Assembly: GCF_027925305.1 (NCBI RefSeq)
Contig: NZ_BSDR01000001.1
Span: forward strand, 1,639,001 to 1,703,000
Origin: Desulforhabdus amnigena
Lineage (GTDB): Bacteria; Desulfobacterota; Syntrophobacteria; Syntrophobacterales; Syntrophobacteraceae
Length of the DNA stretch: 64,000 nucleotides
Direction of reading: 5' to 3'
Part shown: positions 1 through 64,000 of the stretch, in pieces
Layout: every line of letters starts with the position of its first letter
Numbering within the stretch: position 1 is the first letter of the stretch
Made by a program: the position numbers and the translations under genes
The notes under the pieces: generated by a model
What the model saw: the letters and a program-made list of their open reading frames with translations, nothing else
What the model was told of the DNA's origin: nothing
Database searches by the model: none

Positions 1-25
1 AATCCGGTACAGGATGAAGATAATC

Positions 26-418
26 TTAACGTTTGGAATACTGGAATCGTGCACGTGCACTGCGCTTCCCGTACTTCTTTCTTTCCTTGACCCGGGAGTC
101 ACGCGTGAGAAAGCCCGCACGTTTTAAAACTTCACGAAACTCCGGATTGTACTCCAGAAGGGCTTTTGAAATACCGTGCCGAATCGCTCCAGCCTGCCCG
201 GAACCACCGCCTCCCTGAACATTCACAGAGACATCGAGCTTCCCATAGGTTCCCGTCAGAACCAGGGGCTGAAAAATAACCATTTTGCTGGTTTCCCGGT
301 CGACATAACTGTCCATGGGTTTCTTGTTGATAACAACAACCCCCGACCCGGGCTGCAACCATACCCGAGCAACCGCTGTCTTTCGTTTTCCTGTTGCACT
401 GAAACGCTGTTCCGCCAT
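26..418 (-). CDS. rpsI: 30S ribosomal protein S9
   Basis: S9 of the small ribosomal subunit; its basic C-terminal tail reaches toward the P-site tRNA. The sequence has the family hallmarks: an N-terminal [12 protein letters not shown] stretch, the central [15 protein letters not shown] segment, and a terminal [17 protein letters not shown] ending in Lys-Arg. At 130 residues it has the usual length. An upstream in-frame ATG exists at 427, but it directly abuts the GGAG ribosome-binding site; the ATG at 418 sits 9 bases after GGAG and starts MAEQRF, so it is preferred. It follows rplM by 31 bases, the standard rplM-rpsI operon. Confidence 0.97.
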
Positions 419-449
419 CGTTACCATCTCCTCATCTGCTTACTGCACC

Positions 450-878
450 TTACAACGCCATTCTCTCCGGCTGCTGGGCTTCGTGGGGATGTTCCACGCC
501 ACTATAAATCTTGAGCTTTTTGATCAACTGACGTCCCAAGCGGTTTTTGGGGAGCATACCCCAAACAGCCATGCGGATGAGCCTTTCAGGCTTTTCCTGA
601 TTGAGCTTGCGAGCAGTCGTAGCCTTTACACCACCCATATATCCAGTGTGGCGGTAATAAATTTTCTTATCCCATTTATTGCCGGTTAATTGCACCTTTT
701 CAGCGTTGATCACCACCACAAAGTCACCCAAGTCCACATGTGGTGTGAAATGAGGCAAATGTTTTCCCCTCAGCCGCATGGCGATCTGAGTGGCAAGCCG
801 CCCCAGCACCTGATCCTCGGCATCCACCAGAATCCATTTTCGCTGATCTGCTTCAAATTTTGCGCTGATTGTTTTCAT
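450..878 (-). CDS. rplM: 50S ribosomal protein L13
   Basis: L13, an early-assembling protein of the large ribosomal subunit. The 142 residues match the usual bacterial length, with the typical opening (W[15 protein letters not shown]), the [15 protein letters not shown] segment, the [10 protein letters not shown] loop and the [12 protein letters not shown] motif. A purine-rich ribosome-binding site (GAGGTGGAG) precedes the ATG. It is first in a two-gene operon with rpsI, driven by the promoter at 925-953. Confidence 0.97.
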
Positions 879-924
879 TTATTACTCTCCACCTCTAAGA
901 AAAATGTCAAACCCGAAGCATCGT

Positions 925-953
925 TGTATAAAAAATCTTCCGTGCCTTGTCAA
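925..953 (-). promoter_or_regulatory. near-consensus sigma-70 promoter of rplM-rpsI
   Basis: Read on the minus strand, TTGACA (948-953) is separated by exactly 17 bases from TATACA (925-930). The implied transcript start near 918 leaves a leader of about 40 bases before the rplM ATG at 878. A strong promoter fits a ribosomal protein operon. Confidence 0.8.
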
Positions 954-1070
954 GGGAGTTCGTAAAGATTTCAACACTTCTCCCCATTGATTCCTTAATC
1001 CTCTGGAGGAATCGGAACGGTAAACATGGCTCCAAACACCTGAACAAAACCTTCTCAACATTCTCATACC

Positions 1071-1146
1071 GTCATACCGGTGAAAGCCAGTATCCAGAGA
1101 ATTTGCCGCATGGCTGGATCCCGGCTGGAAACATGCCGGAATGACA
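1071..1146. repeat. REP-like imperfect palindrome, copy 1
   Basis: The outer arms GTCATACCGG and GCCGGAATGACA, with inner arms CCAGTATCCAG and CTGGATCCCGGCTGG, form an interrupted palindrome of about 76 bases between rplM and lptD. A related copy lies at 55749-55829. Short palindromes of this type are common non-coding dispersed repeats; no function can be read from the sequence. Confidence 0.6.
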
Positions 1147-1204
1147 TGATCAGTAAGGACCAGGAATGTTAGAGATATCTTCCGATCGGTTATTTAACTC
1201 GACA

Positions 1205-1314
1205 TTGTCGGATTTCATCTAACCACGGAGACACAGAGAACACCGAGATTTTATTTGAAGGTCGTTCTCCGTATCCTCTGTGTCTCCGTGGTTAATGTGA
1301 CGATGCCACATTAA
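1205..1314. repeat. Palindromic 'ACCACGGAGACAC' dispersed element, copy 1
   Basis: The arms TAACCACGGAGACACAGAG (1220-1238) and its exact complement (1276-1294) form a 19-bp stem, flanked by CATTGTCGGATTT and GTGACGATGCCACATTAA. The right end overlaps the lptD stop codon, so the hairpin may end the lptD transcript. Related copies or pieces lie at 19320, 32612-32700, 47811-47905, 48103 and 61480. Confidence 0.75.
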
Positions 1315-3578
1315 AATGAGTTCTGAGAACTGTAGGCATATGTTCCCCCGAAAGAACCCAGGCCCAGTAAATTAATGGAAAGAGCAACCCGCTGATCTTC
1401 CTCCTCTTTTTCATATGTGAGACCAAGTCCCCAACATCCCTGTATGTATTTGATTCCGTATCCCTGCTTGTACAGCTCATCCTTGTCGAAGGAATAATCA
1501 TGATATGTATTTACATATACATTGGGCATGATTTTCACACTGAATTCCGTTATGAGCTCATCGATGGGATAATCTTTTCTGAATTGATAATCCACTCGAA
1601 ACAAATGCCCCCGGCCGCTGTCGAGCGTCATGATGAGATCATGATTGGCCTGACTGCTCACGGTGGAATAAAAATCCGTATCATAGGTCAGCATGACATA
1701 CTTTTGAGGCATCAAATCCAACCTCATGCCAACGGAAGAAGCCCCTTCCCCTCTCTCAAAGTCAAAATTCAGGTTGGGCTCCGAAGGTTGGAAATTGAAA
1801 GCATGAAACAACTGAAGGCGCGCAAACTCATGATAGGTCGTCGCCTGATTGCCATCGGCATCCCTGAGGACGGACTTGCTCGTGAAAAAGTTGGTCACGC
1901 CATAGCGAATCTCGTTGAAGGTCTGATCCGCATCGAGTGGATCGAACTGGGGAATATCGTCCTGCCCAAGGCCCTTTGGGACATACTCATACACCACTTC
2001 CGGCCGAATGGAATGTTGCATGGCAACCACATTCCCCATATTGAAGGCGTAAACCCGGTTCAGACGGCTGCTCATTTCCAAACGCACATCGGAAAGCAGT
2101 CTTCCCTGCCATGAATTACGGTCATCTTCCTGCCAGCTCACCGAATAAGAATTGGCCCGGACCCCCACAGACGGTTCGATATCCAGATAGGATTTCCAGT
2201 GCATAGGGTAAGAAATACGGGGGAAAACATCGAAGCGGTTTCCCCGGTCCCCTTCCTGGCGCCAGTAGTTCACCCAGGAACTATCCAGTGAGTAAAAGAG
2301 GGGAGTTCCCAAAAAGCGGCTGGGAATCACTGAAAACGAGAGGGAAGGCAGTTTCTGGAGAGTGAACTCATTCAAGGAGCGGTCCAGTTGATCCCAATAC
2401 CGTACATCGAGACCCAAAAGCGCGGATTCATGCCTTTGGTCCATATAAAGGCTGGACTCGCGGGCCAGGATCGTCTCGTCGTTGAGTATGCCCCGCCCAA
2501 AAAACTCACGAAACATATTGTCTGAAAAGTCAAACGAAGAGGATCCCTTTTCAAACTCCTTCAAGTAGTTGCTGTCACTGACAAGATCCAGATCCAGGCG
2601 TCCTCGAATTTCATAGGGAAGTTCAAAGGAGTGGCGGGAACGAACCCAATAACGATCCGCCGTCTGAAACGGATAGCCTTGCGCCTCAAGGTGAGACTTG
2701 TCCGCTTCATCGGAAAGATAATTGAAAAGCCAGATTCCCTCCCCCCATCTGGGACTTGCCACGCGATATTCCAAACCGCTCATCCATCCCCGCTTGGTCA
2801 TGTAGCGCCCGTAAAAAGTCGCATCCATATCCTCCCGAAAGGCCCAGTAAAAGGGGACTTCCAGCTCCATCCCATTCAATTCCGAAAACCCTGCCCACGG
2901 AAGCAGGAACCCGGATTGTCTCTTCTGCTGGACGGGAAGTGCAACAAAAGGCGTATAGAGAAGCGGCACATTGCGAACCCAGAACGACGTATCCCGCGCC
3001 CAAGCTATTCCTTCCAGGTTCACTTTCATTTCACCGTACCGGAGCTTCCAGTCGGGTTTGTATGGATCACAACTGGTGATGAAACCCTGCTTCAACGCAT
3101 ATTCCATCGGTCCTGTCTTGTTGATGGATTGCCCATGCACATAAAAATGATTTTCCGAAAAAAAAACCATTCCCTCATCCACCGTCCCCGTTTCCTCTTT
3201 CAGGTTCCAAAGGACGTGTTCGCCTTCCAGCCAATCCTTTCCATAACGCAACCGCACATGGCCCCGCAGGTCAGCCACCTGTTTTTCCGTATCCAGCAGA
3301 GCCCAATCGGCTTCGATCGAACGGTCGCCGGAGGAGATTCGAACGTCCCCTTCCGCTTCATATACCTGCTTTTCCTGGTCATAGGAAATTTTTGCGGCAC
3401 TGATATTCCATGGACCCTGTTTTGAATCCATAAATGCACCCTGATCCAGGCCGATCTTCATCGTACCCGTCGTCTCAGCAAACCCCTCCGAATCGGCAAG
3501 CGGAAAGCAAGAGATGCAGCATACAGATAAAAACGCGACGAAGATCCTGAAAACGCGGTGACATCTTATGCAGAACAT
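1311..3578 (-). CDS. lptD: LPS-assembly protein LptD
   Basis: Outer-membrane beta-barrel that, with LptE, inserts lipopolysaccharide into the outer leaflet. The 755-residue length fits the family. It opens with a signal peptide ending near ...SCFPLADSEGFAE, followed by an OstA/LptA-like domain (about 45-170: YEAEGDVRI, ADWALLDTEKQVADLRG, VLWNLKEETGTVDEG) that accepts LPS from the periplasmic bridge, then a long barrel rich in alternating aromatic residues and ending in Phe. A Cys in ITSCDPYKPDW and one in YIQGCWGLGL sit where the inter-domain disulfides of E. coli LptD form, suggesting a reduced disulfide set. It stands alone, between folC and the ribosomal operon. Confidence 0.93.
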   Translation of the reverse strand: MFCIRCHRVFRIFVAFLSVCCISCFPLADSEGFAETTGTMKIGLDQGAFMDSKQGPWNISAAKISYDQEKQVYEAEGDVRISSGDRSIEADWALLDTEKQVADLRGHVRLRYGKDWLEGEHVLWNLKEETGTVDEGMVFFSENHFYVHGQSINKTGPMEYALKQGFITSCDPYKPDWKLRYGEMKVNLEGIAWARDTSFWVRNVPLLYTPFVALPVQQKRQSGFLLPWAGFSELNGMELEVPFYWAFREDMDATFYGRYMTKRGWMSGLEYRVASPRWGEGIWLFNYLSDEADKSHLEAQGYPFQTADRYWVRSRHSFELPYEIRGRLDLDLVSDSNYLKEFEKGSSSFDFSDNMFREFFGRGILNDETILARESSLYMDQRHESALLGLDVRYWDQLDRSLNEFTLQKLPSLSFSVIPSRFLGTPLFYSLDSSWVNYWRQEGDRGNRFDVFPRISYPMHWKSYLDIEPSVGVRANSYSVSWQEDDRNSWQGRLLSDVRLEMSSRLNRVYAFNMGNVVAMQHSIRPEVVYEYVPKGLGQDDIPQFDPLDADQTFNEIRYGVTNFFTSKSVLRDADGNQATTYHEFARLQLFHAFNFQPSEPNLNFDFERGEGASSVGMRLDLMPQKYVMLTYDTDFYSTVSSQANHDLIMTLDSGRGHLFRVDYQFRKDYPIDELITEFSVKIMPNVYVNTYHDYSFDKDELYKQGYGIKYIQGCWGLGLTYEKEEEDQRVALSINLLGLGSFGGTYAYSSQNSF

Positions 3579-3628
3579 CTTCCCTCTTTCGAATCGTTAG
3601 ATATCCATTGCACCTTCCGCTACACCTT

Positions 3629-4987
3629 CTACAGGGTCGGTTCTCCAAACAACTCTTTCACCTCACCGGCAAAATAGAGCGAACCAGTAATGCAAATCAT
3701 ATCTTCCGGCCCAGCCAGTTCTCTGGCCTTCTCAATGGCGGAGGCGACATCGGGTATGACATAATGCTCTTTAACATAGGGCAGGGCGAGATTCTTCAGA
3801 TCTTCGGCACGTGCGGCCCGGGCATACCTGGGCTGTGTGAAGATGACCGTTTCCGCCAGGGGCAGCAGTCTGCGGAAAATCCCCTGAATATCCTTATCTG
3901 CCATAATTCCGAGGACAAGATGCAGGCGCCGGTGCGGAAAACACCGCTTGAGAGCCTCTCTCAAAGACTCGGCCCCCTGAGGATTGTGCGCGCCGTCCAG
4001 AACTATGAGCGGGTTTTCTTGAAGAACTTCAAGCCTGGCCGGCCAATGGATATGGAGCAATCCTTTCTGGACGGCATCGGGAACGAGGGAAAGATCGCCC
4101 TCTCTTTCCAGTACTTCAAGGGCGGCAAGACAAAGCGCGGCGTTCCCGAACTGATGCAGACCCGTCAGATTCATTTTCAAAGAAGGCCAACGCCGCTTCA
4201 ATCCCATATACTGAAAAGACCCATCGGCATTACGCCTCACACGAAAATCCCTGCCCAAGCAAAGCAGTTCCGCATGATGCCTGAGACAGGTCGCCTTGAG
4301 AATTCCCTGCACGATCGCCTGCTGTGCGCCGGTCACCACGGGAACGCGATCCTTGATGATTCCGGCCTTCTCCCGGGCAATGGATCCCAGAGTGTTTCCC
4401 AGAAACTCCTGATGGTCGGAGGAAACATTGGTGACAATGCTCACTTTGGGCGTGATGACATTCGTTGCATCCAGCCTCCCCCCCATCCCCACTTCCACGA
4501 TGGCCCAATCTACTCCTTCCTCCATGAAATAGAGAAAAGCCATGGCGGTCACGACTTCGAAAAAGGTGGGAGGTTCCTGATCGTCCAGAATCCGCCGCAC
4601 CTTGGCAAAAACATCCAGGATACGTTTCTGGGATACTTCTACATCGTTGATGCGGAATCGTTCCGTAAAGCGCACCAGGTGCGGGGAAGTGTACAACCCC
4701 ACCCGCAGCCCGTGTTCCCTTAAAATGCTCGACAACATGGCAGCCGTGGATCCCTTTCCATTCGTCCCACCGATATGAATACAGCGAAGACGCTGGTGAG
4801 GATTTCCCAGGCGGTTCAGTATGTTTTCAGTACAATTCAGACCAAACTTGATGCCATACTTTTGGAGACCGTACAGATAATCAATGGATTCATGGTAACC
4901 GGACAAGGCCACATTCTCCCTTATATTTTCCCCTTGGAAGCTTTCAGCGAAAGGGCAAACAACAGAACAGTCGGTCTTTATTACCAC
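3629..4987 (-). CDS. folC: Bifunctional folylpolyglutamate synthase / dihydrofolate synthase
   Basis: Mur-ligase family enzyme that joins glutamate to dihydropteroate and polyglutamylates folates, using ATP. The P-loop GGTNGKGST (about 73-81), TSPHLVRFTERFRI, the VEVGMGGRLDATN block and the C-terminal VLDGAHNPQG / VLGIMADKD motifs are all present. The first 27 or so residues look poorly conserved; the family usually starts close to YHESIDYLYGLQKYGIKFGL, so a GTG or TTG start near 4906-4912, after AGGGAG, is possible. It lies 50 bases upstream of lptD on the same strand, probably co-transcribed. Confidence 0.93.
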   Translation of the reverse strand: MVIKTDCSVVCPFAESFQGENIRENVALSGYHESIDYLYGLQKYGIKFGLNCTENILNRLGNPHQRLRCIHIGGTNGKGSTAAMLSSILREHGLRVGLYTSPHLVRFTERFRINDVEVSQKRILDVFAKVRRILDDQEPPTFFEVVTAMAFLYFMEEGVDWAIVEVGMGGRLDATNVITPKVSIVTNVSSDHQEFLGNTLGSIAREKAGIIKDRVPVVTGAQQAIVQGILKATCLRHHAELLCLGRDFRVRRNADGSFQYMGLKRRWPSLKMNLTGLHQFGNAALCLAALEVLEREGDLSLVPDAVQKGLLHIHWPARLEVLQENPLIVLDGAHNPQGAESLREALKRCFPHRRLHLVLGIMADKDIQGIFRRLLPLAETVIFTQPRYARAARAEDLKNLALPYVKEHYVIPDVASAIEKARELAGPEDMICITGSLYFAGEVKELFGEPTL

Positions 4988-5047
4988 AGTTCTGCAATAT
5001 AAAAAATGGAGAATATATTGTGGAAGGGGATTAGAGAATGATCATCC

Positions 5048-5286
5048 AAATTCCGTCAAGAAAGGCTGAGCATCTTGCCGATGGCGTCCAATAGTCTTTC
5101 CCAGCTGAAAGGTTTTGAAAGCACCGGGTCGACGCCCCGATCCGAAAGATCTTCATCTTCGTATTGAGTTCCCCAGCCCATGATCAGAATGACGGGAACT
5201 GTAGGGATTTGGGTAGATTGCTTTCTTGCGCAATCACTTTTGCTTTGTGATTTTGTCCTATGTCAAGGACTGACCCCCACCGGCTT
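5048..5286. repeat. 239-bp direct repeat, copy A (kinase 3' fragment plus border motif)
   Basis: Nearly identical and equal in length to copy B at 6322-6560. Read on the minus strand it contains the last 46 or so codons of the receiver domain of the hybrid kinase gene at 16045-18165, including the stop codon, preceded by about 70 bases ending in the border motif TCCTATGTCAAGG(A/G)CTGACC. It is a partial, non-functional copy. With copy B and the intact kinase end it divides the island into two cassettes. Confidence 0.9.
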
Positions 5287-5720
5287 AGACAATAAAAATC
5301 ATAGCTTTGATGTCGTGGCACGGCCAACACACGTGTTATGATAACGTTTTTTAGGGCAAGCGGCGTTTCAAGTTCAATCATTGCGGTTCCATCTGGATTC
5401 AGGACCACAGTCTTTCGGCAAATTGGCGTTTGTTCAGCATTGTCTCCGATGCATCGTCTATTTTAAGTAAAACAGATTTGCCAACTGGCGACCAACCAAT
5501 CAAGCGAGCCAATGCAGTCAATACTTTCAAGAGAACCATCAGAACCCTCCAATGCGATATTCAATGCCTCCACCAGTCTGCCCCCACTGGGGTTGGGGTG
5601 CCACTCTTCTCGGACCTGCAACGTATTGAAACGGAGATGACAAAACAGGACGAACTGCAGTAGCCATCGTTCCACGAAGGACAAGAGCGGAATGAGTAAC
5701 GATTTGTCGATGCCATTCAC
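5287..5720 (-). pseudogene. Degraded small gene, probably toxin/immunity-associated
   Basis: Three minus-strand reading frames each look protein-like in succession: 5463-5720 (ending ...SLESIDCIGSLDWLVAS), then 5399-5482 (GKSVLLKIDDASETMLNKRQ), then 5283-5408 (PDGTAMIELETPLALKNVII). Joined with two frameshifts they would give one protein of about 130 residues, which ends inside repeat copy A. I do not recognise the family. Its place in a cassette next to the immunity-like gene at 5722-6012 suggests a decayed immunity or toxin gene; this is inference only. Confidence 0.4.
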
Positions 5721-5721
5721 T

Positions 5722-6012
5722 TTAATCCGAGCTTTTTTCTACACGATATTTTTTCTTAAATGATTTGTAATATTGTTGTATTTTATTAATAATATCTTGT
5801 TTGATATCTTCATCAATTGTTGCTGGTGAACCAGCAGGTTTAGCATCCCAATTTTTAATGGATGAAGCTTTTATAATTCTTCCACCTGAGAAAAGACCCG
5901 GTTCAAAATCTACCCATACAAGCACAGAAAAATCTCCACTTGTGTATTTTAAAGTCTCTCTATCAACCCATTCGACATAACTGCCATCGTCAAAAGTTTT
6001 CTTTCTTGACAT
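5722..6012 (-). CDS. Small immunity-like protein of an orphan toxin cassette
   Basis: A 96-residue acidic/basic soluble protein without signal or membrane segment. It has a short beta-rich N-terminus (DGSYVEWVDRETLKYTSGDF), then GGRIIKASSIKNWDAKPAG and a C-terminal helix predicted from DEDIKQDIINKIQQYYKSF. The layout (small strand-rich start, xxWD-P segment, terminal helix with II-NKI) resembles Imm74-type immunity proteins of polymorphic toxin systems; this is a resemblance by eye, not a search result. It directly follows a toxin-like fragment (6028-6249) and is A+T-richer than the neighbouring core genes, as expected for exchanged toxin-immunity modules. Confidence 0.5.
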   Translation of the reverse strand: MSRKKTFDDGSYVEWVDRETLKYTSGDFSVLVWVDFEPGLFSGGRIIKASSIKNWDAKPAGSPATIDEDIKQDIINKIQQYYKSFKKKYRVEKSSD

Positions 6013-6027
6013 GTAGACCTCATTAAT

Positions 6028-6310
6028 CTACGGAATGTATCTTATTGAAATATTTCTCCAATTTAATATAGGTTTCTCGATTGTTCTCCAAATGTTACCT
6101 TCTTTGAGTCCAACTTTAACAGCTGTACCTTTAGGTTCTGTTGACATTTGCTGAAAGTTCCACATTTTCAGATAGATGCTTGATCTGCCTCGAAGCGGTC
6201 CTTTCCGGTGCAATGCCTTATGGATTCGATCTCTACGAGAACGTTCCAATCTGAAATGTCAACAGAACCTAGGAGTTTTTTAGGTTCTGATGCAAAAAAG
6301 AGTCGAATGC
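6028..6310 (-). pseudogene. Orphan toxin C-terminal fragment(s)
   Basis: Two overlapping minus-strand frames look coding. One spans roughly 6310-6170 (PKKLLGSVDISDWNVLVEIES...FEADQ). The other ends at 6028 (STEPKGTAVKVGLKEGN...NWRNISIRYIP), 15 bases before the immunity-like gene at 6012. No start with a ribosome-binding site and no complete domain is visible. A truncated toxin end just upstream of an immunity gene is the usual form of an orphan module displaced from an rhs gene. The function cannot be named. Confidence 0.35.
6132..6271. repeat. Perfect 18-bp inverted repeat inside the orphan cassette
   Basis: TAGGTTCTGTTGACATTT at 6132-6149 is the exact complement of AAATGTCAACAGAACCTA at 6254-6271, 104 bases apart, enclosing most of the toxin-like fragment. 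A shorter TTAGGTTCTGATGCAAAAAAG follows at 6280. It may be a small mobile-element end or a duplication scar. Confidence 0.8.
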
Positions 6311-6321
6311 TGGTTGTTGTG

Positions 6322-6560
6322 AAATTGCGTCAAGAAAGGCTGAGCATCTTGCCGATGGCATCCAATAGTCTTTCCCAGCTGAAAGGTTTTGAAAGCACCA
6401 GGTCGACGCCCCGATCCGAAAGATCTTCATCTTCGTATTGAGTTCCCCAGCCCATGATCAGAATGACGGGAACTGTAGGGATTTGGGTAGATTGCTTTCT
6501 TGCGCAATCACTTTTGCTTTGTGATTTTGTCCTATGTCAAGGGCTGACCCCCACCGGCTT
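6322..6560. repeat. 239-bp direct repeat, copy B
   Basis: Same content and length as copy A (5048-5286), with only a few base differences. It carries the kinase 3' fragment and, at 6522-6551, the border motif whose next same-strand copy is at 15997-16026. It separates the orphan cassette from the retron-Rhs cassette and ends 4 bases before the stop codon of the membrane protein at 6565. Confidence 0.9.
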
Positions 6561-6564
6561 GTGG

Positions 6565-6918
6565 CTACCGGAACACAACTAATGGACTCATCAAAATCGT
6601 GGTCCAGAAAAGCATACCGGTCACTAGAGCAAAAGATCCAATGCGACTTAGCCGCTTTTGGATACAGGACGTAGCATCATTATTAGGCAAGCGTGAAATA
6701 ATCAATCCAATGAAGGCCGTTAGGCTGGACAGCATATAGAAGAGAAGCTGTGTGTCTTTCCCAACTGTGATATGGCCGCCTCCACCATATCCATAGAATT
6801 TATACCAAGCCCAAATAACAGCCCAAGTCTGCTCCAACAAGACAGCCCACTGGACGAATGCCGCCGTCACAACCAGGAGCGTGCCAATCAATTCTACAGA
6901 TCGAGTTCTCTTACCCAT
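6565..6918 (-). CDS. Small membrane protein, probable immunity protein for the Rhs toxin
   Basis: A 117-residue protein with three likely membrane helices (about 10-28, 57-76 and 93-113) and a Gly-rich loop (YGYGGGGH) near 43-49. No family is recognised. It begins 15 bases after the rhs stop codon on the same strand, behind a GGGG-type ribosome-binding site, the standard place for a cognate immunity gene. An inner-membrane protector suits a toxin acting on peptidoglycan in the periplasm. The immunity role is inferred from position and topology. Confidence 0.6.
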   Translation of the reverse strand: MGKRTRSVELIGTLLVVTAAFVQWAVLLEQTWAVIWAWYKFYGYGGGGHITVGKDTQLLFYMLSSLTAFIGLIISRLPNNDATSCIQKRLSRIGSFALVTGMLFWTTILMSPLVVFR

Positions 6919-6933
6919 ATGCTGACACCCCTT

Positions 6934-9900
6934 TTAATATACTCTGAGTGTCCCGTAACGAGTAAGCTGCCCTGATGCAGTAGGCCAGAATTTCCACCAA
7001 GGCTTGAAGTTATCAGGGACCTTGTCCGTGTGCTGAGTGTTCTTGATTAAGTTATTGACTTTTTTCCATCCTTCCCAATCCTTAGCTGCAATGCAGCCAA
7101 TTGTTCTGCCAGGATGATGTAATCTGAAGTGGCTCCTACCAGTAGCATCGTCGACATCGTCATACGGGCTGACATCCTCCTTATCGAGTCGATAAAAGTC
7201 TAAACGGCCCTGCCGTTCAAGAATGTTATACGTTCCGTAAGGAATTGGATCACCAAAAGGTTTCCCACCAGACTCAGCTAGTATGGTCACACTGTTGCCC
7301 TTGTCCAAATCGGTAATGGATAGCTGACCAGTAGATCTGTCGTAGCTGCCCAGAACAAAGAGGCCGAGTGGATCAACCGCGTTAATTGGATCATTTTGGG
7401 CATACACATATGGGTTTATCCCCCCCGCCAATCCAATCGGATCCGGCGTCAGATATCTCCCCAATTTGGGATCGTAGTATCGGTTCCAGTTATAATGCAG
7501 CCCGGTTTCTTCATCGTAATACTGGCCGGGAAATCGCAGGTTCATGGGGAGTGTTTTGCCCTTTGGGGCCGAATGCCGATCTTCCACTCCTTCACCGAAG
7601 GGCTTGTATGCCGCGTCCCAGACCAGGTTCCCCCTCTCATCGGTTGCCTTGATGGGAGTGCCCAGGTGATCCGTGTGCACATAGAGCGCTTTTCCCTTCT
7701 CCATGACCGCAAGCAACGTGCTGTTCACGTAAATGTATTCGCGTAGCGTCCTGCCGTTTTTTGCATTCGTCTCCGCCATCAGGCGGCCTTCAAGATCATA
7801 GTGATAATGGGTGGAACCCTTGATCGTTCGCAGGCCGAAACCGTTGTAGACATAGCGGCCGGTCACTTTTCGGTTTTCCGATGCTTCGATCAGCCGGTTG
7901 TTCTCCCCGTAGGTGAAGGTCCTGTTCCCCATGGAAACGATATTGCCGTTGGCGTCGTGAGAAATGTTCAAGGGATTGGCTCCGGTGATGGAGCTCAGGC
8001 GGTTGGTCCCCGGGGTGTAGAGGTAGGCATCGGTATTTTCCCCTTCACGTTCTGTCATCCGGTTGCCCACCCTGTCATAAGCATAGCCGATGGGGCCGTA
8101 GGCCCCCTCGGTATAGGCCAGCCGCTTGAGCCCGTCGTAGCTGAAGGTCTGACTTCCACCGGGTTCCATGTGGTCGGTGATCGATTGAATGCTGCCGGCG
8201 CCGTCGTAATCGTAAGAAAAATCCAGCGTGCCGACCATATTCATCTTTCTGAGCCGGTAGCGCAGGTCGTAGTTCAATGAAAAATCGAGGCCGTTGCCAT
8301 AGGTAAGGGCCGTCATCGGGCCAAAGGGGCGGTAGGAGATGTTGTCGGCCAGTACGTTCATTTCCCGGTCCCGGCTGGTGACCATCCTCACCCTTCCCGC
8401 TTCGTCCAGATCGTAGTCGATTGTTCTGCCGCCCGGGTAGGTGAGTCCGGTGATCAGCCCCGATCCGTCGTAGCGGTATTCGGTAGTGTAAGTGACATTG
8501 CCTATGGTTTTTTCTTCGCGAATAAGATTGCCGAGGGAATCGTAGCCGAACGAATACGTTCCGCTCCCGTCCCGCATTCCCGTCATCCGTCCCCTGCCGT
8601 TCGATCCCTCGTCGTACGAATAGATCACATCGGGATCGTTGGGATAGTCGATTTTGGTGAGCCGGTCGAGAGCATCATACTCGTAGCGAACCGTGACCCC
8701 TTTGGCGTCCGTTTTTGAAACCATGTTTCCCGCCTCGTCGTAGCGATAGACGGTTTTTCCCGTGTCCGGTGAGACGGCGGTCAGCAGGTCCCTGAAATCA
8801 TCGTGATCATAGGTGGTGACATGGCCTTCCGCGTCGGTGACGCCGATGAGATTGTCATGAAGGTCGTAGTGGTATTGAGTAATGGCCGCGCCTTCGTTGA
8901 AATACTCCACGGACTTCAAAAGCCGATCGAGGCCGTCGTATTCGTAACGGGTTTCCCGCCCGTTTTCATCCGTGAGAGCTGTCGGATTTCCATTGGGATC
9001 GTAAATGAAATGCCGGAAGGTTCCGTCCGGATGCCGCAGCCGCTCCAGCCGGTTCCGCCGGTCGTATTCCATGGAGACTTTCCTGACCACAACCCCGCCG
9101 GGATCCAAAATCTCCTCCCCGACCCGGTTGCCTTCGGCATCCAACGTGAAGCGGATTCGATTTCCCAGGGGATCTTCAATTTCCTTCAGCCGGTGTGCCC
9201 CCTCATAGCGAAAAAGAAGAGTACGGCCTTCGGAGTCCCGGCTTCGGATCAGTTGCCCCACCCCATCATAGGAGTAGTGATAAGTCCGGCCGTCGATTTC
9301 TCTCGATTCGAGCCTGCCCCCGGGGGAATAAGAGTACGAGGATACGACTCCGTTTGGGTCCCTCAGCTTCAAAAGATGGCCGCAAGGGTCATAATCGAGA
9401 AACTCGGTGATCCCAGAGGGGGTTATGATCTCATGCAGCCTTCCCCTCTTGCTGCCGTAAGAGGCTTCATTGGGATAATAGGTCAGCCGGGTGATGTCCT
9501 CGACGTCGGTTCTCGGGCCGTCTATCGTGGTGATCTGTCCTCTTTCGTTGTATTCAAAAGTGCTTGTCCTGACCTGCAGCCGGCCGTTCGCATAGCCCTT
9601 CTCAGTCTTTTGGATCACGTTGCCCGCATCGTCGTAACGAAATTCCGTGACTTTGTTCTTGCCGGGAGTATCCACTCCGCTGACAGTGACCGTCAGGGGT
9701 TTTCGAAAAACACCGTGATATGTGTAGCTGGTGGTCCGCTCGACTTCACTATCCTTTGCCTCCGTTTCGGAGAGGATGTTGCCCGACTCATCGTAAGTAT
9801 AGGTGGTGTGATGCCCGCCCGCATCGCTCACGCCGACAAGCTTATGATCTTCCCCATATTGAAAGATTCCGTAAGGGCCGCAGGTGGAACAGCGCCCTCC

Positions 9901-11466
9901 ATTTTCCGAAGCTTCTTCAATGCGGGTTATATAGGCCATGCCGTCTGCGGTTTCCCGGGTGTACACGGATTTTTTGCCCAGAGCGTTCGTAACGAGGATC
10001 TTATCGCCGCCGGAGTAGTCCACATCGATGTGATTTGCCCTGCCCGGTGAGTCCACCCAAATGGCCCGGTCTTCATTGTCGTACCCGAAGGTAAGCCAGC
10101 GGCTGCCATTTTCATCCACGACTCCGGTGAGGTTGTGGCTGTCGTGTGTATCTTCATATAAATACCGTCTCACAGAGGGATTGCCCCCTGAAGGATAGCT
10201 CACGGAAATGAGATTGGGATTCGGGTCGAGAGGATCATCGTAAGTGTAGAGGTATTCTCCGCCTCCGGGGTCGGTTACTTTCCTGATTCGCACGCCGTCA
10301 TATTCGAAACGGATAGATCTGCCGAAGTCGTCCGTGACCGAAGCGAGCCTGCCCGCCTCGAATTGCATGGTGAGCTTATTGCCGGGGGCGTCTCTGATTT
10401 CTAGAAGTTTCCCGTCCAGGCCGAATGTGTAGGTGATCTGTTCGATGGTATGGAACCGAAAGAGGCCGTCCTCCCTGGTGAGGGTATTGTGAACCCCTTT
10501 TGGAGGTGTAAACGTCCCGTCTGCTTCTTCATGGAAATAGATGATCCCCCCGCCTTCCCGCCTCACTCCAACGGGATTGCCGGGAATTATCGACATGTTG
10601 AAATTGTGTGTCCAGCCGTGCCCGAGGGGGCCGCAATAGCCGGTCCGGCTGTTGTAGGTGCGTTGGAAGGTGAGATTCAGCCGGGAATGGATTCCCACGG
10701 CGACGGATGCGAAATCCGTTTCTTCCGAATAGACATTGCCTGTGGCGATATCGATGGGTTCCCCGGCGTTGTTCTGACCGCGGGGAGGCCCGTCTCCCTT
10801 CTGAGGGCCGGGGCCGATGTTCTCGTCCTGCCTACAATCCGACTCGTCTATGGCCTGATCGCAGTCGTTGTCGCGCCCGTCGCATATTTCCGGAGCTCCG
10901 GGGTAAGTGTGCGGATCGTTGTCATCGCAGTCCTCGCAGGGCGTTCTGCAGGAACCGGGTGCATAATGGCCGTCCCCGTCCGCATCCTCGCTCAGGCCTT
11001 CATCCGGTTCCTCGTTGCAATTATTGTCTCTGCCATCGCAGATTTCTTGTGCTCCGGGATGAACTCCGGGGTTTTCATCGTCGCAGTCGTTACCTTGTGG
11101 ACAGTCATCAGTCTTCTCATCATATCCGTCACCGTCTCTATCCTGGCAGGCATCCACGACGGTGATCCTCGTTCTGTCGCTGCATCTGAATTCGGAAGGT
11201 TCTTTTTTGTAGGTGGCCGTGACCCAGAATATTCCTTCCTGGAGCCCAGTGAAGGAGGCGGTGCATCCCGCGCCGTTGAGTCCCGGGGTTTGCGACCACG
11301 AGCACTCTCCCCCCGCAGGGGATGCGGCCGCCTCCAGCAGTATGGTTTCTCCCACGGGAACCGTCTTGGAACCCAAGATATCTACGGTACAGTCCCCCCA
11401 ACCAAAGAGGGTATTCGGATGAATCAAAAGGATCAAAGCAAGGCTCAGAAAAATGTTTTTTTTCAT
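6934..11466 (-). CDS. Secreted Rhs/YD-repeat protein with MopE-like metal-binding stalk and L,D-transpeptidase-like toxin domain
   Basis: 1510 residues. Order: Sec signal peptide (1-22, ends near TLFGWG); Ig-like Cys region (about 25-100); Asp/Cys-rich MopE-type metal-binding repeats (about 105-215: DGDGYDEKTDDC, DNNCNEEPDEG, DGRDNDCDQAIDE); Rhs/YD repeat shell (about 230-1340); the RHS core motif LGRYLTPDPIGLAGGINPYVYAQ and DPLGLF ending at about 1370; then a 140-residue variable C-terminus. That tail has the IPYGTY segment and an HHPGRTIGCIA motif (His 1450/1451, Cys 1458), like the DUF2778/Tlde1 L,D-transpeptidase-type toxins that attack peptidoglycan. It overlaps the TPR gene by 4 bases (ATGA). 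No type VI secretion gene is in view, and the signal peptide implies Sec export. Rhs identity is certain; the toxin activity is inferred from motifs. Confidence 0.9.
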   Translation of the reverse strand: MKKNIFLSLALILLIHPNTLFGWGDCTVDILGSKTVPVGETILLEAAASPAGGECSWSQTPGLNGAGCTASFTGLQEGIFWVTATYKKEPSEFRCSDRTRITVVDACQDRDGDGYDEKTDDCPQGNDCDDENPGVHPGAQEICDGRDNNCNEEPDEGLSEDADGDGHYAPGSCRTPCEDCDDNDPHTYPGAPEICDGRDNDCDQAIDESDCRQDENIGPGPQKGDGPPRGQNNAGEPIDIATGNVYSEETDFASVAVGIHSRLNLTFQRTYNSRTGYCGPLGHGWTHNFNMSIIPGNPVGVRREGGGIIYFHEEADGTFTPPKGVHNTLTREDGLFRFHTIEQITYTFGLDGKLLEIRDAPGNKLTMQFEAGRLASVTDDFGRSIRFEYDGVRIRKVTDPGGGEYLYTYDDPLDPNPNLISVSYPSGGNPSVRRYLYEDTHDSHNLTGVVDENGSRWLTFGYDNEDRAIWVDSPGRANHIDVDYSGGDKILVTNALGKKSVYTRETADGMAYITRIEEASENGGRCSTCGPYGIFQYGEDHKLVGVSDAGGHHTTYTYDESGNILSETEAKDSEVERTTSYTYHGVFRKPLTVTVSGVDTPGKNKVTEFRYDDAGNVIQKTEKGYANGRLQVRTSTFEYNERGQITTIDGPRTDVEDITRLTYYPNEASYGSKRGRLHEIITPSGITEFLDYDPCGHLLKLRDPNGVVSSYSYSPGGRLESREIDGRTYHYSYDGVGQLIRSRDSEGRTLLFRYEGAHRLKEIEDPLGNRIRFTLDAEGNRVGEEILDPGGVVVRKVSMEYDRRNRLERLRHPDGTFRHFIYDPNGNPTALTDENGRETRYEYDGLDRLLKSVEYFNEGAAITQYHYDLHDNLIGVTDAEGHVTTYDHDDFRDLLTAVSPDTGKTVYRYDEAGNMVSKTDAKGVTVRYEYDALDRLTKIDYPNDPDVIYSYDEGSNGRGRMTGMRDGSGTYSFGYDSLGNLIREEKTIGNVTYTTEYRYDGSGLITGLTYPGGRTIDYDLDEAGRVRMVTSRDREMNVLADNISYRPFGPMTALTYGNGLDFSLNYDLRYRLRKMNMVGTLDFSYDYDGAGSIQSITDHMEPGGSQTFSYDGLKRLAYTEGAYGPIGYAYDRVGNRMTEREGENTDAYLYTPGTNRLSSITGANPLNISHDANGNIVSMGNRTFTYGENNRLIEASENRKVTGRYVYNGFGLRTIKGSTHYHYDLEGRLMAETNAKNGRTLREYIYVNSTLLAVMEKGKALYVHTDHLGTPIKATDERGNLVWDAAYKPFGEGVEDRHSAPKGKTLPMNLRFPGQYYDEETGLHYNWNRYYDPKLGRYLTPDPIGLAGGINPYVYAQNDPINAVDPLGLFVLGSYDRSTGQLSITDLDKGNSVTILAESGGKPFGDPIPYGTYNILERQGRLDFYRLDKEDVSPYDDVDDATGRSHFRLHHPGRTIGCIAAKDWEGWKKVNNLIKNTQHTDKVPDNFKPWWKFWPTASGQLTRYGTLRVY

Positions 11467-12845
11467 CTGGGATCGGCCAGTCTTTTTTCCGTCGCCTCTT
11501 TCCAGAATTGAGATTGCACCTTTGCAAAGACTTCACTCGCCTTTTTCATATTTCCCATCTTTTCATATACCAGGCTGAGTTCAGAGAGGGCGTAATCCGT
11601 GTCCTTGTTTTTCGGGTAGAGTCGCAGGAAATTTTCAAGCATTACCGCAGCATCATGATACTGCTCATTTTCCTTGTAGATCTTGGCAAGCCAGAGATAC
11701 GCCTGCGATTTCATGTATCTCATGCTCTTGCCTGCGTCGCTTTCGTCACCCTGTTCATTGAAATCGTTGAGCATTGCCTGTGCAGCATTCTCTGCGATTG
11801 TGTACTGCTCGAGTTCATGAGCCGTCCTGGTGATTTCGAGGTAGGCCTTGAGGGCTTCCTCTGATTGGGGCTGGTTGTCTATGACCTGCATCGCAGCGGC
11901 ATGCCCCGTATGGAACACGGCTTCGGCCATCTGATCCATTCCCTTGAATTTCAGATCTCTGGCGAGATCCAGTTGACTGCGGTAATCGGAAACGCCGTTC
12001 ACCCAGTCGGCGGCCTGTTTCATGAATTCCTTGGACAGCGTTTTGTCTTTCTGCGAAACATAACAGTCCACTATCCTCTGGCAGGCCTTTTGAACAAAGT
12101 AGGTGTTTTTCGGATATCTCTTAATATACATCCCATAGTAGTTGATAGCCCCGGAGTAATCCCTGGCCCTCTGAGCCTCTTTTGCCAGAACGAAAAGAGC
12201 GCGTTGGGAGGAAGTCGAATCTGGGTGATCCTGCACGATGCCTTTGAGGATCTTGAAAGATTCCTCTCTGTCGCCGTATTTGAGGTGGAGCATGGCGTAT
12301 CTGTAGATATCCCTGTCGTCAAAATCGCTTACGGGCAGGCAGGCCATGCGGCTGAGAAGATCTGTTGCGGCGCTGGGGTTCTTTTTGTCCGTGTAGTATT
12401 TCAGGAGGCGGCCGTACGTTCTCAGTACGGCCTTGGTTTGAAGGGACGAGTAGGGAGCATCGATGATTTTCCATTGGATTTTGAGCGCTTCACCGGTTTC
12501 CCCATACCTGGAATAGATGAGGGAGAGCTTTTCCTGGTCTTTCAATTCAAGAGATTCTTCCCGACAATTTGCCCTCAAATGGGTCAGCACCTCTTTTATC
12601 TTCGGAGCTTCCTTTCTCATTGCGTGGATCTTGAGCATCCGGTCATAAACCTTCAAAACGGATTTTGTCTGGTTTGGATCATTGGAAGACCTTTTCAACA
12701 TTTCTCCGTAGATCTGCAGGGCCCGGTCAAAATCACCGGATTTTTCAGCCTGTCGGGCTTCATCTAATGGATGCGCTTGAGCAGAGGAAAAGCCTGAAAA
12801 AATGAGAACAAACAGGATAAAAAACAAAGTGATTTTCACCTGCAT
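11463..12845 (-). CDS. Secreted tetratricopeptide-repeat protein
   Basis: 460 residues: signal peptide (cleavage near SSAQA-HPLDEA), then TPR-like helical pairs across the length (ARQAEKSGDFDRALQIYGEML, YSGAINYYGMYIKRYPKN, YHDAAVMLENFLRLYPKN, DYALSELSLVYEKMGNMKKASEV). Such proteins are periplasmic or outer-membrane scaffolds. The ATG at 12845 shares one base with the TGA of the upstream nucleosidase gene and lies 6 bases after AAGGAG; a GTG at 12848 is the alternative. Its end overlaps the rhs start by 4 bases. The coupling suggests a role in handling the Rhs protein or bridging it to the nucleosidase; this is inference. Confidence 0.8.
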   Translation of the reverse strand: MQVKITLFFILFVLIFSGFSSAQAHPLDEARQAEKSGDFDRALQIYGEMLKRSSNDPNQTKSVLKVYDRMLKIHAMRKEAPKIKEVLTHLRANCREESLELKDQEKLSLIYSRYGETGEALKIQWKIIDAPYSSLQTKAVLRTYGRLLKYYTDKKNPSAATDLLSRMACLPVSDFDDRDIYRYAMLHLKYGDREESFKILKGIVQDHPDSTSSQRALFVLAKEAQRARDYSGAINYYGMYIKRYPKNTYFVQKACQRIVDCYVSQKDKTLSKEFMKQAADWVNGVSDYRSQLDLARDLKFKGMDQMAEAVFHTGHAAAMQVIDNQPQSEEALKAYLEITRTAHELEQYTIAENAAQAMLNDFNEQGDESDAGKSMRYMKSQAYLWLAKIYKENEQYHDAAVMLENFLRLYPKNKDTDYALSELSLVYEKMGNMKKASEVFAKVQSQFWKEATEKRLADPR

Positions 12846-13603
12846 CACCGGCTCCTTCGGGGAAGGTTTGAATGCCCAAGGAATTCCTTTAAAACTTCAA
12901 CACTCTTGTAGTTTACACTTTGAGCCGACCGATCGAAGTGGTCCCGCGCATCGCTGCCGGCCTTGTCGGAAATGATCCTGATGAAGAGGCATGGAATGCC
13001 ATTTTGTATGCATACTTCTTGAATTGCGGCAGCGCCCATGTCCACTGCCGATGCACTGAATTTCTTTCTCAGCCAATCCCTCTTTTCCTTCGCTGCAACG
13101 AATCGATCGCCGGTCAAAATCGTACCGTAGGCGTATCCCCTGGAAGATGCCCAGCCCCCGGCTTCGGCTTCCGCAGGCTTTCCCAGTGTCGGTGGGAGTT
13201 CCCATACGTCCCCATAGGGCTTGGTGACTCCGAAATCATGCTGAAGGGTCCTTTCTGAGACGACCACGCTTCCAACTTCAAGGGATGGATCGATTGCGCC
13301 TGCAAAACCAATGGATACGATCCTATCCACATGGAACCGGCTCGCCAGAAGCTGCGCTGTGATGGCATTGTTCACCTTTCCCATGGGAGAGCGTACCAGG
13401 ACGACTCTCTTGCCCTCCATAATCCCCCTGTAGAAATCCCTTTCAGCCTCATGGAATCTTTGTTCTGTTTTCATGTGGCCCAGGGCTTCCTGCAGTTCTC
13501 CCTGAAGGGTGCAGATCAGGCCTATGTCCGCGGAGGCGAGGCGTGGCACCCATAAAGTTAAAATGATCGCGAAGATGACAGCGGAGGATCTCAAGCCGGC
13601 CAT
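12845..13603 (-). CDS. Exported MTA/SAH nucleosidase-like protein (PNP/UDP phosphorylase superfamily)
   Basis: 252 residues: a clear Sec signal peptide (1-25, ends ASA), then a nucleosidase fold that starts where cytosolic MTAN enzymes start (IGLICTLQGELQEAL). Superfamily landmarks are PMGKVNNAITAQLL, VSIGFAGAIDPSLEVGSVVVS, GTILTGDRFV and IRIISDKAGSDARDHF. Aligned by eye with E. coli MTAN, the Glu12 and Asp197 equivalents are present, but the ribose-binding Glu174 (VEME) is Gly here (VDMG), so specificity or activity may differ. Its start overlaps the reverse transcriptase stop by 13 bases. Export is unusual for this family. The natural substrate cannot be told. Confidence 0.8.
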   Translation of the reverse strand: MAGLRSSAVIFAIILTLWVPRLASADIGLICTLQGELQEALGHMKTEQRFHEAERDFYRGIMEGKRVVLVRSPMGKVNNAITAQLLASRFHVDRIVSIGFAGAIDPSLEVGSVVVSERTLQHDFGVTKPYGDVWELPPTLGKPAEAEAGGWASSRGYAYGTILTGDRFVAAKEKRDWLRKKFSASAVDMGAAAIQEVCIQNGIPCLFIRIISDKAGSDARDHFDRSAQSVNYKSVEVLKEFLGHSNLPRRSR

Positions 13604-14766
13604 GAAATCCGCTCGAAACCGCTGAGAAGTTTATTCCCTTTTTCCCTGTTCACCATTCTTACAAAACTTATCCTGCCCCGAAGCGAGTTCTTGAATCGAT
13701 CGAGTTCCGATACCCCCCATCTTTTCATCTGTTCCTGGATGTCTCCATTCAAGCAATTGTGAATAACGGCCCGGAGGCGTTTGTATTCGTCTCTTTGCGT
13801 ATTTATCTTCCTGTTCACAACTACGCCGGTCAGCTTTTGCCGTCCTCCCTTTCTGGCAATGGCCACCTTTTTCTCGTTCACCTCGAATCCTTCGTCTTCG
13901 ATGATGTGCCTGAAAAATGGAATCCATCTGTTGAAGGTCGGGTCATTGGAAGAAAAGGCGAGGTCGTCGGCATATCTCGAATAATGGAAATCCATCTTTT
14001 GGGCGAGGCCGGCAAACCTTCTATCCATTCTTGAACTCACGATATTCGACAGGTAAGGGCTCGTAGGTGCGCCCATGGGCAGTCGCCCTTTGTAGGTCGA
14101 TAGTTCCGTCAATGCCTCAGCCGTCCCTTCAGGGTAACCAAGGTCCAGATACACCCCTTTCACCCTGGCAAATGTTATGGAAGGGAAAAAATCCTTGATA
14201 TCCATTTTGATGATTATCTCTTGTCCCACATGGTTTTGGGCGTTGCTCACGATGGATCTTCCCCTTCGAAAACCATTTGCACAAGGGTGAACGAAGACCT
14301 TTTCAAGGATCTCGGTGAGTATCCCTTTTTGTATTGCCTTCAATTCGGCTTTGGGAGCGCAAATATGCCTTTTGCCGCCATGGCTTTTGGGTATGTAGAA
14401 CGAGTGGTAATAGCTTTCCTTGTTTTGAATGAGGCGGAGCAGGTTTTCCTTGTCGAGATCCAGGAACCGGGCCAGGTGCGCGATGTTGAATATGAAGGGA
14501 AGGTTCCGATCTAGCATCATTTCCGCGTAGGAAACCAGGAAGGAGAGGCTTCTCGGATCGATATGCCGATTTTGGGAGATGAATTTCCTGATGGCGGCCT
14601 TGTTTGTCGAAAGGGTGAGACTGTCGCTGTAAAATTCTATCTCTTTTGAGCGCTTGAGACACAACCGGGTGTAAGCGCCAAGGAGGTCGATCAGTTCAGG
14701 GGCAGTGCCGGCCCGTTGGTTGATCTCGACCAGGTTTGAAACGAATTCTTCATGGGAACATTCCAC
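13591..14766 (-). CDS. Retron-type reverse transcriptase
   Basis: 391 residues. Palm motifs are ordered: MDIKDFFPSI (188-197), LPMGAPTSPYLSN (about 229-241), catalytic YADD (265-268), and LTG (312-314) where retron enzymes carry VTG. NAQNH at 175-179 matches the retron NAxxH motif of region X. There is no maturase or HNH domain (against a group II intron) and no SQ-type motif 4 (against a diversity-generating retroelement). The GTG start at 14766 follows GGAGG by 7 bases. A structured RNA with retron architecture lies immediately upstream (14793-15034). It would convert part of that RNA into msDNA. The gene leads an overlapping series with nucleosidase, TPR and Rhs genes. Confidence 0.92.
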   Translation of the reverse strand: MECSHEEFVSNLVEINQRAGTAPELIDLLGAYTRLCLKRSKEIEFYSDSLTLSTNKAAIRKFISQNRHIDPRSLSFLVSYAEMMLDRNLPFIFNIAHLARFLDLDKENLLRLIQNKESYYHSFYIPKSHGGKRHICAPKAELKAIQKGILTEILEKVFVHPCANGFRRGRSIVSNAQNHVGQEIIIKMDIKDFFPSITFARVKGVYLDLGYPEGTAEALTELSTYKGRLPMGAPTSPYLSNIVSSRMDRRFAGLAQKMDFHYSRYADDLAFSSNDPTFNRWIPFFRHIIEDEGFEVNEKKVAIARKGGRQKLTGVVVNRKINTQRDEYKRLRAVIHNCLNGDIQEQMKRWGVSELDRFKNSLRGRISFVRMVNREKGNKLLSGFERISWPA

Positions 14767-14792
14767 TGCCCGGCCTCCAATTCTTATAGTAT

Positions 14793-15034
14793 GTCATTGT
14801 TTTTAAAATGGATGAGATCGGTTTCTGTTTGAGGCTTTCCCGAATAAAACCCGGAACCCAGGAACGCTTTTCACGGGGATGCCGTTTCCGATGACTCGAC
14901 AAGGTCACATTTGGCATAATGGATTTTGCTTGAAGACCGTTCCCTGAACGTTTGATGATCATTGACGTGCAAAATCAGCGGATTGGCCTGAAATGCGACG
15001 CGGTCGGTATTTTCAGCTTTTTACGAACAATGAC
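14793..15034 (-). ncRNA. Predicted retron msr-msd RNA
   Basis: On the minus strand a1, GTCATTGTTCGTAAAA (15034-15019), pairs with a2, TTTTAAAAACAATGAC (14808-14793): 9 bp, a 2-base internal loop, then 5 bp. AGC (15018-15016) follows a1 at once, as in known retrons where its G is the branching residue. Downstream are candidate msr hairpins (CGAC-CGC-GTCG near 15006-14996, CGTTC-AGG-GAACG near 14950-14938) and a longer msd-like stem (ATGCC...GGCAT with GTGAC...GTCAT). a2 ends 26 bases before the reverse transcriptase start. No clear promoter was found upstream. The limits are predicted from pairing only. Confidence 0.7.
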
Positions 15035-15096
15035 TCTTCGCTCCAGCTTCAGTGGGAGGAGAGGTCCAGGGATCCTTCTTACCGGAATCACCCGTT

Positions 15097-15159
15097 GCCG
15101 ACCGCGATCACGCGGTCGGCCTGATTGTTTCAAATTGCGCGGATAGCGTAACACTATCC
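15097..15159. other. Two strong hairpins between the retron RNA and the upstream gene
   Basis: A perfect 10-bp stem with an ATCA loop (GCCGACCGCG / CGCGGTCGGC, 15097-15120) and a 6-bp stem (GGATAG / CTATCC, 15141-15159). There is no T-run, so neither is a classic intrinsic terminator. The strand CGCGGTCGG recurs at 15000-15008 inside the predicted msr, so an alternative pairing with the retron RNA is possible. Otherwise 15035-15187 holds no gene. Confidence 0.55.
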
Positions 15160-15187
15160 CAGCCTGAGGCTGTCTAAGAAGGATGCC

Positions 15188-15463
15188 CTAGAAAATGAGG
15201 CTCTCCAAAGCCAAAAAAGGTTTATCCGTTTTGATCGTAAACTCGGGATTGGGAAACGGTATTTGAAGACAGCGAAATCCCTCTGTACAGTCGCGGCAAC
15301 CCATCTCCTCCGTCATTCCGTATCCACAGCTGGAACATCCAGCCGGAAGAAGGCTCAGCGATTTGCACCTCGGGCAGGTCGAACTTCCACTGGACGGCAT
15401 GACGGGAAGCAGCACGCCTGCAATGACAGCCCCGGAAACCTTTATGAAAGTTCTTCGTCTCAA
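15188..15463 (-). CDS. Small protein with twin-arginine-like leader and Cys-pair zinc ribbon
   Basis: 91 residues starting with TTG. The N-terminus MRRRTFIKVSGAVIAGVLLP looks like a Tat or lipoprotein-like export leader. The mature part has CPRC, CSSC and CRDC pairs, fit for one or two metal sites, and a hydrophilic tail. No family is recognised. The ribosome-binding site is weak and the start is uncertain. It stands just upstream of the retron RNA, in the same direction, and could be part of the accessory cassette. Confidence 0.45.
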   Translation of the reverse strand: MRRRTFIKVSGAVIAGVLLPVMPSSGSSTCPRCKSLSLLPAGCSSCGYGMTEEMGCRDCTEGFRCLQIPFPNPEFTIKTDKPFLALESLIF

Positions 15464-15765
15464 AATGATCCCAATCTCTTATGATGTTGCTTCCTCTTGC
15501 ATCAAGCCGGATTTGCCTGAAAAGCGCATCAGTTGAACAGTTGTATCGTCCGATTCGAAAGTTTTCTTTAGGAATTTTTGAGGTACTGATGCAAAAAAAA
15601 AGAGTCGAATGCTGGAACAATGCAGCATTGAAGCTGAACTTGTAAGCCCCAAAGATTGCAATGGCGTGGTGCATTCCCTGGATGACACGGCCAACAAATT
15701 GACTGTGCTCGCAGGACTATTAGAGACCACCATAAGAGGGGACACCCATGAAATTATGTGCTATT
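15464..15765. other. Gene-poor stretch with short coding-like remnants
   Basis: No complete gene is visible. A minus-strand tail (VPQKFLKKTFESDDTTVQLMRF..., ending at 15479) and a plus-strand stretch (15609-15770: HSLDDTANKLTVLAGLLET) both look protein-like but lack starts or partners. The sequence around 15583-15614 (CTGATGCAAAAAA...GAGTCGAATGCTGG) recurs at 6284-6312, beside repeat copy B, and marks shared island-border material. Confidence 0.4.
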
Positions 15766-15988
15766 CCAACAGGATTACCGGAAATTATCGACATGTCGAA
15801 ATTGTGTGTCCAGCCGTAGCCGAGGGGGGCCGCAGTAATCGATCCGGCTGTTGTAGGTGCGCTGGAAGGTGAGATTCAGCCGGGAATGGATTCCCAAGGC
15901 GATGGATGCGAAATCCGTTTCTTCCGAATAGACATTGTCTGTGGCGATATCGATGGGTTCCCCAACGTTTTTCTGACCGCGTAGGGGC
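15766..15988 (-). pseudogene. Remnant of an rhs gene
   Basis: About 223 bases closely match 10567-10792 of the intact rhs gene, the part coding for the start of the YD shell (YSEETDFASVAVGIHSRLNLTFQRTYNSRTGYCG region). Small indels break the frame, and neither start nor toxin end is present. It lies between the retron-upstream gene and the border motif at 15997. It shows that rhs sequence has been duplicated and lost here. Confidence 0.85.
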
Positions 15989-15996
15989 CCACTTTT

Positions 15997-16026
15997 TGAT
16001 TTTGTCCTATGTCAAGGGCTGACCCC
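15997..16026. repeat. 30-base island-border motif, copy C
   Basis: Contains TCCTATGTCAAGGGCTGACC; identical over 30 bases to 6522-6551 and one mismatch from 5248-5277, all in the same direction. An inverted partial copy lies at 45808-45830. Here it immediately follows the 3' end of the intact kinase gene. It may be the end of a mobile element or a recombination site. Confidence 0.75.
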
Positions 16027-16044
16027 TGTTGTTGCGAAATTGCG

Positions 16045-18165
16045 TCAAGAAAGGCTGAGCATCTTGCCGATGGCATCCAATAATCTTTCCCAGCTGAAAG
16101 GTTTTGAAAGCACCAGGTCGACGCCCCGATCCGAGAGATCTTCATCTTCGTATTGAGTTCCCCAGCCCGTGATCAGAATGACGGGGACTTGGGGATTTTT
16201 TGATTTCACCTCCCGGGCGACCTCCCACCCACTGATTTCCGGCATGCCGAGGTCCGTCAGGACGAGATCAAAATCCTGCTCTTGAATGAGTTCAAGCGCC
16301 TTCTTTCCGTCATCGGTGGCAGTGACCTTGTGCCCCTTGAGTCGAATCATATCGCGAAGGATTCCCAAAATTTCCTGATCATCATCCAGGACCAGTATCC
16401 GGTGAGAACGGTCGGTGCCGTTTCTTTTCGAATCGGAAATGACCTTCCTGGCTGTCTCCCCTTTGGGAAGGGTGATGATGAAAACCGTCCCCTTGCCGGG
16501 CTTGCTTTTCACTTGAATCTCTCCACCACATCGGACCACCAGGCTCCATGACACACTCAGCCCCAGCCCTGAGTTTCCGACTCCCTTTGTGGTGTAGTAA
16601 GGATCAAAGATTTTTGAGACCACTTCCTTGCTCATCCCGATGCCGTTGTCGGCCACCTCTATCACCACCGAATCCTTGACCGATTTACAGCGCAGGGTGA
16701 TCGTACCGCCTTCCGGCAGAGCATCGATGGCATTAAAAACAAGATTCGTCAGGACTTCCCGTAAATCCGATGCATGAATGGCGGCAACACAGTTCGTCTC
16801 CAGCTCCATCTGGAACTGAACGGTATGTCCATATTTCTCCATGCCGTTCTTCCACTTGGGCCGCGTTAATTCCACCACATCCTGAACGGCTTCAGCCACA
16901 TCCACTGCATTCAACGCTCCGCGCGTTTCCCGGTCTCTTTCGGTAAATTTCTGCAACCTTCTGATGGTATGAGAACCGTCATGCACCGCCTTTTCTATAT
17001 TTTGCAGGCGAGAGCGTACGTCTCCATCCGTGGTATGGAGCAGGAGCAGCTGGATATGTCCTAAAACGGCCATCAGGAGGTTATTGAAGTCGTGGGCCAC
17101 ACCTCCCGCCATGGTTCCCAAAGCGACCAGCTTCTCCGTTTGCAGGATCTTTTCGGCAAAGGCCTTTTTCTTGGTCATATCGGTGATCATCAGGAGATAC
17201 CCATTCACCGCACCTTGATCATCGGACAATCGAACCAGGTGAACATCGGCCAGGTAGACTTTCCCCTCGCAATTAATCAAAGAAATATCTGTCAATTCTT
17301 CCTGTTCAGACCCTTCCATTTTCTTGAGTATCTTCCCCCAAATGGAGGAGTCCTGGAAGAGAACGGCGGGTGAGCGCCCGATGATTTCCGTAGCGCTTTC
17401 TCCATGCAACCTTTGAAGGCTCGCATTGATTTGTACGACAGACCCCTCGGGATCCAGAAGGCATATCCCCTGGGGAGCCAAATGGATGGCCCGCTCCAGC
17501 ATCGAACTCCTCTCCAACGGGAATCCATCCTTTGAAACAGTACGTTCCACAAGTCTTATCGGCGGTGGCGGTTCCTGAACGACGGCACCCTCGCTCCGCA
17601 ATCCGCCCCTGTGACAAACTCCCAGTAGAATATGTCCGATCAATCTGCTCAATATTTCCCAGTTGCGCTTGAAGGGGGTTGAAAAATGGGTAGGATGCCG
17701 GGTGCTCAAGGTCATTACGCCCACCTCCAGCAGAGGCAGGCACGCAACGCTGACAGGCCTGAAAATGAGGTTCGTCCCGACAAGAAATGAATCTTTTACC
17801 TCCTCGATAAAAACCGCCTTCTGTGTGGAGTAGGTCTTCTCGGCCAGATCCTCCAGCAGAGCACAAGTCAAATGCCCATCTCCATTCGAAGGAGGTTTCT
17901 CATCCAGCAGATCTTCCAGGCTGAACCCACCCGCCGTAGAGAGAGCGCCCTTTTTGTGATCCCAAACAAGAATGGAGCAATTTTCAAAACTGCTTTCCTC
18001 GATAATGACCTGCGCAAATCCCCTGCACGTGCTCTCCAGGCCTTGCTCACCCGACAATACTTCTTCAAAACGTTGGATCATCCCGAGTATCTGAGTCATG
18101 TCCTCTCGCAGGGATTCAAATCTTTTCAGCCCCATCTCGATCACACCCTTAGGCAAGCAATCCAT
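16045..18165 (-). CDS. Hybrid sensor histidine kinase (GAF-PAS-HisKA-HATPase-receiver)
   Basis: 706 residues, no membrane segment, so a cytosolic sensor. A GAF-like region (about 20-190), a PAS domain (about 222-335), the phospho-acceptor His358 in GGVAHDFNN, an HATPase domain (N box LVFNAIDALPEGG, G boxes ADNGIGM and STKGVGNSGLGL-like), then a receiver domain with acidic pocket LDDD, phospho-acceptor Asp638 in LTDLGMPE, and a SKPF lysine. It follows the HDOD gene by 13 bases, probably one operon. Its last 46 or so codons are duplicated twice downstream (copies A and B), which makes its 3' end the apparent insertion point of the island. Confidence 0.93.
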   Translation of the reverse strand: MDCLPKGVIEMGLKRFESLREDMTQILGMIQRFEEVLSGEQGLESTCRGFAQVIIEESSFENCSILVWDHKKGALSTAGGFSLEDLLDEKPPSNGDGHLTCALLEDLAEKTYSTQKAVFIEEVKDSFLVGTNLIFRPVSVACLPLLEVGVMTLSTRHPTHFSTPFKRNWEILSRLIGHILLGVCHRGGLRSEGAVVQEPPPPIRLVERTVSKDGFPLERSSMLERAIHLAPQGICLLDPEGSVVQINASLQRLHGESATEIIGRSPAVLFQDSSIWGKILKKMEGSEQEELTDISLINCEGKVYLADVHLVRLSDDQGAVNGYLLMITDMTKKKAFAEKILQTEKLVALGTMAGGVAHDFNNLLMAVLGHIQLLLLHTTDGDVRSRLQNIEKAVHDGSHTIRRLQKFTERDRETRGALNAVDVAEAVQDVVELTRPKWKNGMEKYGHTVQFQMELETNCVAAIHASDLREVLTNLVFNAIDALPEGGTITLRCKSVKDSVVIEVADNGIGMSKEVVSKIFDPYYTTKGVGNSGLGLSVSWSLVVRCGGEIQVKSKPGKGTVFIITLPKGETARKVISDSKRNGTDRSHRILVLDDDQEILGILRDMIRLKGHKVTATDDGKKALELIQEQDFDLVLTDLGMPEISGWEVAREVKSKNPQVPVILITGWGTQYEDEDLSDRGVDLVLSKPFSWERLLDAIGKMLSLS

Positions 18166-18178
18166 CGGTCCTCTCCGC

Positions 18179-19039
18179 TTATTTCAATAAGTTCCATATC
18201 TGATCCACTTCCGACCAAATGGCGTCCAGCTCCTCTCGATACTCTTCCCATTCTTCTTCGGTCACACACAAGTCACTGCAATAGAAAAGAGTGACATCGT
18301 CATTCAGAAATTCCGGATATTCCCTAGAGTTGCTCAAAACATCCGCCAGATAAATCATTTTGACTTCAGATTTATAAGAAGGAGCGCCTTCTGGGGCATG
18401 GTGAAATTCCAATACTCTTTGAAACACTTCGGGCAATCCCCACTTCACAGCCAGCCATCGCCCTACGACAGTATGTGTCACTTCATAGGCGGACTCGGCG
18501 CACCACATGGGGATATTTCTCATTTTGGAAAGTTTCAGAATAAAATGATAATGGTCACTCAGGTAGGCGGCCATGATCACCTGACCAAGGTCGTGGAGAA
18601 GCCCGAGAGTATAAGCCTCCGCCTTACTGATCCAGGGCCTTTTCTGCGAAATCAATGCCGCGACACGACCAACAACGAGCGCATGTTTCCAGAAGGTCTC
18701 TCTCTCGCGCGCCTTCAGCGGCATCTTTCCTGAAATCATTTCCCTGAGGAGCGTACAAAGGCAAATGGATCGAACCTCTTCAAACCCCATCAACACCATC
18801 GCCCTTGCAAGTGTAGAGATCTTTCCTCTAAACCCGTAGTAGCTGGAATTGGCAATACGCATTATTTTGGCCGATAAGGTCTGATCATACTGAACGATAC
18901 TCTCAAGTTCCTTAATGGAAGCGACTTCATTCTGTATGACTTCCAAAAGGCGTTCCAATGAAATGGGCATGGGGGGAAAATCGTTGATTTGAAAAATTCG
19001 ATATCGAATTTCCTTTTCGTCCAATTGAGGTAAGGCCAT
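18179..19039 (-). CDS. HDOD-domain protein
   Basis: 286 residues covering a single HDOD domain, a catalytically inactive relative of HD phosphohydrolases used in bacterial signalling. Seen: PPMPISLERLLEVIQNE, the YDQTLSAKIMRIANSSYYG block, LARAMVLMGFEEVRSICL, and LGLLHDLGQVIMAAYL, an HD-like pair. It is immediately upstream of the hybrid kinase on the same strand, so it may act in the same signalling route. The output is unknown. Confidence 0.88.
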   Translation of the reverse strand: MALPQLDEKEIRYRIFQINDFPPMPISLERLLEVIQNEVASIKELESIVQYDQTLSAKIMRIANSSYYGFRGKISTLARAMVLMGFEEVRSICLCTLLREMISGKMPLKARERETFWKHALVVGRVAALISQKRPWISKAEAYTLGLLHDLGQVIMAAYLSDHYHFILKLSKMRNIPMWCAESAYEVTHTVVGRWLAVKWGLPEVFQRVLEFHHAPEGAPSYKSEVKMIYLADVLSNSREYPEFLNDDVTLFYCSDLCVTEEEWEEYREELDAIWSEVDQIWNLLK

Positions 19040-19084
19040 TCCAACTTTTTCCTCTGATGGTTATTGGCGGGAGCAAATCAACCG

Positions 19085-19345
19085 GATATCCGTTTCATAT
19101 GAAAAAAAGCTCATGGTTCATAGCTCATAGCCCGTAATAACATCGCTTTCCAAGAGCGTTTCCTGCTCTCCCTATTGCCTTATGTCTCTTTGCCTTTCCA
19201 TTTTTTGTTGTGACTATCCCGGTCATGGAAGTTCATATGAAGGCTTATCCACTTTTGTAGGCTATTAGTCGGCACTTATTCCATCACCCTTGAACGATTT
19301 GGTGAGATTTATTGCAATATTGTCACATTAACCACGGAGACATGG
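19085..19345. repeat. Dispersed repeat related to 47811-48120
   Basis: The intergenic stretch 19040-19656 has no gene. From about 19096 it matches 47908-48090 (TATGAAAAAAAGCTCAT..., ATAACATCGCTTTCCAAGAG, CTCCCTATTGCCTTATGTCT), and at 19317 it runs into CACATTAACCACGGAGACATGGAGG, part of the palindromic family. Where the other copy has a long 7-base tandem array, this copy holds only about three degenerate units (GGTTCAT, AGCTCAT). Confidence 0.65.
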
Positions 19346-19656
19346 AGGATGCGGAACAGCACCACTCCATGCGGACCACAGCGATTCCAGGGAAACGGGA
19401 TTCGGTCGCAGAAGCACAACCGGAACCAGCCGATAGACTCTCCCTGATCGAGAAATCTCTACTTCATCCAAGGCGGCATGAAGAGGAGAGATTTTTTTGA
19501 CTTATTGCAAAAAATTTAGGAACGAGATTTTATCCCGAATGGCAGGAAATAATTCTTGCTTTCAGTTGAAACGAAGTAGCACAAAGTGATCCGGAAAGCG
19601 ATAAAAATGTATGCGGTTTTGATGGAAAAAAAAGAAATTTGGATATTTCTTTCGCC

Positions 19657-20736
19657 CTATTTCTTCCTGCTGCAGGGAAAGCAGAGCAATTCTATCTCGC
19701 TTCCTTTTTCTTCGAGATGGATCGTGGTGATTGTCGCACCGCAGCGTTCGCATACGAGGGGGTCCATGCGGTAGGTGACAGGATTCCAGATGAGGCGGAT
19801 CTGACGGCGCAGTTTGCGATGTTTGACCTCCACCATGAGCTGCACAACGTCTACGAGCAAGCGTGTGGCAGCCCTTGCGGTCACATTCACCTGCACCTGG
19901 TACTTCTGTTCCAGGTCCCGGATCTTGCGCTCCATCTCCAGGGGAAGCTCCCGGATCTTCTCCGTCCTCTCCCGACGCTGCATGTCCGTGAGGTTGGGGT
20001 GGGCAAGACTCGCCTCCATTTCGCTTTTCAGGGCTTCGTAGTATTCGCGGGTGTTCTTCACGTCCCGGTGCAGACGGCGCTCCATGCTGCTGAAAAAGTC
20101 GGCAAGCTCCCTCTGGGTGGCTTCCCTTGCATGGATCATGGCACGGGACAAAGCCTGATCCAGGTGCACCGGAAAATGCGGAGGAACCCTCCCTGCTGGA
20201 AAATAGACGGGATGAAAATCCTTCCATTGCTCTTCCAGTCCTTCCACCGCCGCCCCGCTCCCCTCATGGATCCCCACCTGCACAAGCCCTTCCTTTCGCT
20301 CGTCGCTCAACGCCACGTAATGGCACACGAGCACCATATAAGTGGCTCTGGCCTCCGCCCGGCTACTCACACGCACCGCCGCATTGACCCAGGTGAGGTC
20401 GGTTTCGATAAGCTGATCGAAACCCGCCTTCTTGAGATAAGGCAGCTCGATCTGCCCGTAGACCACCGGGATGTCCCGTGTGGCGAGAGCGATGAGCCGA
20501 TCCAGGAGAGGACTTCCGTAGAGCAGGGGCATCTTTTCGTCTCCCAGCCGCACTTCTTCCGGAACATCCAGAGCTTGGGCCAGATGAGCCGGCAGGAGGA
20601 CAAGAAGCCGTTCTCCCTCCTGTTCGATGACCCCGCCGCTCTTTTCCAGAACGTCCGCCGCAAAAGAGAGCAGCTCCGGGTCCGCCGTACCGGCAATGCC
20701 TGTAACGGTCTCGTTGTTCGCACCTGTATCGCTCAT
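19657..20736 (-). CDS. Helicase-associated protein with C-terminal zinc ribbon
   Basis: 359 residues, unrecognised. A long Glu/Lys/Arg-rich helical stretch (about 190-300, REATQRELADFFSSMERRLHRDVKNTREYYEALK...) predicts a coiled coil. The last 35 residues carry a CERC...CFPC zinc ribbon. The start overlaps the end of the SNF2 helicase gene by 4 bases, so the two are translated together and the protein is probably its partner. The Zn ribbon and coiled coil suit a nucleic-acid-binding or oligomerising subunit. Confidence 0.75.
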   Translation of the reverse strand: MSDTGANNETVTGIAGTADPELLSFAADVLEKSGGVIEQEGERLLVLLPAHLAQALDVPEEVRLGDEKMPLLYGSPLLDRLIALATRDIPVVYGQIELPYLKKAGFDQLIETDLTWVNAAVRVSSRAEARATYMVLVCHYVALSDERKEGLVQVGIHEGSGAAVEGLEEQWKDFHPVYFPAGRVPPHFPVHLDQALSRAMIHAREATQRELADFFSSMERRLHRDVKNTREYYEALKSEMEASLAHPNLTDMQRRERTEKIRELPLEMERKIRDLEQKYQVQVNVTARAATRLLVDVVQLMVEVKHRKLRRQIRLIWNPVTYRMDPLVCERCGATITTIHLEEKGSEIELLCFPCSRKK

Positions 20737-23117
20737 ACGCCGAAGTCCTCCTGAAAGAGCTTCTCATCGAGTTCCCTGCTCTTCTCGTAGGCGGACCTGG
20801 CCCGTTTGAGCCTTACAGCCAGGGCATCGAAGGCCTTTTTGCGCTCGGCCTCATCGGGATGCTTCACCCAGATCTCGTAGACCAGGTCGCTGAATTCCTC
20901 CTCTCCCTGCAACCGCCCGAGAATCATATCCATTTCCCCCACCACGAGCTCGAACATGTTGATCTTGCGGTCGAGCACATCGAGGATATGGTCCTCGATA
21001 CTTCCGGACGCACAGAAGTTGTAAACCTGTACCTCCTTTTCCTGCCCGATGCGATGGATGCGGCCGATACGCTGCTCGATTTCCATGGGGTTCCAGGGAA
21101 GATCGTAGTTGAGCATCACGTGGCAGAACTGCAGGTTGTGCCCTTCGCCTCCCGTTCCGGTTGCCAAAAGGACCTTGCGGCCCCCTCGAAAAGCCTCTAT
21201 GGCTTCCTGCTTCTGAGCTGCGGTGAGACTGCCCTGGAAGACCACATAGGGGATCTTCCGGGCACGCAGGATTTGTTCGAGATGCTCCAGTGTGGCGGTA
21301 TAGTTGACGAAGATGATCTTCTGGTCGGGCGATGCATTGAGAAGCTCCACGACATTCGCCGCCTTGGCTCCCATGGAGATCCGCCTTCCCATGGCCAGGA
21401 GTTCTGCCACCCGTTCCGGTGCCTCCCCCTTCTGCTCCATCCTCTCCAACATACGCAGGGCCGCAGCATGAGAAGATCCCGCCGCTTCCAGGAGCTTTCG
21501 CAAAGTGAGCTTCGAGGACCCGGAAGAACTCCCCGACGCCTGCTCGCTCACAAACCCGCTGACGGCCTGATAGAACTCCTCCTCCGCACGGCTCGGGGCG
21601 ATGCGCACCGTTGTGGCAAAGCGCGGGGGCAGGTGGAGCTGCGTGACGGAGCGGGTGTTTCGCACCATGACTTCCTTGAGAAGGCCGCGCAGCTTTTCCC
21701 GGTTGCGCGGGTCCGTGGGGTTGCCCTTCGTGACGAACTCCTCCTTGAAGGCCTTCTGCGTCTTGAGATGTCCCGGACGGAGGAGGGTGACCAGGTTGTA
21801 GAGCTCCTCGAGACTGTTCTGGACCGGTGTTGCCGTGAGCATGAGGAGAAACGTCTTCTGGATGGCGTTCACCAGTTTCCAGTTGAGAGTGGTGCGATTC
21901 TTGACGTGATGGGCTTCGTCGACGATCACCATGTCGTAGGTGCGCGCCGTCACCGTCTCGAAGTGGCGCCTGGTTTTGGCCGTCTGGATGGAGGCCAGAA
22001 TGAAGGGCTCCTTCCAGAACCGGTCTGGGTCTTGCTTGAAGAGTGGATCGTTTGTGGAAACAAAGGGGATGTCGAACTTGTCCCCGAGCTCCCCCTGCCA
22101 CTGGTGCACCAGGGAGCTGGGAGTAAGGATCAGGGCCGAACGCACCAGGCCCCGCATCATGTACTCTTTGAGGATGAGCCCCGCCTCGATGGTCTTCCCG
22201 AGCCCCACCTCGTCGGCCAGGATGGCCCGGCCCCGGAAGTTCTTCATGACCTTCCGCGCCGTCTCCTCCTGGTACCAGAACGACTGGATGTTTCGAAGAG
22301 TGGGCAGGCAGATGAGCTGATCATAGGAGGTGCGAAAGGAAAACCTGTAGGCCCTCAGGGCAAGTTCGAGCGCTGCAGGATCACTCCTTTGGCGGGCTTC
22401 GATGGCCTCCAACACCGGTTCCTGGTGCGTATCGAAGACAACCCTGAGCCTGGGGAGACTTTCGGGGACCGGCGTTTTCGCTTCCGGGGCCGCCTTTTGC
22501 TCCTGAGGAGGGGGAGCGGAAGATTTTGCGGATGTGGCTGCAGACTCTCGATGCGGGACTTTCCCTGTTGTTGCAGGAGGAGTTTTGCGCGCTTTCGACT
22601 CTTTGGCCCGGGTTTTTTTGTACATCTCCCTGCTGCTCAGCATCATTTGAATGACAGCATGCTGATAGAGTTTCGTGACCTCATCGGCCTTTTGGTGCGG
22701 CAGGCTGCCGGTCAGCCCCGGCGATTTTTGCATGAGGGGTCTGAGAACTTCCACCGCCTTCGGGTAATTCTCCTCGCTCACATAATACTCTCCCAGCAGC
22801 ATCAGATGATCCTTGCGGGTCAGCACGCCGGCATTCCAACCCTCTTCCAGGATCCTGTGAAATGCGTCCATATCCTTGAGCTGGTACGCGCAATAGATCG
22901 CCATGTGTCTTGTATCGTCGTCGGCAGGCTGGATTTCGAGGATCTTGAGGCTCCACTTGAGAGTGGCTCCATAGTCCTTCGCCTCGTAGGCTTTGTTCAT
23001 GAGAGAACGATACTCGGCCGTTTTTTCCTTTCGAGCCGCCTCTTCGACCGCTTCCCTTCTGGCTTTCTCCCTTTCCTCGCGATCTTTTTTTCTCTTCAAT
23101 TGACGATCAATGGCCAT
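20733..23117 (-). CDS. SNF2-family DEAD/DEAH-type helicase
   Basis: 794 residues: a charged N-terminal helix and TPR-like region (about 1-170), a Pro/Ala-rich linker, then the two-lobed SNF2 ATPase. Seen: ADEVGLGKTIEAGLI (Walker A, about 301-315), VIVDEAHHVKN (motif II), LMLTATPVQNSLEEL (motif III), FVNYTATLEHLEQIL, ATGTGGEGHNLQFCHVMLNYDLPWNPMEIEQRIGRIHRIGQ (motifs V-VI). This is the RapA/HepA-like branch that remodels protein-nucleic acid complexes. It is followed by a coupled zinc-ribbon gene. The specific target is unknown; a role in transcription recycling or defence is possible but not shown. Confidence 0.9.
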   Translation of the reverse strand: MAIDRQLKRKKDREEREKARREAVEEAARKEKTAEYRSLMNKAYEAKDYGATLKWSLKILEIQPADDDTRHMAIYCAYQLKDMDAFHRILEEGWNAGVLTRKDHLMLLGEYYVSEENYPKAVEVLRPLMQKSPGLTGSLPHQKADEVTKLYQHAVIQMMLSSREMYKKTRAKESKARKTPPATTGKVPHRESAATSAKSSAPPPQEQKAAPEAKTPVPESLPRLRVVFDTHQEPVLEAIEARQRSDPAALELALRAYRFSFRTSYDQLICLPTLRNIQSFWYQEETARKVMKNFRGRAILADEVGLGKTIEAGLILKEYMMRGLVRSALILTPSSLVHQWQGELGDKFDIPFVSTNDPLFKQDPDRFWKEPFILASIQTAKTRRHFETVTARTYDMVIVDEAHHVKNRTTLNWKLVNAIQKTFLLMLTATPVQNSLEELYNLVTLLRPGHLKTQKAFKEEFVTKGNPTDPRNREKLRGLLKEVMVRNTRSVTQLHLPPRFATTVRIAPSRAEEEFYQAVSGFVSEQASGSSSGSSKLTLRKLLEAAGSSHAAALRMLERMEQKGEAPERVAELLAMGRRISMGAKAANVVELLNASPDQKIIFVNYTATLEHLEQILRARKIPYVVFQGSLTAAQKQEAIEAFRGGRKVLLATGTGGEGHNLQFCHVMLNYDLPWNPMEIEQRIGRIHRIGQEKEVQVYNFCASGSIEDHILDVLDRKINMFELVVGEMDMILGRLQGEEEFSDLVYEIWVKHPDEAERKKAFDALAVRLKRARSAYEKSRELDEKLFQEDFGV

Positions 23118-23322
23118 ACAAATTCACCCTGCATCCGGGCATCCCAACACCGCCTCTACCTGAAATCCTCTGTTCATTGGTTGTTTTCCCATATTGTTCA
23201 TATATTAACCCATGAAAGGCACGAAAACCATGAAACGAGCCCGTTTTTCCTTTCCTTGCCTCGCCTACAGTTTTCACCGGTGGAGGGCGACTGTCTGGAA
23301 CCTTTAAGCCGGGCTGTCGAAT

Positions 23323-24606
23323 TCAAGATCCGTCAACCTGCTCATGTTTTCCAAAAGTCTCTCTTTCCTTGAACCGTATCCTCACGGGAACTCCCAGTTC
23401 CTGCGCCAATTCCATTCCCAGATGGAAGGCAAGCTTTTCCATCTCCTTGATTTCATCGGAAAAGACTCTCTCATCCACCATGAGCCAGACCTCCAGGGAG
23501 TCCCTCCGATCCTGATGGCTTCTGATGAAACGGTACGCACCTGGAATGAAACCCAATGCACGCTCCAGCAGTCTCAAAATCTGCTGCCGATAAATCTTCA
23601 CTCCACGCACCAGAATCACCTCTTCCGACTGCGGAGCGAACCATTCCATTTTCTTGAGGGTCCTTCCACAGGGACACGCACCGGGGGTCAGGCGCACCAT
23701 GTCCCCCGTTCGGAACCTTATCAAGGGAAAGGCCCGGGTGGTCAATGTGGTGAGAACCAGTTCTCCCACTTCACCGTCCGGAAGGACATTTCCCGTCCCG
23801 GGATCGATCACTTCCGCCAGAAAATGATCTTCATTCACGTGAAGCCCCTGACGCTCTTCGCACTCAAAGGCCAAAGCGGGCCCTGGCACCTCGCTCAGCC
23901 CGTAGTGCACCCATGTTTTCACGTGAAGCTGCTCTTCAAGCCGAACCTGCAGATCGGAATCGGGCGCGTCCCCCACGAGGAGGAGCGTTTTCAGGGCCAG
24001 GGCATTGGGATTGAGATTGGCCTTGAACAGATGATGAATCCATTGAGTTGCGCCGGAAGCGCTTGTGAGAAGCACCGAGGTCCTGTAATCCCGCATGACC
24101 ATCAATTGCTTTTCAGGGGGAAGAATGGTGAGAGGAATCACGCTGGCCCCGATGGCTTCCGCTCCGTCCTTGTAATCCCGACCCCAATTGGCCAGACCCG
24201 AATCCAGATCGATTTGAAGGATATCGGAGGATGTCACCCCGGCGGCAGTGAGGGCTCGAGCCAGGATTTCCCTCCATACCAGGAGATCCTGCCTGGTGTA
24301 GCCGCTCACCGTCGGCTTCAGACCGGTTCCCCTCGCCGTGTGAATGCGCACCACATCACGCAGGGGCACGGCAAAAAGGCCATATGGATAATTATCACTG
24401 AAATGCTCGCGCTGGATGAAAGGGATGCGACAAAGATCCCGAAGATCCTCCACATCCGCCGGCCCTATTCCCTGCTTTTCAAAACGATTCCGATAGAAAG
24501 GCACATTTTTGAAAGCCCGGTTGAGTGTGCTCTGGAGCCGTTCCAATTGCTGCTGTCCCCGTTCCTCCACATGGAGACATTCTTCCTCTGGATTCCAAAT
24601 GGGCAT
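23323..24606 (-). CDS. Divergent phenylacetate-CoA ligase-like protein (PaaK2)
   Basis: 427 residues of the PaaK branch of acyl-adenylate enzymes. The C-terminal half is well conserved (HYGLSEVPGPALAFEC, VIDPGTGNVLPDGEVGELVLTTL, RFRTGDMVRL...CPCGRT, RGVKIY). The N-terminal ATP-binding signature is not: SSGTTGKPT of PaaK1 is ARGTGLKPT here (91-99), and the [10 protein letters not shown] and GGNTKRQ segments are replaced. It may have weak or different adenylating activity. It is last in the liv operon, 3 bases after livF. Confidence 0.8.
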   Translation of the reverse strand: MPIWNPEEECLHVEERGQQQLERLQSTLNRAFKNVPFYRNRFEKQGIGPADVEDLRDLCRIPFIQREHFSDNYPYGLFAVPLRDVVRIHTARGTGLKPTVSGYTRQDLLVWREILARALTAAGVTSSDILQIDLDSGLANWGRDYKDGAEAIGASVIPLTILPPEKQLMVMRDYRTSVLLTSASGATQWIHHLFKANLNPNALALKTLLLVGDAPDSDLQVRLEEQLHVKTWVHYGLSEVPGPALAFECEERQGLHVNEDHFLAEVIDPGTGNVLPDGEVGELVLTTLTTRAFPLIRFRTGDMVRLTPGACPCGRTLKKMEWFAPQSEEVILVRGVKIYRQQILRLLERALGFIPGAYRFIRSHQDRRDSLEVWLMVDERVFSDEIKEMEKLAFHLGMELAQELGVPVRIRFKERETFGKHEQVDGS

Positions 24607-24609
24607 TTC

Positions 24610-25353
24610 CTAGGCCCTCCCCTCACAAAATTCACGGTAGTCTTTCCCCAGATAGGCACGCTTGACATCCTGATCGGCCAGCAGGTCCACGGCGTTCCCC
24701 TCCAAAACGATGCGTCCATTTTCCAATACATAACCGCGATCGGCAATCCGCAGGGCCGCCTGAGCGTTTTGTTCCACGAGCAGAATCGTTATCCCTTCCT
24801 CTTTGAGCTGCAGGAGAGTGTCCAGGATGAGCCGGACAAGGAAGGGCGCCAACCCCATGGAGGGTTCATCCAGAAGGATGAGCCGCGGACGCGCCATGAG
24901 CGCCCGTCCGATGGCCAACATCTGCTGTTCGCCGCCGGAGAGTGTCCCCGCAGCCTGCCTGGACCGCTCTCTCAAAACGGGAAACAGGTCCAAGACCCGT
25001 TCCAGGTCTTCAAAAATACCCTGATGTTCCCGTTTGCGGTAACGCAGATATGCCCCCAGTTTCAAATTGTCGATGACACTGAGAGGAGGAAAGAGCATTC
25101 GCCCTTCAGGAACCAGGCTGATTCCCCGCTGTACCATTGCGGGCGGCTTCAACCCTTGAAGCGGTTCTTTTTCGAATTCGATTTCCCCTTCCCAGCGGGG
25201 AAGCAACCCACAGATGGTCTGCAGAAGGGTACTCTTGCCGGCGCCGTTGGCCCCGATCAGAGCGATGAGTTCCCCGGAACGCACCGACAGACTGACACCG
25301 TTGATAGCGCGAATCCGTCCGTAATAGCATTTCAGATTGCGGATACGAAGCAT
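24610..25353 (-). CDS. livF: Branched-chain-type amino-acid ABC transporter, ATP-binding protein LivF
   Basis: 247 residues. Walker A GANGAGKSTLLQ (about 34-45), LSGGEQQMLAIGRAL signature, Walker B LILLDEPSMGLAP and the H-loop region LVEQNAQAAL are all present. LivF is one of two ATPases powering the HAAT-family uptake system. It is encoded between livG and paaK2 on one transcript. Confidence 0.93.
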   Translation of the reverse strand: MLRIRNLKCYYGRIRAINGVSLSVRSGELIALIGANGAGKSTLLQTICGLLPRWEGEIEFEKEPLQGLKPPAMVQRGISLVPEGRMLFPPLSVIDNLKLGAYLRYRKREHQGIFEDLERVLDLFPVLRERSRQAAGTLSGGEQQMLAIGRALMARPRLILLDEPSMGLAPFLVRLILDTLLQLKEEGITILLVEQNAQAALRIADRGYVLENGRIVLEGNAVDLLADQDVKRAYLGKDYREFCEGRA

Positions 25354-25441
25354 GTGATCAACCTTCTATGGCTAGCTGTTCTGTCGGGAAAATCAATTGA
25401 TCGACTCAACGGTATTGCCTCCATATCGTGCAAGAACCGCA

Positions 25442-26236
25442 TCATTCGGCCCCACCCAGATACGCCTTGATGACCTCCTCGTTGGCCTGAATCTCCCTGG
25501 GAGTCCCTTCCGCCAGTTTTTTGCCTTGATGAAGCACAAGGATATAGTCCGAAATACCCATGGTGAGTCCCATGTCGTGTTCCACCAGAAGAAGTGTCAC
25601 CCCACGCTTTTTTATCTCCTGCAGAAGGTCTCCCAATTGATGAGTCTCCACGGGGTTCAGACCTGAAGCGGGTTCGTCTAAAAGCATGAGTCGCGGTTCG
25701 GCAGCCAAAGCGCGCCCAATTTCCAAAAAGCGCTGCCAGCCGAAGGGCAAATCCAGACTCCGCTGGTCGGCAACCTTTTCCAGGCCGACAAACTCCAGCA
25801 ATTCCATCGCCCGCTTCCGTGCAGCCTTTTCCTCTCTCAGCACGGACGGCCACCGGCACATGGCTCCCCAAAATCCACACCGGGTCCTCACATGCTGCCC
25901 TACCAGCACATTTTCCAAAACCGTCATGCTTCCAAACAGCTCTACATTCTGAAAGGTGCGTGCTATCCCGGCGGCTACCAGTTCATGCACTTTTCTGCCC
26001 TGAATTTCTTTCTCGCCGTAAAGGATGCGGCCCTCCTCCGGAGAATACGCTCCTGTGATGCTGTTAAAAAGCGTGGTCTTGCCGGCACCGTTGGGGCCGA
26101 TCACTGCATGGATGGTTTCGGGGAAGACTTCGAAAGAGACATTATGCAGAGCTTGAATCCCCCCGAAAGCCTTTCCTAGCCCGTCAACTCTGAGCAGAGG
26201 ATGAAGATTGGCGATACCTGTCTCGTGACCGCTCAT
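25442..26236 (-). CDS. livG: Branched-chain-type amino-acid ABC transporter, ATP-binding protein LivG
   Basis: 264 residues with Walker A GPNGAGKTTLFNSITGAY, the family insert GIARTFQNVELFGSMTVLENVL, a degenerate signature DLPFGWQRFLEIGRAL, Walker B LMLLDEPASGLNP and H-loop LLVEHDMGLTMGI. The C-terminus has the usual EIQANEEVIKAYLG. Its start overlaps the end of livM by 53 bases. It partners LivF. Confidence 0.93.
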   Translation of the reverse strand: MSGHETGIANLHPLLRVDGLGKAFGGIQALHNVSFEVFPETIHAVIGPNGAGKTTLFNSITGAYSPEEGRILYGEKEIQGRKVHELVAAGIARTFQNVELFGSMTVLENVLVGQHVRTRCGFWGAMCRWPSVLREEKAARKRAMELLEFVGLEKVADQRSLDLPFGWQRFLEIGRALAAEPRLMLLDEPASGLNPVETHQLGDLLQEIKKRGVTLLLVEHDMGLTMGISDYILVLHQGKKLAEGTPREIQANEEVIKAYLGGAE

Positions 26237-27140
26237 AAGAATCCAGTATTCCTCGTGTCAAACCCTGGGGTAAAAAAATCATGATCACCATCAGAATGAG
26301 CCCGTAGACAACCATTTCATAGTCCGTAAAGACGTGAAGCCATTCGGGAAGAAGCGTCAGGAGGGATGCCCCCAGCAGGGAACCCCAAATGCTTGCCATT
26401 CCACCAATCACTACCATGGTCACCATGCGGACGGAAACCAAAAAGTCGAAGGAGCCCGGACTGATAAAACTCACCAGATGTGCGTACAGAAAACCGGCCA
26501 ACCCGGCAAAGACGGCGCTCAATACAAACACCCAAATCTTGATGCGACTCGTGTCGATTCCCATGGCGGCCGCGGCATGCTCGCTGTCGTGTATGGCTCG
26601 AAGCGCTCTTCCCACGCGTGAATCCACGATGCGTTCACAAAGAATGAAGCACAAAAAGACCACTCCCCAAACGAGAAAAAAATATGCGCTTCCCGACATG
26701 AAGGAAAATGGCCCGAGGGTAAGGGGCGGAATCCCAACGAATCCGGAATCGCCTCCGGTCACCTGGCTCCATTTACGAAAGAGAATGTAAACGATCATTC
26801 CAAAGCCCATGGTGCCCATCCCAAGATAGTACCCGGAAAGCTTCAACATGGGCAGAGCGATCAGAAAAGCCACCAATGCCGTCATCAAAAGCACGGCCGG
26901 CAGAGCCAGCCAAGGCGGCCAGTTCCAGTGGGCCGTGAGAATCGCTGAACAGTAAGCGCCGAGCCCATAAAAGGCTGCGTGCCCCAATGAAATCTGTCCG
27001 GCATACCCCATGAGCATGTTGAGCCCAAGGGCAAGCAGGGTGTGGATGCCGATAAAGGTGAGAAGCTGCAGATGATAGGGATTGGAGATGCAAAACCCCG
27101 TTAGGACAATTACGGAAACAAACAATGCGTTTTTGATCAT
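26184..27140 (-). CDS. livM: Branched-chain-type amino-acid ABC transporter permease LivM
   Basis: 318 residues, about eight to ten hydrophobic segments, with the HAAT permease motif LMGYAGQISLGHAAFYGLGAY near 44-64 and the conserved GIDTSRIKIWVFVLSAVFAGLAGFLYAHLVSF block. It forms the membrane channel with LivH. The 170 bases before it contain no gene. Confidence 0.93.
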   Translation of the reverse strand: MIKNALFVSVIVLTGFCISNPYHLQLLTFIGIHTLLALGLNMLMGYAGQISLGHAAFYGLGAYCSAILTAHWNWPPWLALPAVLLMTALVAFLIALPMLKLSGYYLGMGTMGFGMIVYILFRKWSQVTGGDSGFVGIPPLTLGPFSFMSGSAYFFLVWGVVFLCFILCERIVDSRVGRALRAIHDSEHAAAAMGIDTSRIKIWVFVLSAVFAGLAGFLYAHLVSFISPGSFDFLVSVRMVTMVVIGGMASIWGSLLGASLLTLLPEWLHVFTDYEMVVYGLILMVIMIFLPQGLTRGILDSYERSRDRYRQSSSSAQS

Positions 27141-27310
27141 TGGATTCTTTCACAGGATCGGTCGAGGAAACGAAAATAAGCCGTCGCCACCCGGTTCGCC
27201 GTTGATCGAGACGTTTCACTTTGAAACCGGAAACTCAAATCAGGCACACGAATACTTCGTCGCACAGAAGTAGAGATACGGAACACTCCGATGATCCAGA
27301 TCCCCGCCCG

Positions 27311-28189
27311 TTAGAATCTTTGAACGGCTTTGGTCCCGAGGATTCCACTCGGCCTCACATAAAGGATGAGAAGCAACAAAACGAATGCGATGACATCTTT
27401 CAGGCCGGATGAAAAAAACCCCACGCCCAAGGCCTCCATGACTCCCAGCAGAACCCCTCCCAGCACCGCCCCCCAGGAACTTCCGAGCCCCCCGAGCATG
27501 GCGGCACAAAAGCCTTTGAGTCCCAGCATGGTGCCCATATCGTAGCTGCTCATGGTGATGGGGGTGATGAGGAGGCCGCCGATCCCTCCCAATGCGGCGC
27601 TCATGGCAAAAGCCAGCAGGACCATCCGTTCGCTGGGTATGCCGAGTATCCATGCAGCTTTCTTGCTTATGGCGCACGCGATCATGGCTTTCCCCGTAAG
27701 AGTCCGCCGATAAAAGAGCTGCAGCCCCGCCACGATGATCAGAACGATCCCCAGAATCCAGAGAGTCTGAGGCAAAAGCGTGGCGCCCGCCAATTCAAAG
27801 GGGGCATGATCCGTAAAGGAAGGCGCGCTGTGAGCATCCTTTCCCCATCCCAGCATCCCCACTCCCCGAAGGAAAATGGATGCCCCGATGGTGATGATCA
27901 CCAGCACGATGGGATGAGGTTTGCGCACACTGCGGATGGCCAGCCGTTCCAGGAGCAGCCCCACGGCAGAAACACCCACAACCGTGACCATGAAGGCGGC
28001 CATCAGGGGAAGCTCCAATCCTTTCCAGAGGGTAATCATGCTCAACGCTCCCAGCATGACAAACTCGCCGTGGGCGAAGTTGATCAGACCGGTGGTGTTG
28101 AAGAGCATGGAAAATCCCAGGGCGATGATGGCATAGATGGCCCCGTTCGTTATGCCCGAAAAAAAATACTGAAGAAGTTCCTGCATCAT
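27311..28189 (-). CDS. livH: Branched-chain-type amino-acid ABC transporter permease LivH
   Basis: 292 residues, multi-spanning. FSGITNGAIYAIIALGFSMLFNTTGLINFAHGEFVMLGA at the start and YDMGTMLGLKGFCAAMLGGLGSSWGAVLGGVLLG near the end are diagnostic of LivH permeases. It pairs with LivM. The gene order livK-livH-livM-livG-livF is the family norm. Confidence 0.93.
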   Translation of the reverse strand: MMQELLQYFFSGITNGAIYAIIALGFSMLFNTTGLINFAHGEFVMLGALSMITLWKGLELPLMAAFMVTVVGVSAVGLLLERLAIRSVRKPHPIVLVIITIGASIFLRGVGMLGWGKDAHSAPSFTDHAPFELAGATLLPQTLWILGIVLIIVAGLQLFYRRTLTGKAMIACAISKKAAWILGIPSERMVLLAFAMSAALGGIGGLLITPITMSSYDMGTMLGLKGFCAAMLGGLGSSWGAVLGGVLLGVMEALGVGFFSSGLKDVIAFVLLLLILYVRPSGILGTKAVQRF

Positions 28190-28361
28190 TCGAGTTTCAA
28201 TCAGACGTTATGAAATGATTTCGAAATCGGTCCGGCGAACCGCCTGCTCGCCGGCACTTCTTACTTTGGACGTTTATCGTTTATAAAGATACCTCCATCT
28301 CAGGAAATCCCCCCTTGAGGGGGGGCAAAGGGGGGATACCTTTCAAAATGAGAATTGCCCG

Positions 28362-29528
28362 CTACTCATTCAAAAGTTTCCAGGTACCCTTCTCGATCTT
28401 GACCATCACAAAAGCATCGCTTCCCAGTCCATTGTGGTCTTGAGCCGTAAAATTAAAGACGCCTGTCACACCGATTTTTCCGGTGATTTTTTCCAGCGCA
28501 TCGCGAATCTTCTGTTTGTCTCCTTCGGTACCCTTGAGAGCATCGGCCAGCAAATGCATCGCATCATAAGCATACCCCCCAAAACCGGAGACAGGCATTT
28601 CAAAACGCTTTTCAAAGGTATTGATGTAATCCAAAAGAACCGCTTTTTGAGGGTCCGTTTCAGGGAGCTGCTGCGCTACAAGGATCTTACCTGTCGGAAG
28701 CAAAATTCCGTCTGCGGCATCACCGGCCAGTTCTATGAATTTCGGGGAAGCCACACCATGACTCTGATAAAGGGGCATGTTGAGGTTCATCTGCCTGGCA
28801 TTCTTGGCCACAACGGCAGGGCCGGGATTGGTCCCCCAGCAGATGACGGCATCAGGCTGCGCGCTGCGCAGCTTGGTCAACTGAGGGGTCATGTCCGTAT
28901 CTTTGGCCCCGAAGCTTTCCTGCTGAACGATCTCAAGCCCAAACTTGGGGGCCTGAGCGAGCAACTGTTCCTTGCCGCTTTCACCGAACGCGTTTTCCAC
29001 GGTAATGATTCCTACTTTCTTGATACCGTGTTTTTTCATGTGTTCATAGATGGCGGCCACAGCCAAAACGTCACTTTGAGCCGTCTTGAACACCCAGGGT
29101 TTCACGGGTTCGGTGATCTTGATTCCTGCAGCACAGCTGATGAGGGGCACCTGGGATTTTTCGACGATGGGAACGACGGCCAGAGTGGTGGGTGTGAGAC
29201 TCGGACCGATGATTGCCAGAACATTATCTTTGCTGATGAGCTTGTTTACAGCGAGCACCGCTTTGCCCGGATCCCCTTCTGTGTCGTAGATGACCGCTTC
29301 CAGCATATGGCCATCGATGCCCCCTTCGGCATTGATTTTATCGACGACCATTTCAAGGCTTTTCTTCTCCGGATCACCGAGAAAGGAGCTTGGACCCGTG
29401 ATCGAAAAAATCCCACCGATCTTATAAACGTCTTTGGACCAGCCCACTGCAGGGTAAAGTCCCAACAAGATGAGCATTCCGATTGCCAAGGTCTTCTTCA
29501 AAACGGATCCCTTACGTTCCATGACCAT
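28362..29528 (-). CDS. livK: Periplasmic substrate-binding protein LivK-like
   Basis: 388 residues. It has a signal peptide (LAIGMLILLGLYPAVGWS) and a type I periplasmic-binding fold of the ANF-receptor family (YKIGGIFSITGPSSFLGDPEKKSLEMVVDKINAEGGIDGH..., DNVLAIIGPSLTPTTLAV, RLDQ-less ligand cleft). It captures the ligand for LivHMGF. Family members bind branched-chain or aromatic amino acids, aromatic acids or amides; the sequence alone does not say which. Linkage to PaaK, ACT and the Phe leader points to an aromatic ligand. A G/C-rich palindromic stretch (28310-28342) lies after it. Confidence 0.88.
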   Translation of the reverse strand: MVMERKGSVLKKTLAIGMLILLGLYPAVGWSKDVYKIGGIFSITGPSSFLGDPEKKSLEMVVDKINAEGGIDGHMLEAVIYDTEGDPGKAVLAVNKLISKDNVLAIIGPSLTPTTLAVVPIVEKSQVPLISCAAGIKITEPVKPWVFKTAQSDVLAVAAIYEHMKKHGIKKVGIITVENAFGESGKEQLLAQAPKFGLEIVQQESFGAKDTDMTPQLTKLRSAQPDAVICWGTNPGPAVVAKNARQMNLNMPLYQSHGVASPKFIELAGDAADGILLPTGKILVAQQLPETDPQKAVLLDYINTFEKRFEMPVSGFGGYAYDAMHLLADALKGTEGDKQKIRDALEKITGKIGVTGVFNFTAQDHNGLGSDAFVMVKIEKGTWKLLNE

Positions 29529-29583
29529 CTCCTTATCTCGGTTTTCAAAAATCTCGGCGAATATACCGCCCCTCGACGCTATT

Positions 29584-29698
29584 TAGAGCCTACCCGAAAA
29601 CCTACGTCGGCAGCGGACACCCCCCTTGGTCCCTCCTCAAGGGGGGAATTGAAGGGGGGTGTCGCAAAGTCAACAGGGGGTTTCCGGATAGGTTCTTA
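29584..29698. repeat. MITE-like inverted-repeat element, copy 1
   Basis: Terminal arms TAGAGCCTACCCGAAAACC and GGTTTCCGGATAGGTTCTTA form an imperfect 19-bp inverted repeat. The interior has nested G/C-rich palindromes (ACACCCCCCTT...AAGGGGGGTGT). It ends exactly against the ACT gene stop codon at 29699. Other copies: 50075-50177 and, inverted, 60998-61110. No transposase is inside, as in MITE-type elements. Confidence 0.75.
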
Positions 29699-30130
29699 TT
29701 ACATGCCGTACAGGGTCTTTCCCTCGATCACCTTGATTCCGTTTTCCGTCAAAACCTTTACAGCCTCGTCAAGGTTGTCGAACCGGAAGATGATGACAGC
29801 GTTGTTGCCGCTCTGTTGAACAAAGGCATACATGTACTCCACATTGACGTTGGCCTTGTGCAGGACCTCCAGAATCCTGTGCAATCCGCCCGGATGGTCC
29901 CCGACTTCGACGGCCACCACATCCGTTTTGCCAACGGTGAATCCGTGCTGTTTCAGAGCCTCTTTCGCCTTGTCATTGTTATTGACGATCAAACGCAGGA
30001 TGCCAAAATCGGATGTGTCGGCAAGCGACAGGGCTCTGATGTTGATTTGTGCTTCCGCCAGAATTCGGGTGACCTCTGAGAGTCGTCCCGCTTTGTTCTC
30101 CAAAAACACAGAAATTTGTTCCACTCGCAT
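29699..30130 (-). CDS. Tandem ACT-domain protein
   Basis: 143 residues made of two ACT domains (about 1-66 and 68-140): [32 protein letters not shown] and [36 protein letters not shown] domains bind amino acids and regulate metabolism. Stand-alone ACT genes next to paaK are common in anaerobes with indolepyruvate oxidoreductase pathways. The gene follows paaK1 by 25 bases. It may sense Phe or another aromatic amino acid in the same operon that the Phe leader controls. Confidence 0.88.
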
Positions 30131-30155
30131 CTTTCAGCCTCCTCTTTTTGTCGTC

Positions 30156-31457
30156 CTAAATCTTGCGATTGTCTATGACACGTTGGGCTTTCCCCTCGCT
30201 TCGAGCAATACTCTTCGGTTCCACAAGCTTCACTTTGGCGGAAACTCCGAGATATTCCTTGATATTTTTGGAAATTTTCTTTTCCAGGACCTGCAAGACA
30301 CGAACTTCATCGGAGAAGGCATCTTCCCCCACTTCCACCATCACCGTGAGGAGATCCAGATTGTCTTCACGGTCCACGACCAACTGATAATGGGGTTCGA
30401 CGCCCTCAATTTCCATGAGTACGCTCTCGATCTGGGAGGGGAACACATTGACGCCGCGAATGATGAGCATATCATCGGTCCGGCCCGTCACGCGGTTCAT
30501 TCGAACATGGGATCTGCCGCAAATGCAGGGTTCGGGATTGAGAGAACTGATATCGCGTGTCCGATACCGAATGACGGGGAAAGCTTCTTTGGTGATGGAA
30601 GTGAAAACGAGCTCTCCTTTCTCGCCGTACGGGAGGGTTTCGCCCGTCTCCGGATGGATCACTTCAGCAATGAAATGATCTTCCGCAATATGAAGCCCCT
30701 TCTTGGCTTCGGCACATTCCACGGCAACTCCAGGGCCGAGCACCTCGCTCAGTCCATAGATATCCACTGCACTGAGGTGAAGTTTACGCTCTATTTCCTG
30801 GCGCATTTCTTCCGACCAGGGTTCGGCGCCAAAGATTCCCGCCTTGAACCTGAGATCTTTGAAATCCACCCCCACTTCACCGGCGACTTCAGCCAGATGC
30901 AGGGCGTAGGAAGGCGTGCAGGTGAGAATGGTCGGGCCGAAATCCTTCATGATGAGGATCTGCCGCTTGGTATTTCCTCCTGAAATGGGAATGACCGAAG
31001 CTCCCAGCCGTTCCGCCCCATAATGAACGCCAAGCCCCCCCGTGAAAAGTCCATATCCATAGGCATTGTGAATGATATCTCCGCGCGAAGCGCCGGCGGC
31101 GGCAAGAGCCCGCGCCATCAGTTCAGACCAGGTGCTGATATCCCGTGCTGTATATCCCACTACCGTCGGCTTGCCCGTAGTGCCTGAAGATGCGTGGATA
31201 CGGACGACATTATCCATGGGCACGGCAAACATTCCAAATGGATAGTTGTCTCTCAAATCCTGTTTGTAGGTGAACGGGAGGCGTTGGAGATCATTCAGGG
31301 TCTTGATGTCCGAGGGGGTCACTCCCGCTTCCTGAAACTTCTTTCTGTAGAAGGGAACGGTGGCGTAGACCCGTTCTATCGTTGCCTGCAGGCGGCGCAA
31401 TTGAATCGCTTCGAGAGCTTCTCGAGGTAACGTCTCAAATTCGATATTATAAATCAT
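30156..31457 (-). CDS. paaK: Phenylacetate-CoA ligase
   Basis: 433 residues, full length. It activates phenylacetate or a related aryl acid with ATP and CoA. The adenylate-forming motif [16 protein letters not shown] (88-103), [50 protein letters not shown] and [11 protein letters not shown] are all canonical. It is the first structural gene after the Phe-rich leader and two hairpins. In anaerobes it can serve salvage of aryl acids to aryl-CoA for reductive carboxylation to aryl pyruvates, as well as degradation. Confidence 0.92.
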
Positions 31458-31501
31458 ACTCGGTTTTCCTCCTTCAACGGTTGCACTGACGGCTTATCCA
31501 T

Positions 31502-31535
31502 AAAAAAAGGCCGATGGATCCCGGAATCCACGGCC
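31502..31535 (-). terminator. Intrinsic terminator 2 of the Phe leader
   Basis: On the minus strand GGCCGTGGA...TCCATCGGCC (31535-31509; 9 bp plus one bulge) is followed by TTTTTTT (31508-31502). It sits 44 bases before the paaK1 start, in the leader, not at a gene end, so it can only regulate entry into paaK1. Confidence 0.75.
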
Positions 31536-31585
31536 TCAAAAACAAAAAACCCATGGGTCCCGCATTCTTGCGCCCACCCATGGTT
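31536..31585 (-). terminator. Intrinsic terminator 1 of the Phe leader
   Basis: On the minus strand AACCATGGGT (31585-31576) pairs with ACCCATGGGTT (31558-31548) with one bulge; CGCA/TGCG extends the stem inside. A run TTTTTTGTTTTT follows. It lies 26 bases after the leader peptide stop codon, as in amino-acid attenuators. Confidence 0.75.
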
Positions 31586-31611
31586 TTGGTCAATGATAGG
31601 TCTGGTTCAGC

Positions 31612-31698
31612 CTACTTTGCCCCCCCACAGGCAGGCCTCCCAAAAAAGAAGCCCCCAAAAAATTGAGAGCGGCTAAAGCGGAAAAACCAGTCAAACAT
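31612..31698 (-). CDS. Phenylalanine-rich leader peptide of an attenuator
   Basis: 28 codons and a TAG stop. Nine of the 28 residues are Phe (positions 2, 5, 6, 8, 13, 14, 17, 18, 19), mostly TTT, with one Trp at 4; it begins MFDWFFRFSRSQFF. The ATG follows a GAGG ribosome-binding site by 8 bases. Two terminator hairpins follow before paaK1. By analogy with pheA/pheST leaders, ribosome stalling at Phe codons when charged tRNA-Phe is low would prevent termination and open the operon. The leader was read directly from the sequence; the mechanism is inferred. Confidence 0.8.
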   Translation of the reverse strand: MFDWFFRFSRSQFFGGFFFGRPACGGAK

Positions 31699-31842
31699 CT
31701 CTTTTACCTCTCAAAAATATATGCAGTGTGAATCCTGGATAGCTAATTTGATAAAGCCTGTCAAGAAAAAATCCGAAGTCTGAAACTTTTGCAGAGCCAC
31801 CGAACCTAAAAAAACCGGAGCCCGCTTTCGAGCATTCCAAGC

Positions 31843-32589
31843 CTACGGCTTTTCCTTGGGAGCTTCCGCCCGGGAGCTTTCGTGTCCAGTTCCGGCTTTC
31901 AGCTTCAGCGAGGAAAGCTCGTCCTGGAGCAGAGCACTATCGGGATATGCACCCGTCGACTGCAATGCCTCCTCATATTGTTCAATGGCCCTGGCATGAT
32001 CGTTTTTCTTGGCATAGAGTCTGCCCAGGTGCCAGTACATTTCCCGGCTGAACCCGGAGCTCCCTTCGGTTTTAAGCGCCGTCCACTGGGCGATGGCTTC
32101 GTCAGTCCTGCCCAGGGCCTCGTAAGTCAATGCCATCCGATAAGTTGCCAAAAATCTCAGACCATCGTCCGACGGTACATTTTCAAGAATTTTCTTCTCC
32201 CATTTGAGGGCGTCTTCATAACGCTGCGTGTGGAAATAGGCACTCGCCAGGTCCATCTGAGCATCGAGAGCGGGCGCTGTACCCTGGTGCTCTCCGATGT
32301 ATTTCTCCAGCTCCGGAATCATTTTTTCCCATATTTTAGGATCGAAGTTCTCCTGCTTCGGCCATCCCTGAGAGAGCTGCGCGTAGGCTGCACGAGCGTT
32401 CTTTTCCTTGCTGTTCCGATAAGCTTCCGTCCCCCACAGGCCGAGGAGGATCACAAGTACAACGATTACAGCCACTGCGATATGATGAGTATGGGTTTCA
32501 GCCCAGGCTTTTACGCGCTCCACAAAGCCGGCGGGTTCCGAGGACAGCGGAGCGAACGTACTCACACCCTTTAATTTCTTAGCACTCAA
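31843..32589 (-). CDS. Membrane-anchored TPR protein (YfgM/Tol-Pal-type accessory)
   Basis: 248 residues. A single membrane helix (HIAVAVIVVLVILLGLWGTEAY, near 30-55) follows a short cytosolic tail, then TPR units (AQMDLASAYFHTQRYEDALKWEKKIL, YRMALTYEALGRTDEAIAQWTAL, WHLGRLYAKKNDHARAIEQYEEAL). The chosen TTG start at 32589 follows AGGAG. An ATG 63 bases upstream is rejected because it would read through a dispersed repeat. YfgM-like periplasmic TPR proteins assist SecYEG or envelope assembly; the family link is tentative. It ends 145 bases upstream of the leader peptide. Confidence 0.75.
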   Translation of the reverse strand: MSAKKLKGVSTFAPLSSEPAGFVERVKAWAETHTHHIAVAVIVVLVILLGLWGTEAYRNSKEKNARAAYAQLSQGWPKQENFDPKIWEKMIPELEKYIGEHQGTAPALDAQMDLASAYFHTQRYEDALKWEKKILENVPSDDGLRFLATYRMALTYEALGRTDEAIAQWTALKTEGSSGFSREMYWHLGRLYAKKNDHARAIEQYEEALQSTGAYPDSALLQDELSSLKLKAGTGHESSRAEAPKEKP

Positions 32590-32611
32590 AATACCTTCTC
32601 CTGTTTCTAAT

Positions 32612-32700
32612 GCGACATTGTCATATAAACCACGGAGACACGGAGGACGCAAAGACTTTCAAATGAAATCTCTGTATTCTCCGCGTCTTTGTGGTTCGAT
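32612..32700. repeat. Palindromic 'ACCACGGAGACAC' element, copy 3
   Basis: GACATTGTCATATAAACCACGGAGACACGGAGG and the partner arm TCCGCGTCTTTGTGGTTCGATAG enclose CTTTCAAATGAAATCT. It closely matches the 47811-47905 copy. It lies between the hldE2 end and the TPR protein start and could form a hairpin across the intergenic gap. Confidence 0.7.
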
Positions 32701-32703
32701 AGA

Positions 32704-33210
32704 CTATTCGGAAATGACACCCTTCTCACCAAAACGCTTCAAAATTCTATCTATGATCCGGGTAGTCGATGATTCGGGAACCAGGGGAATCCTTGCGATT
32801 TCCCCTCCCCATGAGAGCACCTCCGAAGCCCCTACGATCCGATCGATGGCCCAGTCCGCCCCCTTGACCAGGACGTCCGGCTTCAAAAGCTTTATGAGAG
32901 GCAAAGGATCCGGGGTGGCAAAAAGTGTGACATAATCGACACAGTGCAAAGCAGCAACCATTTCCACACGCTCACTTTCCACCGTGATGGGACGCAGAGA
33001 TCCTTTGATCTGTTGGACGGAAGCATCGCTATTGACGCCCACGACAAGATGATCTCCCAGCTCACGGGCTGCTTCCAGATAACGCAGGTGTCCCACATGA
33101 AGCAAATCGAAACAGCCATTGGTGAAAACGATTCGCCGTCCCCGGCCATGGAGAGACTCGCAGAGATCAGCCAGATCCTCCGTTTTCCTGATTTTATCCC
33201 TTGCTGTCAT
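32704..33210 (-). CDS. D-glycero-beta-D-manno-heptose 1-phosphate adenylyltransferase
   Basis: 168 residues, the size of stand-alone RfaE2/HldE C-terminal enzymes. It adenylylates heptose 1-phosphate for LPS inner core synthesis. Nucleotidyltransferase motifs: [41 protein letters not shown], and the C-terminal [11 protein letters not shown], where family members have the STTxxI kinase-like motif. It overlaps the upstream gene stop by 4 bases, so they are coupled. LptD in the same window is consistent with LPS production. Confidence 0.9.
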
Positions 33211-33906
33211 TTCTCGGTTTCTAAAACCCTTGAACCACTTACCGGAGCTCCTTCAACATCGCGCGCTTTCATCCCTCCCCCGCAAAGATCAAGAGAGTTC
33301 GACTCTCCGTTTATGGCATCCACCAGTCCCTCCCGATACATCTTCAACCAGAACAGTTGAGTCTCACGGGCAGAATTTTTTATTTGAATTGCGCCGGGAT
33401 CTTCCACAAAAAGCGGCCCCTTGAACGTTTTCTTCAGCCACTGGAGAGCCGCCCGCCCCTGCCCTTCCCTCTCACCACTCAGCACTTCCAAATAATACAG
33501 GGTGATTTCCTTGACGTCTTCCTTCGAAAGAGACAGGCTCATTTGACCACGAAAACATCCGGGTTTTTCAAACTCCAGAATTTCCATGGGGCCAAAGCCC
33601 TTAAGGATGGTCAACAGCTCTTTTACGGAAAGACTGCCATATGCGGCTCTCCATATGACGCCTTTCCATTCGATCTCCGCCACTTGCTCCACCTCCGATT
33701 TTGCACTGGTTACCAGGCCCTGAATGCATTTTTCTCTTCGCGCTGAAATCCATTTTCTTCTTGGCTTCCAACAGCGCCCGGTTGAGGTCCCGTTCCCAAG
33801 ACGGTATGGCGGAAAGGAAATCCTTTTCAAGGTCATTACGACTAATTTTAAAAGAGCTCAAAGGAGCACTTTTTTTTGAGCAGTCCCTGCTCTCGAAAAA
33901 AATCAC
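33207..33906 (-). pseudogene. Hypothetical protein with probable frameshift in a homopolymer
   Basis: Two frames together look like one protein. The first, from a GTG at 33906, runs naturally to about 33730 (RNDLEKDFLSAIPSWERDL, ALLEAKKKMDFSAKRK). The second continues to 33207 (CIQGLVTSAKSEVEQVAEIEWKGVIWRAAYGSLSVKELL...). They join at a run of five A on the minus strand (33733-33729); one base fewer would make a single frame of about 230 residues. Alternatively the second part is a separate 158-residue gene with a GTG start at 33683 after GGAGG. I do not recognise the family. It overlaps the heptose adenylyltransferase start by 4 bases. Confidence 0.5.
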
Positions 33907-34017
33907 TCAGTAGCGATGCCCTTTGCCGAGAACAATAGGATAGATACCCAGATGCTCAATTTCCGGACAAAGCTCAAAAAGTCTCGTCCGTACTCTTTCT
34001 TTTTCCTCGTTATGCAT
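33907..34017 (-). CDS. Possible small protein (36 residues)
   Basis: A short ATG reading frame (MHNEEKERVRTRLFELCPEI...) with a GGGGAAA purine run before it. It ends in TGA directly followed by the GTG start of the next frame. The composition is natural and the spacing suggests coupling, but the length is too small for a firm call. It may be a piece of the same decayed gene. 34018-34107 holds no other feature. Confidence 0.35.
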   Translation of the reverse strand: MHNEEKERVRTRLFELCPEIEHLGIYPIVLGKGHRY

Positions 34018-34107
34018 TTGGCTTTCCCCGGGTCTTAAAGGTAAGTGCCTCTGCAAACTCCGACTCTACATACTCCCTCAGGCAACGGGGTTCTCTTCTG
34101 CCCGAAT

Positions 34108-34605
34108 CTAAAACGAAGAAACAGGATTCCCGTCATGGACAGCCAATTGACGCAGGGCTTCAAACAAAGCGACACCCACCGTGGTCGCCAGATTCAGACT
34201 TCGAACCCGTGTTCGATCCAAAGGGATCTTCAACACCCGGTCCGGGTCCGATTCCAGCAATTCACAGGGCAAGCCCTTGGCTTCGGCACCAAACACGAGA
34301 CAGTCTCCGGGTAAAAATTGAAATTCATAATAAGGGCGGCGAGCATGAGCCGAAAAGTAGACCCATCTGTTGGGGAACAGCGCTTCGCGCAATGTCTCAA
34401 GGTCGGGATGAACCCTGAGATTGACATAGGGCCAGTAATCCAATCCGGCCCTTTTCAAGTAGCGGTCCGTCAGGCGGAACCCCAAGGGCTCGACGAGATG
34501 AAGAGGGGTGTGAGTCGCGGCACAGGTCCTTGCAATATTGCCAGTATTCTGGGGAATCTCCGGTTGATAGAGGACCACCTGAAGAGGCGGCCTGCCGCTC
34601 AACAT
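34108..34605 (-). CDS. trmL: tRNA (cytidine/uridine(34)-2'-O)-methyltransferase
   Basis: 165 residues, the usual size of TrmL, a SPOUT methyltransferase acting on the wobble base of tRNA-Leu. Seen: VVLYQPEIPQNTGNIARTCAATH at the N-terminus, LVEPLGFRLTDRYLKRAGLDYW, the knot region LVFGAEAKGLP and RSLNLATTVGVALFEALRQ at the end. The ATG at 34605 begins at the conserved part; longer in-frame starts run through the next gene and are rejected. Confidence 0.92.
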   Translation of the reverse strand: MLSGRPPLQVVLYQPEIPQNTGNIARTCAATHTPLHLVEPLGFRLTDRYLKRAGLDYWPYVNLRVHPDLETLREALFPNRWVYFSAHARRPYYEFQFLPGDCLVFGAEAKGLPCELLESDPDRVLKIPLDRTRVRSLNLATTVGVALFEALRQLAVHDGNPVSSF

Positions 34606-34648
34606 GTCTTCCAGATTCCCTTTCCCTCGAATCTCTCGATCGCCTTGT

Positions 34649-35038
34649 TCACTTTTGCTGTCCGCGGACGGCGCGAACGTAATAGTTGGCATAATTGTCT
34701 TCGATAATGTAAATATCGCCGTAATAGAAATCCACGTAACAGGCCCTGTGGTGCCCTGCTTCCGTCGAAGACCAACAGTTTCTCTGCGTACCAAAAAGAG
34801 GATCGGCGTATAGCCCCGTATTGCGATTTTCCTCGGGCAAAATGAGTGTGCCAAGCTCCTCCTTGGTCGGAAGACGCCAATCGTCGTGTCCTGCAAATCG
34901 ATCCTTATTGAGCTGATCAACATAGGCATGGCCGTCTTTCCAGACCATTGGCTCCGGTGAACCGCCGCGCTGCCATATCAGGCCTGTTTCATGATCCAAA
35001 ACCAATAAATCACCCTGCAGTTCAAAACGGTCTTTCAT
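34649..35038 (-). CDS. Lcl/DUF1566-domain protein
   Basis: 129 residues forming one DUF1566 (Lcl C-terminal) domain: ETGLIWQRGGSPEPMVWKDGHAYVDQLN, DDWRLPTKEELGTLI, YADPLFGTQRNCWSSTEAG and YYVRAVRGQ at the end. The family has a C-type-lectin-like or formylglycine-enzyme-like fold of poorly known function, often secreted; no signal peptide here. It is 43 bases upstream of trmL. Confidence 0.85.
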   Translation of the reverse strand: MKDRFELQGDLLVLDHETGLIWQRGGSPEPMVWKDGHAYVDQLNKDRFAGHDDWRLPTKEELGTLILPEENRNTGLYADPLFGTQRNCWSSTEAGHHRACYVDFYYGDIYIIEDNYANYYVRAVRGQQK

Positions 35039-35577
35039 GATGCCTCCCTTTGGTCGAGGAAAATGAGTTTACACAGCGTTAATGGTATTCAGTCGTAAAT
35101 TCATATAACTGTGCCCTTCTTCCATACTCATCAAAGCATTTTCTTTTAGCACAAAAATCTTCCAACACGAACATTAAAGTTTCACATACCCTCAATTGGC
35201 CCTTGCCACCCGGAAATTCTTTCCATTTCAAGAACTATGGAAATTCTCATTTTGGATGATCCCCTTGATGCTGTCACTTCCGACATCCCCTTCAACCCTC
35301 CTTCAAAGGGGTACTTTACCTCAGGAATTCCTCCCTTGAGGAGGGCACGGGGAGTGTTTGCTTTTCAAAACAAGAATGGTCAAATGAATATCTTACACCT
35401 TGACCTCTCTACCCCCTTTTTTTACGATAATCCCACGCTGACCGGTTCATCCAATGAACGGCTTTTAAAGACATGAACCGCCAAGGCCAAACAGATCGAA
35501 CCGGCGGCACGGTATTTCATTCAGCCATATGTTTTCAGTAACACACCGCTATTACATCAAGAGGAAGTTTTCTTCAA
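35039..35577. other. Divergent intergenic stretch with a G/C palindrome remnant
   Basis: No gene seen. 35286-35355 contains ACATCCCCTTCAACCCTCC...TCCCTTGAGGAGGGCACGGGG, similar to the interior of the MITE-like elements at 29584 and 50075 and to 28310-28342, but without the terminal arms. The stretch separates the minus-strand Lcl gene from the plus-strand yitT and should hold both promoters. Confidence 0.5.
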
Positions 35578-36477
35578 ATGTCACTGACACCATCGGTGAA
35601 GGATCCGATCACCCTGCAACGTTCGAGCATTTCCTGGCCCTCTCTTTTCTGGAATCTCTTTTTGATCACCACCGGCAGCTGTGTTTTCTCCGTAGGTTTG
35701 AACAGCGTGCTCATCCCTCAGCAATTCCTGAGTGGAGGAGTCGTCGGTATCGCTCTTATCTTTCATTACTTTTTGCCCAAATTCAACACGGGTCTCTTCT
35801 ATTTTCTTCTCAATATTCCTTTGATTCTGCTAGGCTGGTTCAGCGTCAGCCGAACCTTCATGCTCTATACCGCTTATGGAATGGCTGTTTTTTCCCTCTC
35901 TGCAGCCTGGGTCAATCCGTATCTCCCCCCCGTGGAAGACCCGATACTGGGGGCCATTTTGGCGGGAGTCATCTGCGGCACAGGGGCGGGCATCATTCTT
36001 CGTTCTCAGGGTTCCGCAGGTGGATTGGACATCCTTGGCGTCTACCTCAATAAGAAGCTCGGCCTCAGAGTCGGAATGACGGTCTTTGCCCTCAGTTCTT
36101 CGGTTCTCGTTGTGGGAGGTTATTTCTTTGATTTTCAGAAGGCGCTTTACTCTCTCATCTACGTTTACGCTTCGGGCCGCATCATGGATGCGGTGATCAC
36201 CGGCTTCAATCAACGCAAATCGGTGCTCATCGTTTCAAATCATTCGGATGCCATCGCAAAAGAAATTCTCACCCGGCTCAACAGAGGCGTCACGTTTCTT
36301 CATGGCACGGGAGGTTATACGAGAAAGCGCAAACAGGTAATCTTCAGTATCATCACCCTCACAGAGCTGGCCAAGGTGAAAGAACTGGTCTATGGAATCG
36401 ATCCTCATGCATTCATGGTGGTAAACGACACACTGGAGGTTCTCGGCCAGAGACATGGAACCCGAAGGGTCTTCTAA
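35578..36477 (+). CDS. YitT family membrane protein
   Basis: 299 residues. Five or six hydrophobic segments in the first 190 residues (FLITTGSCVFSVGLNSVLIPQQFLSGGVVGIALIFHYF, GLFYFLLNIPLILLGWF, DPILGAILAGVICGTGAGIILRSQGSAGGLDIL), typical of DUF161 YitT. The C-terminal DUF2179 domain follows (VLIVSNHSDAIAKEILTRLNRGVTFLHGTGGYTRKRKQVIFSII). The substrate of this family is not established. It is first of two plus-strand genes. Confidence 0.9.
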   Translation: MSLTPSVKDPITLQRSSISWPSLFWNLFLITTGSCVFSVGLNSVLIPQQFLSGGVVGIALIFHYFLPKFNTGLFYFLLNIPLILLGWFSVSRTFMLYTAYGMAVFSLSAAWVNPYLPPVEDPILGAILAGVICGTGAGIILRSQGSAGGLDILGVYLNKKLGLRVGMTVFALSSSVLVVGGYFFDFQKALYSLIYVYASGRIMDAVITGFNQRKSVLIVSNHSDAIAKEILTRLNRGVTFLHGTGGYTRKRKQVIFSIITLTELAKVKELVYGIDPHAFMVVNDTLEVLGQRHGTRRVF

Positions 36478-36584
36478 AGCCGTGAGAACACATCCCACAG
36501 GGTCACAGCGATAATACTTCGTATATTTTTTCCCTTTGGATATTTTGAATTGGCTGCATAAACTCAATTTTCAGGGAACAGGAC

Positions 36585-37415
36585 ATGCCATACTGCACCA
36601 CGAAAGACATTTCGCTATACTATGAAATATATGGAAAGGGACAGCCGCTTCTGCTCCTGAGCGGGCTGGGAGGAGGAACCTGGTCCTGGTTCGGCCAAAT
36701 TCCTTTCTTCGAGAAATACTATCGGACCATCACTTTTGACAATCGCGGAGCAGGCCGGTCCGAGATCCCTCCAGGACCCTACCATATGAAAGATTTCGCA
36801 CGGGATGCTTTTTCCCTGCTCGAACATCTCCGAGTGGAAAAAGCACACATTCTGGGCCTCTCAATGGGCGGCATGATTGCCCAGGAGCTTGCCCTCATGG
36901 CCCCTCAGCGCATCCGGACCCTTTTTCTGGGATGCACTCACTGCGGCGGCGCTCTGCGGGTTTCACCTTCCCCCGAGGTCTTAAAAACCCTCATGAACAA
37001 TAAAGGACTGACTCACGAACAGGTCATTCGAAAGAATCTTCCTCTTTTTTTCAGTAAGGAGTATCTCGAAAACCACCCGGAATCCATTGACAAATACGTC
37101 GAGGCACAATTGAAGAGTGCCCTTCAGCCCAAGAACGCCTTCGAGGCCCAGTTGGGAGCCATCCGGGATTTTGACTGCTGCAACCGCCTCTCTGCCGTTT
37201 CAGCCCCCACAATGATTGTAACGGGTGACAGGGATGTTCTGATTCCTGCTGAAAATGCGCATATACTGGCTCAGCGCATACCTCACGCCAAGCTGATTGA
37301 AATCCCGGGAGCCGCCCATGCACTGCATGTGGAATGCCGCGACAAAATCAATTCCCTGGCTCACGACTTTTTTCGGAAGCACTCGAATGAAAATGAGCCT
37401 GCAGAAAATCTTTAA
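36585..37415 (+). CDS. Alpha/beta hydrolase
   Basis: 276 residues of the alpha/beta hydrolase fold. It has an oxyanion region LLSGLGGGTWSW, nucleophile elbow GLSMGGMIAQ (Ser about 94), acid in VTGDRDVLIPAENA and catalytic His in PGAAHALHVE. It resembles the 3-oxoadipate enol-lactonase/BioH-like group, but the substrate is not predictable. The 3' end overlaps that of the opposing hydrolase gene by 68 bases. Confidence 0.88.
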   Translation: MPYCTTKDISLYYEIYGKGQPLLLLSGLGGGTWSWFGQIPFFEKYYRTITFDNRGAGRSEIPPGPYHMKDFARDAFSLLEHLRVEKAHILGLSMGGMIAQELALMAPQRIRTLFLGCTHCGGALRVSPSPEVLKTLMNNKGLTHEQVIRKNLPLFFSKEYLENHPESIDKYVEAQLKSALQPKNAFEAQLGAIRDFDCCNRLSAVSAPTMIVTGDRDVLIPAENAHILAQRIPHAKLIEIPGAAHALHVECRDKINSLAHDFFRKHSNENEPAENL

Positions 37416-38013
37416 CCTCGAGGGATAACCGACTTTCCACTCCCCAATAGAAATGGTCACATTGGGGAAGGATGGAACGGCTTACAAAGTTCGCAGCGCC
37501 GGGCTGATCTTTCAGCCACTTTTCCAGGGAAGCCACCGAGCAAAAGTCATCGTTCTCCCCCAGGGTGATCAGGCAGGGTTTTGAAGGCAGCTCAAGCCCC
37601 TTGAAATCGAGGAAATCCAGGGGAGGCGAGACAAGAACAAGGGAGCTCGCATCCAGCCCTTTTTGAATGGCTTTTAAAACGATCCAGGCTCCGTAAGAAT
37701 AGCCGGCCAGATGAACCGCCTCATGCCCCTGGCCGCGGAGGTAGGCTGCGGCGGCCAGAGCATCCTCCACATCCCCTTCTTTTTCGTTGAAATTTCCACC
37801 ACTTCGGCCGACGCTCCTGAAATTGAAGCGCAAGGTACTCCAGCCCCATCCGCTCAGAACCTTCTGAAGGGCCAGAACCACATTATTGTCCATGCTGCCT
37901 CCATAAAGAGGAAGCGGATGGTGCAATACGGCTGCATCCTCGCCCCTTCCCCTGTCATAGAAGGCTTCCAGCAAAATGTTTCCGGCAGATATCTTCACAA
38001 ACTTTTCTGACAT
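37348..38013 (-). CDS. Alpha/beta hydrolase, dienelactone-hydrolase-like
   Basis: 221 residues. It begins with a beta-strand-rich part (EKFVKISAGNILLEAFYDRG, AAVLHHPLPLYGGSMDNNVV) typical of COG2945-type hydrolases, and has RFNFRSVGRSGG, nucleophile elbow LAGYSYGAWIV, and a C-terminal PQCDHFYWG with the likely catalytic His. The substrate is unknown. It is convergent with the plus-strand hydrolase, sharing 68 bases of coding sequence. Confidence 0.85.
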   Translation of the reverse strand: MSEKFVKISAGNILLEAFYDRGRGEDAAVLHHPLPLYGGSMDNNVVLALQKVLSGWGWSTLRFNFRSVGRSGGNFNEKEGDVEDALAAAAYLRGQGHEAVHLAGYSYGAWIVLKAIQKGLDASSLVLVSPPLDFLDFKGLELPSKPCLITLGENDDFCSVASLEKWLKDQPGAANFVSRSILPQCDHFYWGVESRLSLEVKDFLQAHFHSSASEKSREPGN

Positions 38014-38044
38014 GCATTTCCTCCCGACTCCTCAAGAGCATGTT

Positions 38045-38239
38045 TTAAACCGCATCCGTTGTCGAACCCGAGGGCTTTTCAGGTGGAATCTCGGCGCCGC
38101 AAAATTTACAGCGTACGAATTCATCTTCTTTACCCACAGGAACGGACTGTTTTTTATGACAGTGGGGACAGATCCTTTTCCCCTTGATTATCGACTGAAT
38201 TATCGACTGAAAAATGATCATTCGTAGCCTTCTTTCCAT
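38045..38239 (-). CDS. Small zinc-ribbon protein
   Basis: 64 residues; an in-frame ATG seven codons in (MIIFQSII) may be the true start. CPHC (24-27) and CKFC (44-47) pairs spaced 17 residues make a classic four-Cys zinc ribbon (ICPHCHKKQSVPV, VRCKFCGAEIPPE). The Pro/Ser/Thr tail is probably disordered. It sits between the hydrolase and the tolC gene. No specific role can be given. Confidence 0.6.
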   Translation of the reverse strand: MERRLRMIIFQSIIQSIIKGKRICPHCHKKQSVPVGKEDEFVRCKFCGAEIPPEKPSGSTTDAV

Positions 38240-38259
38240 TCTCGAAAAATCGGGAGTTT

Positions 38260-39693
38260 TTATTCGACCGCCATACGCCCGATTGAACGGTCGAAAGCGG
38301 ACCTTGCGATATGATAATTCCAGCGGGCTTCCACCCGGCTCGTTTCCGCCCGGGCCAGAGCCGTCTGTGCGTCCAGAAGGTCATTGATGGTGCCGGCACC
38401 CACTTCATAGCGCTCCTGCGTGGTGCGCATCCCTTCCTCCGCGTCCTTCACCAGAACCTCGGATGCCTGGACAGCTTCATACGCTTCCTTGAATTCCGAA
38501 TGAGCGGTCCACACTTCCCGTTGCACATCCAAAACGACCTGTCTGGCTGTGGCTTCCTCTTTGGAGAGCTCCGCTTTTTTCCCGGCAAGTTTATGAATCC
38601 TCGAGAACCCCGTGAAAAGCGGCAGTTCTACAAAAACTCCCGCCAGCCATTCTTCATCTTGAGGCAGAAACTCCGAATCCCGCCAGCCATAGCCGGCTTC
38701 CGCCTTTATTTTGGGGCCAAAGGCGCTCTTTGCACTCTCCACGGCGGTACCGGCGGAAGCCACACGCCGCAGGGCCGCCTTGATCTCGGGCCGGAGATGC
38801 ACAGCCTCGCCAAGGGCTGCATCGAGATCGATGGCCTGCGGGGATATCATTTCTTCCGGGCGCGCATCCACCTCGAAATGCGTCTCTACGGGCAACCCCA
38901 TCGATGTGCTCAACTGCCCTTGAGTGATCCGCACCAGGTTTTCCGCCCTCACCAGCGCCAGGCGTCTGTCCGCCACCTCCACCTGCGCCCGAAGCACATC
39001 CGCTTTGGGCACCGCTCCGGCAGCTTTCCGCTCCTGAGCCAGGTGAAGATGGTTTTCCGCCAGTTCGAGATTTTTCCTGGCTACATCCCGATTTTCCATG
39101 GCGGCCACTAAACCGTAATAGGTCTGATGCACATTGAAGGCGAGATCCTGCTGAATCCTCGCGGCCTCTTCTTCTGCTACTCCCTGGCGGGCCATGGCGG
39201 ATTTGAGCTGGGCACGCCGCTCGCCGCTGTCAAAAAGAATGAAGCGGCTGTTCACTGCTCCGTTCCAATCATCCGTCGGGCCAATGACACTCGGGATTCC
39301 CGATCGAATATCCGTGAGCCCATTGGGTAAAAACGCGTGTCTTTGAAAACGATGGTACCCGGTAGAGATTCCCACATCGGGAAAATAAGGCGCCCGAGCC
39401 TCACCCACCCCTTCCTTCGCTACCCGAACGCCTGCTTCGGCTGCACGCATCGACGGATTCTTGTCAAGAGCGATGCGCACACAGGTTTCGAGTGAAACGG
39501 CCGCTCTCCCCTCCCCAATCTCTTCAAGCGGCTCCTCTTCGGCTTCCATTTCCGCCTCGTCCGAAGGAGAATGAAGCCGCTCGGGGGGAGGGCTGGGAAG
39601 ATAACTCTCCACCGGCGGAACGACCGGCTGATAGTACGCTCCACAACCGGTCAACGCCCCTCCGACAAAGCATAACAATAGCCATTTGTACAT
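38260..39693 (-). CDS. TolC-family outer-membrane efflux lipoprotein
   Basis: 477 residues from the ATG at 39693, which begins MYKWLLLCFVGGALTGCG, a lipoprotein signal with the LTGC lipobox. Longer frames run back into the permease gene and are rejected. Two OEP repeats are visible (SLETCVRIALDKNPSMRAAEAGV near 100; LDAALGEAVHLRPEIKAALRRVASAGTAVESAKSAFGPKIKAEAGYGW near 320), ending with ERYEVGAGTINDLLDAQTALARAETSRVEARWNYHIA. It forms the outer-membrane duct of the ABC efflux system encoded upstream. Confidence 0.9.
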   Translation of the reverse strand: MYKWLLLCFVGGALTGCGAYYQPVVPPVESYLPSPPPERLHSPSDEAEMEAEEEPLEEIGEGRAAVSLETCVRIALDKNPSMRAAEAGVRVAKEGVGEARAPYFPDVGISTGYHRFQRHAFLPNGLTDIRSGIPSVIGPTDDWNGAVNSRFILFDSGERRAQLKSAMARQGVAEEEAARIQQDLAFNVHQTYYGLVAAMENRDVARKNLELAENHLHLAQERKAAGAVPKADVLRAQVEVADRRLALVRAENLVRITQGQLSTSMGLPVETHFEVDARPEEMISPQAIDLDAALGEAVHLRPEIKAALRRVASAGTAVESAKSAFGPKIKAEAGYGWRDSEFLPQDEEWLAGVFVELPLFTGFSRIHKLAGKKAELSKEEATARQVVLDVQREVWTAHSEFKEAYEAVQASEVLVKDAEEGMRTTQERYEVGAGTINDLLDAQTALARAETSRVEARWNYHIARSAFDRSIGRMAVE

Positions 39694-39746
39694 TCCGGTT
39701 CCGAATGTTCCGTGCCGCACAACACCTCTCCTTAGTGAAACACCAT

Positions 39747-40880
39747 TCAAGCCAGCGTCTTTTTGAACCTGCGCGATGCCAGCCACAGCGTGAGAACCCC
39801 TATAATCGCCAGCGCCACCATCTGCGGCCATAGGATATCGCTCCCGATCCCCTTGAGGAAAATGCCGCGAACGATCACCAGAAAATAGCGGAGGGGATTG
39901 AAATAGGTGAGCCACTGAATCACCACCGGCATATTGGCAATGGGAAACATGAAACCTGAAAGAAGGATGGCCGGAAAATAAAAGAAAAAAGTGCTCATCA
40001 TGGCCTGCTGCTGGGTTTCGCTGACGGTCGATATCAAAAGCCCCACTCCCAGAGTGGTCATGAGAAACAGGGCCGTCGAAAAGAAGAGCAAAAGCAGGCT
40101 GCCCCGAAAGGGCACATCGAACCAGAATATGCCCACAACGGTTATGAGCGTGACGTCGATGAACCCGATGAGGGCAAAAGGGACCGTTTTTCCGAGAATG
40201 AACTCCAGCGGCGTGATGGGTGTCACCAGGATCTGTTCCATGGTCCCGATCTCTTTTTCACGCACAATGGCCATACTCGTGAGCATCAAAGTGATGAGAG
40301 TGACCAGAATGGCGATAACGCCCGGAACATAATAATTGCGGCTCTCAAGGTTTTCATTGAACCAGGCTCGCGTTTTCAATTCCACCAATCCCAATTCAGG
40401 CATAACACCTTGGAGACGAACGAGGCGGTCCTTCAAAACATCCTGGGAATATTGCGTGACAATCTTGGAACTGTAATTGAGGACAATGCCGGCCGTATTG
40501 GAATCGGTTCCATCCACAATGACCTGGAACGCTGCAGGTCGCCCCGCATCCAAGTCCCCCTGGTAGCCGCTGTCGATGTGCAGCACAGCCTGGGCCTTCC
40601 CCGTATCCACCAGTGCCTGAAACTCACCCGCATTTCCAGCATATTCCACAATGTCGAAATATCCGGAATTCCCGAAACGGGAGATGAGCTCCCGACCGGC
40701 CACACTGTGATCCAGGTCGTAAACCGCTGTCTGAATGTGGCGAACATCCGTAGTGACCGCATATCCGAAGACCAGCCCCTGAATGACCGGCATCAGAAAA
40801 ATGATGATCCTCAACTTCGGATCACGCAGGACCTGAAAGAATTCCTTGATGAGCATCTGTCTGACACGTTCAAACATCAC
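39747..40880 (-). CDS. ABC-2 type efflux permease (second)
   Basis: 377 residues: one N-terminal helix (LRIIIFLMPVIQGLVFGYAV), a large periplasmic domain (about 45-170), then five helices (VPGVIAILVTLITLMLTSMAIVREKEIGTMEQILVTPI...). The ABC-2 signature KEIGTMEQILVTP is present. YbhR-like. It pairs with the permease encoded just upstream (adjacent, sharing one base) and the two ATPases. The likely job is export of drugs or lipophilic compounds. Confidence 0.9.
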   Translation of the reverse strand: MMFERVRQMLIKEFFQVLRDPKLRIIIFLMPVIQGLVFGYAVTTDVRHIQTAVYDLDHSVAGRELISRFGNSGYFDIVEYAGNAGEFQALVDTGKAQAVLHIDSGYQGDLDAGRPAAFQVIVDGTDSNTAGIVLNYSSKIVTQYSQDVLKDRLVRLQGVMPELGLVELKTRAWFNENLESRNYYVPGVIAILVTLITLMLTSMAIVREKEIGTMEQILVTPITPLEFILGKTVPFALIGFIDVTLITVVGIFWFDVPFRGSLLLLFFSTALFLMTTLGVGLLISTVSETQQQAMMSTFFFYFPAILLSGFMFPIANMPVVIQWLTYFNPLRYFLVIVRGIFLKGIGSDILWPQMVALAIIGVLTLWLASRRFKKTLA

Positions 40881-42013
40881 TACACCAGTTTTTTCCTGAA
40901 TTTGATGTTGGCAAGGAGAACCATGACCACACTGAAAACCGTCAGGAGCCCGGCTTCCGCTCCGAGAATATCGAGTCCCAGCCCCTTCAGATAAATCCCC
41001 TTGAGGAGAGCTACAAAATATCGGGCGGGAATCACATGGGTAATGACCTGGATCGGCTTTGGCATGTTGCTGATGGCATATGCGAACCCCGAGAGGAGAA
41101 ATGCGGGCAGCAGCGTCAACACCATGGCCAGTTGACTGGCAATGAGTTGGCTCTTGGTGACAATACTGATGAGCATGCCGAGGGAAAGAGCCCCAGTCAG
41201 AAAAATGGCCGCCATGGCAAAGAGCAGAAACACACTCCCACGGAGAGGAACATGAAACAGGAATTCCCCCATAAGGACGGCCACTAGAACATCGAACATC
41301 CCGATGATGAAGTAAGGGAGAAGCTTTCCAAGCACCAGTTCATGCCCCTTGATCGGTGTCGAAATGAGCTGCTCCATGGTCCCGCGTTCCCACTCGCGGG
41401 CAACCGTGAGGGACGTGAGGATGGATGCAATGACCATCATGATGACGGCGATGAGTCCAGGAATGATGTAATTTTTCGACTCCATGTCCGCATTGAACCA
41501 GATCCTGGGCCGCATATCCACGGGCAAAGCGAGCGTCCTTCCCCCGCTGCGGCGGATCTCTTTCAGAGCAACCTGCTGAGAATAAATCTGGACCAGGACT
41601 TCGGCATAACCGATGGCGATGGTTGCGGTATTGGAATCGCTGCCATCCACGACCAACTGCACTGAAACAGGACGCCCCGATTCGATGCGTTCGGCAAAAT
41701 CCGTGGGAATGGTGAGAGCCATCAGGGCCTCACCCGAATCGATGGCGTAATCCACCTCCTGATCGTTTCGAAGCGACCCGCGAATGGAAAAATAACGCGA
41801 ATCACTGAAGCGGCTTATAAATTCCCGGCTCACGGGGGTCTCGCTCTGATCCCAGACCACCAGGGGCACGTTGTCCACATCGAGCGTCAGGGCGTAACCG
41901 AAAAGGAGCAGCAACAGCATGGGAATGGCTATGGCCATTCCGAGGCTTCTCGGATCACGCACGATATGAATGAATTCCTTGCGGGCAATGGCCCGAACGC
42001 GCTGAGGCTTCAT
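40880..42013 (-). CDS. ABC-2 type efflux permease (first)
   Basis: 377 residues with the same layout as its neighbour: N-terminal helix (MAIAIPMLLLLLFGYALTLDVDNVP), a periplasmic domain, then helices from YIIPGLIAVIMMVIASILTSLTVAREWERGTMEQLISTPI. YbhS-like. It overlaps the ATPase gene before it by 4 bases. Together the two permeases form a heterodimeric channel. Confidence 0.9.
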   Translation of the reverse strand: MKPQRVRAIARKEFIHIVRDPRSLGMAIAIPMLLLLLFGYALTLDVDNVPLVVWDQSETPVSREFISRFSDSRYFSIRGSLRNDQEVDYAIDSGEALMALTIPTDFAERIESGRPVSVQLVVDGSDSNTATIAIGYAEVLVQIYSQQVALKEIRRSGGRTLALPVDMRPRIWFNADMESKNYIIPGLIAVIMMVIASILTSLTVAREWERGTMEQLISTPIKGHELVLGKLLPYFIIGMFDVLVAVLMGEFLFHVPLRGSVFLLFAMAAIFLTGALSLGMLISIVTKSQLIASQLAMVLTLLPAFLLSGFAYAISNMPKPIQVITHVIPARYFVALLKGIYLKGLGLDILGAEAGLLTVFSVVMVLLANIKFRKKLV

Positions 42014-42996
42014 CGTTTCACCTCCTCCTGGGGCCGTTCCAGGCGGTCACGCGCTTCGATGAGGGAAACAAACACGTCCTCGAGAGAGGGAACGATTTTT
42101 TCTATGCGGGAAAACCGGAATCCCATCTCTTTCAATAGGCTTTCAATGGAGCCTATCGCCTTATCCCCCTCTTCCACCACCACATGGAGCCCCTTGCCGA
42201 AAAGAGCGACTTCCTTGATTCCGGGGATCTCTTCCACCCGGCTCATGGCGTCCTGCGGCCTTTCGCAAAGGACCTCGAGAACCTCCTCGCGCATGAAATT
42301 CGTCTTGAGTTCCTGGGGAGTTCCGAGAGCGATCAATTCTCCGCGGTAGATCAGGCCGAGCCGATCGCAGTATTCGGCTTCATCCATGTAGTGGGTGGTC
42401 ACGAAAACGGTAACCCCGCCGGCGGAAAGCTCATAAATGAGGTCCCAAAACTGACGGCGGCTCATGGGGTCCACTCCCGAAGTCGGTTCATCGAGAAAGA
42501 GAATAGGAGGTTCGTGCAAAATGGCGCACCCCAAAGCCAGCCGCTGTTTCCACCCGCCCGAAAGGTTGCATGTCTTGGATGACCGGTGTTCGGTAAGATT
42601 GGCCATATCGAGAACCCATTGCTTGCGGGCCTGTTTTTTCCCGGCAGGGATTCGGTAAATGCCGCTGTAGAAGTCGATATTCTCTTCCACCGTCAGATCA
42701 TCGTAGAGGGAAAACTTCTGGCTCATGTAGCCGATATGATGTTTGATTTTCTCCGCTTGCGTCAAGAGGTCGAACCCCGCCACGCTCCCCATGCCCCCGG
42801 AAGGAGACAGAATGCCGCAAAGCATGCGAATGGTGGTGGACTTGCCCGCACCGTTTGGCCCCAGAAAACCGAACACTTCGCCACGCCCCACTTCGAAACT
42901 GATGTGATTCACGGCCACAAAGCTTCCAAACCGCTTCACCAGATCTTTCACTTCCACTGCATTTCCGGAGAAAAGGAGCTCAGAGGGATTTGTCAT
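42010..42996 (-). CDS. Efflux ABC transporter ATP-binding protein (second)
   Basis: 328 residues from the ATG at 42996 (MTNPSELL), 17 bases inside the end of the first ATPase gene. Walker A GPNGAGKSTTIRML, signature NLSGGWKQRLALGCAI, Walker B ILFLDEPTSGVDP and H-loop VTTHYMDEAEYCDRL are intact. It is a DrrA/CcmA-type ATPase and powers the ABC-2 permease pair. Confidence 0.92.
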   Translation of the reverse strand: MTNPSELLFSGNAVEVKDLVKRFGSFVAVNHISFEVGRGEVFGFLGPNGAGKSTTIRMLCGILSPSGGMGSVAGFDLLTQAEKIKHHIGYMSQKFSLYDDLTVEENIDFYSGIYRIPAGKKQARKQWVLDMANLTEHRSSKTCNLSGGWKQRLALGCAILHEPPILFLDEPTSGVDPMSRRQFWDLIYELSAGGVTVFVTTHYMDEAEYCDRLGLIYRGELIALGTPQELKTNFMREEVLEVLCERPQDAMSRVEEIPGIKEVALFGKGLHVVVEEGDKAIGSIESLLKEMGFRFSRIEKIVPSLEDVFVSLIEARDRLERPQEEVKR

Positions 42997-43927
42997 GCCG
43001 GACTCCATTCCGGACCGCGAGAACGGACACGAAAACGTCCTCCAGGCTCGGCTCGACGATACGGACGGCAATCATCTCCAGATGGGCCGGGGCAAAAACC
43101 TTCTCCACCTCTCTTCTGGATGCCTCAGGGTCTTGAGTGACCAAATGGATGCGGTCTCCGAAAAGCCCCACAGAGCCGGGCCCGAAATGCTCCCGAAGCA
43201 AGTGGGAAGCCGCTCTTGAGTTCGAAGAACGAATCTCCAGGATGGTTCCTGCCATGAGACTCTTGATTTCCTCGGGAGCCCCGATGGCGTGGAGCCTTCC
43301 CTGGTGGATGAGGCCGATGCGGTTGCAGCGTTCCGCTTCGTCGAGATAGGCAGTGGAAACGAAGATCGTGACCTTTTCCTTGACCAGTTGATAGAGAATG
43401 CGCCAGAAATCCCGCCTGGAAACAGGATCGACCCCATTGGTCGGTTCGTCGAGAAAGAGGACCTTCGGCGTATGGATGAGGGCGCATGCCAGGCCGAGCT
43501 TTTGTTTCATGCCGCCGGAGAGGTTTCCGGCCAGACGTTTTTTGAAAGGGGTGAGATTGCTGAAGGCAAGAAGGCGATCCACTTTTTCCTGCCGCCCCTT
43601 GCGGGGAATCCCATAGATATCCGCATAAAAGCTGATGTTTTCCATGACCGTGAGATCGGGATAGAGGCCGAATTTCTGGCTCATGTACCCGATTTCTTCC
43701 TTGATGGCTTCCGCATCCTTCACGACATGCCGGTCCAGGACCCAGGCATCGCCCGAAGAGGGATCCATGATGGCCGCCAAAAGACGCATCGTGGTGGTCT
43801 TGCCTGCTCCGTCCGGCCCTACCAGGCCAAAAACCTCACCTTGCGCCACCGAGAAAGTGAGATTTTCCACGGCCCTCACACCGGCAAAAGACTTTGTAAG
43901 CGCTTCGGCTCTTACGGCATCCATCAC
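42980..43927 (-). CDS. Efflux ABC transporter ATP-binding protein (first)
   Basis: 315 residues. Walker A GPDGAGKTTTMRLL, signature NLSGGMKQKLGLACAL, Walker B VLFLDEPTNGVDP, H-loop VSTAYLDEAERC (Tyr where most have His). Two distinct ATPases beside two permeases recall the YbhF arrangement, where both are fused in one protein. It overlaps the HlyD gene by 4 bases. The H-loop change may make this the less active half of an asymmetric pair. Confidence 0.9.
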   Translation of the reverse strand: MMDAVRAEALTKSFAGVRAVENLTFSVAQGEVFGLVGPDGAGKTTTMRLLAAIMDPSSGDAWVLDRHVVKDAEAIKEEIGYMSQKFGLYPDLTVMENISFYADIYGIPRKGRQEKVDRLLAFSNLTPFKKRLAGNLSGGMKQKLGLACALIHTPKVLFLDEPTNGVDPVSRRDFWRILYQLVKEKVTIFVSTAYLDEAERCNRIGLIHQGRLHAIGAPEEIKSLMAGTILEIRSSNSRAASHLLREHFGPGSVGLFGDRIHLVTQDPEASRREVEKVFAPAHLEMIAVRIVEPSLEDVFVSVLAVRNGVRHDKSL

Positions 43928-45087
43928 CTGACTTCCCGGTCGAGAGAAATGTCCGCATCCGCAGGCATGCCGGGCTTCAATTCCATGTCCGGGTTTTGAA
44001 TATCCACCTTGATGCGATAGACGAGCTTCACACGCTCTTTTTCTGTCTGCACATTCTTGGGAGTGAACTCCGCCTGCGAGGAAATGAAGGAAACATACCC
44101 TTCATAAGCTTTCCCCGGATAGGTGTCGGTGGTGACGCGAACCGGCTGCCCGACCTTGACCCTTCCGAGGTCCGTCTCGTTGATGAAGGCTCGAAGCCAG
44201 ACGTTCACCAGGTCTCCCACCGTTACAATGGGAGTCCCAGCGGAGACATATTCCCCAGATTCGATATTTTCAGAAAGGACGACACCCGAGAGGGGTGAAA
44301 CAATCCTGGCGTAACCCAGGCGTATTTCTGCGAGAGCGAGAGCTTCCCTGGCCTGTTTCAGCCGGGCCCTGGACTGATCGATGGTTTCCTGGCGAGGCCC
44401 GGCTTTGACCAAGTCAAACCGCTCCCTGGCTTCTCTCAGAGCGGCACGAGCCTGTTCGATCTCTTCCTTGCGCGGCCCCTCCCGAACCAGCTTCAAATGT
44501 TCCGAAGCCTCGGCCAGTCTTGCACTTGCCGCTTTGTAAGCCCCTTGAGTGACCTCGAATTCCCGAGCGGAAATCACTTCCCGCTTGTAGAGCTGGACCT
44601 GCCGTTCGTAGTCGGACTTCAGCCGCTCTACATCCGCCCGGGCCTGGCTCACGGAGGCTTCCGCAGCCCTGATTTCCTGCGGCCGGGAACCTGCAAGCAT
44701 CTCTTTGAGCTTCTCTTCAGCCTTGTGAGCGGCCGCTTCAGCCTGGGCGATCTCCTGCGGACGGGAACCCGCTTCCAGTTCAGCGAGTGCGGCCTTGGCC
44801 GCCTCGACTTCCGCTTTGCGCAGGGCCACTTCCCGGACCAGGTCGGTACTGTCGAGTATGGCAACCGGTTGGCCCGCCCGGATGATTTCTCCCTCGGAAA
44901 CCAGACGTTTTTCAACCCGCCCGGGAATTTTGAAGCTCACCTCGGCGTCGGTCACCTCGATATTTCCTGAAACGTGAAGAACATTTTTGTCGTGAGCAGC
45001 CTTTTCCCATTTAAAAAAGTACGCAAGTACCACCACGATCAGGAGAATCGCCGGCAGAACAATCCATTTTTTCCTGGCTTGCATCAT
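43924..45087 (-). CDS. HlyD/MFP-family periplasmic adaptor
   Basis: About 387 residues starting MMQARKKWIVLPAILLIVVVLAYFF, an uncleaved membrane anchor. The start after GAGG at 45087 is chosen over an ATG 18 bases upstream. A biotinyl-lipoyl half-motif (VSFKIPGRVEKRLVSEGEIIRAGQPVAILD), a long coiled coil with Glu/Ala repeats (about 85-225, including repeated AGSRPQEI units), the second half-motif (ARIVSPLSGVVLSENIESGEYVSAGTPIV) and a beta-barrel domain follow. It is YbhG-like and bridges the ABC exporter and the TolC protein. Confidence 0.92.
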   Translation of the reverse strand: MMQARKKWIVLPAILLIVVVLAYFFKWEKAAHDKNVLHVSGNIEVTDAEVSFKIPGRVEKRLVSEGEIIRAGQPVAILDSTDLVREVALRKAEVEAAKAALAELEAGSRPQEIAQAEAAAHKAEEKLKEMLAGSRPQEIRAAEASVSQARADVERLKSDYERQVQLYKREVISAREFEVTQGAYKAASARLAEASEHLKLVREGPRKEEIEQARAALREARERFDLVKAGPRQETIDQSRARLKQAREALALAEIRLGYARIVSPLSGVVLSENIESGEYVSAGTPIVTVGDLVNVWLRAFINETDLGRVKVGQPVRVTTDTYPGKAYEGYVSFISSQAEFTPKNVQTEKERVKLVYRIKVDIQNPDMELKPGMPADADISLDREVR

Positions 45088-45131
45088 CGCCCCTCGCTGA
45101 AGCATGTTCTTTCAGATCACGTTTGCATCTT

Positions 45132-45731
45132 TTACTCTTTACGCATTCCGTCGCCATAGATTCGCCAAGCATTTTCCGCCTGACCCTTCACGTCAAAGTT
45201 GCCATCGGTCAAATGCCAGAAAAATGCGGCCGGCTGAAACAACCCGATGAACACGAGCGCGGCCGTGTCAGGCGACACGTCCGGACGGATCACTCCCTCT
45301 TCTTGTCCCCGGCGGACAATGGAAGCCACTTCGTCGAGATACTTTCCGAGGATGCGGCAAAGCTTCGATTTTCTCTCCGCTCGGCCAGCCAGGACATCTT
45401 CGGAAAAGATGATGCGCGGAATAGCCTGATAATCCAGGATCAACTGCACATGCCGTAGCAGGAGGCTTTTCAGCCTCTCAAAGGCGTCGTCCGTTTCAGC
45501 GCAAACGATTTTCACGTTTTCAAGAATCCTCTCTTCGATGAGGTCCAGCACACCATCCAGGATTTCGCTTTTGCCTTTGAAGTGACGGTATATGGCGGAA
45601 GGAACGATCCCTACACGGCGGGAAAGCTCATTCACCTTGAGTCCCTGCATCCCCTCACTGGCTATGACGCTCAATGCAGCCTGAACAATTTGTTCGCGAC
45701 GAACTTCGGTACCCAGCTTTTCCTGACTCAT
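45132..45731 (-). CDS. TetR-family repressor of the efflux operon
   Basis: 199 residues from the ATG at 45731 (MSQEKLG). The helix-turn-helix is at about 12-58 (RREQIVQAALSVIASEGMQGLKVNELSRRVGIVPSAIYRHFKGKSEI). The ligand domain (about 65-199) is of the YbiH/CecR kind by context. A perfect palindrome at 45741-45760 directly precedes the start. The hlyD gene follows after 44 bases in the same direction, so the repressor probably controls itself and the whole operon. Confidence 0.9.
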   Translation of the reverse strand: MSQEKLGTEVRREQIVQAALSVIASEGMQGLKVNELSRRVGIVPSAIYRHFKGKSEILDGVLDLIEERILENVKIVCAETDDAFERLKSLLLRHVQLILDYQAIPRIIFSEDVLAGRAERKSKLCRILGKYLDEVASIVRRGQEEGVIRPDVSPDTAALVFIGLFQPAAFFWHLTDGNFDVKGQAENAWRIYGDGMRKE

Positions 45732-45740
45732 ACAGACTCC

Positions 45741-45760
45741 ATGTGAATTTAAATTCACAT
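45741..45760. promoter_or_regulatory. Operator of the TetR-type repressor
   Basis: ATGTGAATTTAAATTCACAT is a perfect 20-bp palindrome, 9 bases upstream of the repressor ATG, in a position overlapping the ribosome-binding/promoter zone. This is the classic place and shape of an autoregulatory TetR operator. Confidence 0.8.
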
Positions 45761-45807
45761 CAAAGGTGTTATAAGATTTCTCTCTTGTCAAGCAAGAAAT
45801 GTATCAG

Positions 45808-45830
45808 GGGGTCAGCCCTTGACATAGGAC
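45808..45830. repeat. Border motif, inverted partial copy D
   Basis: On this strand it reads GGGGTCAGCCCTTGACATAG and three more bases, the complement of 23 bases of the motif at 5248, 6522 and 15997. It lies between the tetR promoter and the probably acquired gene at 46099. The remaining 45831-46098 has no gene. Confidence 0.7.
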
Positions 45831-46098
45831 TTCTCCAACTCTCACTGCAAAAGACGCGAGTAGAATATCGAAAACCGCTTGCCAAGAGCAATCCGCATAA
45901 TTATCAGCATCAAAAGGAGCACATCTTCTCCATGAAAGGGAATGGTGCGGAAGTCAGGTGCAAGGACGCTACGCGCACAAATCCAACTTTTCCCGACCTC
46001 ATCAAACCAGAGCGTCATCAAGCTTAAATAGGAAGAATGGCTGGCCTTGGAGGAGAAACCTTACTTCGACCAACCACAACAAAACAGGAGGGTTTGCC

Positions 46099-47808
46099 AT
46101 GCCTAACGCCGATGCCATCCGTTGGTTCAAGAGTCAGTTTCAAAGCAAGATAGAAGCTGCCGTGCAAGACACTCCGTTCACGCTAGACATGCTGACTGCT
46201 ATCGCCTGCCAGGAGACCGGCTATATCTGGAACATCCTCCGCAAACAGCTCGAGCCCCCCGAGGTGCTGGCGTTGTGCGTGGGGGACACCCTGGACGCCG
46301 ACAAGGGACGACGAGCTTTTCCCAGGACCAAGGCCGACCTGATCGCAAAGCCGAACGGCCGGGAGATGTTCGACATCGCTCGCAAGGCCTTGCTGGATCT
46401 GGCAAAGTATATCCCCGCCTTCCAGGGCGCCGCGTCCAACCCTAACAAGTTCTGCCACGGCTTCGGCATATTCCAGTACGACCTCCAGTTCTTCCTGGTG
46501 GACCCCGATTACTTTCTACAAAAGCGCTACGCCGACTTCGGTGTCTGCCTGGCCAAGGCCATCGAGGAACTGAAATCAAAGTTAAAAAAGCTCGGCTGGC
46601 AGGGAAAGGCAACCCTGACGGACTATGAGATGACGGCCGTTGCCATCGCGTACAATACCGGCCGCTTCACACCCTCGAAGGGGCTGAAGCAGGGGTACTT
46701 CGACGGACACAAGTATTACGGCGAATCGGTGTTCGACTTCATTCGCCTCTCCAAAACAGTAACGGTGGATACCGTTTCCCCGGCTCCCTTCGCGGCCCCG
46801 GAGCCGGGCACCGCCCCCGTGCCGCCTCCCACGCCGGTAACGGCCACCGGGAAGCTCTATGTGGTGGACGTGCTCGAGACGCTACTGAATGTGCGTCGAG
46901 AACCGGTCATCCCTCCGAGCAACACCACGGCCAATGTGGTCGCGAAGCTCCCCGACGGCCACCTCATCCGCACAGTCACCAACAAGAAGGAAAACGGCTT
47001 CCTGGAGGTGGAGACAAGCCTGAATGGCGCTCTCATCCATGGCTACGTCTTCGCCGAGTACCTTAAACCGGCACCGGGCGCAGCTGAAGTGCCGGTCGCG
47101 GCTCCTGCGCCGATCTCGCCTGACACCGGCGTCACGGCCGTCTACATGCCCCGCAAGCCGGGCAGCGTAACGAAGCGCACGGCGCCTGCCAGCGCCCACT
47201 CGCTCAACGAAAGCGGCCAACCCGGCCGCAAAGGCGACACAGCCGAGATGCGCCGTGCCGAACTGGCCACCATCATCGACTGGCTGGCCGTGGACAACCC
47301 CACCCACAAACGATACCAACCTCAAAGAGGTCTCACGTTCTGCAACATCTACGCGCACGACTACTGCTTCCTTGCCGGGTGCTACCTGCCTCGCGTCTGG
47401 TGGACGTCTGCGGCAGTCGAGGCGCTGGCTCAAGGAAAGGCCGTCGAACCGCTCTATGGAAAGACCATCGATGAACAACGTGCCAACGATCTTTTCCGCT
47501 GGCTGCGGGACTTCGGCCTGCGGTTCGGCTGGCGGCAGACAGGGACGCTCAGCAAACTGCAGCTGGAGGTGAACCAGGGTGCCGTAGGCCTCATAGTCGC
47601 TCGCCGCAAGAACGATGGTCTCTCCGGTCACATCGTCGCGGTTGTGCCCGAGACCGAAAGCCACAGCGCCCGCCGTAGCGCCGATGGGGAGGTGATTGCC
47701 CCCCTGCAGAGCCAGGCCGGAACGACGAATTTCCGATACGGCACCGGCAAACGCGACTGGTGGAAGGACGTTACATTCGCCGAGTTCGCCTTCTGGCTTC
47801 ATGCATAA
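46099..47808 (+). CDS. Probable modular peptidoglycan hydrolase
   Basis: 569 residues from the ATG after AGGAGG. The N-terminal domain (about 10-200) has lysozyme/transglycosylase-like features: AIACQETGYIW with a candidate catalytic Glu, FCHGFGIFQYDLQFF and TAVAIAYNTGRF. An SH3-like domain follows (about 250-330: LYVVDVLETLLNVRREP, VVAKLPDGHLIRTV, YVFAEYL), then a Pro/Ala linker, then a Cys/His amidase-like domain (about 385-569: FCNIYAHDYCFLAG with a candidate Cys, SGHIVAVVPE with a candidate His). No signal peptide is seen. It is much G+C-richer than its neighbours and flanked by repeats, so horizontal transfer, perhaps from a phage lysin, is likely. The exact activity is inferred. Confidence 0.6.
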   Translation: MPNADAIRWFKSQFQSKIEAAVQDTPFTLDMLTAIACQETGYIWNILRKQLEPPEVLALCVGDTLDADKGRRAFPRTKADLIAKPNGREMFDIARKALLDLAKYIPAFQGAASNPNKFCHGFGIFQYDLQFFLVDPDYFLQKRYADFGVCLAKAIEELKSKLKKLGWQGKATLTDYEMTAVAIAYNTGRFTPSKGLKQGYFDGHKYYGESVFDFIRLSKTVTVDTVSPAPFAAPEPGTAPVPPPTPVTATGKLYVVDVLETLLNVRREPVIPPSNTTANVVAKLPDGHLIRTVTNKKENGFLEVETSLNGALIHGYVFAEYLKPAPGAAEVPVAAPAPISPDTGVTAVYMPRKPGSVTKRTAPASAHSLNESGQPGRKGDTAEMRRAELATIIDWLAVDNPTHKRYQPQRGLTFCNIYAHDYCFLAGCYLPRVWWTSAAVEALAQGKAVEPLYGKTIDEQRANDLFRWLRDFGLRFGWRQTGTLSKLQLEVNQGAVGLIVARRKNDGLSGHIVAVVPETESHSARRSADGEVIAPLQSQAGTTNFRYGTGKRDWWKDVTFAEFAFWLHA

Positions 47809-47810
47809 CT

Positions 47811-47905
47811 TGACATTGCCGGATTTTATCTGAACCGCAGAGACCCAGAGAACACAGAGAAAGACTTTCTAATGAAATCTTTGTGCTTCTCCGTGCCTCC
47901 ATGGT
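47811..47905. repeat. Palindromic 'ACCACGGAGACAC' element, copy 4
   Basis: TTGACATTGCCGGATTTTATC, then GAACCGCAGAGACCCAGAG and the partner arm CTCCGTGCCTCCATGGTT enclosing TTTCTAATGAAATCT. It is close to the 32612-32700 copy. It follows the hydrolase stop by 3 bases. Confidence 0.7.
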
Positions 47906-47925
47906 TATATGAAAAAAAGGCTCAT

Positions 47926-48002
47926 AGCTGATGGCTGATAGCTGATGGCTGATGGCTGATGGCTGATGGCTGATGGCTGATGGCTGATGGCTGATGGCTG
48001 AT
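47926..48002. repeat. 7-base tandem array (RGCTGAT x 11)
   Basis: Eleven consecutive units of 7 bases, nine GGCTGAT and two AGCTGAT, followed by a variant GGTTCAT. It lies in a copy of the dispersed repeat seen at 19096-19230, which there has only about three degenerate units. Such arrays change length by slippage. The rest of 48010-48367 shows the same dispersed repeat, a GGTTAATGTGACAATGCCGC piece, and no gene. Confidence 0.9.
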
Positions 48003-48367
48003 GGTTCATGATAACATCGCTTTTCAAGAGAGTTTCCCACTTTCCCTATTGCCTTGCATCTCTTTGCCTATTTTTCGTTGTGCCCCCACCGGATCATGGG
48101 GGTTAATGTGACAATGCCGCAATAAGGAACCTGGTGTCTGCCATGGCAGACACCAAGCCTCCCCCAAGCCCCCTCTTGCCCCTCGGCAACAGCTCCGGGG
48201 TTTCCGAAACTTCATCTTTGTGCTTGATCCACCCGGACTTCCTTTTGTAAGAATTGCCAGGTGGGTTTTCCCTGCCCTGCATTCTCACGTATTCAGGCGG
48301 CATTTATCCTCAACAACAGCCTTCATGGGCTTTTTCCCGCTAACTTTCAGGAGATGATGGCAAAAAC

Positions 48368-50077
48368 ATGAAATCCTCAAAGAAAAGAATCAAAGAACTC
48401 AAGAAAAATGGTTTGCTCTTCGTTCTGTTGACCCTCATCACTTTTTTCGCATTTCCCGTATCGATTTCAGCGGCTCTGGCCGAAAGCAGAGTTACAGAAG
48501 AACTGCGTGGCAGGATTGGAAAAATTGAAGGAACCGCCACAATGGAGCTCGACTGCCAGGCCATTCACGCCGGCACTGATTTGATACAATTTTATAAAGA
48601 GAGGGCTTACGCTCCCATCTGGGTCGATGCCGACAGGCTGAACGATTTGGGAAGAGCTCTGCCCGCCTATCTGCAGGCAGCAAACGAACACGGCCTCGAC
48701 CCCGAGGACTACCATTTCTCCTGTATGCAGGCCATGGTGAAGAATTTTCAGACCATCACACAAAACCATCACCCTATCCCCGCAAGAGATCTCGCAGACC
48801 TCGATATCCTCATGACCGACGCGTTCTTGATCTACGCCTCCCATCTTTCCTCCGGTAAGGTCGATCCCAATCGTCTCTATCCCCAGTGGCTCTCCGAAAA
48901 AAACAAGGCCGACGTCATCGGAGGCTTGAAAGACCTCGTAAAACACAGAGACCTGAAAGCGACCCTTCGCCGCTTTGCCCCGCCCCATCAGGAATACTGG
49001 GATCTCATGGAAGCGGGCAAGAAACTGCAAAAAACTGTTTCCGCCGGCGGATGGCCCATGTTCCCACCAGGCAAACCCCTTCGACCGGGCGATCATGATG
49101 CTCGAATCCCCTTTCTGCGGGAACGCCTGAGGGCCGGCGGGCATCTTCTGGCAGAAGACCCTCGCGATCCTGATACCTTTGACCCCAGCCTCGTTGTTGC
49201 CGTCAAGAAGTTTCAGGCGCTCAACGGCCTGGAAGCGGACGCAATCGTAGGGCCGGGTACTATTGCAGCACTCAATGTACCGGCTGAAAAGCGTCTCCAG
49301 CAGATTTATCTGAACATGGAAAGATGGCGCTGGCTTCCGAGGCAGTGGAAAGAACGGGATGTGATCGTCAATACGGCATCTTTTTCCTTGCAGGCGTGGC
49401 AGGATCAACGGAAGGTCCTGTCCATGAAGGTGATCGTGGGGAAGAATTATCAGAAAACACCCGTTTTCAGCGAACAGATGACCTATCTCGAAATCAACCC
49501 TTACTGGAATGTTCCGCGCAGCATCGCCACGAAAGAATTTTTGCCCGAAATCAAGCGGAACCCGGGCTATCTAGCAAGCAATCATTATGAACTGCTGGCG
49601 GGATGGAGCAACCCGCCCCAGGCTGTAAACCCCTGGGCTGTCGACTGGAGCAGCGTGTCGGCTCAAAGCTTCCCGTATCGCATTCGCCAGTCTCCCGGTC
49701 CCTGGAACGCCCTGGGAAATATCAAATTCATGTTTCCCAACTCTTTTCAAGTCTACCTGCACGATACGCCCAACCGCTATCTTTTCAAAAGGCATCACCG
49801 CGCCCTGAGCCATGGGTGCATACGGGTGGAGAAACCCCTGGATCTGGCACTGCTGGTGCTGCAAGACGACCCTGCGTGGACACGGGACCGCATCGAAAAC
49901 ATCATCGCATCGAAAAAAAGACGTATCGTCTCCCTTCCTCGCCCATGGATGGTTCACATTCAATACTGGACGGCCTGGGTTGACGAAGACGGGCAGATCC
50001 ATTTCGGGCAGGATATTTACGACCGGGACCAGGTTTTGTGGCAGGCTTTGAACGAAACGAAAAGCAGGAAAGCTTAG
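48368..50077 (+). CDS. L,D-transpeptidase with peptidoglycan-binding domain (YcbB/LdtD-like)
   Basis: 569 residues: signal peptide or membrane anchor (12-36), an N-terminal scaffold (about 65-240), a PG_binding_1 domain (about 245-305: LRERLRAGG...VVAVKKFQALNGLEADAIVGPGTIAALN), and a YkuD catalytic domain (about 330-510) with HRALSHGCIRVEKP (catalytic Cys484). It makes 3-3 cross-links or attaches proteins to peptidoglycan in the periplasm. AGGAG precedes the ATG. Its TAG stop is the first three bases of a MITE-like element. Confidence 0.93.
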   Translation: MKSSKKRIKELKKNGLLFVLLTLITFFAFPVSISAALAESRVTEELRGRIGKIEGTATMELDCQAIHAGTDLIQFYKERAYAPIWVDADRLNDLGRALPAYLQAANEHGLDPEDYHFSCMQAMVKNFQTITQNHHPIPARDLADLDILMTDAFLIYASHLSSGKVDPNRLYPQWLSEKNKADVIGGLKDLVKHRDLKATLRRFAPPHQEYWDLMEAGKKLQKTVSAGGWPMFPPGKPLRPGDHDARIPFLRERLRAGGHLLAEDPRDPDTFDPSLVVAVKKFQALNGLEADAIVGPGTIAALNVPAEKRLQQIYLNMERWRWLPRQWKERDVIVNTASFSLQAWQDQRKVLSMKVIVGKNYQKTPVFSEQMTYLEINPYWNVPRSIATKEFLPEIKRNPGYLASNHYELLAGWSNPPQAVNPWAVDWSSVSAQSFPYRIRQSPGPWNALGNIKFMFPNSFQVYLHDTPNRYLFKRHHRALSHGCIRVEKPLDLALLVLQDDPAWTRDRIENIIASKKRRIVSLPRPWMVHIQYWTAWVDEDGQIHFGQDIYDRDQVLWQALNETKSRKA

Positions 50078-50177
50078 AGCCTATCCAAAAACCTACCTCG
50101 GCAGCGACACCCCCCTTTAATTCCCCCCTCAAGGGGGGTGTCGCAAAGTCCACAGGTGGTTTCTGGATAGGTTCTTA
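50075..50177. repeat. MITE-like inverted-repeat element, copy 2
   Basis: Terminal arms TAGAGCCTATCCAAAAACC and GGTTTCTGGATAGGTTCTTA; interior GACACCCCCCTTT...AAGGGGGGTGTC. The insertion supplies the stop codon of the L,D-transpeptidase gene. Confidence 0.75.
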
Positions 50178-50211
50178 TACTGGATCACCATAAATACGCA
50201 GCTACTTCTTT

Positions 50212-50235
50212 GTCGCGGCAGGATGCCGCTCCTAC
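50212..50235. repeat. Short REP-like hairpin
   Basis: GTCGCGGCAGG and ATGCCGCTCCTAC form a short imperfect stem around GCGGCA/TGCCGC, similar to REP units of many proteobacteria. A single copy was seen in the window. The rest of 50178-50370 holds no gene. Confidence 0.4.
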
Positions 50236-50370
50236 GAAAACGTATGGGTAAACGGCTGCGTAATTACGAAGACCAGTACTTAGCGACAGGGGAAGGTTCC
50301 CGGACCGCCCCATCCGAAAAAACGGATCGGGAAAGTCCGGGAAGGATTTCACTTCATGAAACCCCATCCA

Positions 50371-52707
50371 TCAATCGATGGGATCGTTTTCAACCAGGTC
50401 CCAGATCCCGCAGGGACATGCCCCGGCGCAGAAACCACAGCCGATGCACCGTTCAGGATCCACCACCATTTCAAAGCCGTCACGGCTCCCTGGAACTTCT
50501 TTTCTTGAAATGGCCGTCTGAGGACAAATGGATTCACAAATCCCGCAGTCTCTACAGGCGCCGCACGATGAACACTGGAATGCACAGCTCTCTACACCCT
50601 CAAAACCCAGCAAACGGGGGTCGAAATACTCGAGTTTGACCCGCGAATACGGAATCATCTGACGCGCGTCACCCTTGGGGCGTTTGCCCTCCAAGATCTC
50701 TGAAATGAATTGCGCCGTCTTTCGGCCCGCTCCTATGGCATCGGTAATGAGCCCCTGTTTCACTGCATCGCCGATGGCAAATATTTGCGGGTCGGTGGTC
50801 TGGTTGATGTCGTTGACCTTGATGAACCCGCGCTCCACGCGAACGTTTTCAGGAAGGAAGCTCAAGTCCGGCACATCCCCGATAGAAATGATGACCGTAT
50901 CCGCGGGAATCACCTCACCCGAAGTGAGCTCCAGTCCCTCTTCCGTGACGGCTTTGCTGAAGCAGGGGTAGCGGAACTTTGCGCCGATCGCCTCGGCGGC
51001 CATGCGTTCCTTGCCGAAAGAAAGAGGCGGTTGAATGTCCACGAGAGTGATGTCTTGAGCTCCAAGGCGGTGTGCCTCGGTGGCCACATCGCAGCCCACG
51101 TTCCCCGCACCGATGATCACCACCTTCCTGCCCACCTGAGCCTCGCCGGACTTGGCCCGGCGCAGGAAATCGAGAGCCGGAATCAGCCGTTCCTTGCCGG
51201 GCATGGGGATGACACGGGGCTTCTGGGCCCCCACGGCAATCACGATAAAGTCGTAGTCGACCTTGAGGGCGTCGATGTCCTGTTGAGTCAAACGCTGCTG
51301 CAGGTGAACATGAGGCAGCACTTTCCGCATGCGTTCGAGTTCTGCATTGAGCACATCTTCGGGAATTCGCGAACCGGGGATGGCCGCGGAAATTTTACCG
51401 CCCAGCTTTTCGCTCATATCGTAGACAACGGCCTCATGTCCCTTCAGCCGCAGTTGCCAGGCCACGGAAATACCCGCGGGCCCACCACCGATGACGGCCA
51501 TCCGTTTTCCCGAAAGAGGCGGCAGCTCCGGCAGTCTGGCTTTTACGCTGGCCTTGCCCAGTTGAGTGATGTCCACGGAAGGCATTTTCACCGTCTGACG
51601 CGTACAGGATTGCATGCACAGGTTGGGGCAAAGATACCCGCACACGGTGGCCGGAAAGGGGGTATAACTGAGGGCCAGGTCGACGGCCTCGTCTGTACGG
51701 CCTTCGCGCACGAGACGCCATCTTTCATGAACGGGAATGCCCGTGGGACAACTGGCTTCACAGGGTGCCGCATACTTGCGGTTTTCCCAAACCGGCACCC
51801 AGCGGCGCAGATTTCCGCTGGTAATGACAGGAATCGGGCTCCGGTCAAGATCTGTCAAGTCTCCGATCAATCCCCCCTTGCCCAACTCCTTGTCCCAGAC
51901 TTCCGCACGGAAGGCACTCATGGAACTTCTCGGCCGGGCAAATTTTTCCTGCGGAGTCCTGGCTGCCAGCAGTTGCCATTCATCACGCCGGGAAAGTTGA
52001 GGCAGCAGGTCACTCTGTCTGATCGCTTCCAGATAGATTTCAAGATTCTTTACCAGCCAATCCCAATCTTCATCTGGAAGAGGGATCAGCTTGGCATCGG
52101 CCTGGCTGTACCCCTTGCAGGGTCCTCTGAAGTAAATTTTCCCGCCGACCATTCCCACGCAGGGACGGTAACCGATGACATTGTCGGGCATCTGAGGGTT
52201 GTGGCCGCAGATGACGGCGATGCCACCGGCCATGAATTCGGCAAAGTAATCCCCCACCGAGCCCAGCACCCAGAGTTCGGGAGGATCGAAGCGGGGATTG
52301 CGCTTGGTCATGGTCATACCACGGGCACCGATGTTACCCGCCACATAGACCTTTCCCTGGGCCATGCCATTGCATGTTCCATTGCCGGCATTGCCGTGGA
52401 CGATGATATCGGCTCCCGCATTCAACCATCCCACGTCGTCCGATCCAGGCCCTTCCAACTCGATAAGCGTATTGGGAAACCCCAGCGACCCGACACGCTG
52501 TCCGGAAGAACCTTTGACTTTTACATAAACTTTCTCTTCGCCGGCCTTCCACAGCCGCCCGCCGATGCCGTGTTGCCCGTAGGCCTCCACTTCCAGATTT
52601 CGGTATCCCTCTGCCACCGCCTTCTGAATGCGCTCCTCCAATATGCGCGATTCAATGCGATGGCCGTTTTCCATACCGGAAATCCGACAAACCTGTTGAT
52701 AGTCCAT
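50371..52707 (-). CDS. Glutamate synthase GXGXG domain fused to NAD(P)H oxidoreductase and ferredoxin domain
   Basis: 778 residues in three parts. About 1-210 is the GltB C-terminal GXGXG beta-helix (NAGADIIVHGNAGNGTCNGMAQGKVYVAGNIGARGMTM, GGIAVICGH). About 300-680 is a GltD-like flavin oxidoreductase (Cys cluster CEASCPTGIPVHE...CGYLCPNLCMQSC, FAD motif VIGGGPAGIS, NAD(P) motif VIIGAGNVGCDVA, GDAVKQGLITDAIGAG). The C-terminus is a two-cluster ferredoxin (CSSCGACRDCGICESICP, CIGCGFCAGACP). It delivers electrons from NAD(P)H to the synthase centre. It is last of three glutamate synthase genes. Confidence 0.88.
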   Translation of the reverse strand: MDYQQVCRISGMENGHRIESRILEERIQKAVAEGYRNLEVEAYGQHGIGGRLWKAGEEKVYVKVKGSSGQRVGSLGFPNTLIELEGPGSDDVGWLNAGADIIVHGNAGNGTCNGMAQGKVYVAGNIGARGMTMTKRNPRFDPPELWVLGSVGDYFAEFMAGGIAVICGHNPQMPDNVIGYRPCVGMVGGKIYFRGPCKGYSQADAKLIPLPDEDWDWLVKNLEIYLEAIRQSDLLPQLSRRDEWQLLAARTPQEKFARPRSSMSAFRAEVWDKELGKGGLIGDLTDLDRSPIPVITSGNLRRWVPVWENRKYAAPCEASCPTGIPVHERWRLVREGRTDEAVDLALSYTPFPATVCGYLCPNLCMQSCTRQTVKMPSVDITQLGKASVKARLPELPPLSGKRMAVIGGGPAGISVAWQLRLKGHEAVVYDMSEKLGGKISAAIPGSRIPEDVLNAELERMRKVLPHVHLQQRLTQQDIDALKVDYDFIVIAVGAQKPRVIPMPGKERLIPALDFLRRAKSGEAQVGRKVVIIGAGNVGCDVATEAHRLGAQDITLVDIQPPLSFGKERMAAEAIGAKFRYPCFSKAVTEEGLELTSGEVIPADTVIISIGDVPDLSFLPENVRVERGFIKVNDINQTTDPQIFAIGDAVKQGLITDAIGAGRKTAQFISEILEGKRPKGDARQMIPYSRVKLEYFDPRLLGFEGVESCAFQCSSCGACRDCGICESICPQTAISRKEVPGSRDGFEMVVDPERCIGCGFCAGACPCGIWDLVENDPID

Positions 52708-52798
52708 AACAAATTCTCCGTATCAGCTGGACAGCCCATGATCGAACGGTTCATATCCCGAGAAATTCCGTCGAAAACCGTCCTTCACGCGCTGCTTG

Positions 52799-54460
52799 CT
52801 ACACCACATAATTGATCTGAAGACGATCGGCTGCCGCCTTATCGTTGATCGCCAAAGCATCAGACATTCCAATGGGAAGTGAAGTGGAGCGGCCAAGAGG
52901 CGCCATGATCTTCTTCAATTCCATGTCAAAGCTGAGGAATACATCCACCACTCGTTCCGCCACTTTCTCCGGATCCAGGCGACGATAGAGGCGAGGGTCC
53001 TGAGACGTAATGCCCTTGGGGCAGAGGCCGATATTGCAGATGTTGCAGCGATCGGCTTCCGAACCCACGCAACCGGCGGCCGCCTGCATGATGTATTTGC
53101 CCGTCTGCACGACACTGGCTCCCAGCATGATGAGAGCCGCGGCATTGGCTGCCAGTTTCCCGTTCTTGCCGATGCCTCCACCTGCAATGAGTGGGATTTC
53201 GTTCTGTTTGCCCAGCCCGACTAGGTTCAGGTAGCAGTCGCGAATATTGCTGGCAATAGGATGCCCCATGTGATCCATGGAAACGGTGTAGGCGGCGCCT
53301 GTTCCACCATCTTCACCATCGATGCCCAGGGCAGCCGCATAGGGATTGCGCGTCAGGTTGTTCAAGACGGCAAGAGACGTCGAACTGGCTGAAATTTTAG
53401 GATACACGGGCACTCTGAATCCCCAGGCCATGTACATGGACTGGATCATTTTTGCCACGGATTCCTCAATGGAATACTGAGTCTGATGCGTCGGAGGACT
53501 CGGCAGACTCACTCCCGTGGGAACACCGCGGATGGCTGCGATCAGCTTGTTGACCTTGTACCACATGAGCAACCCGCCGTCGCCGGGCTTGGCTCCCTGG
53601 CCGTATTTGATTTCGATGGCGCAGGGATCTTCTTTCATTTCGGGGAGCGCATGAATGATTTCGTCCCAACCGAAGTAGCCACTTGCGATCTGCAAAACGA
53701 CATATTTGAGGAAACGGGACCGCAGAAGCCTCGGCGGGCATCCGCCTTCACCGGTGGCCATACGCACGGGCATACCCATTTCCTCGTTGAGGTAGGCGAC
53801 CCCCATCTGGAGTCCTTCCCACATGTTGGGGGAAAGGGCCCCAAAGGACATGCTTCCGATCATGAGGGGATAGATTTCCCGTACGGGAGGAATCCAACCC
53901 TGTTCGTTGTAGAGCTTGAGGTTCTCTTCGGGAGGCAGGATCCTGCCCAGAAGAGTCCGCAGCTCGAATTCGTGACGGCCCGCATCCAGAGCGGGGTCGG
54001 TCAGCATGGAAATTCGAGTGAATTTGATGCGGTCGAGGACTCCACCCTGTATGGCATCGGGAACATTCCTGCGGCCTCCGCGGCTCCGGGGCTGCCCTCC
54101 CCTGTTGAGGTGGAATCTGAACTTGTCCATTTCATCGGAACGCACCGGCATGATGCAGTCGTTGGGGCAAACCAGGGAACAGGTGGCACATCCCACACAT
54201 GCGTAAGCCGGATCCGTCTTTTGGCGAATGCCGTAGTACACCTCGTAAACGTTGGATGGGGCCTTCTTGTTGAGCCCAAGCTCCGCGAGAGCGGGTACCT
54301 GAATGGATCTTTTCCTGTGAACCCCCAGCTCGATGGCGTGTACAGGACAGACGGCCGTGCAGCGCCCGCACAAGGTACACTTGTCCTTTTGCCAGTGAAT
54401 CTGCCACGGCAGGTCTTTGACGCTCAGTGTGGAAGGGGTAATGAGTCCATTTGATTGCAT
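52799..54460 (-). CDS. Glutamate synthase, FMN-binding synthase subunit with ferredoxin domain
   Basis: 553 residues. The N-terminal ferredoxin domain has two clusters (CTLCGRCTAVCPVHAIEL; CVGCATCSLVCPNDC). The GltB central FMN barrel follows (MIGSMSFGALSPNMWEGLQMGVAYLNEEMGMPVRMATGEGG, EIKYGQGAKPGDGGLL, GEDGGTGAAY, IAGGGIGKNGKLAANAAALIMLGASVVQTGKYIMQAAAGC). It converts 2-oxoglutarate and ammonia to glutamate. It overlaps the amidotransferase gene by 37 bases. Separate subunits resemble the archaeal-type split enzyme. Confidence 0.9.
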   Translation of the reverse strand: MQSNGLITPSTLSVKDLPWQIHWQKDKCTLCGRCTAVCPVHAIELGVHRKRSIQVPALAELGLNKKAPSNVYEVYYGIRQKTDPAYACVGCATCSLVCPNDCIMPVRSDEMDKFRFHLNRGGQPRSRGGRRNVPDAIQGGVLDRIKFTRISMLTDPALDAGRHEFELRTLLGRILPPEENLKLYNEQGWIPPVREIYPLMIGSMSFGALSPNMWEGLQMGVAYLNEEMGMPVRMATGEGGCPPRLLRSRFLKYVVLQIASGYFGWDEIIHALPEMKEDPCAIEIKYGQGAKPGDGGLLMWYKVNKLIAAIRGVPTGVSLPSPPTHQTQYSIEESVAKMIQSMYMAWGFRVPVYPKISASSTSLAVLNNLTRNPYAAALGIDGEDGGTGAAYTVSMDHMGHPIASNIRDCYLNLVGLGKQNEIPLIAGGGIGKNGKLAANAAALIMLGASVVQTGKYIMQAAAGCVGSEADRCNICNIGLCPKGITSQDPRLYRRLDPEKVAERVVDVFLSFDMELKKIMAPLGRSTSLPIGMSDALAINDKAAADRLQINYVV

Positions 54461-55557
54461 ATTTTAACCTCCTGACGGTCAGGCCGTACGATTGCAGTAT
54501 CCAGATGCATGGGCTGGAAGTCTTTACTTTTGTCACGATCGGGGATAGAGGCATCCAGACCGCAAATTTCCGAAGAGAAGGCGTAGAGCCCGGGTCTGCC
54601 CCCCACAACGCCGGGGCGCAATTTCTTGCGGTCCTGGACCATAAACACCGACTTGTCCGGAAGGACACCGATCACACAGTTCGGCCCGTCGATGATCAGA
54701 CGCCGACAGGAGTGCTTCAATTCCTTCAACAGTCCGCCATTGGGATGCTGCTCCAAATCCTTGTCCTGCAGGGGGGTAATGATATGCTTGTAGGCTTCGA
54801 TGCCGAGTCCCAGGCGATTCATGGTGTAGTGGAGAATGTGCGTGAAAACCTCCGAATCCGATTGATAGCCCATGTACCCGGGAAAGCCCCGCGATGAGAG
54901 AAACTCCCTGATGGGAATGAACGCTGTGTTCTCACCATTGGTCATGGTGGAAATGCCCTGGATAAAGAAGGGATGGCAGGCATAGAGATTGATGGCGTAG
55001 TTGGTATTCTGCCTTCCCTGGGCCATGATGACGCGCGCCTGGAGCTCCTCGCGATCCAGCTGGAGGTATTCGGCAACCGTCATGGGATCTCCCAGTTCCT
55101 TGATCATGATCACATCCGGCCAGAAGCTGTAAACGATCATGTCCTGATTCTCATCGCCCATCTGGCGGAGCTGGATTCGGATCATCATCAAACGGTAGTC
55201 AATTTCTTCCTGGCTCAGACCCTCCCAGCTTTCCGGGTATTCATAAGCCCGAATCAGATACCTGTCACGCTTGGGGACCCCCGGTGGGGGTGAAGTTTTG
55301 GGAACCTTAATGGACATTTTGTACTTGGTCATGAATCCAATGTTGATCATGAACTGATCCAGACGTTTCATGCCCTCATTGGTGAAAATGCCCGAGAGAA
55401 TGGGCGCCCCTTTGAGTTCCTCGAAAGGACCACCCAAATCACTTAAAAACAGGCCTACACCTGAACCATCATGTCCCTCACGCATCACATCAAGAGCTCG
55501 AATCGCCATGATGGGAGACTGAGGCTCTTCACTCGTCACTGCGAATAAACGACACAT
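54424..55557 (-). CDS. Glutamate synthase, glutamine amidotransferase subunit
   Basis: 377 residues. Class II amidotransferases use an N-terminal Cys after Met removal. Starting at the ATG at 55557 gives MCRLFAVTSEEP with Cys2, and GGAG lies 11 bases upstream; a GTG three codons earlier would bury the Cys and is rejected. Seen: EGHDGSGVGLFLSDLGG, the nucleophile-loop regions GRQNTNYAINLYACHPF and NGENTAF, and SDSEVFTHILHY. It releases ammonia from glutamine for the FMN subunit. Confidence 0.9.
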   Translation of the reverse strand: MCRLFAVTSEEPQSPIMAIRALDVMREGHDGSGVGLFLSDLGGPFEELKGAPILSGIFTNEGMKRLDQFMINIGFMTKYKMSIKVPKTSPPPGVPKRDRYLIRAYEYPESWEGLSQEEIDYRLMMIRIQLRQMGDENQDMIVYSFWPDVIMIKELGDPMTVAEYLQLDREELQARVIMAQGRQNTNYAINLYACHPFFIQGISTMTNGENTAFIPIREFLSSRGFPGYMGYQSDSEVFTHILHYTMNRLGLGIEAYKHIITPLQDKDLEQHPNGGLLKELKHSCRRLIIDGPNCVIGVLPDKSVFMVQDRKKLRPGVVGGRPGLYAFSSEICGLDASIPDRDKSKDFQPMHLDTAIVRPDRQEVKICNQMDSLPLPH

Positions 55558-56381
55558 CGCACTCACTTCTCCTTTGCTAACTCAAATAAGCTCATTCCAA
55601 TCAAATGAGCTGAACGAACCGCACTGTGAACCGGACACAAGGTTTCCCCGGTAGATCTTTCTCTTGGGTTCCCGCCGAGCAATGCCCCCACATCAGCGCG
55701 ACACTAAACGTTGATGGCCTCGCAAAAATCCCAGAAAACCGTTATTTCGTCATGCCGGCAAAAGCCGAAATCCGGTGCTTTTAGCAAATTACAAAAATCC
55801 TGGACCCCGGTTTCCACCGAAATGACGACTTCTTACGAATCCATAAACGTTGAATCTTTAACATTTTCCAATAATAATGGAAGGATCATTTTCCGTGCAT
55901 CTCGATTCGAAACGCTGCCGGCAACTTTTTCCCTCCCGCATGGGATTTCGTTTTTAGTCAGAATTATATTTCATAGCAGGAATCTAGTAAACTACCAAAT
56001 TCATTGAGTTGTTTGCAATGAAAAATTTAGAGCCTCTCAGTCCATTTGAAACGGACCAACCGCATTTTTTGAATGGATCCAGCGGCATTTCCCTGAAAAC
56101 CAAAAGGAAGAAGTTCAACCCTACGAAAAAACTGGAAAACCGTAGCCATTTCATACTTCGGGTGCCTCAAATCAGACAGCCATCAAACATAACTCAATTT
56201 TCAAACCCTTTCCAGATATCCTGCAAGTTTTCCCCTTCGCAGGTCTCACACAGGATTAAACCATTGCAAATTCTTACAGGGTTTGTTATCGCCTTCTGGG
56301 GCTTTTTTATGTTCGCGGCAATCCAATTCCGGCATCAATTGCTCCGGTTCTGGGGGGGTCCCTCATTATGGGGGGGACAAA
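55558..56381. other. Long divergent intergenic stretch with REP-like palindrome copy 2
   Basis: 55749-55829 is the partner of 1071-1146: GTCATGCCGGCAAAAGCC...CCGGTTTCCACCGAAATGAC. A plus-strand frame at 56009-56389 (one hydrophobic segment, otherwise low-complexity Ser/Pro/Lys) has no ribosome-binding site and is not called. The stretch should contain promoters for glutamate synthase (leftwards) and the PilZ gene (rightwards); no clear boxes were picked. Confidence 0.5.
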
Positions 56382-56894
56382 TTGAATGATTCCAGAATAA
56401 TAGACACATACGCAGGGAGGCATGGAAATTTGGTTCCAAAAGCAGTTTTTGTAAACAATGAAAATCGAGCCGTAATTTTGTGTTCCCGATGTGGTAAGGA
56501 AAAAATCACCGATGCTTCAAAATTCTTGGGACAGTCCAAACCCATTAGAGTGAAATGCAACTGCGGGTTCAGCTTTCTCATTACCTTTCAAAGACGAAGA
56601 CACTATCGGAAATCGGTCTTTCTTTCCGGTATTTATTCGAAACTCGAATATCCCATGGATTCGGGAAGAATGGAGATCGAAGACATTTCCCGCACGGGCC
56701 TGAGGTTCAGAACTCAGGATACCCATCATCTGCGGGAAGGGGATATCGTTAGACTCGAATTCGCTCTGGACGACGCTCATAACACACCATTGGTTTTAAC
56801 CGTCGAATTGAAGCACGTCTCCGCTTCCCGGGTGGGTGGAGAATTTTGCGATCCAAATGTCCCAAAAGCTCTGGCGTTTTATCTCCTTCCCTAA
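56382..56894 (+). CDS. PilZ-domain protein
   Basis: 170 residues from a TTG at 56382 after GGGGGGACA; an upstream frame extension is unlike protein. The N-terminal part has a Cys pair and CNCG (LCSRCGKEKITDASKF, VKCNCGFSF), a possible zinc site. The PilZ domain follows (about 75-165) with QRRRHYRKSVFLSG, matching the RxxxR cyclic-di-GMP motif, and MEIEDISRTGLRFRT, the D/NxSxxG motif. It is a likely c-di-GMP effector. pyrF starts 26 bases after it. Confidence 0.8.
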   Translation: MNDSRIIDTYAGRHGNLVPKAVFVNNENRAVILCSRCGKEKITDASKFLGQSKPIRVKCNCGFSFLITFQRRRHYRKSVFLSGIYSKLEYPMDSGRMEIEDISRTGLRFRTQDTHHLREGDIVRLEFALDDAHNTPLVLTVELKHVSASRVGGEFCDPNVPKALAFYLLP

Positions 56895-56920
56895 CTGCTC
56901 TTTCACGGGTTTATCAGCGA

Positions 56921-57661
56921 ATGGATCAAATCATGACATCCTTAAAAGCCATCGACATCGACAAACGCATCATTTTCGCCCTGGACGTTGAATCCTCCGA
57001 CGAAGCCAAAAAATGGGTCATAAAGTTGGAGGAGCGTGTGAAATTCTTTAAGGTCGGTCTGCAGCTTTTTCTGGCAGGCGGGTTCGATATCATCGAATGG
57101 ATTGTGAAACGCGGCCTGGAAGTGATGGTGGATCTCAAGTTTTTCGATGTTCCCCAGACAGTTGCCTCAGCCGTCGCTCAACTCAGGGGACGGGGCATTT
57201 CCCTGGCAACGGTTCACGGAAACGACGCCATCCTTGAAGCGGCCGCGAAAGCCAAGCACGATGTTAAAATATTGGCCGTTACGGTTCTCACCAGCCTGGA
57301 TCAGGGGGATATTCACGACCTGGGTTTTCAATGCTCACCGGAAGAACTCGTTCTTTCCCGCGCCCGGAGGGCTCTGCAACATGGCTGCGACGGAATCGTC
57401 TCCTCCGGCCTGGAAGCCCCCAAGCTCAGAAAAGAGTTGGGTGAGAAGTTTTTGGTCGTTGTACCTGGAGTGAGACCGGTACTGAACCGGACGGACGACC
57501 AGAAGAGAACAGTGGATGTGAAAGAGGCCTTCCTGAACGGGGCCGATTATGTCGTTATCGGACGCCCTATCCGGCAGGCTCCGGACCCCCTCCGGCTCAT
57601 AGCTGGAATGCAGGCTCAAATCCAGGAAGCTCTTGAAGAACGATCACAGATCATTTCATGA
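56921..57661 (+). CDS. pyrF: Orotidine 5'-phosphate decarboxylase
   Basis: 246 residues. It makes UMP from OMP. Seen: IIFALDVESSDEAKKWV at the start, the catalytic array VMVDLKFFDVPQTVASAV (Asp-x-Lys-xx-Asp), ATVHGNDAIL, and VVPGVRP...DYVVIGRPI, the phosphate-binding end. A second ATG at 56933 is possible. Confidence 0.93.
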   Translation: MDQIMTSLKAIDIDKRIIFALDVESSDEAKKWVIKLEERVKFFKVGLQLFLAGGFDIIEWIVKRGLEVMVDLKFFDVPQTVASAVAQLRGRGISLATVHGNDAILEAAAKAKHDVKILAVTVLTSLDQGDIHDLGFQCSPEELVLSRARRALQHGCDGIVSSGLEAPKLRKELGEKFLVVVPGVRPVLNRTDDQKRTVDVKEAFLNGADYVVIGRPIRQAPDPLRLIAGMQAQIQEALEERSQIIS

Positions 57662-57670
57662 TAGCTACAT

Positions 57671-57700
57671 AAAAAATGCGGGGTATTCTTTACCCCGCAT
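57671..57700 (-). terminator. Intrinsic terminator
   Basis: A 10-bp stem, ATGCGGGGTA / TACCCCGCAT (57676-57685, 57691-57700), loop TTCTT. On the minus strand it is followed by a T-run (57676-57671), so it ends the gene at 57762-58079. On the plus strand no T-run follows, though the hairpin could still slow transcription after pyrF. Confidence 0.85.
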
Positions 57701-57761
57701 CATAACACGCTGCAAATTTTATTTTTTCTCGGGAGAACGTCACATCTTTCGGATACTGAAA

Positions 57762-58079
57762 TCAGGCGGCCTTCCGGATCTGTGTCGTTTCCTCGTAACA
57801 CACGGGATTTTCCAGCTTTTCAAGTGGAAAATTATAAAAAACCCGCCGTCCTTCTTCATCGACGACCCGTAAATCATTCGACTGCTTCAAGTCGCCCATC
57901 ACCACAGAAAAATGTTTTCCGTATTTTTCCTTGACCATGTCCAGCGGAATTTCATAAGCAATATATCTGGTGATCCCTTTTGCACTCAACTGCATTGTCA
58001 CTTTGGGAGCGGTCAACGACTCACAGGCGGTCAGAACGAGTATCGGGCCCGATCCAGTAAAAATCATTCCCGCTTTCAT
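57762..58079 (-). CDS. Conserved-looking hypothetical protein
   Basis: 105 residues, unrecognised. The N-terminus (MIFTGSGPILVLTACESLTAP) is hydrophobic but not a convincing signal. The rest is mixed alpha/beta: KGITRYIAYEIPLDMVKEKYGKHFSVVMGDLKQSNDLRVVDEEGRRVFYNFPLEKL. A good ribosome-binding site (AGGTGG) precedes the ATG, a terminator follows, and an AT-rich inverted repeat lies upstream, so it is a real single-gene unit. Confidence 0.7.
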   Translation of the reverse strand: MKAGMIFTGSGPILVLTACESLTAPKVTMQLSAKGITRYIAYEIPLDMVKEKYGKHFSVVMGDLKQSNDLRVVDEEGRRVFYNFPLEKLENPVCYEETTQIRKAA

Positions 58080-58161
58080 CGTTTTCCACCTTTCTTCTGC
58101 GTTGTGCTATTGAAAACCTCCACGCTTCACACCCCTCCACGGAATATGAAGCTCCACTTTT

Positions 58162-58180
58162 TACTTAATTAATTTAAGTA
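58162..58180. promoter_or_regulatory. Inverted repeat upstream of the 57762-58079 gene
   Basis: TACTTAA and TTAAGTA arms with a 5-base spacer, 83 bases before the ATG, in an AT-rich promoter-like stretch. It is a candidate operator; no regulator is linked. Confidence 0.4.
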
Positions 58181-58256
58181 CTCGCATAATATTCGTCAAT
58201 TGCTATCCAATAAAGACAATAAAGGATTCCTCTCAGAACAAATGAACACTTCAAAT

Positions 58257-59051
58257 TCAAATCAGAAGCATCTTGTCATCACTTACGGCATCGCCTTTGA
58301 GCTTGGCAAATTCGTTCAACAGGTCCTGCACCGTCAGCCGTTTTTTTTCCTCACCCGCCACATCCAAAATGATTCCCCCCTCGTGCATCATGATGAGTCG
58401 GTTTCCCAATTCCAGCGCATGCCTCATGTTGTGAGTCACCATGATGGAAGTAAGTCCCATCTCCAGGATCAACTCCCGGGTCAGTTTCAATACCTGCTCG
58501 GCCGTGGGAGGGTCCAGCGCCGCCGTATGTTCATCGAGGAGTAGCAAACGCGGTTTCTGTAGAGTGGCCATGAGGAGGGTGAGAGACTGGCGCTGTCCCC
58601 CCGAAAGCAACCCCACTTTGTCCTTCAAACGATATTCCAACCCCAGTCCCAGAAGGCGGATTCTTTCCTGAAAGGCTTTGTGGTCCTGACGGGTCACCCC
58701 CCAGCGCAGTCCCGGCTTTTTCCCCCGCCGGCCGGCCAGGGCAAAGTTTTCTTCAACGGTCATGGAAGCGCATGTACCCGTCAGGGGATTTTGAAAAACC
58801 CTGCCGATGTAGGCTGCCCGGCGATGCTCGGGCCATTGGGTCACGCGTTCTCCGGAAATGAATATATCGCCTCCACTGGGAAGGAAAGTCCCGGCAATGA
58901 GGTTCAAGAGGGTGGACTTTCCCGCTCCGTTGCTCCCGATCACCGTTACGAAGTCTCCCTTCTGGACCAGGCAGTTCACGGAACGGATTGCCACCACTTC
59001 ATTGATGCTTCCCTCGTTGAAGACTTTCCTGAGATTTCTTATTTCGAGCAA
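58257..59051 (-). CDS. ABC transporter ATP-binding protein (TrpXYZ type)
   Basis: 264 residues of the COG1101 kind. Walker A GSNGAGKSTLLNLIAG, the long linker IGRVFQNPLTGTCASMTVEENFALAGRRG, signature LSGGQRQSLTLLMA, Walker B LLLLDEHTAALDPPTA (His replaces the usual Pro) and H-loop MVTHNMRHAL. It works with the permease and binding protein just upstream. Related systems carry tryptophan or other aromatic ligands. Confidence 0.9.
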   Translation of the reverse strand: MLEIRNLRKVFNEGSINEVVAIRSVNCLVQKGDFVTVIGSNGAGKSTLLNLIAGTFLPSGGDIFISGERVTQWPEHRRAAYIGRVFQNPLTGTCASMTVEENFALAGRRGKKPGLRWGVTRQDHKAFQERIRLLGLGLEYRLKDKVGLLSGGQRQSLTLLMATLQKPRLLLLDEHTAALDPPTAEQVLKLTRELILEMGLTSIMVTHNMRHALELGNRLIMMHEGGIILDVAGEEKKRLTVQDLLNEFAKLKGDAVSDDKMLLI

Positions 59052-59087
59052 AATTCAACTCCTGGCCACCACCCATGCGATAGGCAT

Positions 59088-59981
59088 TCAAGCGTGTATC
59101 CGTCGCACACGTTTCTTGAGCATGGGAAACATGAGGCAGATCACCACCAGAATGGCCGTGATCAAGTTGAGATCACTGGGCGTCAGCCTCAGGAAACCTA
59201 CCTGATACGAAAGAGCCACCACAATGGCGAAGCGGTAAACGAGAGACCCTACAATGGCGCTCAGTGTCTGTCGCAGAACACTCTGTTTCCCCACCAGACT
59301 TTCCCCAAGAATGACCGAGGCCAAGCCCGCTACAATAGTGCCGATCCCCATTCCCACATCGGCAAACCCCTGACTTTGGGCCACCATTCCGCCGGCCAAA
59401 GCCACCAGGGCATTGGAAAGGCTCACACCGATGAGGATCATGTTGTCGGTGTTCACCCCTTGTGAGCGGATCATCTGAGGATTGTCCCCTGTTCCACGCA
59501 GAGCGAGCCCCAGGTGAGTGTGCAGGAAAATGTCCAGGACCACTTTGCAGCCTAACGCCACAACCAGAAAGATCAGTGGCGCCACAAGATACCGCGGAAT
59601 TCCCGGAAAAGCGAGCGCATCAAAAATGGTCGTCTGATGGAGAAGCGCCAGATTCGGCCGCCCCATGATGCGAATATTGATGGAATAAAGGGCGGTCATA
59701 GTGATGATGCTGGCCAGAAGGCTCATGATGCGAAGCTTCGTGGCCAGAAGAGCCGTAACGCACCCGGCAAGCGCTCCTGCCACCATGGCCAGCCCAAGGC
59801 TGGTAAAGGGGTCCCACCCCTGGAGCATGAAGCTTCCCGTTACAGCCGCTCCCAGGGGAAGGGTCCCGTCCACCGTGAGGTCTGGAAAGTCCAGCACACG
59901 GAAGGTGAGATAAACTCCCAACACCATGACGGCATAAACCAGACCTTGTTCGATGGAGCCTACAAAAGTGTAAAGAGACAT
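59088..59981 (-). CDS. ABC transporter permease (TrpXYZ type)
   Basis: 297 residues, about eight hydrophobic segments, with GSIEQGLVYAVMVLGVYLTFRVLDFPDLTVDGTLPLGAAV at the N-terminus and LIGVSLSNALVALAGGMVAQSQGFADVGMGIGTIVAGLASVILGE, the conserved block of COG4120 permeases. It lies between binding-protein and ATPase genes with spacings of 22 and 36 bases, one operon. Confidence 0.9.
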   Translation of the reverse strand: MSLYTFVGSIEQGLVYAVMVLGVYLTFRVLDFPDLTVDGTLPLGAAVTGSFMLQGWDPFTSLGLAMVAGALAGCVTALLATKLRIMSLLASIITMTALYSINIRIMGRPNLALLHQTTIFDALAFPGIPRYLVAPLIFLVVALGCKVVLDIFLHTHLGLALRGTGDNPQMIRSQGVNTDNMILIGVSLSNALVALAGGMVAQSQGFADVGMGIGTIVAGLASVILGESLVGKQSVLRQTLSAIVGSLVYRFAIVVALSYQVGFLRLTPSDLNLITAILVVICLMFPMLKKRVRRIHA

Positions 59982-60003
59982 ATCCTACAGCAACCTCATT
60001 GTG

Positions 60004-60969
60004 CTAAAGGACCTGGTCCGCACGTTTCAAAACGGATTCGGGCAGGGTCACTCCCATTTTTTCGGCCGCCTGTTTATTCACGACCAGCTTCAGATCCTTG
60101 AGGGTCTCGACAGGCATGGTACCGGGATTTTCGCCTTTCAGAATCCGTACGGCCATCTCCCCGCTCTGCCGCCCAAGGCGGTAGTAATCGATGGCAACCG
60201 CCGCAACGGCTCCGCGGGGTACGGAATCGATATCTGCGGCAAAAAGAGGAATCCGGTTGTCGGTGCATACCTTCACAACAGCATCAAATGCCGAAACCAC
60301 CGTATTGTCGGTCGGGATATGAACGGCGTCCACTCTGCCCACCAGGCTCTTGGCCGCCAGGAACACGCCGCTGGAATTGCTCACGGGAGCCTCCACGACT
60401 TCCATATTCCTTTTGGCGACTTCTTCCTTGATCTGTTTGAGGGAGGTCAGAGAATTGTCTTCACCGGAATTATAGATCACACCCAGCCGTTTCACTTTGG
60501 GGGCGATCTCGATAATGAGATCCATCTGCCGGTCCACAGGGCTCCGGTCCGTAGTTCCCGTAACATTGGCGCCGGGCTCTTCGAGACTCTTCACGAGCCC
60601 TGCCCCCACGGGGTCCGTAACGGATGAAATCACAATGGGAATGGTTTTAGTAGCGTTGACACACGCTTGAGAAGTGGGGGTCGCGATGGTATAAATGAGA
60701 TCTACATTGTTTCCCACAAAGGATTTGGCGATGCTGTTAGCCGTAGCCATATTCCCCTGGGCAATCTGAATATCGTAAGTTACATTCTGCCCTTCGACGT
60801 ATCCGTTGTCCTTCAGAGCATCGATGAAGCCCTTCCTTGCGGCATCCAGCGCCGGGTGTTCCACAATCTGTGAAATCCCGATGGTGATTTTCTTCTCATC
60901 CGCAGAAGCAATCCCTGCCATGCCCAAAACCAAAACTAAGGTCAGAAAGCTCTTCCAGAAACGCATCAT
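60004..60969 (-). CDS. ABC transporter substrate-binding protein (TrpX-like)
   Basis: 321 residues from the ATG at 60969 after GGGGGAG. Signal peptide (FLTLVLVLGMAGIASA), then a COG2984 binding fold: ITIGISQIVEHPALDAARKGFIDALKDNGYVEGQNVTYD, QGNMATANSIAKSFV, DLIYTIATPTSQACVNATK, TGTTDRSPVD, GVIYNSGEDNS. The family includes the tryptophan-binding TrpX; the ligand here is not certain. A MITE-like element sits just upstream and may separate the gene from its promoter. Confidence 0.9.
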   Translation of the reverse strand: MMRFWKSFLTLVLVLGMAGIASADEKKITIGISQIVEHPALDAARKGFIDALKDNGYVEGQNVTYDIQIAQGNMATANSIAKSFVGNNVDLIYTIATPTSQACVNATKTIPIVISSVTDPVGAGLVKSLEEPGANVTGTTDRSPVDRQMDLIIEIAPKVKRLGVIYNSGEDNSLTSLKQIKEEVAKRNMEVVEAPVSNSSGVFLAAKSLVGRVDAVHIPTDNTVVSAFDAVVKVCTDNRIPLFAADIDSVPRGAVAAVAIDYYRLGRQSGEMAVRILKGENPGTMPVETLKDLKLVVNKQAAEKMGVTLPESVLKRADQVL

Positions 60970-60997
60970 GGCAATCTCCCCCATTGAAAGGTAAACA

Positions 60998-61110
60998 AAA
61001 GCCTATCCGGAAACCTCCTATGGACTTTGTCCCCCTCAGTCACCCCTCGAGAAGAGAATTGAAGGGGGATGTCCGCTGCCGAAGATCGGTTTTTCAGATA
61101 GGCTCTAAGA
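60998..61110. repeat. MITE-like inverted-repeat element, copy 3 (inverted)
   Basis: Left arm AAGCCTATCCGGAAACC, right arm GGTTTTTCAGATAGGCTCTAAGA; the CGCTGCCGA segment shows it lies in the opposite direction to copies 1 and 2. The interior is more diverged. Confidence 0.7.
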
Positions 61111-61632
61111 ACCCATCCAAACCCTCTTCACCCCAATGGACTGAAACGAGCCGAGGGAAATTTTTGGATGAGCGCCGCAGCAGCAAATCCAAGACAATAA
61201 AACCGGGTGGCACATTACAACTAAACGTTCTCCCACCCTTGCGAAAAACTGATCATAAACTCTTCCGTAAGGCAAGACATTTTCCCCATAACTGAACCGA
61301 CCAAACAAAGCAAGAGATTAACCGCGGGCGGGCACATTTTGCACGCCGTAGGAAGGGGAGGCTGAATCGGCCTTCAGGGAACCGCCCATGTGCAAGAACC
61401 TTGGATCGGGAGGTTTCCAACAAGGGAAGAGTCTTCAGTTGACAAATTCCGAATTTCCCAGTAACGGATTGGAATTAATGCGACATTGTCACATTAAGTA
61501 TGTTATGAATATTTTATATTGATTTTCTCATGCAATGCAGCATGGGGTACATGCTGCATTGTTCCTATGCGACAACGGCGAGGGAATGGCTGTGGCCCGT
61601 TTCTCACTTTCTGACGGATTGGAGCCCTCAGC
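61111..61632. other. Intergenic stretch with repeat piece
   Basis: No gene seen. 61480-61497 (GCGACATTGTCACATTAA) is the flank of the palindromic family without its arms. 61333-61393 has G/C-rich pairable segments (GAAGG...CCTTC around AGGC/GCCT; GCACAT/ATGTGC) that could fold, but no known riboswitch signature was recognised. Confidence 0.4.
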
Positions 61633-63408
61633 ATGAATACCGAACAATTGTTAGTGTTTGGCATTCTCGCGGCAACGCTGGTCCTGTTCGTCTGGAACCG
61701 CTGGCGCTACGACCTTGTGGCGTTGGGGGCCCTGCTGGCTGTCGCCGGCCTGACCCCGACCGATCAGGTCTTCGCGGGCTTCGGACACCCCGCTGTCGTG
61801 ACGGTAGCGGCCGTATTGGTGCTCAGCCGCGGATTGCTCAATGCCGGTGTTGTGGATACTATCGCGCAATCCCTCGGACGGGTGGGAAACCAGCCCATGA
61901 TCCAGGTGGCGACACTCACAGGGGTTGTAGCGCTGTGCTCCGGATTCATGAACAACGTGGGCGCCTTGGCGTTGCTCATGCCCGTTGCCATCTGGATGTC
62001 GCGCCAAAGCAGTCGCCCTCCTTCCCTATTGCTCATGCCCTTAGCCTTCGGCTCATTGCTCGGCGGTACGATCACTTTGATCGGAACGCCACCAAACATC
62101 ATCATTGCCGCATATCGAGCACAAACGGGAGCGCCCCCCTTCGGAATGTTCGAATTCTTCCCCGTGGGGATAGGGATCACTTTGGTTGGAGTGCTCTTTA
62201 TCTCCCTGGTGGGCTGGCGACTCACGCCAAAGCGGGAAAAACAGGGAACACCGGAGGAACTTTTTCAAATCGGTGACTATATCAGCGAAGTCCGCGTTAC
62301 CGAGCATTCGAAGGTCCTCGGTCAAACCCTCCATGATTTGCTTTCCCTGATGGAAAGTGAATCGGACGTAACCATTGTCGGACTTTTCCGCGGTAAACAG
62401 CGGCACATGGCGCCTTCCATGTATGCAGTTCTTCAGGCGGGCGATATTCTTATGGTCGAAACCGATCCCGAAAGCCTGAAGGGCATGATTGACGCCGCAG
62501 GTCTTGAACTGGCCGAAAGCGGCGACATTGGTAAGGGAGATCTCGGGGCCGACGATGTCAGCATCATTGAAGCCATCGTCGCCCCTGAATCCCTGCTCCT
62601 TGGACGTACGGCAGCCAACCTCGATATGCGCGCACGTTATGGCGTGAATGTGCTCGCGGTGGCGCGTCAAGGGCAGCGGGTGCGGGAGCGGCTGAGCAAG
62701 ATCCGTTTCAATATCGCGGATATCCTACTGCTGCAGGGCCGCACGGATTCGTTGCAGGCAGCCCTGTCTGCCTGGGGATGCCTGCCGCTTGCGGAGCGGG
62801 GATTGCGCATCGGTAAACCACGAAAGGTTTTCCTGGCAGCCGCTATCTTTGTCGCGGCCCTGGCGTTGGTCGCGTTCAATTTGCTGCCTGCCCAGGTCGC
62901 CCTGGTCGGAGCGGCGGTTGTCATGGTGCTCAGCGGACTTCTTACTCTCAAGGAAGCCTATAAGAGCATCGATTGGCCCATCATCGTGCTGCTGGCAGCC
63001 ATGATCCCCGTAGGGCAAGCGCTTGAAAGCACCGGCGGAGCCCAACTCATTGCCGATCAGTTGCTGCGGGTCGCTCGCTCTTCCTCTCCGGCGGAGACTC
63101 TTGCAATTCTCATGGTCGGAACGATGCTGCTCTCGAACGTGGTCAACAATGCCGCCGCCGCGATCTTGATGGCCCCCATCGCAATTGGTGTGGCGCACGG
63201 CATGGGCTCCTCCCCTGACCCACTCCTGATGGCGGTGGCAATCGGTTCTTCCTGCGCGTTCTTGACCCCGATCGGCCATCAATCGAACGCGCTGGTAATG
63301 GCTCCCGGCGGATACAGGTTCGGCGACTACTGGCGTTTGGGACTCCCTCTGTCCGTGCTGGTCGTAGGAGTGGCCGTCCCTCTGATCATGTGGTTCTGGC
63401 CCCTCTAA
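61633..63408 (+). CDS. DASS/SLC13-type anion permease with internal TrkA-C domains
   Basis: 591 residues, a divalent anion:Na+ symporter type protein. N-terminal helices carry LSRGLLNAGVVDTIAQSLGRVGNQP and GFMNNVGALALLMPVAI, GSLLGGTITLIGTPPNIIIAAYR, a substrate/Na+ loop. Two RCK_C/TrkA-C domains lie at about 210-290 and 300-380 (VLGQTLHDLLSLMESESDVTIVGLFRGKQRHMAPS...). The second helical half has LLSNVVNNAAAAILMAPIAI and GSSCAFLTPIGHQSNALVM. Likely substrates are sulfate, dicarboxylates or similar. GGAG lies 8 bases before the ATG. It is richer in G+C than its surroundings, possibly acquired. Confidence 0.9.
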   Translation: MNTEQLLVFGILAATLVLFVWNRWRYDLVALGALLAVAGLTPTDQVFAGFGHPAVVTVAAVLVLSRGLLNAGVVDTIAQSLGRVGNQPMIQVATLTGVVALCSGFMNNVGALALLMPVAIWMSRQSSRPPSLLLMPLAFGSLLGGTITLIGTPPNIIIAAYRAQTGAPPFGMFEFFPVGIGITLVGVLFISLVGWRLTPKREKQGTPEELFQIGDYISEVRVTEHSKVLGQTLHDLLSLMESESDVTIVGLFRGKQRHMAPSMYAVLQAGDILMVETDPESLKGMIDAAGLELAESGDIGKGDLGADDVSIIEAIVAPESLLLGRTAANLDMRARYGVNVLAVARQGQRVRERLSKIRFNIADILLLQGRTDSLQAALSAWGCLPLAERGLRIGKPRKVFLAAAIFVAALALVAFNLLPAQVALVGAAVVMVLSGLLTLKEAYKSIDWPIIVLLAAMIPVGQALESTGGAQLIADQLLRVARSSSPAETLAILMVGTMLLSNVVNNAAAAILMAPIAIGVAHGMGSSPDPLLMAVAIGSSCAFLTPIGHQSNALVMAPGGYRFGDYWRLGLPLSVLVVGVAVPLIMWFWPL

Positions 63409-63452
63409 TGCCTCCGGGCGGAAAATGTTCTCATCCTACTGGAACCTGCAGG

Positions 63453-64000
63453 TCAAAACATCCCGGATATGACCGCAGTCATCCAGTCTTCTATGGATGT
63501 CCGCCGTTCAACCCGGTGACCGGACGGAAGCATCGCCTCGAACTCCTTCCATTGGGCAGCCAGAAAACCGCTCATGATGACCCTTGGATACCTGCGCCAT
63601 TCCGATCCCCTCAGCACTTCGCGCAGGCAGGGCCATTCGATATTCATGAGAAGGAGGTCGGAAGGTTCCCGCAGCACTTCCAGTTCCCGTGCCACGAGCA
63701 GTTTCACTCTCTCTTCCACATGATTCGCACGGACGTTTTGCAGGGCAACAGCCACTGCGAGAGGGATGCAGTCCAGTCCCACAACACGGGTGGCTCCCAG
63801 CAGCGCACCGGCGATGGCAAGGATTCCCGTTCCCGTGCCAAGGTCCACAACCGTTTTCACCGGAACCGCCTTGAAAAGCTCAGCCATCGTCAAGAGACAA
63901 CCCCTGGTGGTGGGATGAAGGCCCGACCCAAATACCAGGCCGGGATTCATGCGGATGAGATAGCCCCCCTCGGGATGAATCGGTTCTTCTTCATCTTTTC
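63453..64000 (-). CDS. prmA: Ribosomal protein L11 methyltransferase (partial, 5' end beyond the window)
   Basis: The frame is open to the right edge, so only the C-terminal 180 or so residues are seen. PrmA trimethylates ribosomal protein L11. Seen: LIRMNPGLVFGSGLHPTTRGCL (the family's FGTGxHxTT motif), SAM-binding VVDLGTGTGILAIAGALLGATRVVGLD, and LLLMNIEWPCL, where most have NILAxPL. The Asn-Ile change to NIEWP is within family variation. It is convergent with the permease gene. Confidence 0.85.
   Translation of the reverse strand, partial: KDEEEPIHPEGGYLIRMNPGLVFGSGLHPTTRGCLLTMAELFKAVPVKTVVDLGTGTGILAIAGALLGATRVVGLDCIPLAVAVALQNVRANHVEERVKLLVARELEVLREPSDLLLMNIEWPCLREVLRGSEWRRYPRVIMSGFLAAQWKEFEAMLPSGHRVERRTSIEDWMTAVISGMF

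Follow-up and report, generated by a model that had tools for sequence, protein, structure and literature searches.

To our knowledge, all known retron mechanisms are explained by msDNA-bound cytosolic toxins. The effectors described include NDT and PRTase proteins, which are nucleotide-chemistry folds (PMC12548924). Retron types II-A (Ec86/Eco1, with an NDT-like effector) and III (PRTase plus winged helix) can be compared with a locus in the window, by which we mean the whole 64,000-nucleotide stretch of Desulforhabdus amnigena DNA analysed here. Like these types, the locus combines a reverse transcriptase (RT) of the retron clade with an upstream RNA that is framed by a1/a2 arms and carries TTAG and GTAA, and a partner with a nucleotide-chemistry fold adjoins the RT. 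Unlike in types II-A and III, the partners in this cassette are predicted to be exported, the gene for a Tat-signal zinc-ribbon protein overlaps the RNA, and TPR and Ig or X genes follow. No NDT, PRTase or winged-helix partner turned up when the cassette proteins were scanned with Pfam, PADLOC and NCBIfam, and the zinc-ribbon, Ig and X proteins have no matching PADLOC model. For described retron types as a whole, the PADLOC and NCBIfam models and PMC12548924 served as the basis of comparison. Literature titles and abstracts that combine retrons with nucleosidase, nucleoside phosphorylase or signal peptide/periplasm describe no such system.

All cassette genes of the window lie on the minus strand, in the order zinc-ribbon ORF, RNA, RT, nucleosidase-fold protein, TPR protein, Ig/Rhs protein and membrane ORF. 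The RT gene (13591–14766) overlaps the nucleosidase gene (12845–13603) by 13 bases. The latter overlaps the TPR ORF (11463–12848) by 4 bases if this starts at GTG, or by 1 base from the ATG at 12845. A further 4-base overlap connects the TPR gene to the Rhs gene (6934–11466), after which a 15-base gap precedes the membrane ORF (6565–6918). The original prediction had given this order from the RNA onward, with overlaps of 13, 1 and 4 bases and the final 15-base gap, and our analysis agrees apart from the 4-base TPR overlap from GTG. It had also read the motifs YADD and NAQNH in the RT, both of which are present, and had named RT, nucleosidase and TPR protein as members of one operon, which holds; it overlooked the zinc-ribbon ORF (15188–15463), which belongs to the unit. 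The retron RNA recognized here lies at 15063–15195, just outside the range of 6565–15034 given for the operon. A promoter scan stayed at chance level and a terminator scan was slightly above it, so that it is the gene overlaps that argue for co-transcription.

An RT gene followed by a gene for an exported nucleosidase-fold protein was found in eight loci from at least eight genomes, and the chromosomal contexts of these loci differ. The TPR gene is present as well in seven of the eight; the contig of the remaining one (L098) stops within the nucleosidase gene. The smallest version (L041) consists of five elements on ~4.3 kb, a minimal set that makes the question of function testable in a laboratory host. 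We are nearly certain that the architecture, a retron RT linked to a cassette of exported partners, is real.

By its sequence, the window RT (391 aa, including an N-terminal extension of ~90 aa common to its clade) belongs to the retron RTs. It reaches 247 bits against the NCBIfam model of the retron St85 RT (cut-off 235), and the best PDB matches of the family profile are all retron RTs, with 1e-61 for the Ec86 RT as compared with 46 bits for group II RTs. Among the PADLOC retron RTs, RT_III-A (350 bits) and RT_XIII (349 bits) score nearly equally. The eight cassette RTs differ from type XIII and other PADLOC classes in that they form a single clade of their own among the RTs compared (support 100/99) and have their own partner set. 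In addition to YADD and NAQNH, the window RT carries LTG, for which the relatives have VTG or ITG; two show NSxxH. A profile search of viral contigs returned distant RTs alone (≤37% identity), and the best match in a search of plasmid RTs was 36.5% identical and lacked the N-terminal part.

The putative msr-msd template RNA (133 nt, minus strand) was recognized by its folding energy, by covariation with six other loci and by retron landmarks. Its minimum free energy corresponds to a z-score of –7.4, and none of 200 shuffled sequences folded as well. In this fold, the a1 arm (15175–15192) pairs with the a2 arm (15065–15082); TTAG follows a1 and GTAA precedes a2. Between the arms lie a conserved msr-type hairpin, GGATAGTGTTACGCTATCC (15141–15159), and a variable msd-type hairpin of 10 bp in the window (15097–15120). 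An RNA with a1/a2 arms and internal hairpins is located upstream of the RT in seven of the eight loci, and all seven RNAs contain TTAG with a candidate branching G. Two-sided changes occur in 16 of the 30 predicted pairs among these seven RNAs, with only moderate leave-one-out support for the window. No curated family matched the RNA in an Rfam scan of 13400–16200. With these RNAs, the analysis contributes a family of compact retron RNAs (~130 nt) that is supported by covariation. The gap between RNA and RT is ~300 bases in the window, compared with at most ~50 in the other RNA-bearing loci.

The first gene of the unit is the zinc-ribbon ORF, which encodes 91 aa from a TTG start, with an RRRTFIK motif as expected of a Tat signal and a CxxC...CxxC pattern. 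It occurs in six of the eight loci: homologues take the same place in L013, L041, L098 and L099, and the end of one is visible in L014. RRxF motifs were found in these proteins by sequence-based signal analysis. L082 has neither a recognized template RNA nor a zinc-ribbon gene. The RNA of the window starts within the stop codon of the zinc-ribbon gene, which the a1 arm overlaps; a translated ORF thus extends into a retron RNA's a1 arm here.

The protein encoded next to the RT (252 aa, with a signal peptide) resembles 5′-methylthioadenosine/SAH nucleosidases (MTAN, Pfs). It matches PF01048 at 1.7e-39 and scores above the NCBIfam MTAN cut-off; the profile of the family finds MTANs in the PDB at 4e-41, and Foldseek assigns the MTAN fold at 3e-16 from a predicted model of moderate quality (pLDDT 63). 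Identity in the fold match is ~30%, and both proteins share the purine-protonating Asp197, which is retained in an R.I[ST]D.A motif in all eight loci. Unlike MTAN, the cassette proteins have a signal peptide, VDM[GS] in place of VEME, where the equivalent of Glu174 is Gly or Ser in every locus, and motifs of their own (RSPMGKVNN, QHDFGxxKPYG); Glu12 is missing in seven loci and kept in the window only. Both glutamates are catalytic/ribose residues of MTAN. Because of their loss, the protein may be no enzyme, and it may not be an ordinary MTA/SAH nucleosidase. The cassettes also contribute a family of nucleosidase-fold proteins whose pocket is altered. A search of viral contigs with its profile detected no relative. 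Immune effectors of the PNP superfamily include ATP nucleosidases and act in the cytosol. The PADLOC model for such effectors (“Effector, PN-superfamily”) matches the window protein weakly (36 bits); the cassette protein differs from them by its signal peptide and its tie to a retron.

Overall, the explanation we favor, and to which we give an even chance, is that a mobile cassette of ~10.7 kb carries a new type of retron with an exported effector arm and a probable anti-phage or self-killing role. Template RNA and RT would form the cytosolic part and make msDNA like other retrons. The obligate partners would be exported. They comprise a zinc-ribbon protein with a Tat signal and two proteins with Sec signals, namely an MTAN-fold protein that binds or cleaves nucleosides and a TPR protein. 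In most cases, exported modular proteins come next, which carry an Ig or NTF2-like head and a variable tail; in the window, one of them has turned into an Rhs toxin carrier. Nucleosidase-fold and TPR proteins are putative effectors, the nucleosidase gene lying next to the RT gene in 8/8 loci and the TPR gene being present in 7/7 where the contig allows. Since the RT is linked to proteins that appear to leave the cytoplasm, the working end of the retron seems to lie in the cell envelope, and the module would most likely serve as an accessory anti-phage or self-killing device with the RT-RNA-msDNA particle as sensor or lock. A defence function that acts in the envelope is plausible, if somewhat short of probable. 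More tentatively, the particle may govern a complex of exported zinc-ribbon, nucleosidase-fold and TPR proteins as well as swappable exported tail proteins of the Ig, NTF2 or Rhs-toxin type, so that phage is answered in the envelope, and translation of the zinc-ribbon gene into the a1 stop codon may gate folding of the RNA. Control of the synthesis or release of envelope proteins by msDNA or RT is possible, as is their coupling to msDNA. Several points speak against the favored reading: no mechanism linking cytosolic msDNA to exported proteins is visible, the nucleosidase-fold protein has lost its glutamates, the loci adjoin housekeeping genes, L082 has no recognized RNA or zinc-ribbon gene, and the RNA-RT gap of the window is long. 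Were all obligate partners of a conserved retron indeed exported, this would imply a new mechanism, either signalling from particle to envelope or export as antitoxin.

According to the latter idea, the nucleosidase-fold protein acts as a toxin in the cytosol, from which Sec export clears it in healthy cells, and a phage attack on export or on RT-msDNA leaves the killer in the cytosol. This would fit the prevalence of NDT- and PRTase-like nucleotide-chemistry folds among retron effectors (PMC12548924), the PADLOC superfamily match and a nucleosidase gene that overlaps the RT gene or follows within ~10 bases. We nevertheless judge it unlikely, as the active-site glutamates are missing and the export of the TPR, Ig, X and zinc-ribbon proteins would be left unexplained. 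The missing glutamates, together with the retained purine-side residues of the MTAN pocket, suit another proposal, namely a catalytically dead periplasmic receptor for nucleosides or nucleotides that, with the TPR protein, signals inward to the retron. Here the invariant Asp197 equivalent and a conserved set without any transmembrane signalling part speak against it, and we give it little credence.

At the distal end of the cassette, the window encodes a shortened version of the TPR protein (461 aa, with a signal peptide) and a signal-peptide protein of 1510 aa with Ig, MopE and Rhs parts. The latter shares YD/RHS repeats, an RHS core domain, a variable C-terminal domain and a small membrane gene behind it with Rhs polymorphic toxins carrying a Tlde1-type tip; unlike known Rhs toxins, it has an Ig + MopE head in common with the Ig protein of the retron cassettes. 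Its C-terminal end is Tlde1-like at 27 bits, below the cut-off of 30.1, and a PDB search with it found nothing meaningful. The membrane ORF (117 aa) is a possible Rhs immunity gene by position and hydrophobic segments; it matched no family. The recurring product at this place is an exported Ig-domain protein, to whose conserved head the Rhs part is fused in the window alone (one of eight loci). The Rhs and membrane proteins lie outside the conserved unit. The original prediction of a single retron unit with exported partners is supported, and its nucleosidase and TPR neighbors clearly recur; the inclusion of Rhs and immunity gene is not supported. It had noticed Sec signals on three products; signal peptides on the nucleosidase, TPR and Ig/Rhs proteins reappear in homologous loci, where they are also predicted for X proteins. 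The tails are modular: X proteins have ~130 aa in common and diverge beyond, and the window swaps the tail of the Ig protein for Rhs plus a Tlde1-like end. When the L013 Ig protein was modelled with AlphaFold, its first half showed Ig-like β domains; the second half was unusable.

Such Ig-type exported proteins and an Rhs/Tlde1-like tail could also mean that surface proteins for adhesion or inter-bacterial competition are displayed under the control of the retron or marked by it, the Rhs form of the window being a competitive use. The loci adjoin housekeeping genes and are not in obvious defence islands, in line with such a role. It appears improbable to us, since the minimal unit L041 has no surface-type protein and the cassette shows the patchy, horizontally inserted spread that is typical of defence systems. 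An ordinary retron beside unrelated exported genes, for which only the locus-specific Rhs protein speaks, is hardly credible and was rejected for RT, nucleosidase and TPR protein given the same order in eight loci of differing context, the single RT clade and strict nucleosidase and TPR profile matches that were confined, among 395 sampled genomes, to the two with a full-length RT match; it may hold for Rhs.

An empty site, direct repeats, differing host-gene contexts and patchy presence (for example, in 1 of 93 species of one family and 2 of 10 of another) point to a mobile accessory module, and defence systems are of this kind. A genome of the same genus has the empty site with the repeat in single copy, where the window carries the insertion of ~10.7 kb between direct repeats. 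One copy (16028–16198, minus strand) is the 3′ end of the flanking histidine-kinase gene and is 96% identical to 6313–6484, within the copy on the other side of the cassette (6313–6560, minus strand). A third copy (5048–5286, minus strand), 98% identical to 6322–6560, precedes folC.

The operon spans positions 6565-15463 on the minus strand of the window and consists of a first gene encoding a Tat-signal zinc-ribbon ORF (91 aa; 15188-15463), followed by a structured RNA (15063-15195), the reverse transcriptase gene (RT; 13591-14766), and genes for a nucleosidase-fold protein (12845-13603), a TPR protein (11463-12848), an Ig/MopE/Rhs protein (6934-11466) and, last, a membrane ORF (117 aa; 6565-6918). 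The original prediction had correctly described the gene order, the overlaps and the final 15-base gap; its range ended at 15034, short of the RNA identified here, and its gene list lacked the zinc-ribbon gene.

The window RT belongs to the retron RTs: its 247 bits exceed the NCBIfam St85 cut-off of 235, and it scores nearly equally against the PADLOC retron classes III-A (350 bits) and XIII (349 bits). Against the PDB, the RT family profile matches Ec86 RT at 1e-61 and group II RTs at 46 bits. RT searches retrieved L013 and L014 from Deltaproteobacteria bacterium assemblies, L041 from a genome (G005) of the same family as the window's, and L082, L097, L098 and L099 from G287, G456, G480 and G499, respectively. 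The RTs of all eight loci, the window included, form one clade (support 100/99, tree of 46 RTs). A further assembly (Gastranaerophilales, L034) has a pair of distantly related RTs of retron type inside a 10-kb stretch (1114-1827 and 10001-10798).

The exported nucleosidase gene directly follows the RT gene in all these loci and the TPR gene comes next in all except L098, whose contig ends within the nucleosidase gene; the proposed check for such recurring neighbors thus turned out positive. The L041 unit stops after TPR. An exported Ig-domain protein comes next in L013, L014, L082, L097 and L099, and four loci (L013, L014, L082 and L099) also encode an exported X protein whose head is NTF2-like (weak DUF4878 match). 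At L099 7485-10880, the TPR and Ig proteins share one 1131-aa frame, either a fusion or a sequencing error.

The system is rare and patchy. In one 395-genome sample of the phylum, only the window's genome and G287 matched the nucleosidase and TPR profiles (each at E <= 1e-30), and likewise the full-length RT (E < 1e-170). The next-best RT (G123, 7e-81) is a partial match outside the clade, with no nucleosidase or TPR gene nearby. At class level, it occurs in 2 of 56 genomes for the window's class and in 4 of 243 for that of G287; in two families, the counts are 1 of 93 and 2 of 10.

In seven loci, a 129-135-nt RNA starts at the zinc-ribbon stop codon (TTTTGA...; window: TTTTCTAG). Its end arms, a1 and a2, form a terminal stem of 13-17 bp, varying in sequence between loci while pairing is maintained; TTAG follows a1, GTA(A/T) precedes a2, and a hairpin around TACGCTAT accompanies a variable, msd-like hairpin. 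MFE z-scores range from -6.4 to -10.1 (six RNAs tested), and 16 of the 30 base pairs predicted have changes on both sides. The window RNA is the most diverged, and a model built without it recovers it at 19.4 bits (E 0.008), with an overlapping opposite-strand match ranking just above, which lends it modest support. Presumably, the RNA is the template for msDNA. As the zinc-ribbon stop codon overlaps a1, one idea is that terminating ribosomes could keep a1 open.

The model search gave no match in L082, whose RT-nucleosidase-TPR-Ig-X set is otherwise complete; neither zinc-ribbon gene nor template RNA was recognized before it (5830-6270), and an unrelated inverted repeat there, GCTCACAGG/CCTGTGAGC, may belong to a diverged RNA. 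In L097 (4397-4560, minus strand), the zinc-ribbon gene is reduced to its last ~12 codons (KPHLVLSKLKF*) directly before the RNA; the RNA itself and the genes for RT, nucleosidase and TPR appear undamaged. Marginal model matches occur at G072:C2:129898-129942 (E 1e-4) and G058:C270:9506-9579 (E 0.009), two genomes with no RT, nucleosidase or TPR match among the matches listed.

As originally predicted, the partners carry export signals, which we called by a simple count of hydrophobicity and cleavage motifs rather than a trained predictor. In all eight nucleosidases the MTAN-like part (MTAN, 5'-methylthioadenosine/SAH nucleosidase) is preceded by an N-terminal extension, a hydrophobic leader with a small-x-small site; TPR, Ig and X proteins also open with leaders, and by the same count the RT has none. 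The five complete zinc-ribbon proteins begin with a twin-arginine motif (RRxF); CxxC...CxxC is common to them, as is an [IV]PF stretch that contains a proline and lies close to an LxxLxF-like C-terminal end.

Sequence (4e-41) and fold search (E 3e-16; moderate model, pLDDT 63) clearly predict an MTAN fold for the nucleosidase-like protein. In all eight, the MTAN motif VEME is changed to VDM[GS]; the equivalents of Asp197, Met173 and Arg193 are retained, that of Glu12 only in the window. With residue roles that we take to be those of MTANs in general, this suggests either a different sugar side of the substrate or binding instead of cleavage. One main rival explanation is that the protein is a catalytically dead receptor.

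The first ~110 residues of the Rhs protein match the Ig head seen in the L013-type protein (37%, 2e-13); MopE motifs come next, then Rhs repeats and, last, a Tlde1-like end that contains HHPGRTIGC and scores below the cut-off (27 bits). It is therefore a variant in which the conserved exported protein's tail was swapped for a carrier of a putative Rhs toxin. Reading the translations revealed no Rhs repeats at the Ig/X place of the other loci, so Rhs drops out of the recurring set. X proteins have ~130 residues in common and diverge beyond; the last genes of the cassette are probably exchangeable tails. A second Rhs locus lies elsewhere in the genome (G000:C1:1779334-1781340, open frame 2478 aa).

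By its RT and RNA the cassette is a retron, with a partner set for which we found no counterpart among described types. Searches of the open literature, the main retron classification aside, turned up no retron whose partners include an exported nucleosidase or carry signal peptides. We propose a mobile retron module, probably defensive, with an exported effector arm. The analysis shows the make-up of the cassette, the gene linkage, the RNA fold, the leaders and the insertion; msDNA, the location of the proteins, their toxicity and a trigger are inferred. The other main rivals of this proposal are that a toxin acting in the cytosol has export as its antitoxin, and that this is a surface system without a role in defense.

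In a same-genus genome, the histidine-kinase and folC genes adjoin with no cassette between them, and the kinase 3' end is single-copy. The window holds three direct repeats of this end (16028-16198, 6313-6560 and 5048-5286; 94-98% identical), framing an insertion of ~10.7 kb; no integrase was seen. The insertion includes a 226-bp Rhs fragment (15765-15990) between the kinase and zinc-ribbon genes, which is 90.7% identical to the part of the Rhs gene that encodes DUF6531 (10567-10791) and is a remnant of another Rhs copy. Between two repeat copies lies a 96-aa ORF without family match (5722-6012, minus strand), possibly an orphan immunity gene. Near the cassette, a SNF2-type helicase (794 aa; 20733-23117, minus strand) is possibly linked to DNA repair or defense.

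Follow-up and report, generated by a model that had tools for sequence, protein, structure and literature searches.

A Candidate Retron msr-msd RNA Adjoining a Reverse Transcriptase in an Operon of Exported Proteins of Desulforhabdus amnigena

Retrons are understood as cytoplasmic defense units in which a complex of reverse transcriptase (RT) and msDNA restrains a toxin. A minus-strand RT gene in the 64,000-nucleotide stretch of Desulforhabdus amnigena DNA analyzed here (the window) raises the question of which neighboring RNA such an enzyme would copy. The original prediction, made from the letters of the DNA, placed an msr-msd RNA at 14793–15034, close to the start of the RT.

13591–14766, minus strand: retron RT, 391 amino acids, with NAQNH, YADD, and LTG motifs, recognized through NF038233, PADLOC, and the Ec86 RT structure

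Judged by its sequence relationships, this gene encodes a true retron RT. Residues 97–381 match the NCBIfam model NF038233 (retron_St85_RT) at 247.1 bits against a cutoff of 235, the motifs are of the NAxxH, YADD, and VTG types, and the nearest solved structure is the retron Ec86 RT (1.2e-47), with retron RTs as the top solved relatives. The highest-ranking PADLOC models are RT_III-A (3e-105) and RT_XIII (1e-104), and the type XIII model is the best for the relatives. Genome searches yielded 13 further loci of this RT family, and an N-terminal extension of ~85 amino acids is common to the close relatives. In a tree from which a motif filter had dropped some members, the RTs of the operons group as one clade (support 98/97), with the window sequence branching first. 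Viral and plasmid collections returned distant retron RTs alone. Locus L087 (G784b, 7310–8511) is a second retron copy in its genome, with an RT split over two overlapping frames and an intact RNA beside it.

Two Inverted Repeats Upstream of the Reverse Transcriptase

The repeat first proposed as the a1/a2 stem is present as described. Its minus-strand arms, GTCATTGTTCGTAAAA (15034–15019) and TTTTAAAAACAATGAC (14808–14793), pair at 14 of 16 positions, every pair being Watson–Crick; AGC follows the first arm directly, and the second arm lies 26 nt from the RT, which starts with GTG at 14766. A repeat of this kind is weakly above chance. When the 421-nt intergenic region is dinucleotide-shuffled, arms pairing at 14 of 16 positions around a loop of 60–400 nt arise in 1.35% of the shuffles; an equally good repeat occurs in 8 of 318 real 421-nt stretches, with AGC beside an arm in 0 of these 8.

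Further evidence argues against an msr-msd at 14793–15034. The fold of this 242-nt stretch is no better than those of its shuffles (z = −0.75), the repeat is absent in all 12 relatives that carry the conserved RNA described below, and the covariance model of that RNA (R1) finds nothing above 3 bits here with filters off. The stretch is also without the TTAG...GTAA junction, and the conserved candidate adjoins it. It is therefore highly improbable, despite the well-paired arms, the AGC beside a1, and the short distance to the RT, that 14793–15034 is used as an RT template, whether as the msr-msd or as a second one.

A different origin of the repeat may be considered from the DNA that surrounds it.

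14767–15068, minus strand: spacer of 302 nt from a2 to the RT, locus-specific, containing the repeat at 14793–15034

The gap between a2 and the RT is ~15–80 nt in relatives, none of which has the 302-nt spacer, and the repeat bounds 242 nt of this spacer. The arms could on these grounds be the terminal inverted repeats of a small MITE-like mobile insertion between a2 and the RT, a proposal about the origin of the spacer that is compatible with our preferred explanation. However, the 4.54-Mb genome holds no second copy of the segment and there is no obvious target-site duplication, and we consider this origin unlikely.

The same intergenic region contains another inverted repeat, whose arms lie nearer to each other (15069–15081 and 15175–15187), and this is the conserved one. 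When the upstream regions of RT homologues were compared, as had been suggested with the original prediction, the arms of the first repeat were absent, and compensatory changes were found instead in the RNA corresponding to 15069–15188. A search with the Rfam families found nothing in the window at the gathering score, nor at E up to 5 in 14700–15250. What stands of the earlier reading is a retron RT and, between it and the upstream gene, an msr-msd-like RNA that has an a1/a2 stem as well as a candidate branch G; the proposed position does not stand, as the RNA lies at 15069–15188, ~35 bases further upstream. The corrected coordinates matter in practice, since a clone of 14793–15034 would be a test of the wrong RNA.

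A hairpin at 15097–15120 had also been read as an upstream regulatory element, one strand of which could pair with 15000–15008 in a switch between the upstream RNA and the msr. The 9-base match is real, with a chance probability of ~0.025. The switch is without comparative support, because its second partner, 15000–15008, is missing in relatives, and we rejected it. In the conserved RNA, this hairpin corresponds to the msd stem itself.

The Conserved RNA and Its Likeness to Ec86

The segment at 15069–15188 is very probably the msr-msd of a retron of apparently undescribed type, a judgment that covers the identity and the place of the RNA. Its features, all on the minus strand, are as follows.

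15069–15188, minus strand: retron-type msr-msd noncoding RNA, 120 nt; sole R1 match in 64 kb, z = −7.35, position as in 12 relatives
15175–15188, minus strand: a1 arm GGGCATCCTTCTTA, beginning where the TAG stop of the upstream gene ends; 13 bp with a2, with one bulged base
15174, minus strand: predicted branch G (TTA-G-A), immediately past the a1/a2 duplex
15141–15159, minus strand: msr hairpin GGATAGTGTTACGCTATCC with a GTTAC loop; relatives conserve both loop and stem and show compensatory changes
15097–15120, minus strand: msd hairpin GCCGACCGCG-TGAT-CGCGGTCGGC, the "strong hairpin" of the original prediction; in six relatives, both sides change in 7 of the 9 stem pairs
15069–15081, minus strand: a2 arm TAAGAAGGATCCC, pairing with a1; by analogy with Ec86, copying would start opposite base 15083

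This segment is a structured noncoding RNA that adjoins the RT and is closed by a1/a2, directly preceded by the stop codon of the upstream gene. Its fold reaches −61.1 kcal/mol, and the minimum-energy structure includes the closing stem, the GTTAC hairpin, and the msd hairpin. The msd hairpin has no copies elsewhere in the genome at up to 3 mismatches.

In 12 of the 13 further loci, an RNA of 124–136 nt comes directly after the stop codon that ends a small upstream gene. These RNAs share one order: a long closing stem leads into TTAG; next come a hairpin whose loop is GTTAC, GCTAC, or GGTAC, then a small and a variable one, and finally GTA ahead of the second closing arm, after which the RT begins. 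The exception, in genome G286, has no recognizable RNA and no twin-arginine gene upstream. At this locus (L072), a different inverted repeat, GCTCACAGG...CCTGTGAGC around ~100 nt, lies upstream of the RT at ~5308 and is perhaps a diverged or replaced msr-msd; the operon of nucleosidase, TPR, and Ig-like genes is present there.

Covariation was scored for the named structure in a MAFFT alignment, made from sequence alone, of six relatives with the window left out, which was also the source of R1. In this alignment, 96.0% of cells pair, and 15 pairs and 34 cells have changed on both sides, values that 0 of 500 shuffles reach; sliding the partners by 1–3 columns lowers pairing to 30–38%. Single-sequence folds give z scores of −5.2 to −7.9. 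All six relatives found after R1 was built match it (E 1e-20 to 1e-30), and 40 other loci, most of them with other retron-like RTs, do not.

Built with the window left out, R1 finds one match in 64 kb, spanning 15069–15188 on the minus strand from one end of the model to the other at 17.4 bits (E 0.033); on a 551-base intergenic stretch with filters off, the same segment is found at E 2.9e-4. By itself this held-out match is moderate, because the window RNA is the most divergent member of the family, at 17 bits compared with >90 for the others. A search of the whole D. amnigena genome with R1 at E up to 1, in which some first-look candidates went unscored, returned nothing, a 17.4-bit match being too weak at the 4.5-Mb scale.

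Could the conserved structure regulate the operon in cis, as an attenuator or ligand sensor, and not be copied by the RT? Its leader position between two operon genes would suit such a role, as would the T run that follows a2 in several relatives and resembles an intrinsic terminator, although no T run follows a2 in the window. A retron RT adjoins this RNA, however, and both the closing stem and the branch junction of the RNA match those of Ec86. In addition, the long simple hairpin changes fast while keeping its pairing, as would be expected of an msd and unlike a ligand sensor. Taken together, these points make a purely regulatory structure quite improbable, and we return to 15069–15188 as a putative msr-msd.

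The comparison with Ec86 (Eco1, type II-A) bears on how this RNA might be copied. The Ec86 locus of E. coli reads CACCCTTAG...CGTAAGGGTG, and its counterpart in the window reads ATCCTTCTTAG...GGTAAGAAGGAT. In both, a1 ends in TTA-G and G-TAA precedes a2 (TTAGC...GTAAGG in Ec86), the msr hairpins are followed by an msd hairpin with the RT downstream, and the upstream gene runs into or up to a1. TTAG and GTA are found at the junction in 13 of 13 family members, with AGC in two of them. The window system differs from Ec86 in its shorter RNA (120 nt versus ~170 nt in Ec86), its short msd stem (9–10 bp), its operon of five to six genes, and its partners, which are exported and have other folds.

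From a position conserved in 13 of 13 members and shared with Ec86, we infer that G15174 is the branch site. The RT would prime from the 2′-OH of this G and copy the RNA starting near base 15083 and continuing through the hairpin at 15097–15120. The predicted product would be a short branched RT-DNA of ~40–50 nt containing the hairpin.

Variability of the Putative msd Hairpin

Four closely related loci allow the hairpin to be compared with its surroundings. Among L001, L002, L079/L088 (G954), and L078/L089 (G956), the RT genes are 95–98% identical in DNA, the 5′ part of the RNA 99–100%, and the neighboring genes 94–98%. The 24-nt msd hairpins of the same four loci are 42–79% identical, and all four still pair. 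Between L001 and G956, 14 of 24 hairpin positions differ compared with none of the 118 positions of flanking RNA; if divergence were 5%, 14 differences in 24 positions would have a probability of ~7e-13. This hypervariability was measured in this family alone, as the E. coli Ec86 copies are either >99% or <80% identical and thus unusable as a control for msd variability. The two copies in G784 (L081 and L083) also have RNA differences mainly in the msd hairpin.

We tentatively suggest that the msd hairpin is replaced or diversified much faster than the locus around it while its pairing is kept. The DNA hairpin might then serve less as a fixed scaffold than as a recognition or identity element that changes, in a retron family that acts at the envelope, with a cytoplasmic RT/msDNA tied to conserved exported proteins. 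The hairpin series provides a natural set for asking what purpose the sequence of the RT-DNA serves.

Exported Partners and Type Assignment

In relatives, the operon runs from a twin-arginine Cys-rich protein through the RNA, the RT, a nucleosidase, a TPR protein, and an Ig-like protein to a further exported protein. The corresponding protein genes of the window, besides the RT, are listed below.

15188–15463, minus strand: small twin-arginine-signal protein, 91 amino acids, zinc-ribbon-like with invariant Cys, encoded where the effector lies in Ec86
12845–13603, minus strand: PNP/MTAN-family nucleosidase with a signal peptide, 252 amino acids (PF01048, 1.7e-39); its start overlaps the RT stop
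11463–12848, minus strand: TPR protein with a signal peptide, from domain and signal-peptide matches
6934–11466, minus strand: exported protein whose N-terminus carries the Ig-like domain of the operon family, joined to MopE repeats and RHS repeats, with a Tlde1-like C-terminus, from domain matches

The small upstream proteins have RRxF and five Cys residues invariant in 8 of 8 sequences; the window protein matches the Pfam TAT_signal model at 5.7e-4 (20.2 bits, under the cutoff of 22.7). Because the upstream gene reaches a1 as it does in Ec86, the twin-arginine gene occupies the position of the Ec86 effector. The upstream effector of Ec86 is NDT-like, whereas a twin-arginine Cys-rich protein of 91–136 amino acids that has no PADLOC match is found here.

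The Ec86 effector acts on N-glycosidic bonds, as does the class of nucleosidase found here. The start of the nucleosidase is hydrophobic and signal-peptide-like in 13 of 13 cases. Like MTA/SAH nucleosidase (MTAN), these proteins belong to the PF01048 family and keep the D197 equivalent. They differ from it in the signal peptide present in all of them, in the E174 equivalent, which is Gly or Ser in all sequences compared, and in the E12 equivalent, which is lost in relatives and kept in the window. We take the roles of these residues to be those of their equivalents in E. coli MTAN. The substrate of these exported enzymes, in which the E174 equivalent is lost and the D197 equivalent kept, probably differs from that of MTAN.

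The TPR and Ig-like proteins start with signal peptides, except where predicted starts are misplaced or genes are cut. The counterpart of 6934–11466 in relatives is an Ig-like protein of ~550 amino acids without RHS repeats. Separately, a stretch ~200 nt long at 15770–15990, upstream of the operon, resembles ~10600–10750 in the DUF6531-coding part of the RHS gene and is perhaps the remnant of another RHS copy next to the operon.

The RT models of types III-A and XIII score best in PADLOC, and the partners were compared with those of both types. Type III partners as described are a PRTase and a DNA-binding protein (PMC12548924). Neither is found in this operon, which has the twin-arginine Cys-rich, exported nucleosidase, TPR, and Ig-like/RHS proteins instead. 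For type XIII, compared through the PADLOC models, 0 partners match PADLOC retron partners at E 0.001. Against all PADLOC defense families at the same E value, the partners gave no match except that of the window nucleosidase to a PN-superfamily effector. These partners occur in no PADLOC retron type, and the family is apparently undescribed. In the literature searched, there were no retrons with exported partners and none with a nucleosidase of this family.

These partners suggest how the system might act. A cytoplasmic RT/msDNA complex would gate an envelope module made up of the exported nucleosidase, the TPR protein, and the Ig-like/RHS and twin-arginine proteins. We give somewhat less than even credence to such gating, which would most likely serve in anti-phage or anti-competitor defense. 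A clade in which all the conserved partners carry export signals does not fit the picture of toxin restraint in the cytoplasm, and would need another coupling between the RT-DNA and its effectors.

Follow-up and report, generated by a model that had tools for sequence, protein, structure and literature searches.

A conserved and very probable phenylalanine-codon attenuator with paired terminators precedes a phenylacetate-CoA ligase operon in Desulforhabdus amnigena and may belong to a family of relay attenuators

Genes of the paaK family are usually assigned to degradation. In Desulforhabdus amnigena, an operon that opens with such a gene (paaK1) stands behind a short leader rich in phenylalanine codons and two intrinsic terminators, which raises the question of why these genes should be switched by an RNA whose codons indicate that phenylalanine is wanted. 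The window, meaning the whole 64-kb stretch of DNA analysed, is part of a genome assembled as one contig of 4.54 Mb, and the features of the locus are listed in Table 1. The paaK1 product scores 634.5 bits against TIGR02155, slightly below the cut-off of 646.3, and the paaK2 product scores 29.2 bits against PF00501, slightly below the cut-off of 29.9. The order of the operon is observed in relatives as well. The ACT gene adjoins paaK1 in 13 of 14 extended paaK1 loci (L173-L185 and L192), the liv genes come next in 11 of these, and 8 have paaK2 thereafter, its position being retained in several relatives; some of these loci end at the limit of the fetched stretch. At L192, the search used finds neither ACT nor liv genes in the 9 kb 3' of paaK1. 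No oxidoreductase gene is seen within the phenylalanine-leader operon.

Table 1. Features of the leader and operon in the window (transcription start not measured)
Feature	Position	Strand	Details
Promoter	31736..31764	minus	TTGACA recurs in relatives
Leader ribosome-binding site GAGAGG	31707..31712	minus	from sequence
Leader peptide ORF, ends TAG	31612..31698	minus	28 codons, nine Phe; from sequence and relatives
Segment 2, antiterminator 5' arm	31625..31636	minus	GCCTGCCTGTGG, within last leader codons
Short hairpin GCCTGC/GTAGGC	31610..31636	minus	spans leader stop codon
Terminator 1	31549..31585	minus	segment 3 (31583-31572) with segment 4 (31561-31551), then U-rich stretch
Proposed second antiterminator	31523..31561	minus	segment 4 (31561-31551) with segment 5 (31533-31523)
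Terminator 2	31502..31535	minus	segment 5 (5' arm, starting at 31535) pairs with segment 6; seven U follow (31508-31502)
paaK1, phenylacetate-CoA ligase family	30156..31457	minus	433 aa; TIGR02155, PF14535, PF00501
ACT-domain-pair protein	29699..30130	minus	143 aa; PF19571
livK, livH, livM, livG, livF, branched-chain-type ABC uptake	24610..29528	minus	PF13458, PF02653 x2, PF00005 x2
paaK2, second ligase-like gene	23323..24606	minus	427 aa; PF14535 over cut-off

An earlier note on this DNA had placed a phenylalanine-rich ORF, a ribosome-binding site and two hairpins before paaK1, and all of them are present as placed on the minus strand. The ORF (31698..31612) translates as MFDWFFRFSRSQFFGGFFFGRPACGGAK, with F at nine of its 28 residues, and lies about 155 nt upstream of paaK1 with both hairpins in between. 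The purine-rich GAGAGG lies 8 nt 5' of the leader ATG. The promoter consists of a -35 element TTGACA (31764-31759), a 17-nt spacer and a -10 element TATCCA (31741-31736). Neither terminator hairpin is flagged by a simple promoter/terminator scan of the window; both are recognised from the sequence and from folding, and among 200 dinucleotide shuffles 199 fold less well than the entire leader (z -3.1). When the 385-nt intergenic stretch is shuffled by dinucleotides, 176 of 2000 shuffles contain an ORF of 10-60 aa that has nine or more Phe codons, and in 5 of 2000 such an ORF also reaches a Phe content of at least 30%. Taken by itself, the ORF is therefore too weak to support the claim, and conservation decides.

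A protein search across 40 genomes gives a match in all 40, and 30 loci, including that of the window, were fetched for comparison of their upstream regions, the check that the earlier note had proposed. A Phe-rich leader is observed 5' of paaK1 at 27 of the 30 loci with its Phe codons and hairpins kept, which upholds the earlier assignment of paaK1-ACT-liv as the target; no such leader is found before paaK1 at the other three (L026, L034 and L035). Two of the leaders (L025 and L032) have no terminator 2 and are omitted from the model alignment, which comprises the other 25, and in the leader of L013 the Tyr count equals the Phe count. Deviations from the conserved GG-FFF codons number 3, 9 and 22 at codon positions 1, 2 and 3, and this preponderance of third-position changes is the pattern of a translated frame. 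The promoter element is likewise conserved: 25 of the 27 relatives have TTGACA no more than 110 nt 5' of the leader start, compared with a mean of 0.7 in shuffled sequence.

In a wider set of 80 named paaK1 relatives, a covariance model built from the 25 aligned leaders finds a coding-strand match at E 0.001 in 42 and none before paaK1 in the remaining 38. Two neighbouring features were tried as markers and dropped: the ACT gene follows paaK1 in 41 of the 42 loci with a leader and in 36 of the 38 without one, and a peptide pattern tried as a sign of degradation loci, which is presumably that of an enoyl-CoA-hydratase-like family, occurs in 19 of the 42 and 25 of the 38. Three loci (L254, L231 and L276) have hairpins 5' of paaK without a leader ORF, the second hairpin standing alone in two, and look like stages of leader decay. 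Among 19 loci that were read, readable Phe or Phe/Tyr leaders are found at four further paaK1 loci outside the class (L154, L160, L168 and L170, the last with a Tyr/Phe frame as in L253), and at one paaK1 locus (L167) the leader has been lost. The Phe leaders of families f5 and f6 lie one gene upstream of paaK1 where followed; of two representatives, one has a TPR protein as the product of this first gene and the other a TPR/YidD-like protein. At L098 (G040:C269, family f6), the product of the gene directly 3' of the Phe leader is a TPR protein that carries a YidD-like domain.

The RNA segments of the leader form two alternative helices that share segment 3. The 2:3 antiterminator is a 12-bp helix (31636-31625 with 31583-31572) in which 98.0% of cells are paired across 25 sequences, compared with 32.7-48.3% when slid, and 12 cells have changed on both sides compared with 4.1 in shuffled alignments. 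In an alignment of 55 sequences, which uses the correct L092 coordinates, these values are 96.7% paired and 43 both-side cells compared with 11.6. The competing 3:4 helix (hairpin 1) has 95.7% of cells paired in the same 55 sequences and carries compensatory changes, with 10 both-side cells compared with 2.7. Both hairpins are present in 123 of 124 folded leaders, and the duplex tests were run on these 123, L145 being excluded since its two hairpins were not found. When partners are swapped among leaders, the 2:3 duplex weakens from -20.1 kcal/mol at its own locus to -15.7 kcal/mol (0/2000 permutations), and 3:4 likewise gives 0/2000. The shuffle and swap controls leave shared ancestry in place. 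Covariation in both helices through the common segment 3 identifies a mutually exclusive antiterminator and terminator.

These observations, the conserved Phe codons and hairpins together with covarying 2:3 and 3:4, bear out the form of a pheA-type attenuator that had been suggested for this locus, and the leader is judged with high confidence to be a phenylalanine attenuator, there being no expression or termination data and the stalling response being inferred. Transcription would begin just 5' of the leader, and the attenuator would govern paaK1-ACT-livKHMGF-paaK2. When Phe-tRNA is plentiful, the ribosome is predicted to reach the stop codon and mask segment 2 at the end of the ORF, so that the 3:4 and 5:6 hairpins could form and transcription would terminate. 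When Phe-tRNA is short, the ribosome would stall on the Phe codons 5' of segment 2, allowing 2:3 to pair and leaving segment 4 free. The predicted sign, expression when charged tRNA-Phe is scarce, had also been put forward earlier and survives the conservation of the Phe codons and hairpins; no response has been measured. The short GCCTGC/GTAGGC hairpin, whose pairs are retained in most of the 25 rows and broken in several, is possibly a pause or protector hairpin, a role that is inferred.

The leader ends in two terminators. Neither is likely to be redundant, since hairpin 1 has a 3' arm that is able to pair with the 5' arm of hairpin 2. With a mean of -20.8 kcal/mol in 123 leaders, terminator 2 is strong, and left unrelieved it would largely cancel the switch. 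In the inferred relay, a free segment 4 would pair with segment 5 while segment 6 has yet to be transcribed, terminator 2 would fail and the operon would be read. The 4:5 pairing has a mismatch in the window sequence. The two segments are complementary over at least 8 bp in 118 of 123 leaders, and in 108 of 123 their duplex reaches -12 kcal/mol or better, compared with 13.8% when segment 4 is shuffled. Partner swapping over the 123 leaders favours the own partner for 4:5 (-17.4 compared with -16.3; 0/2000), and the same test gives no own-partner excess for 2:5 or 3:6. Across 55 sequences, 88.4% of 4:5 cells are paired and 23 are changed on both sides compared with 8.1 in shuffles. Four leaders (L244, L246, L247 and L252) combine a C-to-U change in segment 4 with a G-to-A change in segment 5, while the hairpin-1 pair becomes G-U; L011 has a similar 4:5 change one position off, and L251 has a segment-4 change without a segment-5 partner.

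This step was also followed by folding 28 leaders with a masked ribosome. With the ribosome stalled and segment 6 not yet made, 2:3 forms 9.8 bp and 4:5 forms 9.1 bp; with the ribosome at the stop codon, 3:4 forms 11.2 bp and 4:5 only 1.9 bp. In the full-length RNA at equilibrium, 5:6 exceeds 4:5 even with a stalled ribosome (11.2 vs 2.7 bp). The relay thus forms before segment 6 exists but fails at equilibrium, and it would have to act during transcription. The proposal that 4:5 opens terminator 2 is evenly poised on the present evidence.

The rival arrangement is a classical attenuator that works through terminator 1 only and has terminator 2 as a constant brake that lowers expression in all states. 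Many leaders have a U-rich stretch that belongs to terminator 1 itself, and for 4:5 there is no covariation excess in 25 sequences, no partner excess within the 28 Phe leaders (375/2000) and no excess within genomes (Wilcoxon p 0.71). A constant brake as strong as terminator 2, however, is the arrangement in which the switch would be largely cancelled, and it is also at odds with the near-universal 4:5 complementarity and the both-side changes among 55 sequences. It remains a serious contender, if one that falls somewhat short of being preferred.

The covariance model also recovers related leaders in front of other operons. Across the class, 51 of 55 genomes have a match at E 0.01, and across the phylum 122 of 395 have one at E 0.001, with all leader kinds pooled. 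The 107 class-level hits were examined and 105 were grouped by downstream gene; the codon table omits L072 and L153, for which the downstream gene is unresolved. The choice of leader for this table favoured aromatic peptides generally and no single residue. Among the leaders of 28 paaK1 loci, F is dominant in 27 and the mean F/Y/W counts are 7.4/0.8/0.6. Leaders of liv-paaK-iorAB operons in families f1 and f2 are instead Tyr-dominated in 18 of 18 (0.9/5.0/0.1). The trpB2 leaders are W-dominated in 6 of 6 (0.8/0.5/3.5), all 11 trpE leaders contain WW, with W dominant in 8 (0.8/2.5/3.7), and the one tyrA leader is of the Y type (1/1). The 20 DAHP synthase leaders (1.9/1.4/3.5) comprise 15 of Trp type and five of Tyr/Phe type. 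In operons of known function, the leader codons match the operon's own end product. The exception in the liv-paaK group is family f3, where the leaders carry Phe rather than Tyr codons in 4 of 4 (L101, L111, L128 and L144) and iorAB is not found in the three loci extended (L189-L191); this Phe leader possibly marks a switch of substrate or of role.

The window genome itself also contains sister leaders. A Tyr-rich leader with paired terminators precedes livKHMGF-paaK-iorA-iorB (L075, G000:C1:3616300-3616152, minus strand), and a Tyr/Cys leader with paired terminators precedes a prephenate dehydrogenase gene (L078, G000:C1:2648081-2647910, minus). Mixed Tyr/Phe leaders stand before a DHQ synthase II-pheA-aro operon (L077, G000:C1:3337825-3337983, plus) and before an AroG-type DAHP synthase gene (L076, G000:C1:403983-403862, minus). 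The automatic choice of frame missed the Tyr/Phe ORF of L077, and the codon-table row for its operon is unreliable; at L200, the automatically picked peptide is not the leader. The phenylalanine attenuator likely belongs to a wider set in the phylum, in which codon-specific attenuators for aromatic amino acids have paired terminators. Separately, Phe/Tyr leaders with paired terminators are seen at L158, L159 and L172 before a gene whose product starts MVGKRIRMERI or MIGKRIRLERI, which is probably an ADH-synthase-like first aromatic enzyme.

Since the control operons (trpE, trpB2, tyrA and DAHP synthases) carry the codons of their own end products and the sister operon liv-paaK-iorAB has a Tyr attenuator, paaK1-ACT-liv is read as an operon for phenylalanine supply, and because of that reading the conflict with its degradation annotation is better resolved. 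Leaving the relay aside, a phenylalanine attenuator on a phenylalanine-supply operon is held with considerable confidence, and an anabolic or salvage role of paaK1-ACT-liv for phenylalanine with somewhat less, as the likelier reading of these genes. By the same codon reading, liv-paaK-iorAB would be wanted when tyrosine is short and paaK1-ACT-liv when phenylalanine is short. The Liv system would import an aryl acid or phenylalanine, PaaK1 would activate phenylacetate, and reductive carboxylation to phenylpyruvate may be carried out by an indolepyruvate-type oxidoreductase, for example that of the Tyr-attenuated sister operon. A phenylacetate-CoA ligase and an oxidoreductase of this type could together convert aryl acetates to aryl pyruvates. 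The route from phenylacetate to phenylalanine by reductive carboxylation is favoured, its direction being inferred without metabolic data.

The genome has two genes for the alpha subunit of indolepyruvate-type ferredoxin oxidoreductase above the TIGR03336 cut-off, one of which sits in the Tyr-leader operon. The genes iorA and iorB also occur with liv genes and paaK in another operon (L197, G000:C1:97000-109000), for which, in contrast to the Tyr-leader operon, the scan used shows no short aromatic ORF. Because this genome also encodes prephenate dehydratase and with it the de novo route to phenylalanine, the aryl-acid route would be a supplement and not needed for growth. Methanococcus maripaludis is reported to make aromatic amino acids from aryl acids by way of indolepyruvate oxidoreductase (PMC4162585, PMC3462420), which is the likeness to the carboxylating step proposed here. 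The present case differs in being bacterial, in having Liv genes and aryl-CoA ligases, and in being split between Phe- and Tyr-attenuated operons, with neither activity nor direction shown.

A phenylalanine attenuator could also serve uptake or salvage alone, with Liv importing phenylalanine or a peptide-derived aryl compound, the ligases in a side role and no reductive synthesis. Five of the eight operon genes encode the Liv-type transporter, and the leader codons tell only that phenylalanine is wanted. Transport alone, however, leaves unexplained why paaK1 is the first gene and so regularly linked to ACT, and why paaK lies beside iorAB under a Tyr leader; pure uptake is accordingly thought unlikely, without being dismissed. 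Far less probable is an operon for phenylalanine or phenylacetate breakdown behind a chance U-rich ORF before tandem terminators, which could appeal to the established assignment of paaK and to the shuffles that yield a nine-Phe ORF but is largely contradicted by the conservation of the frame, codons, promoter element and covarying helices and by sister leaders in which Trp or Tyr replaces Phe. Least tenable is another RNA regulator without a leader peptide, such as a T-box or riboswitch. A leader that is structured and conserved and has terminators would fit it too, but the ORF keeps its frame in relatives, no Rfam family reaches its gathering threshold anywhere in the 64-kb window, and the leader position has sub-threshold hits only, with no leader family (such as Phe_leader) among the matches up to E 10.

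The phenylalanine attenuator read here resembles known systems in part. The enterobacterial pheA and pheST attenuators also have a short Phe-codon-rich ORF followed by an exclusive antiterminator and terminator before the operon. The present leader differs from them in its target (phenylacetate-CoA ligase-ACT-Liv), in having two terminators in series, in an antiterminator arm placed within the final ORF codons, and in matching no Rfam family. The rimP-leader has two tandem terminators and a potential antiterminator 5' of the gene (Naville and Gautheret 2010, PMC2965389) and is similar in that respect; it differs in having no amino-acid leader peptide, and a relay between the terminators is not described in the passages available. 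The three-hairpin attenuator of Corynebacterium ilvBNC (PMC11857589), as far as the accessible part of that paper describes it, shares the leader peptide and the chain of antiantiterminator, antiterminator and terminator, and differs in its single terminator, branched-chain amino acids and phylum. The open-licence PMC literature, of which only parts were available, yielded no attenuator described for paaK or indolepyruvate oxidoreductase operons and no relay terminators in amino acid leaders, and this is weak evidence of absence. A term search of a delta-proteobacterial regulon paper (PMC545781) returned no passage on leader peptides or aromatic amino acids. The attenuator is judged to be real and its target new, and the architecture is possibly new.

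Taken together, a Desulfobacterota family of relay attenuators is proposed tentatively, at slightly less than even confidence for the whole. In such a family, the stalling of a single ribosome at Phe, Tyr or Trp codons would open two terminators one after the other, 2:3 and 4:5 replacing 3:4 and 5:6, and the codons would name the end product, marking paaK1-ACT-liv and liv-paaK-iorAB as operons for phenylalanine and tyrosine synthesis from aryl acetates. Leader codons in this sense are a substrate label that goes beyond protein homology. For aryl-CoA ligases, indolepyruvate oxidoreductases and Liv systems, breakdown and synthesis are hard to assign by sequence, and the RNA switch names the amino acid that is wanted. 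If the relay is true, one translation event would control two terminators, an added way of regulation. A second, reductive route to phenylalanine and tyrosine in sulfate reducers and syntrophs becomes directly testable.
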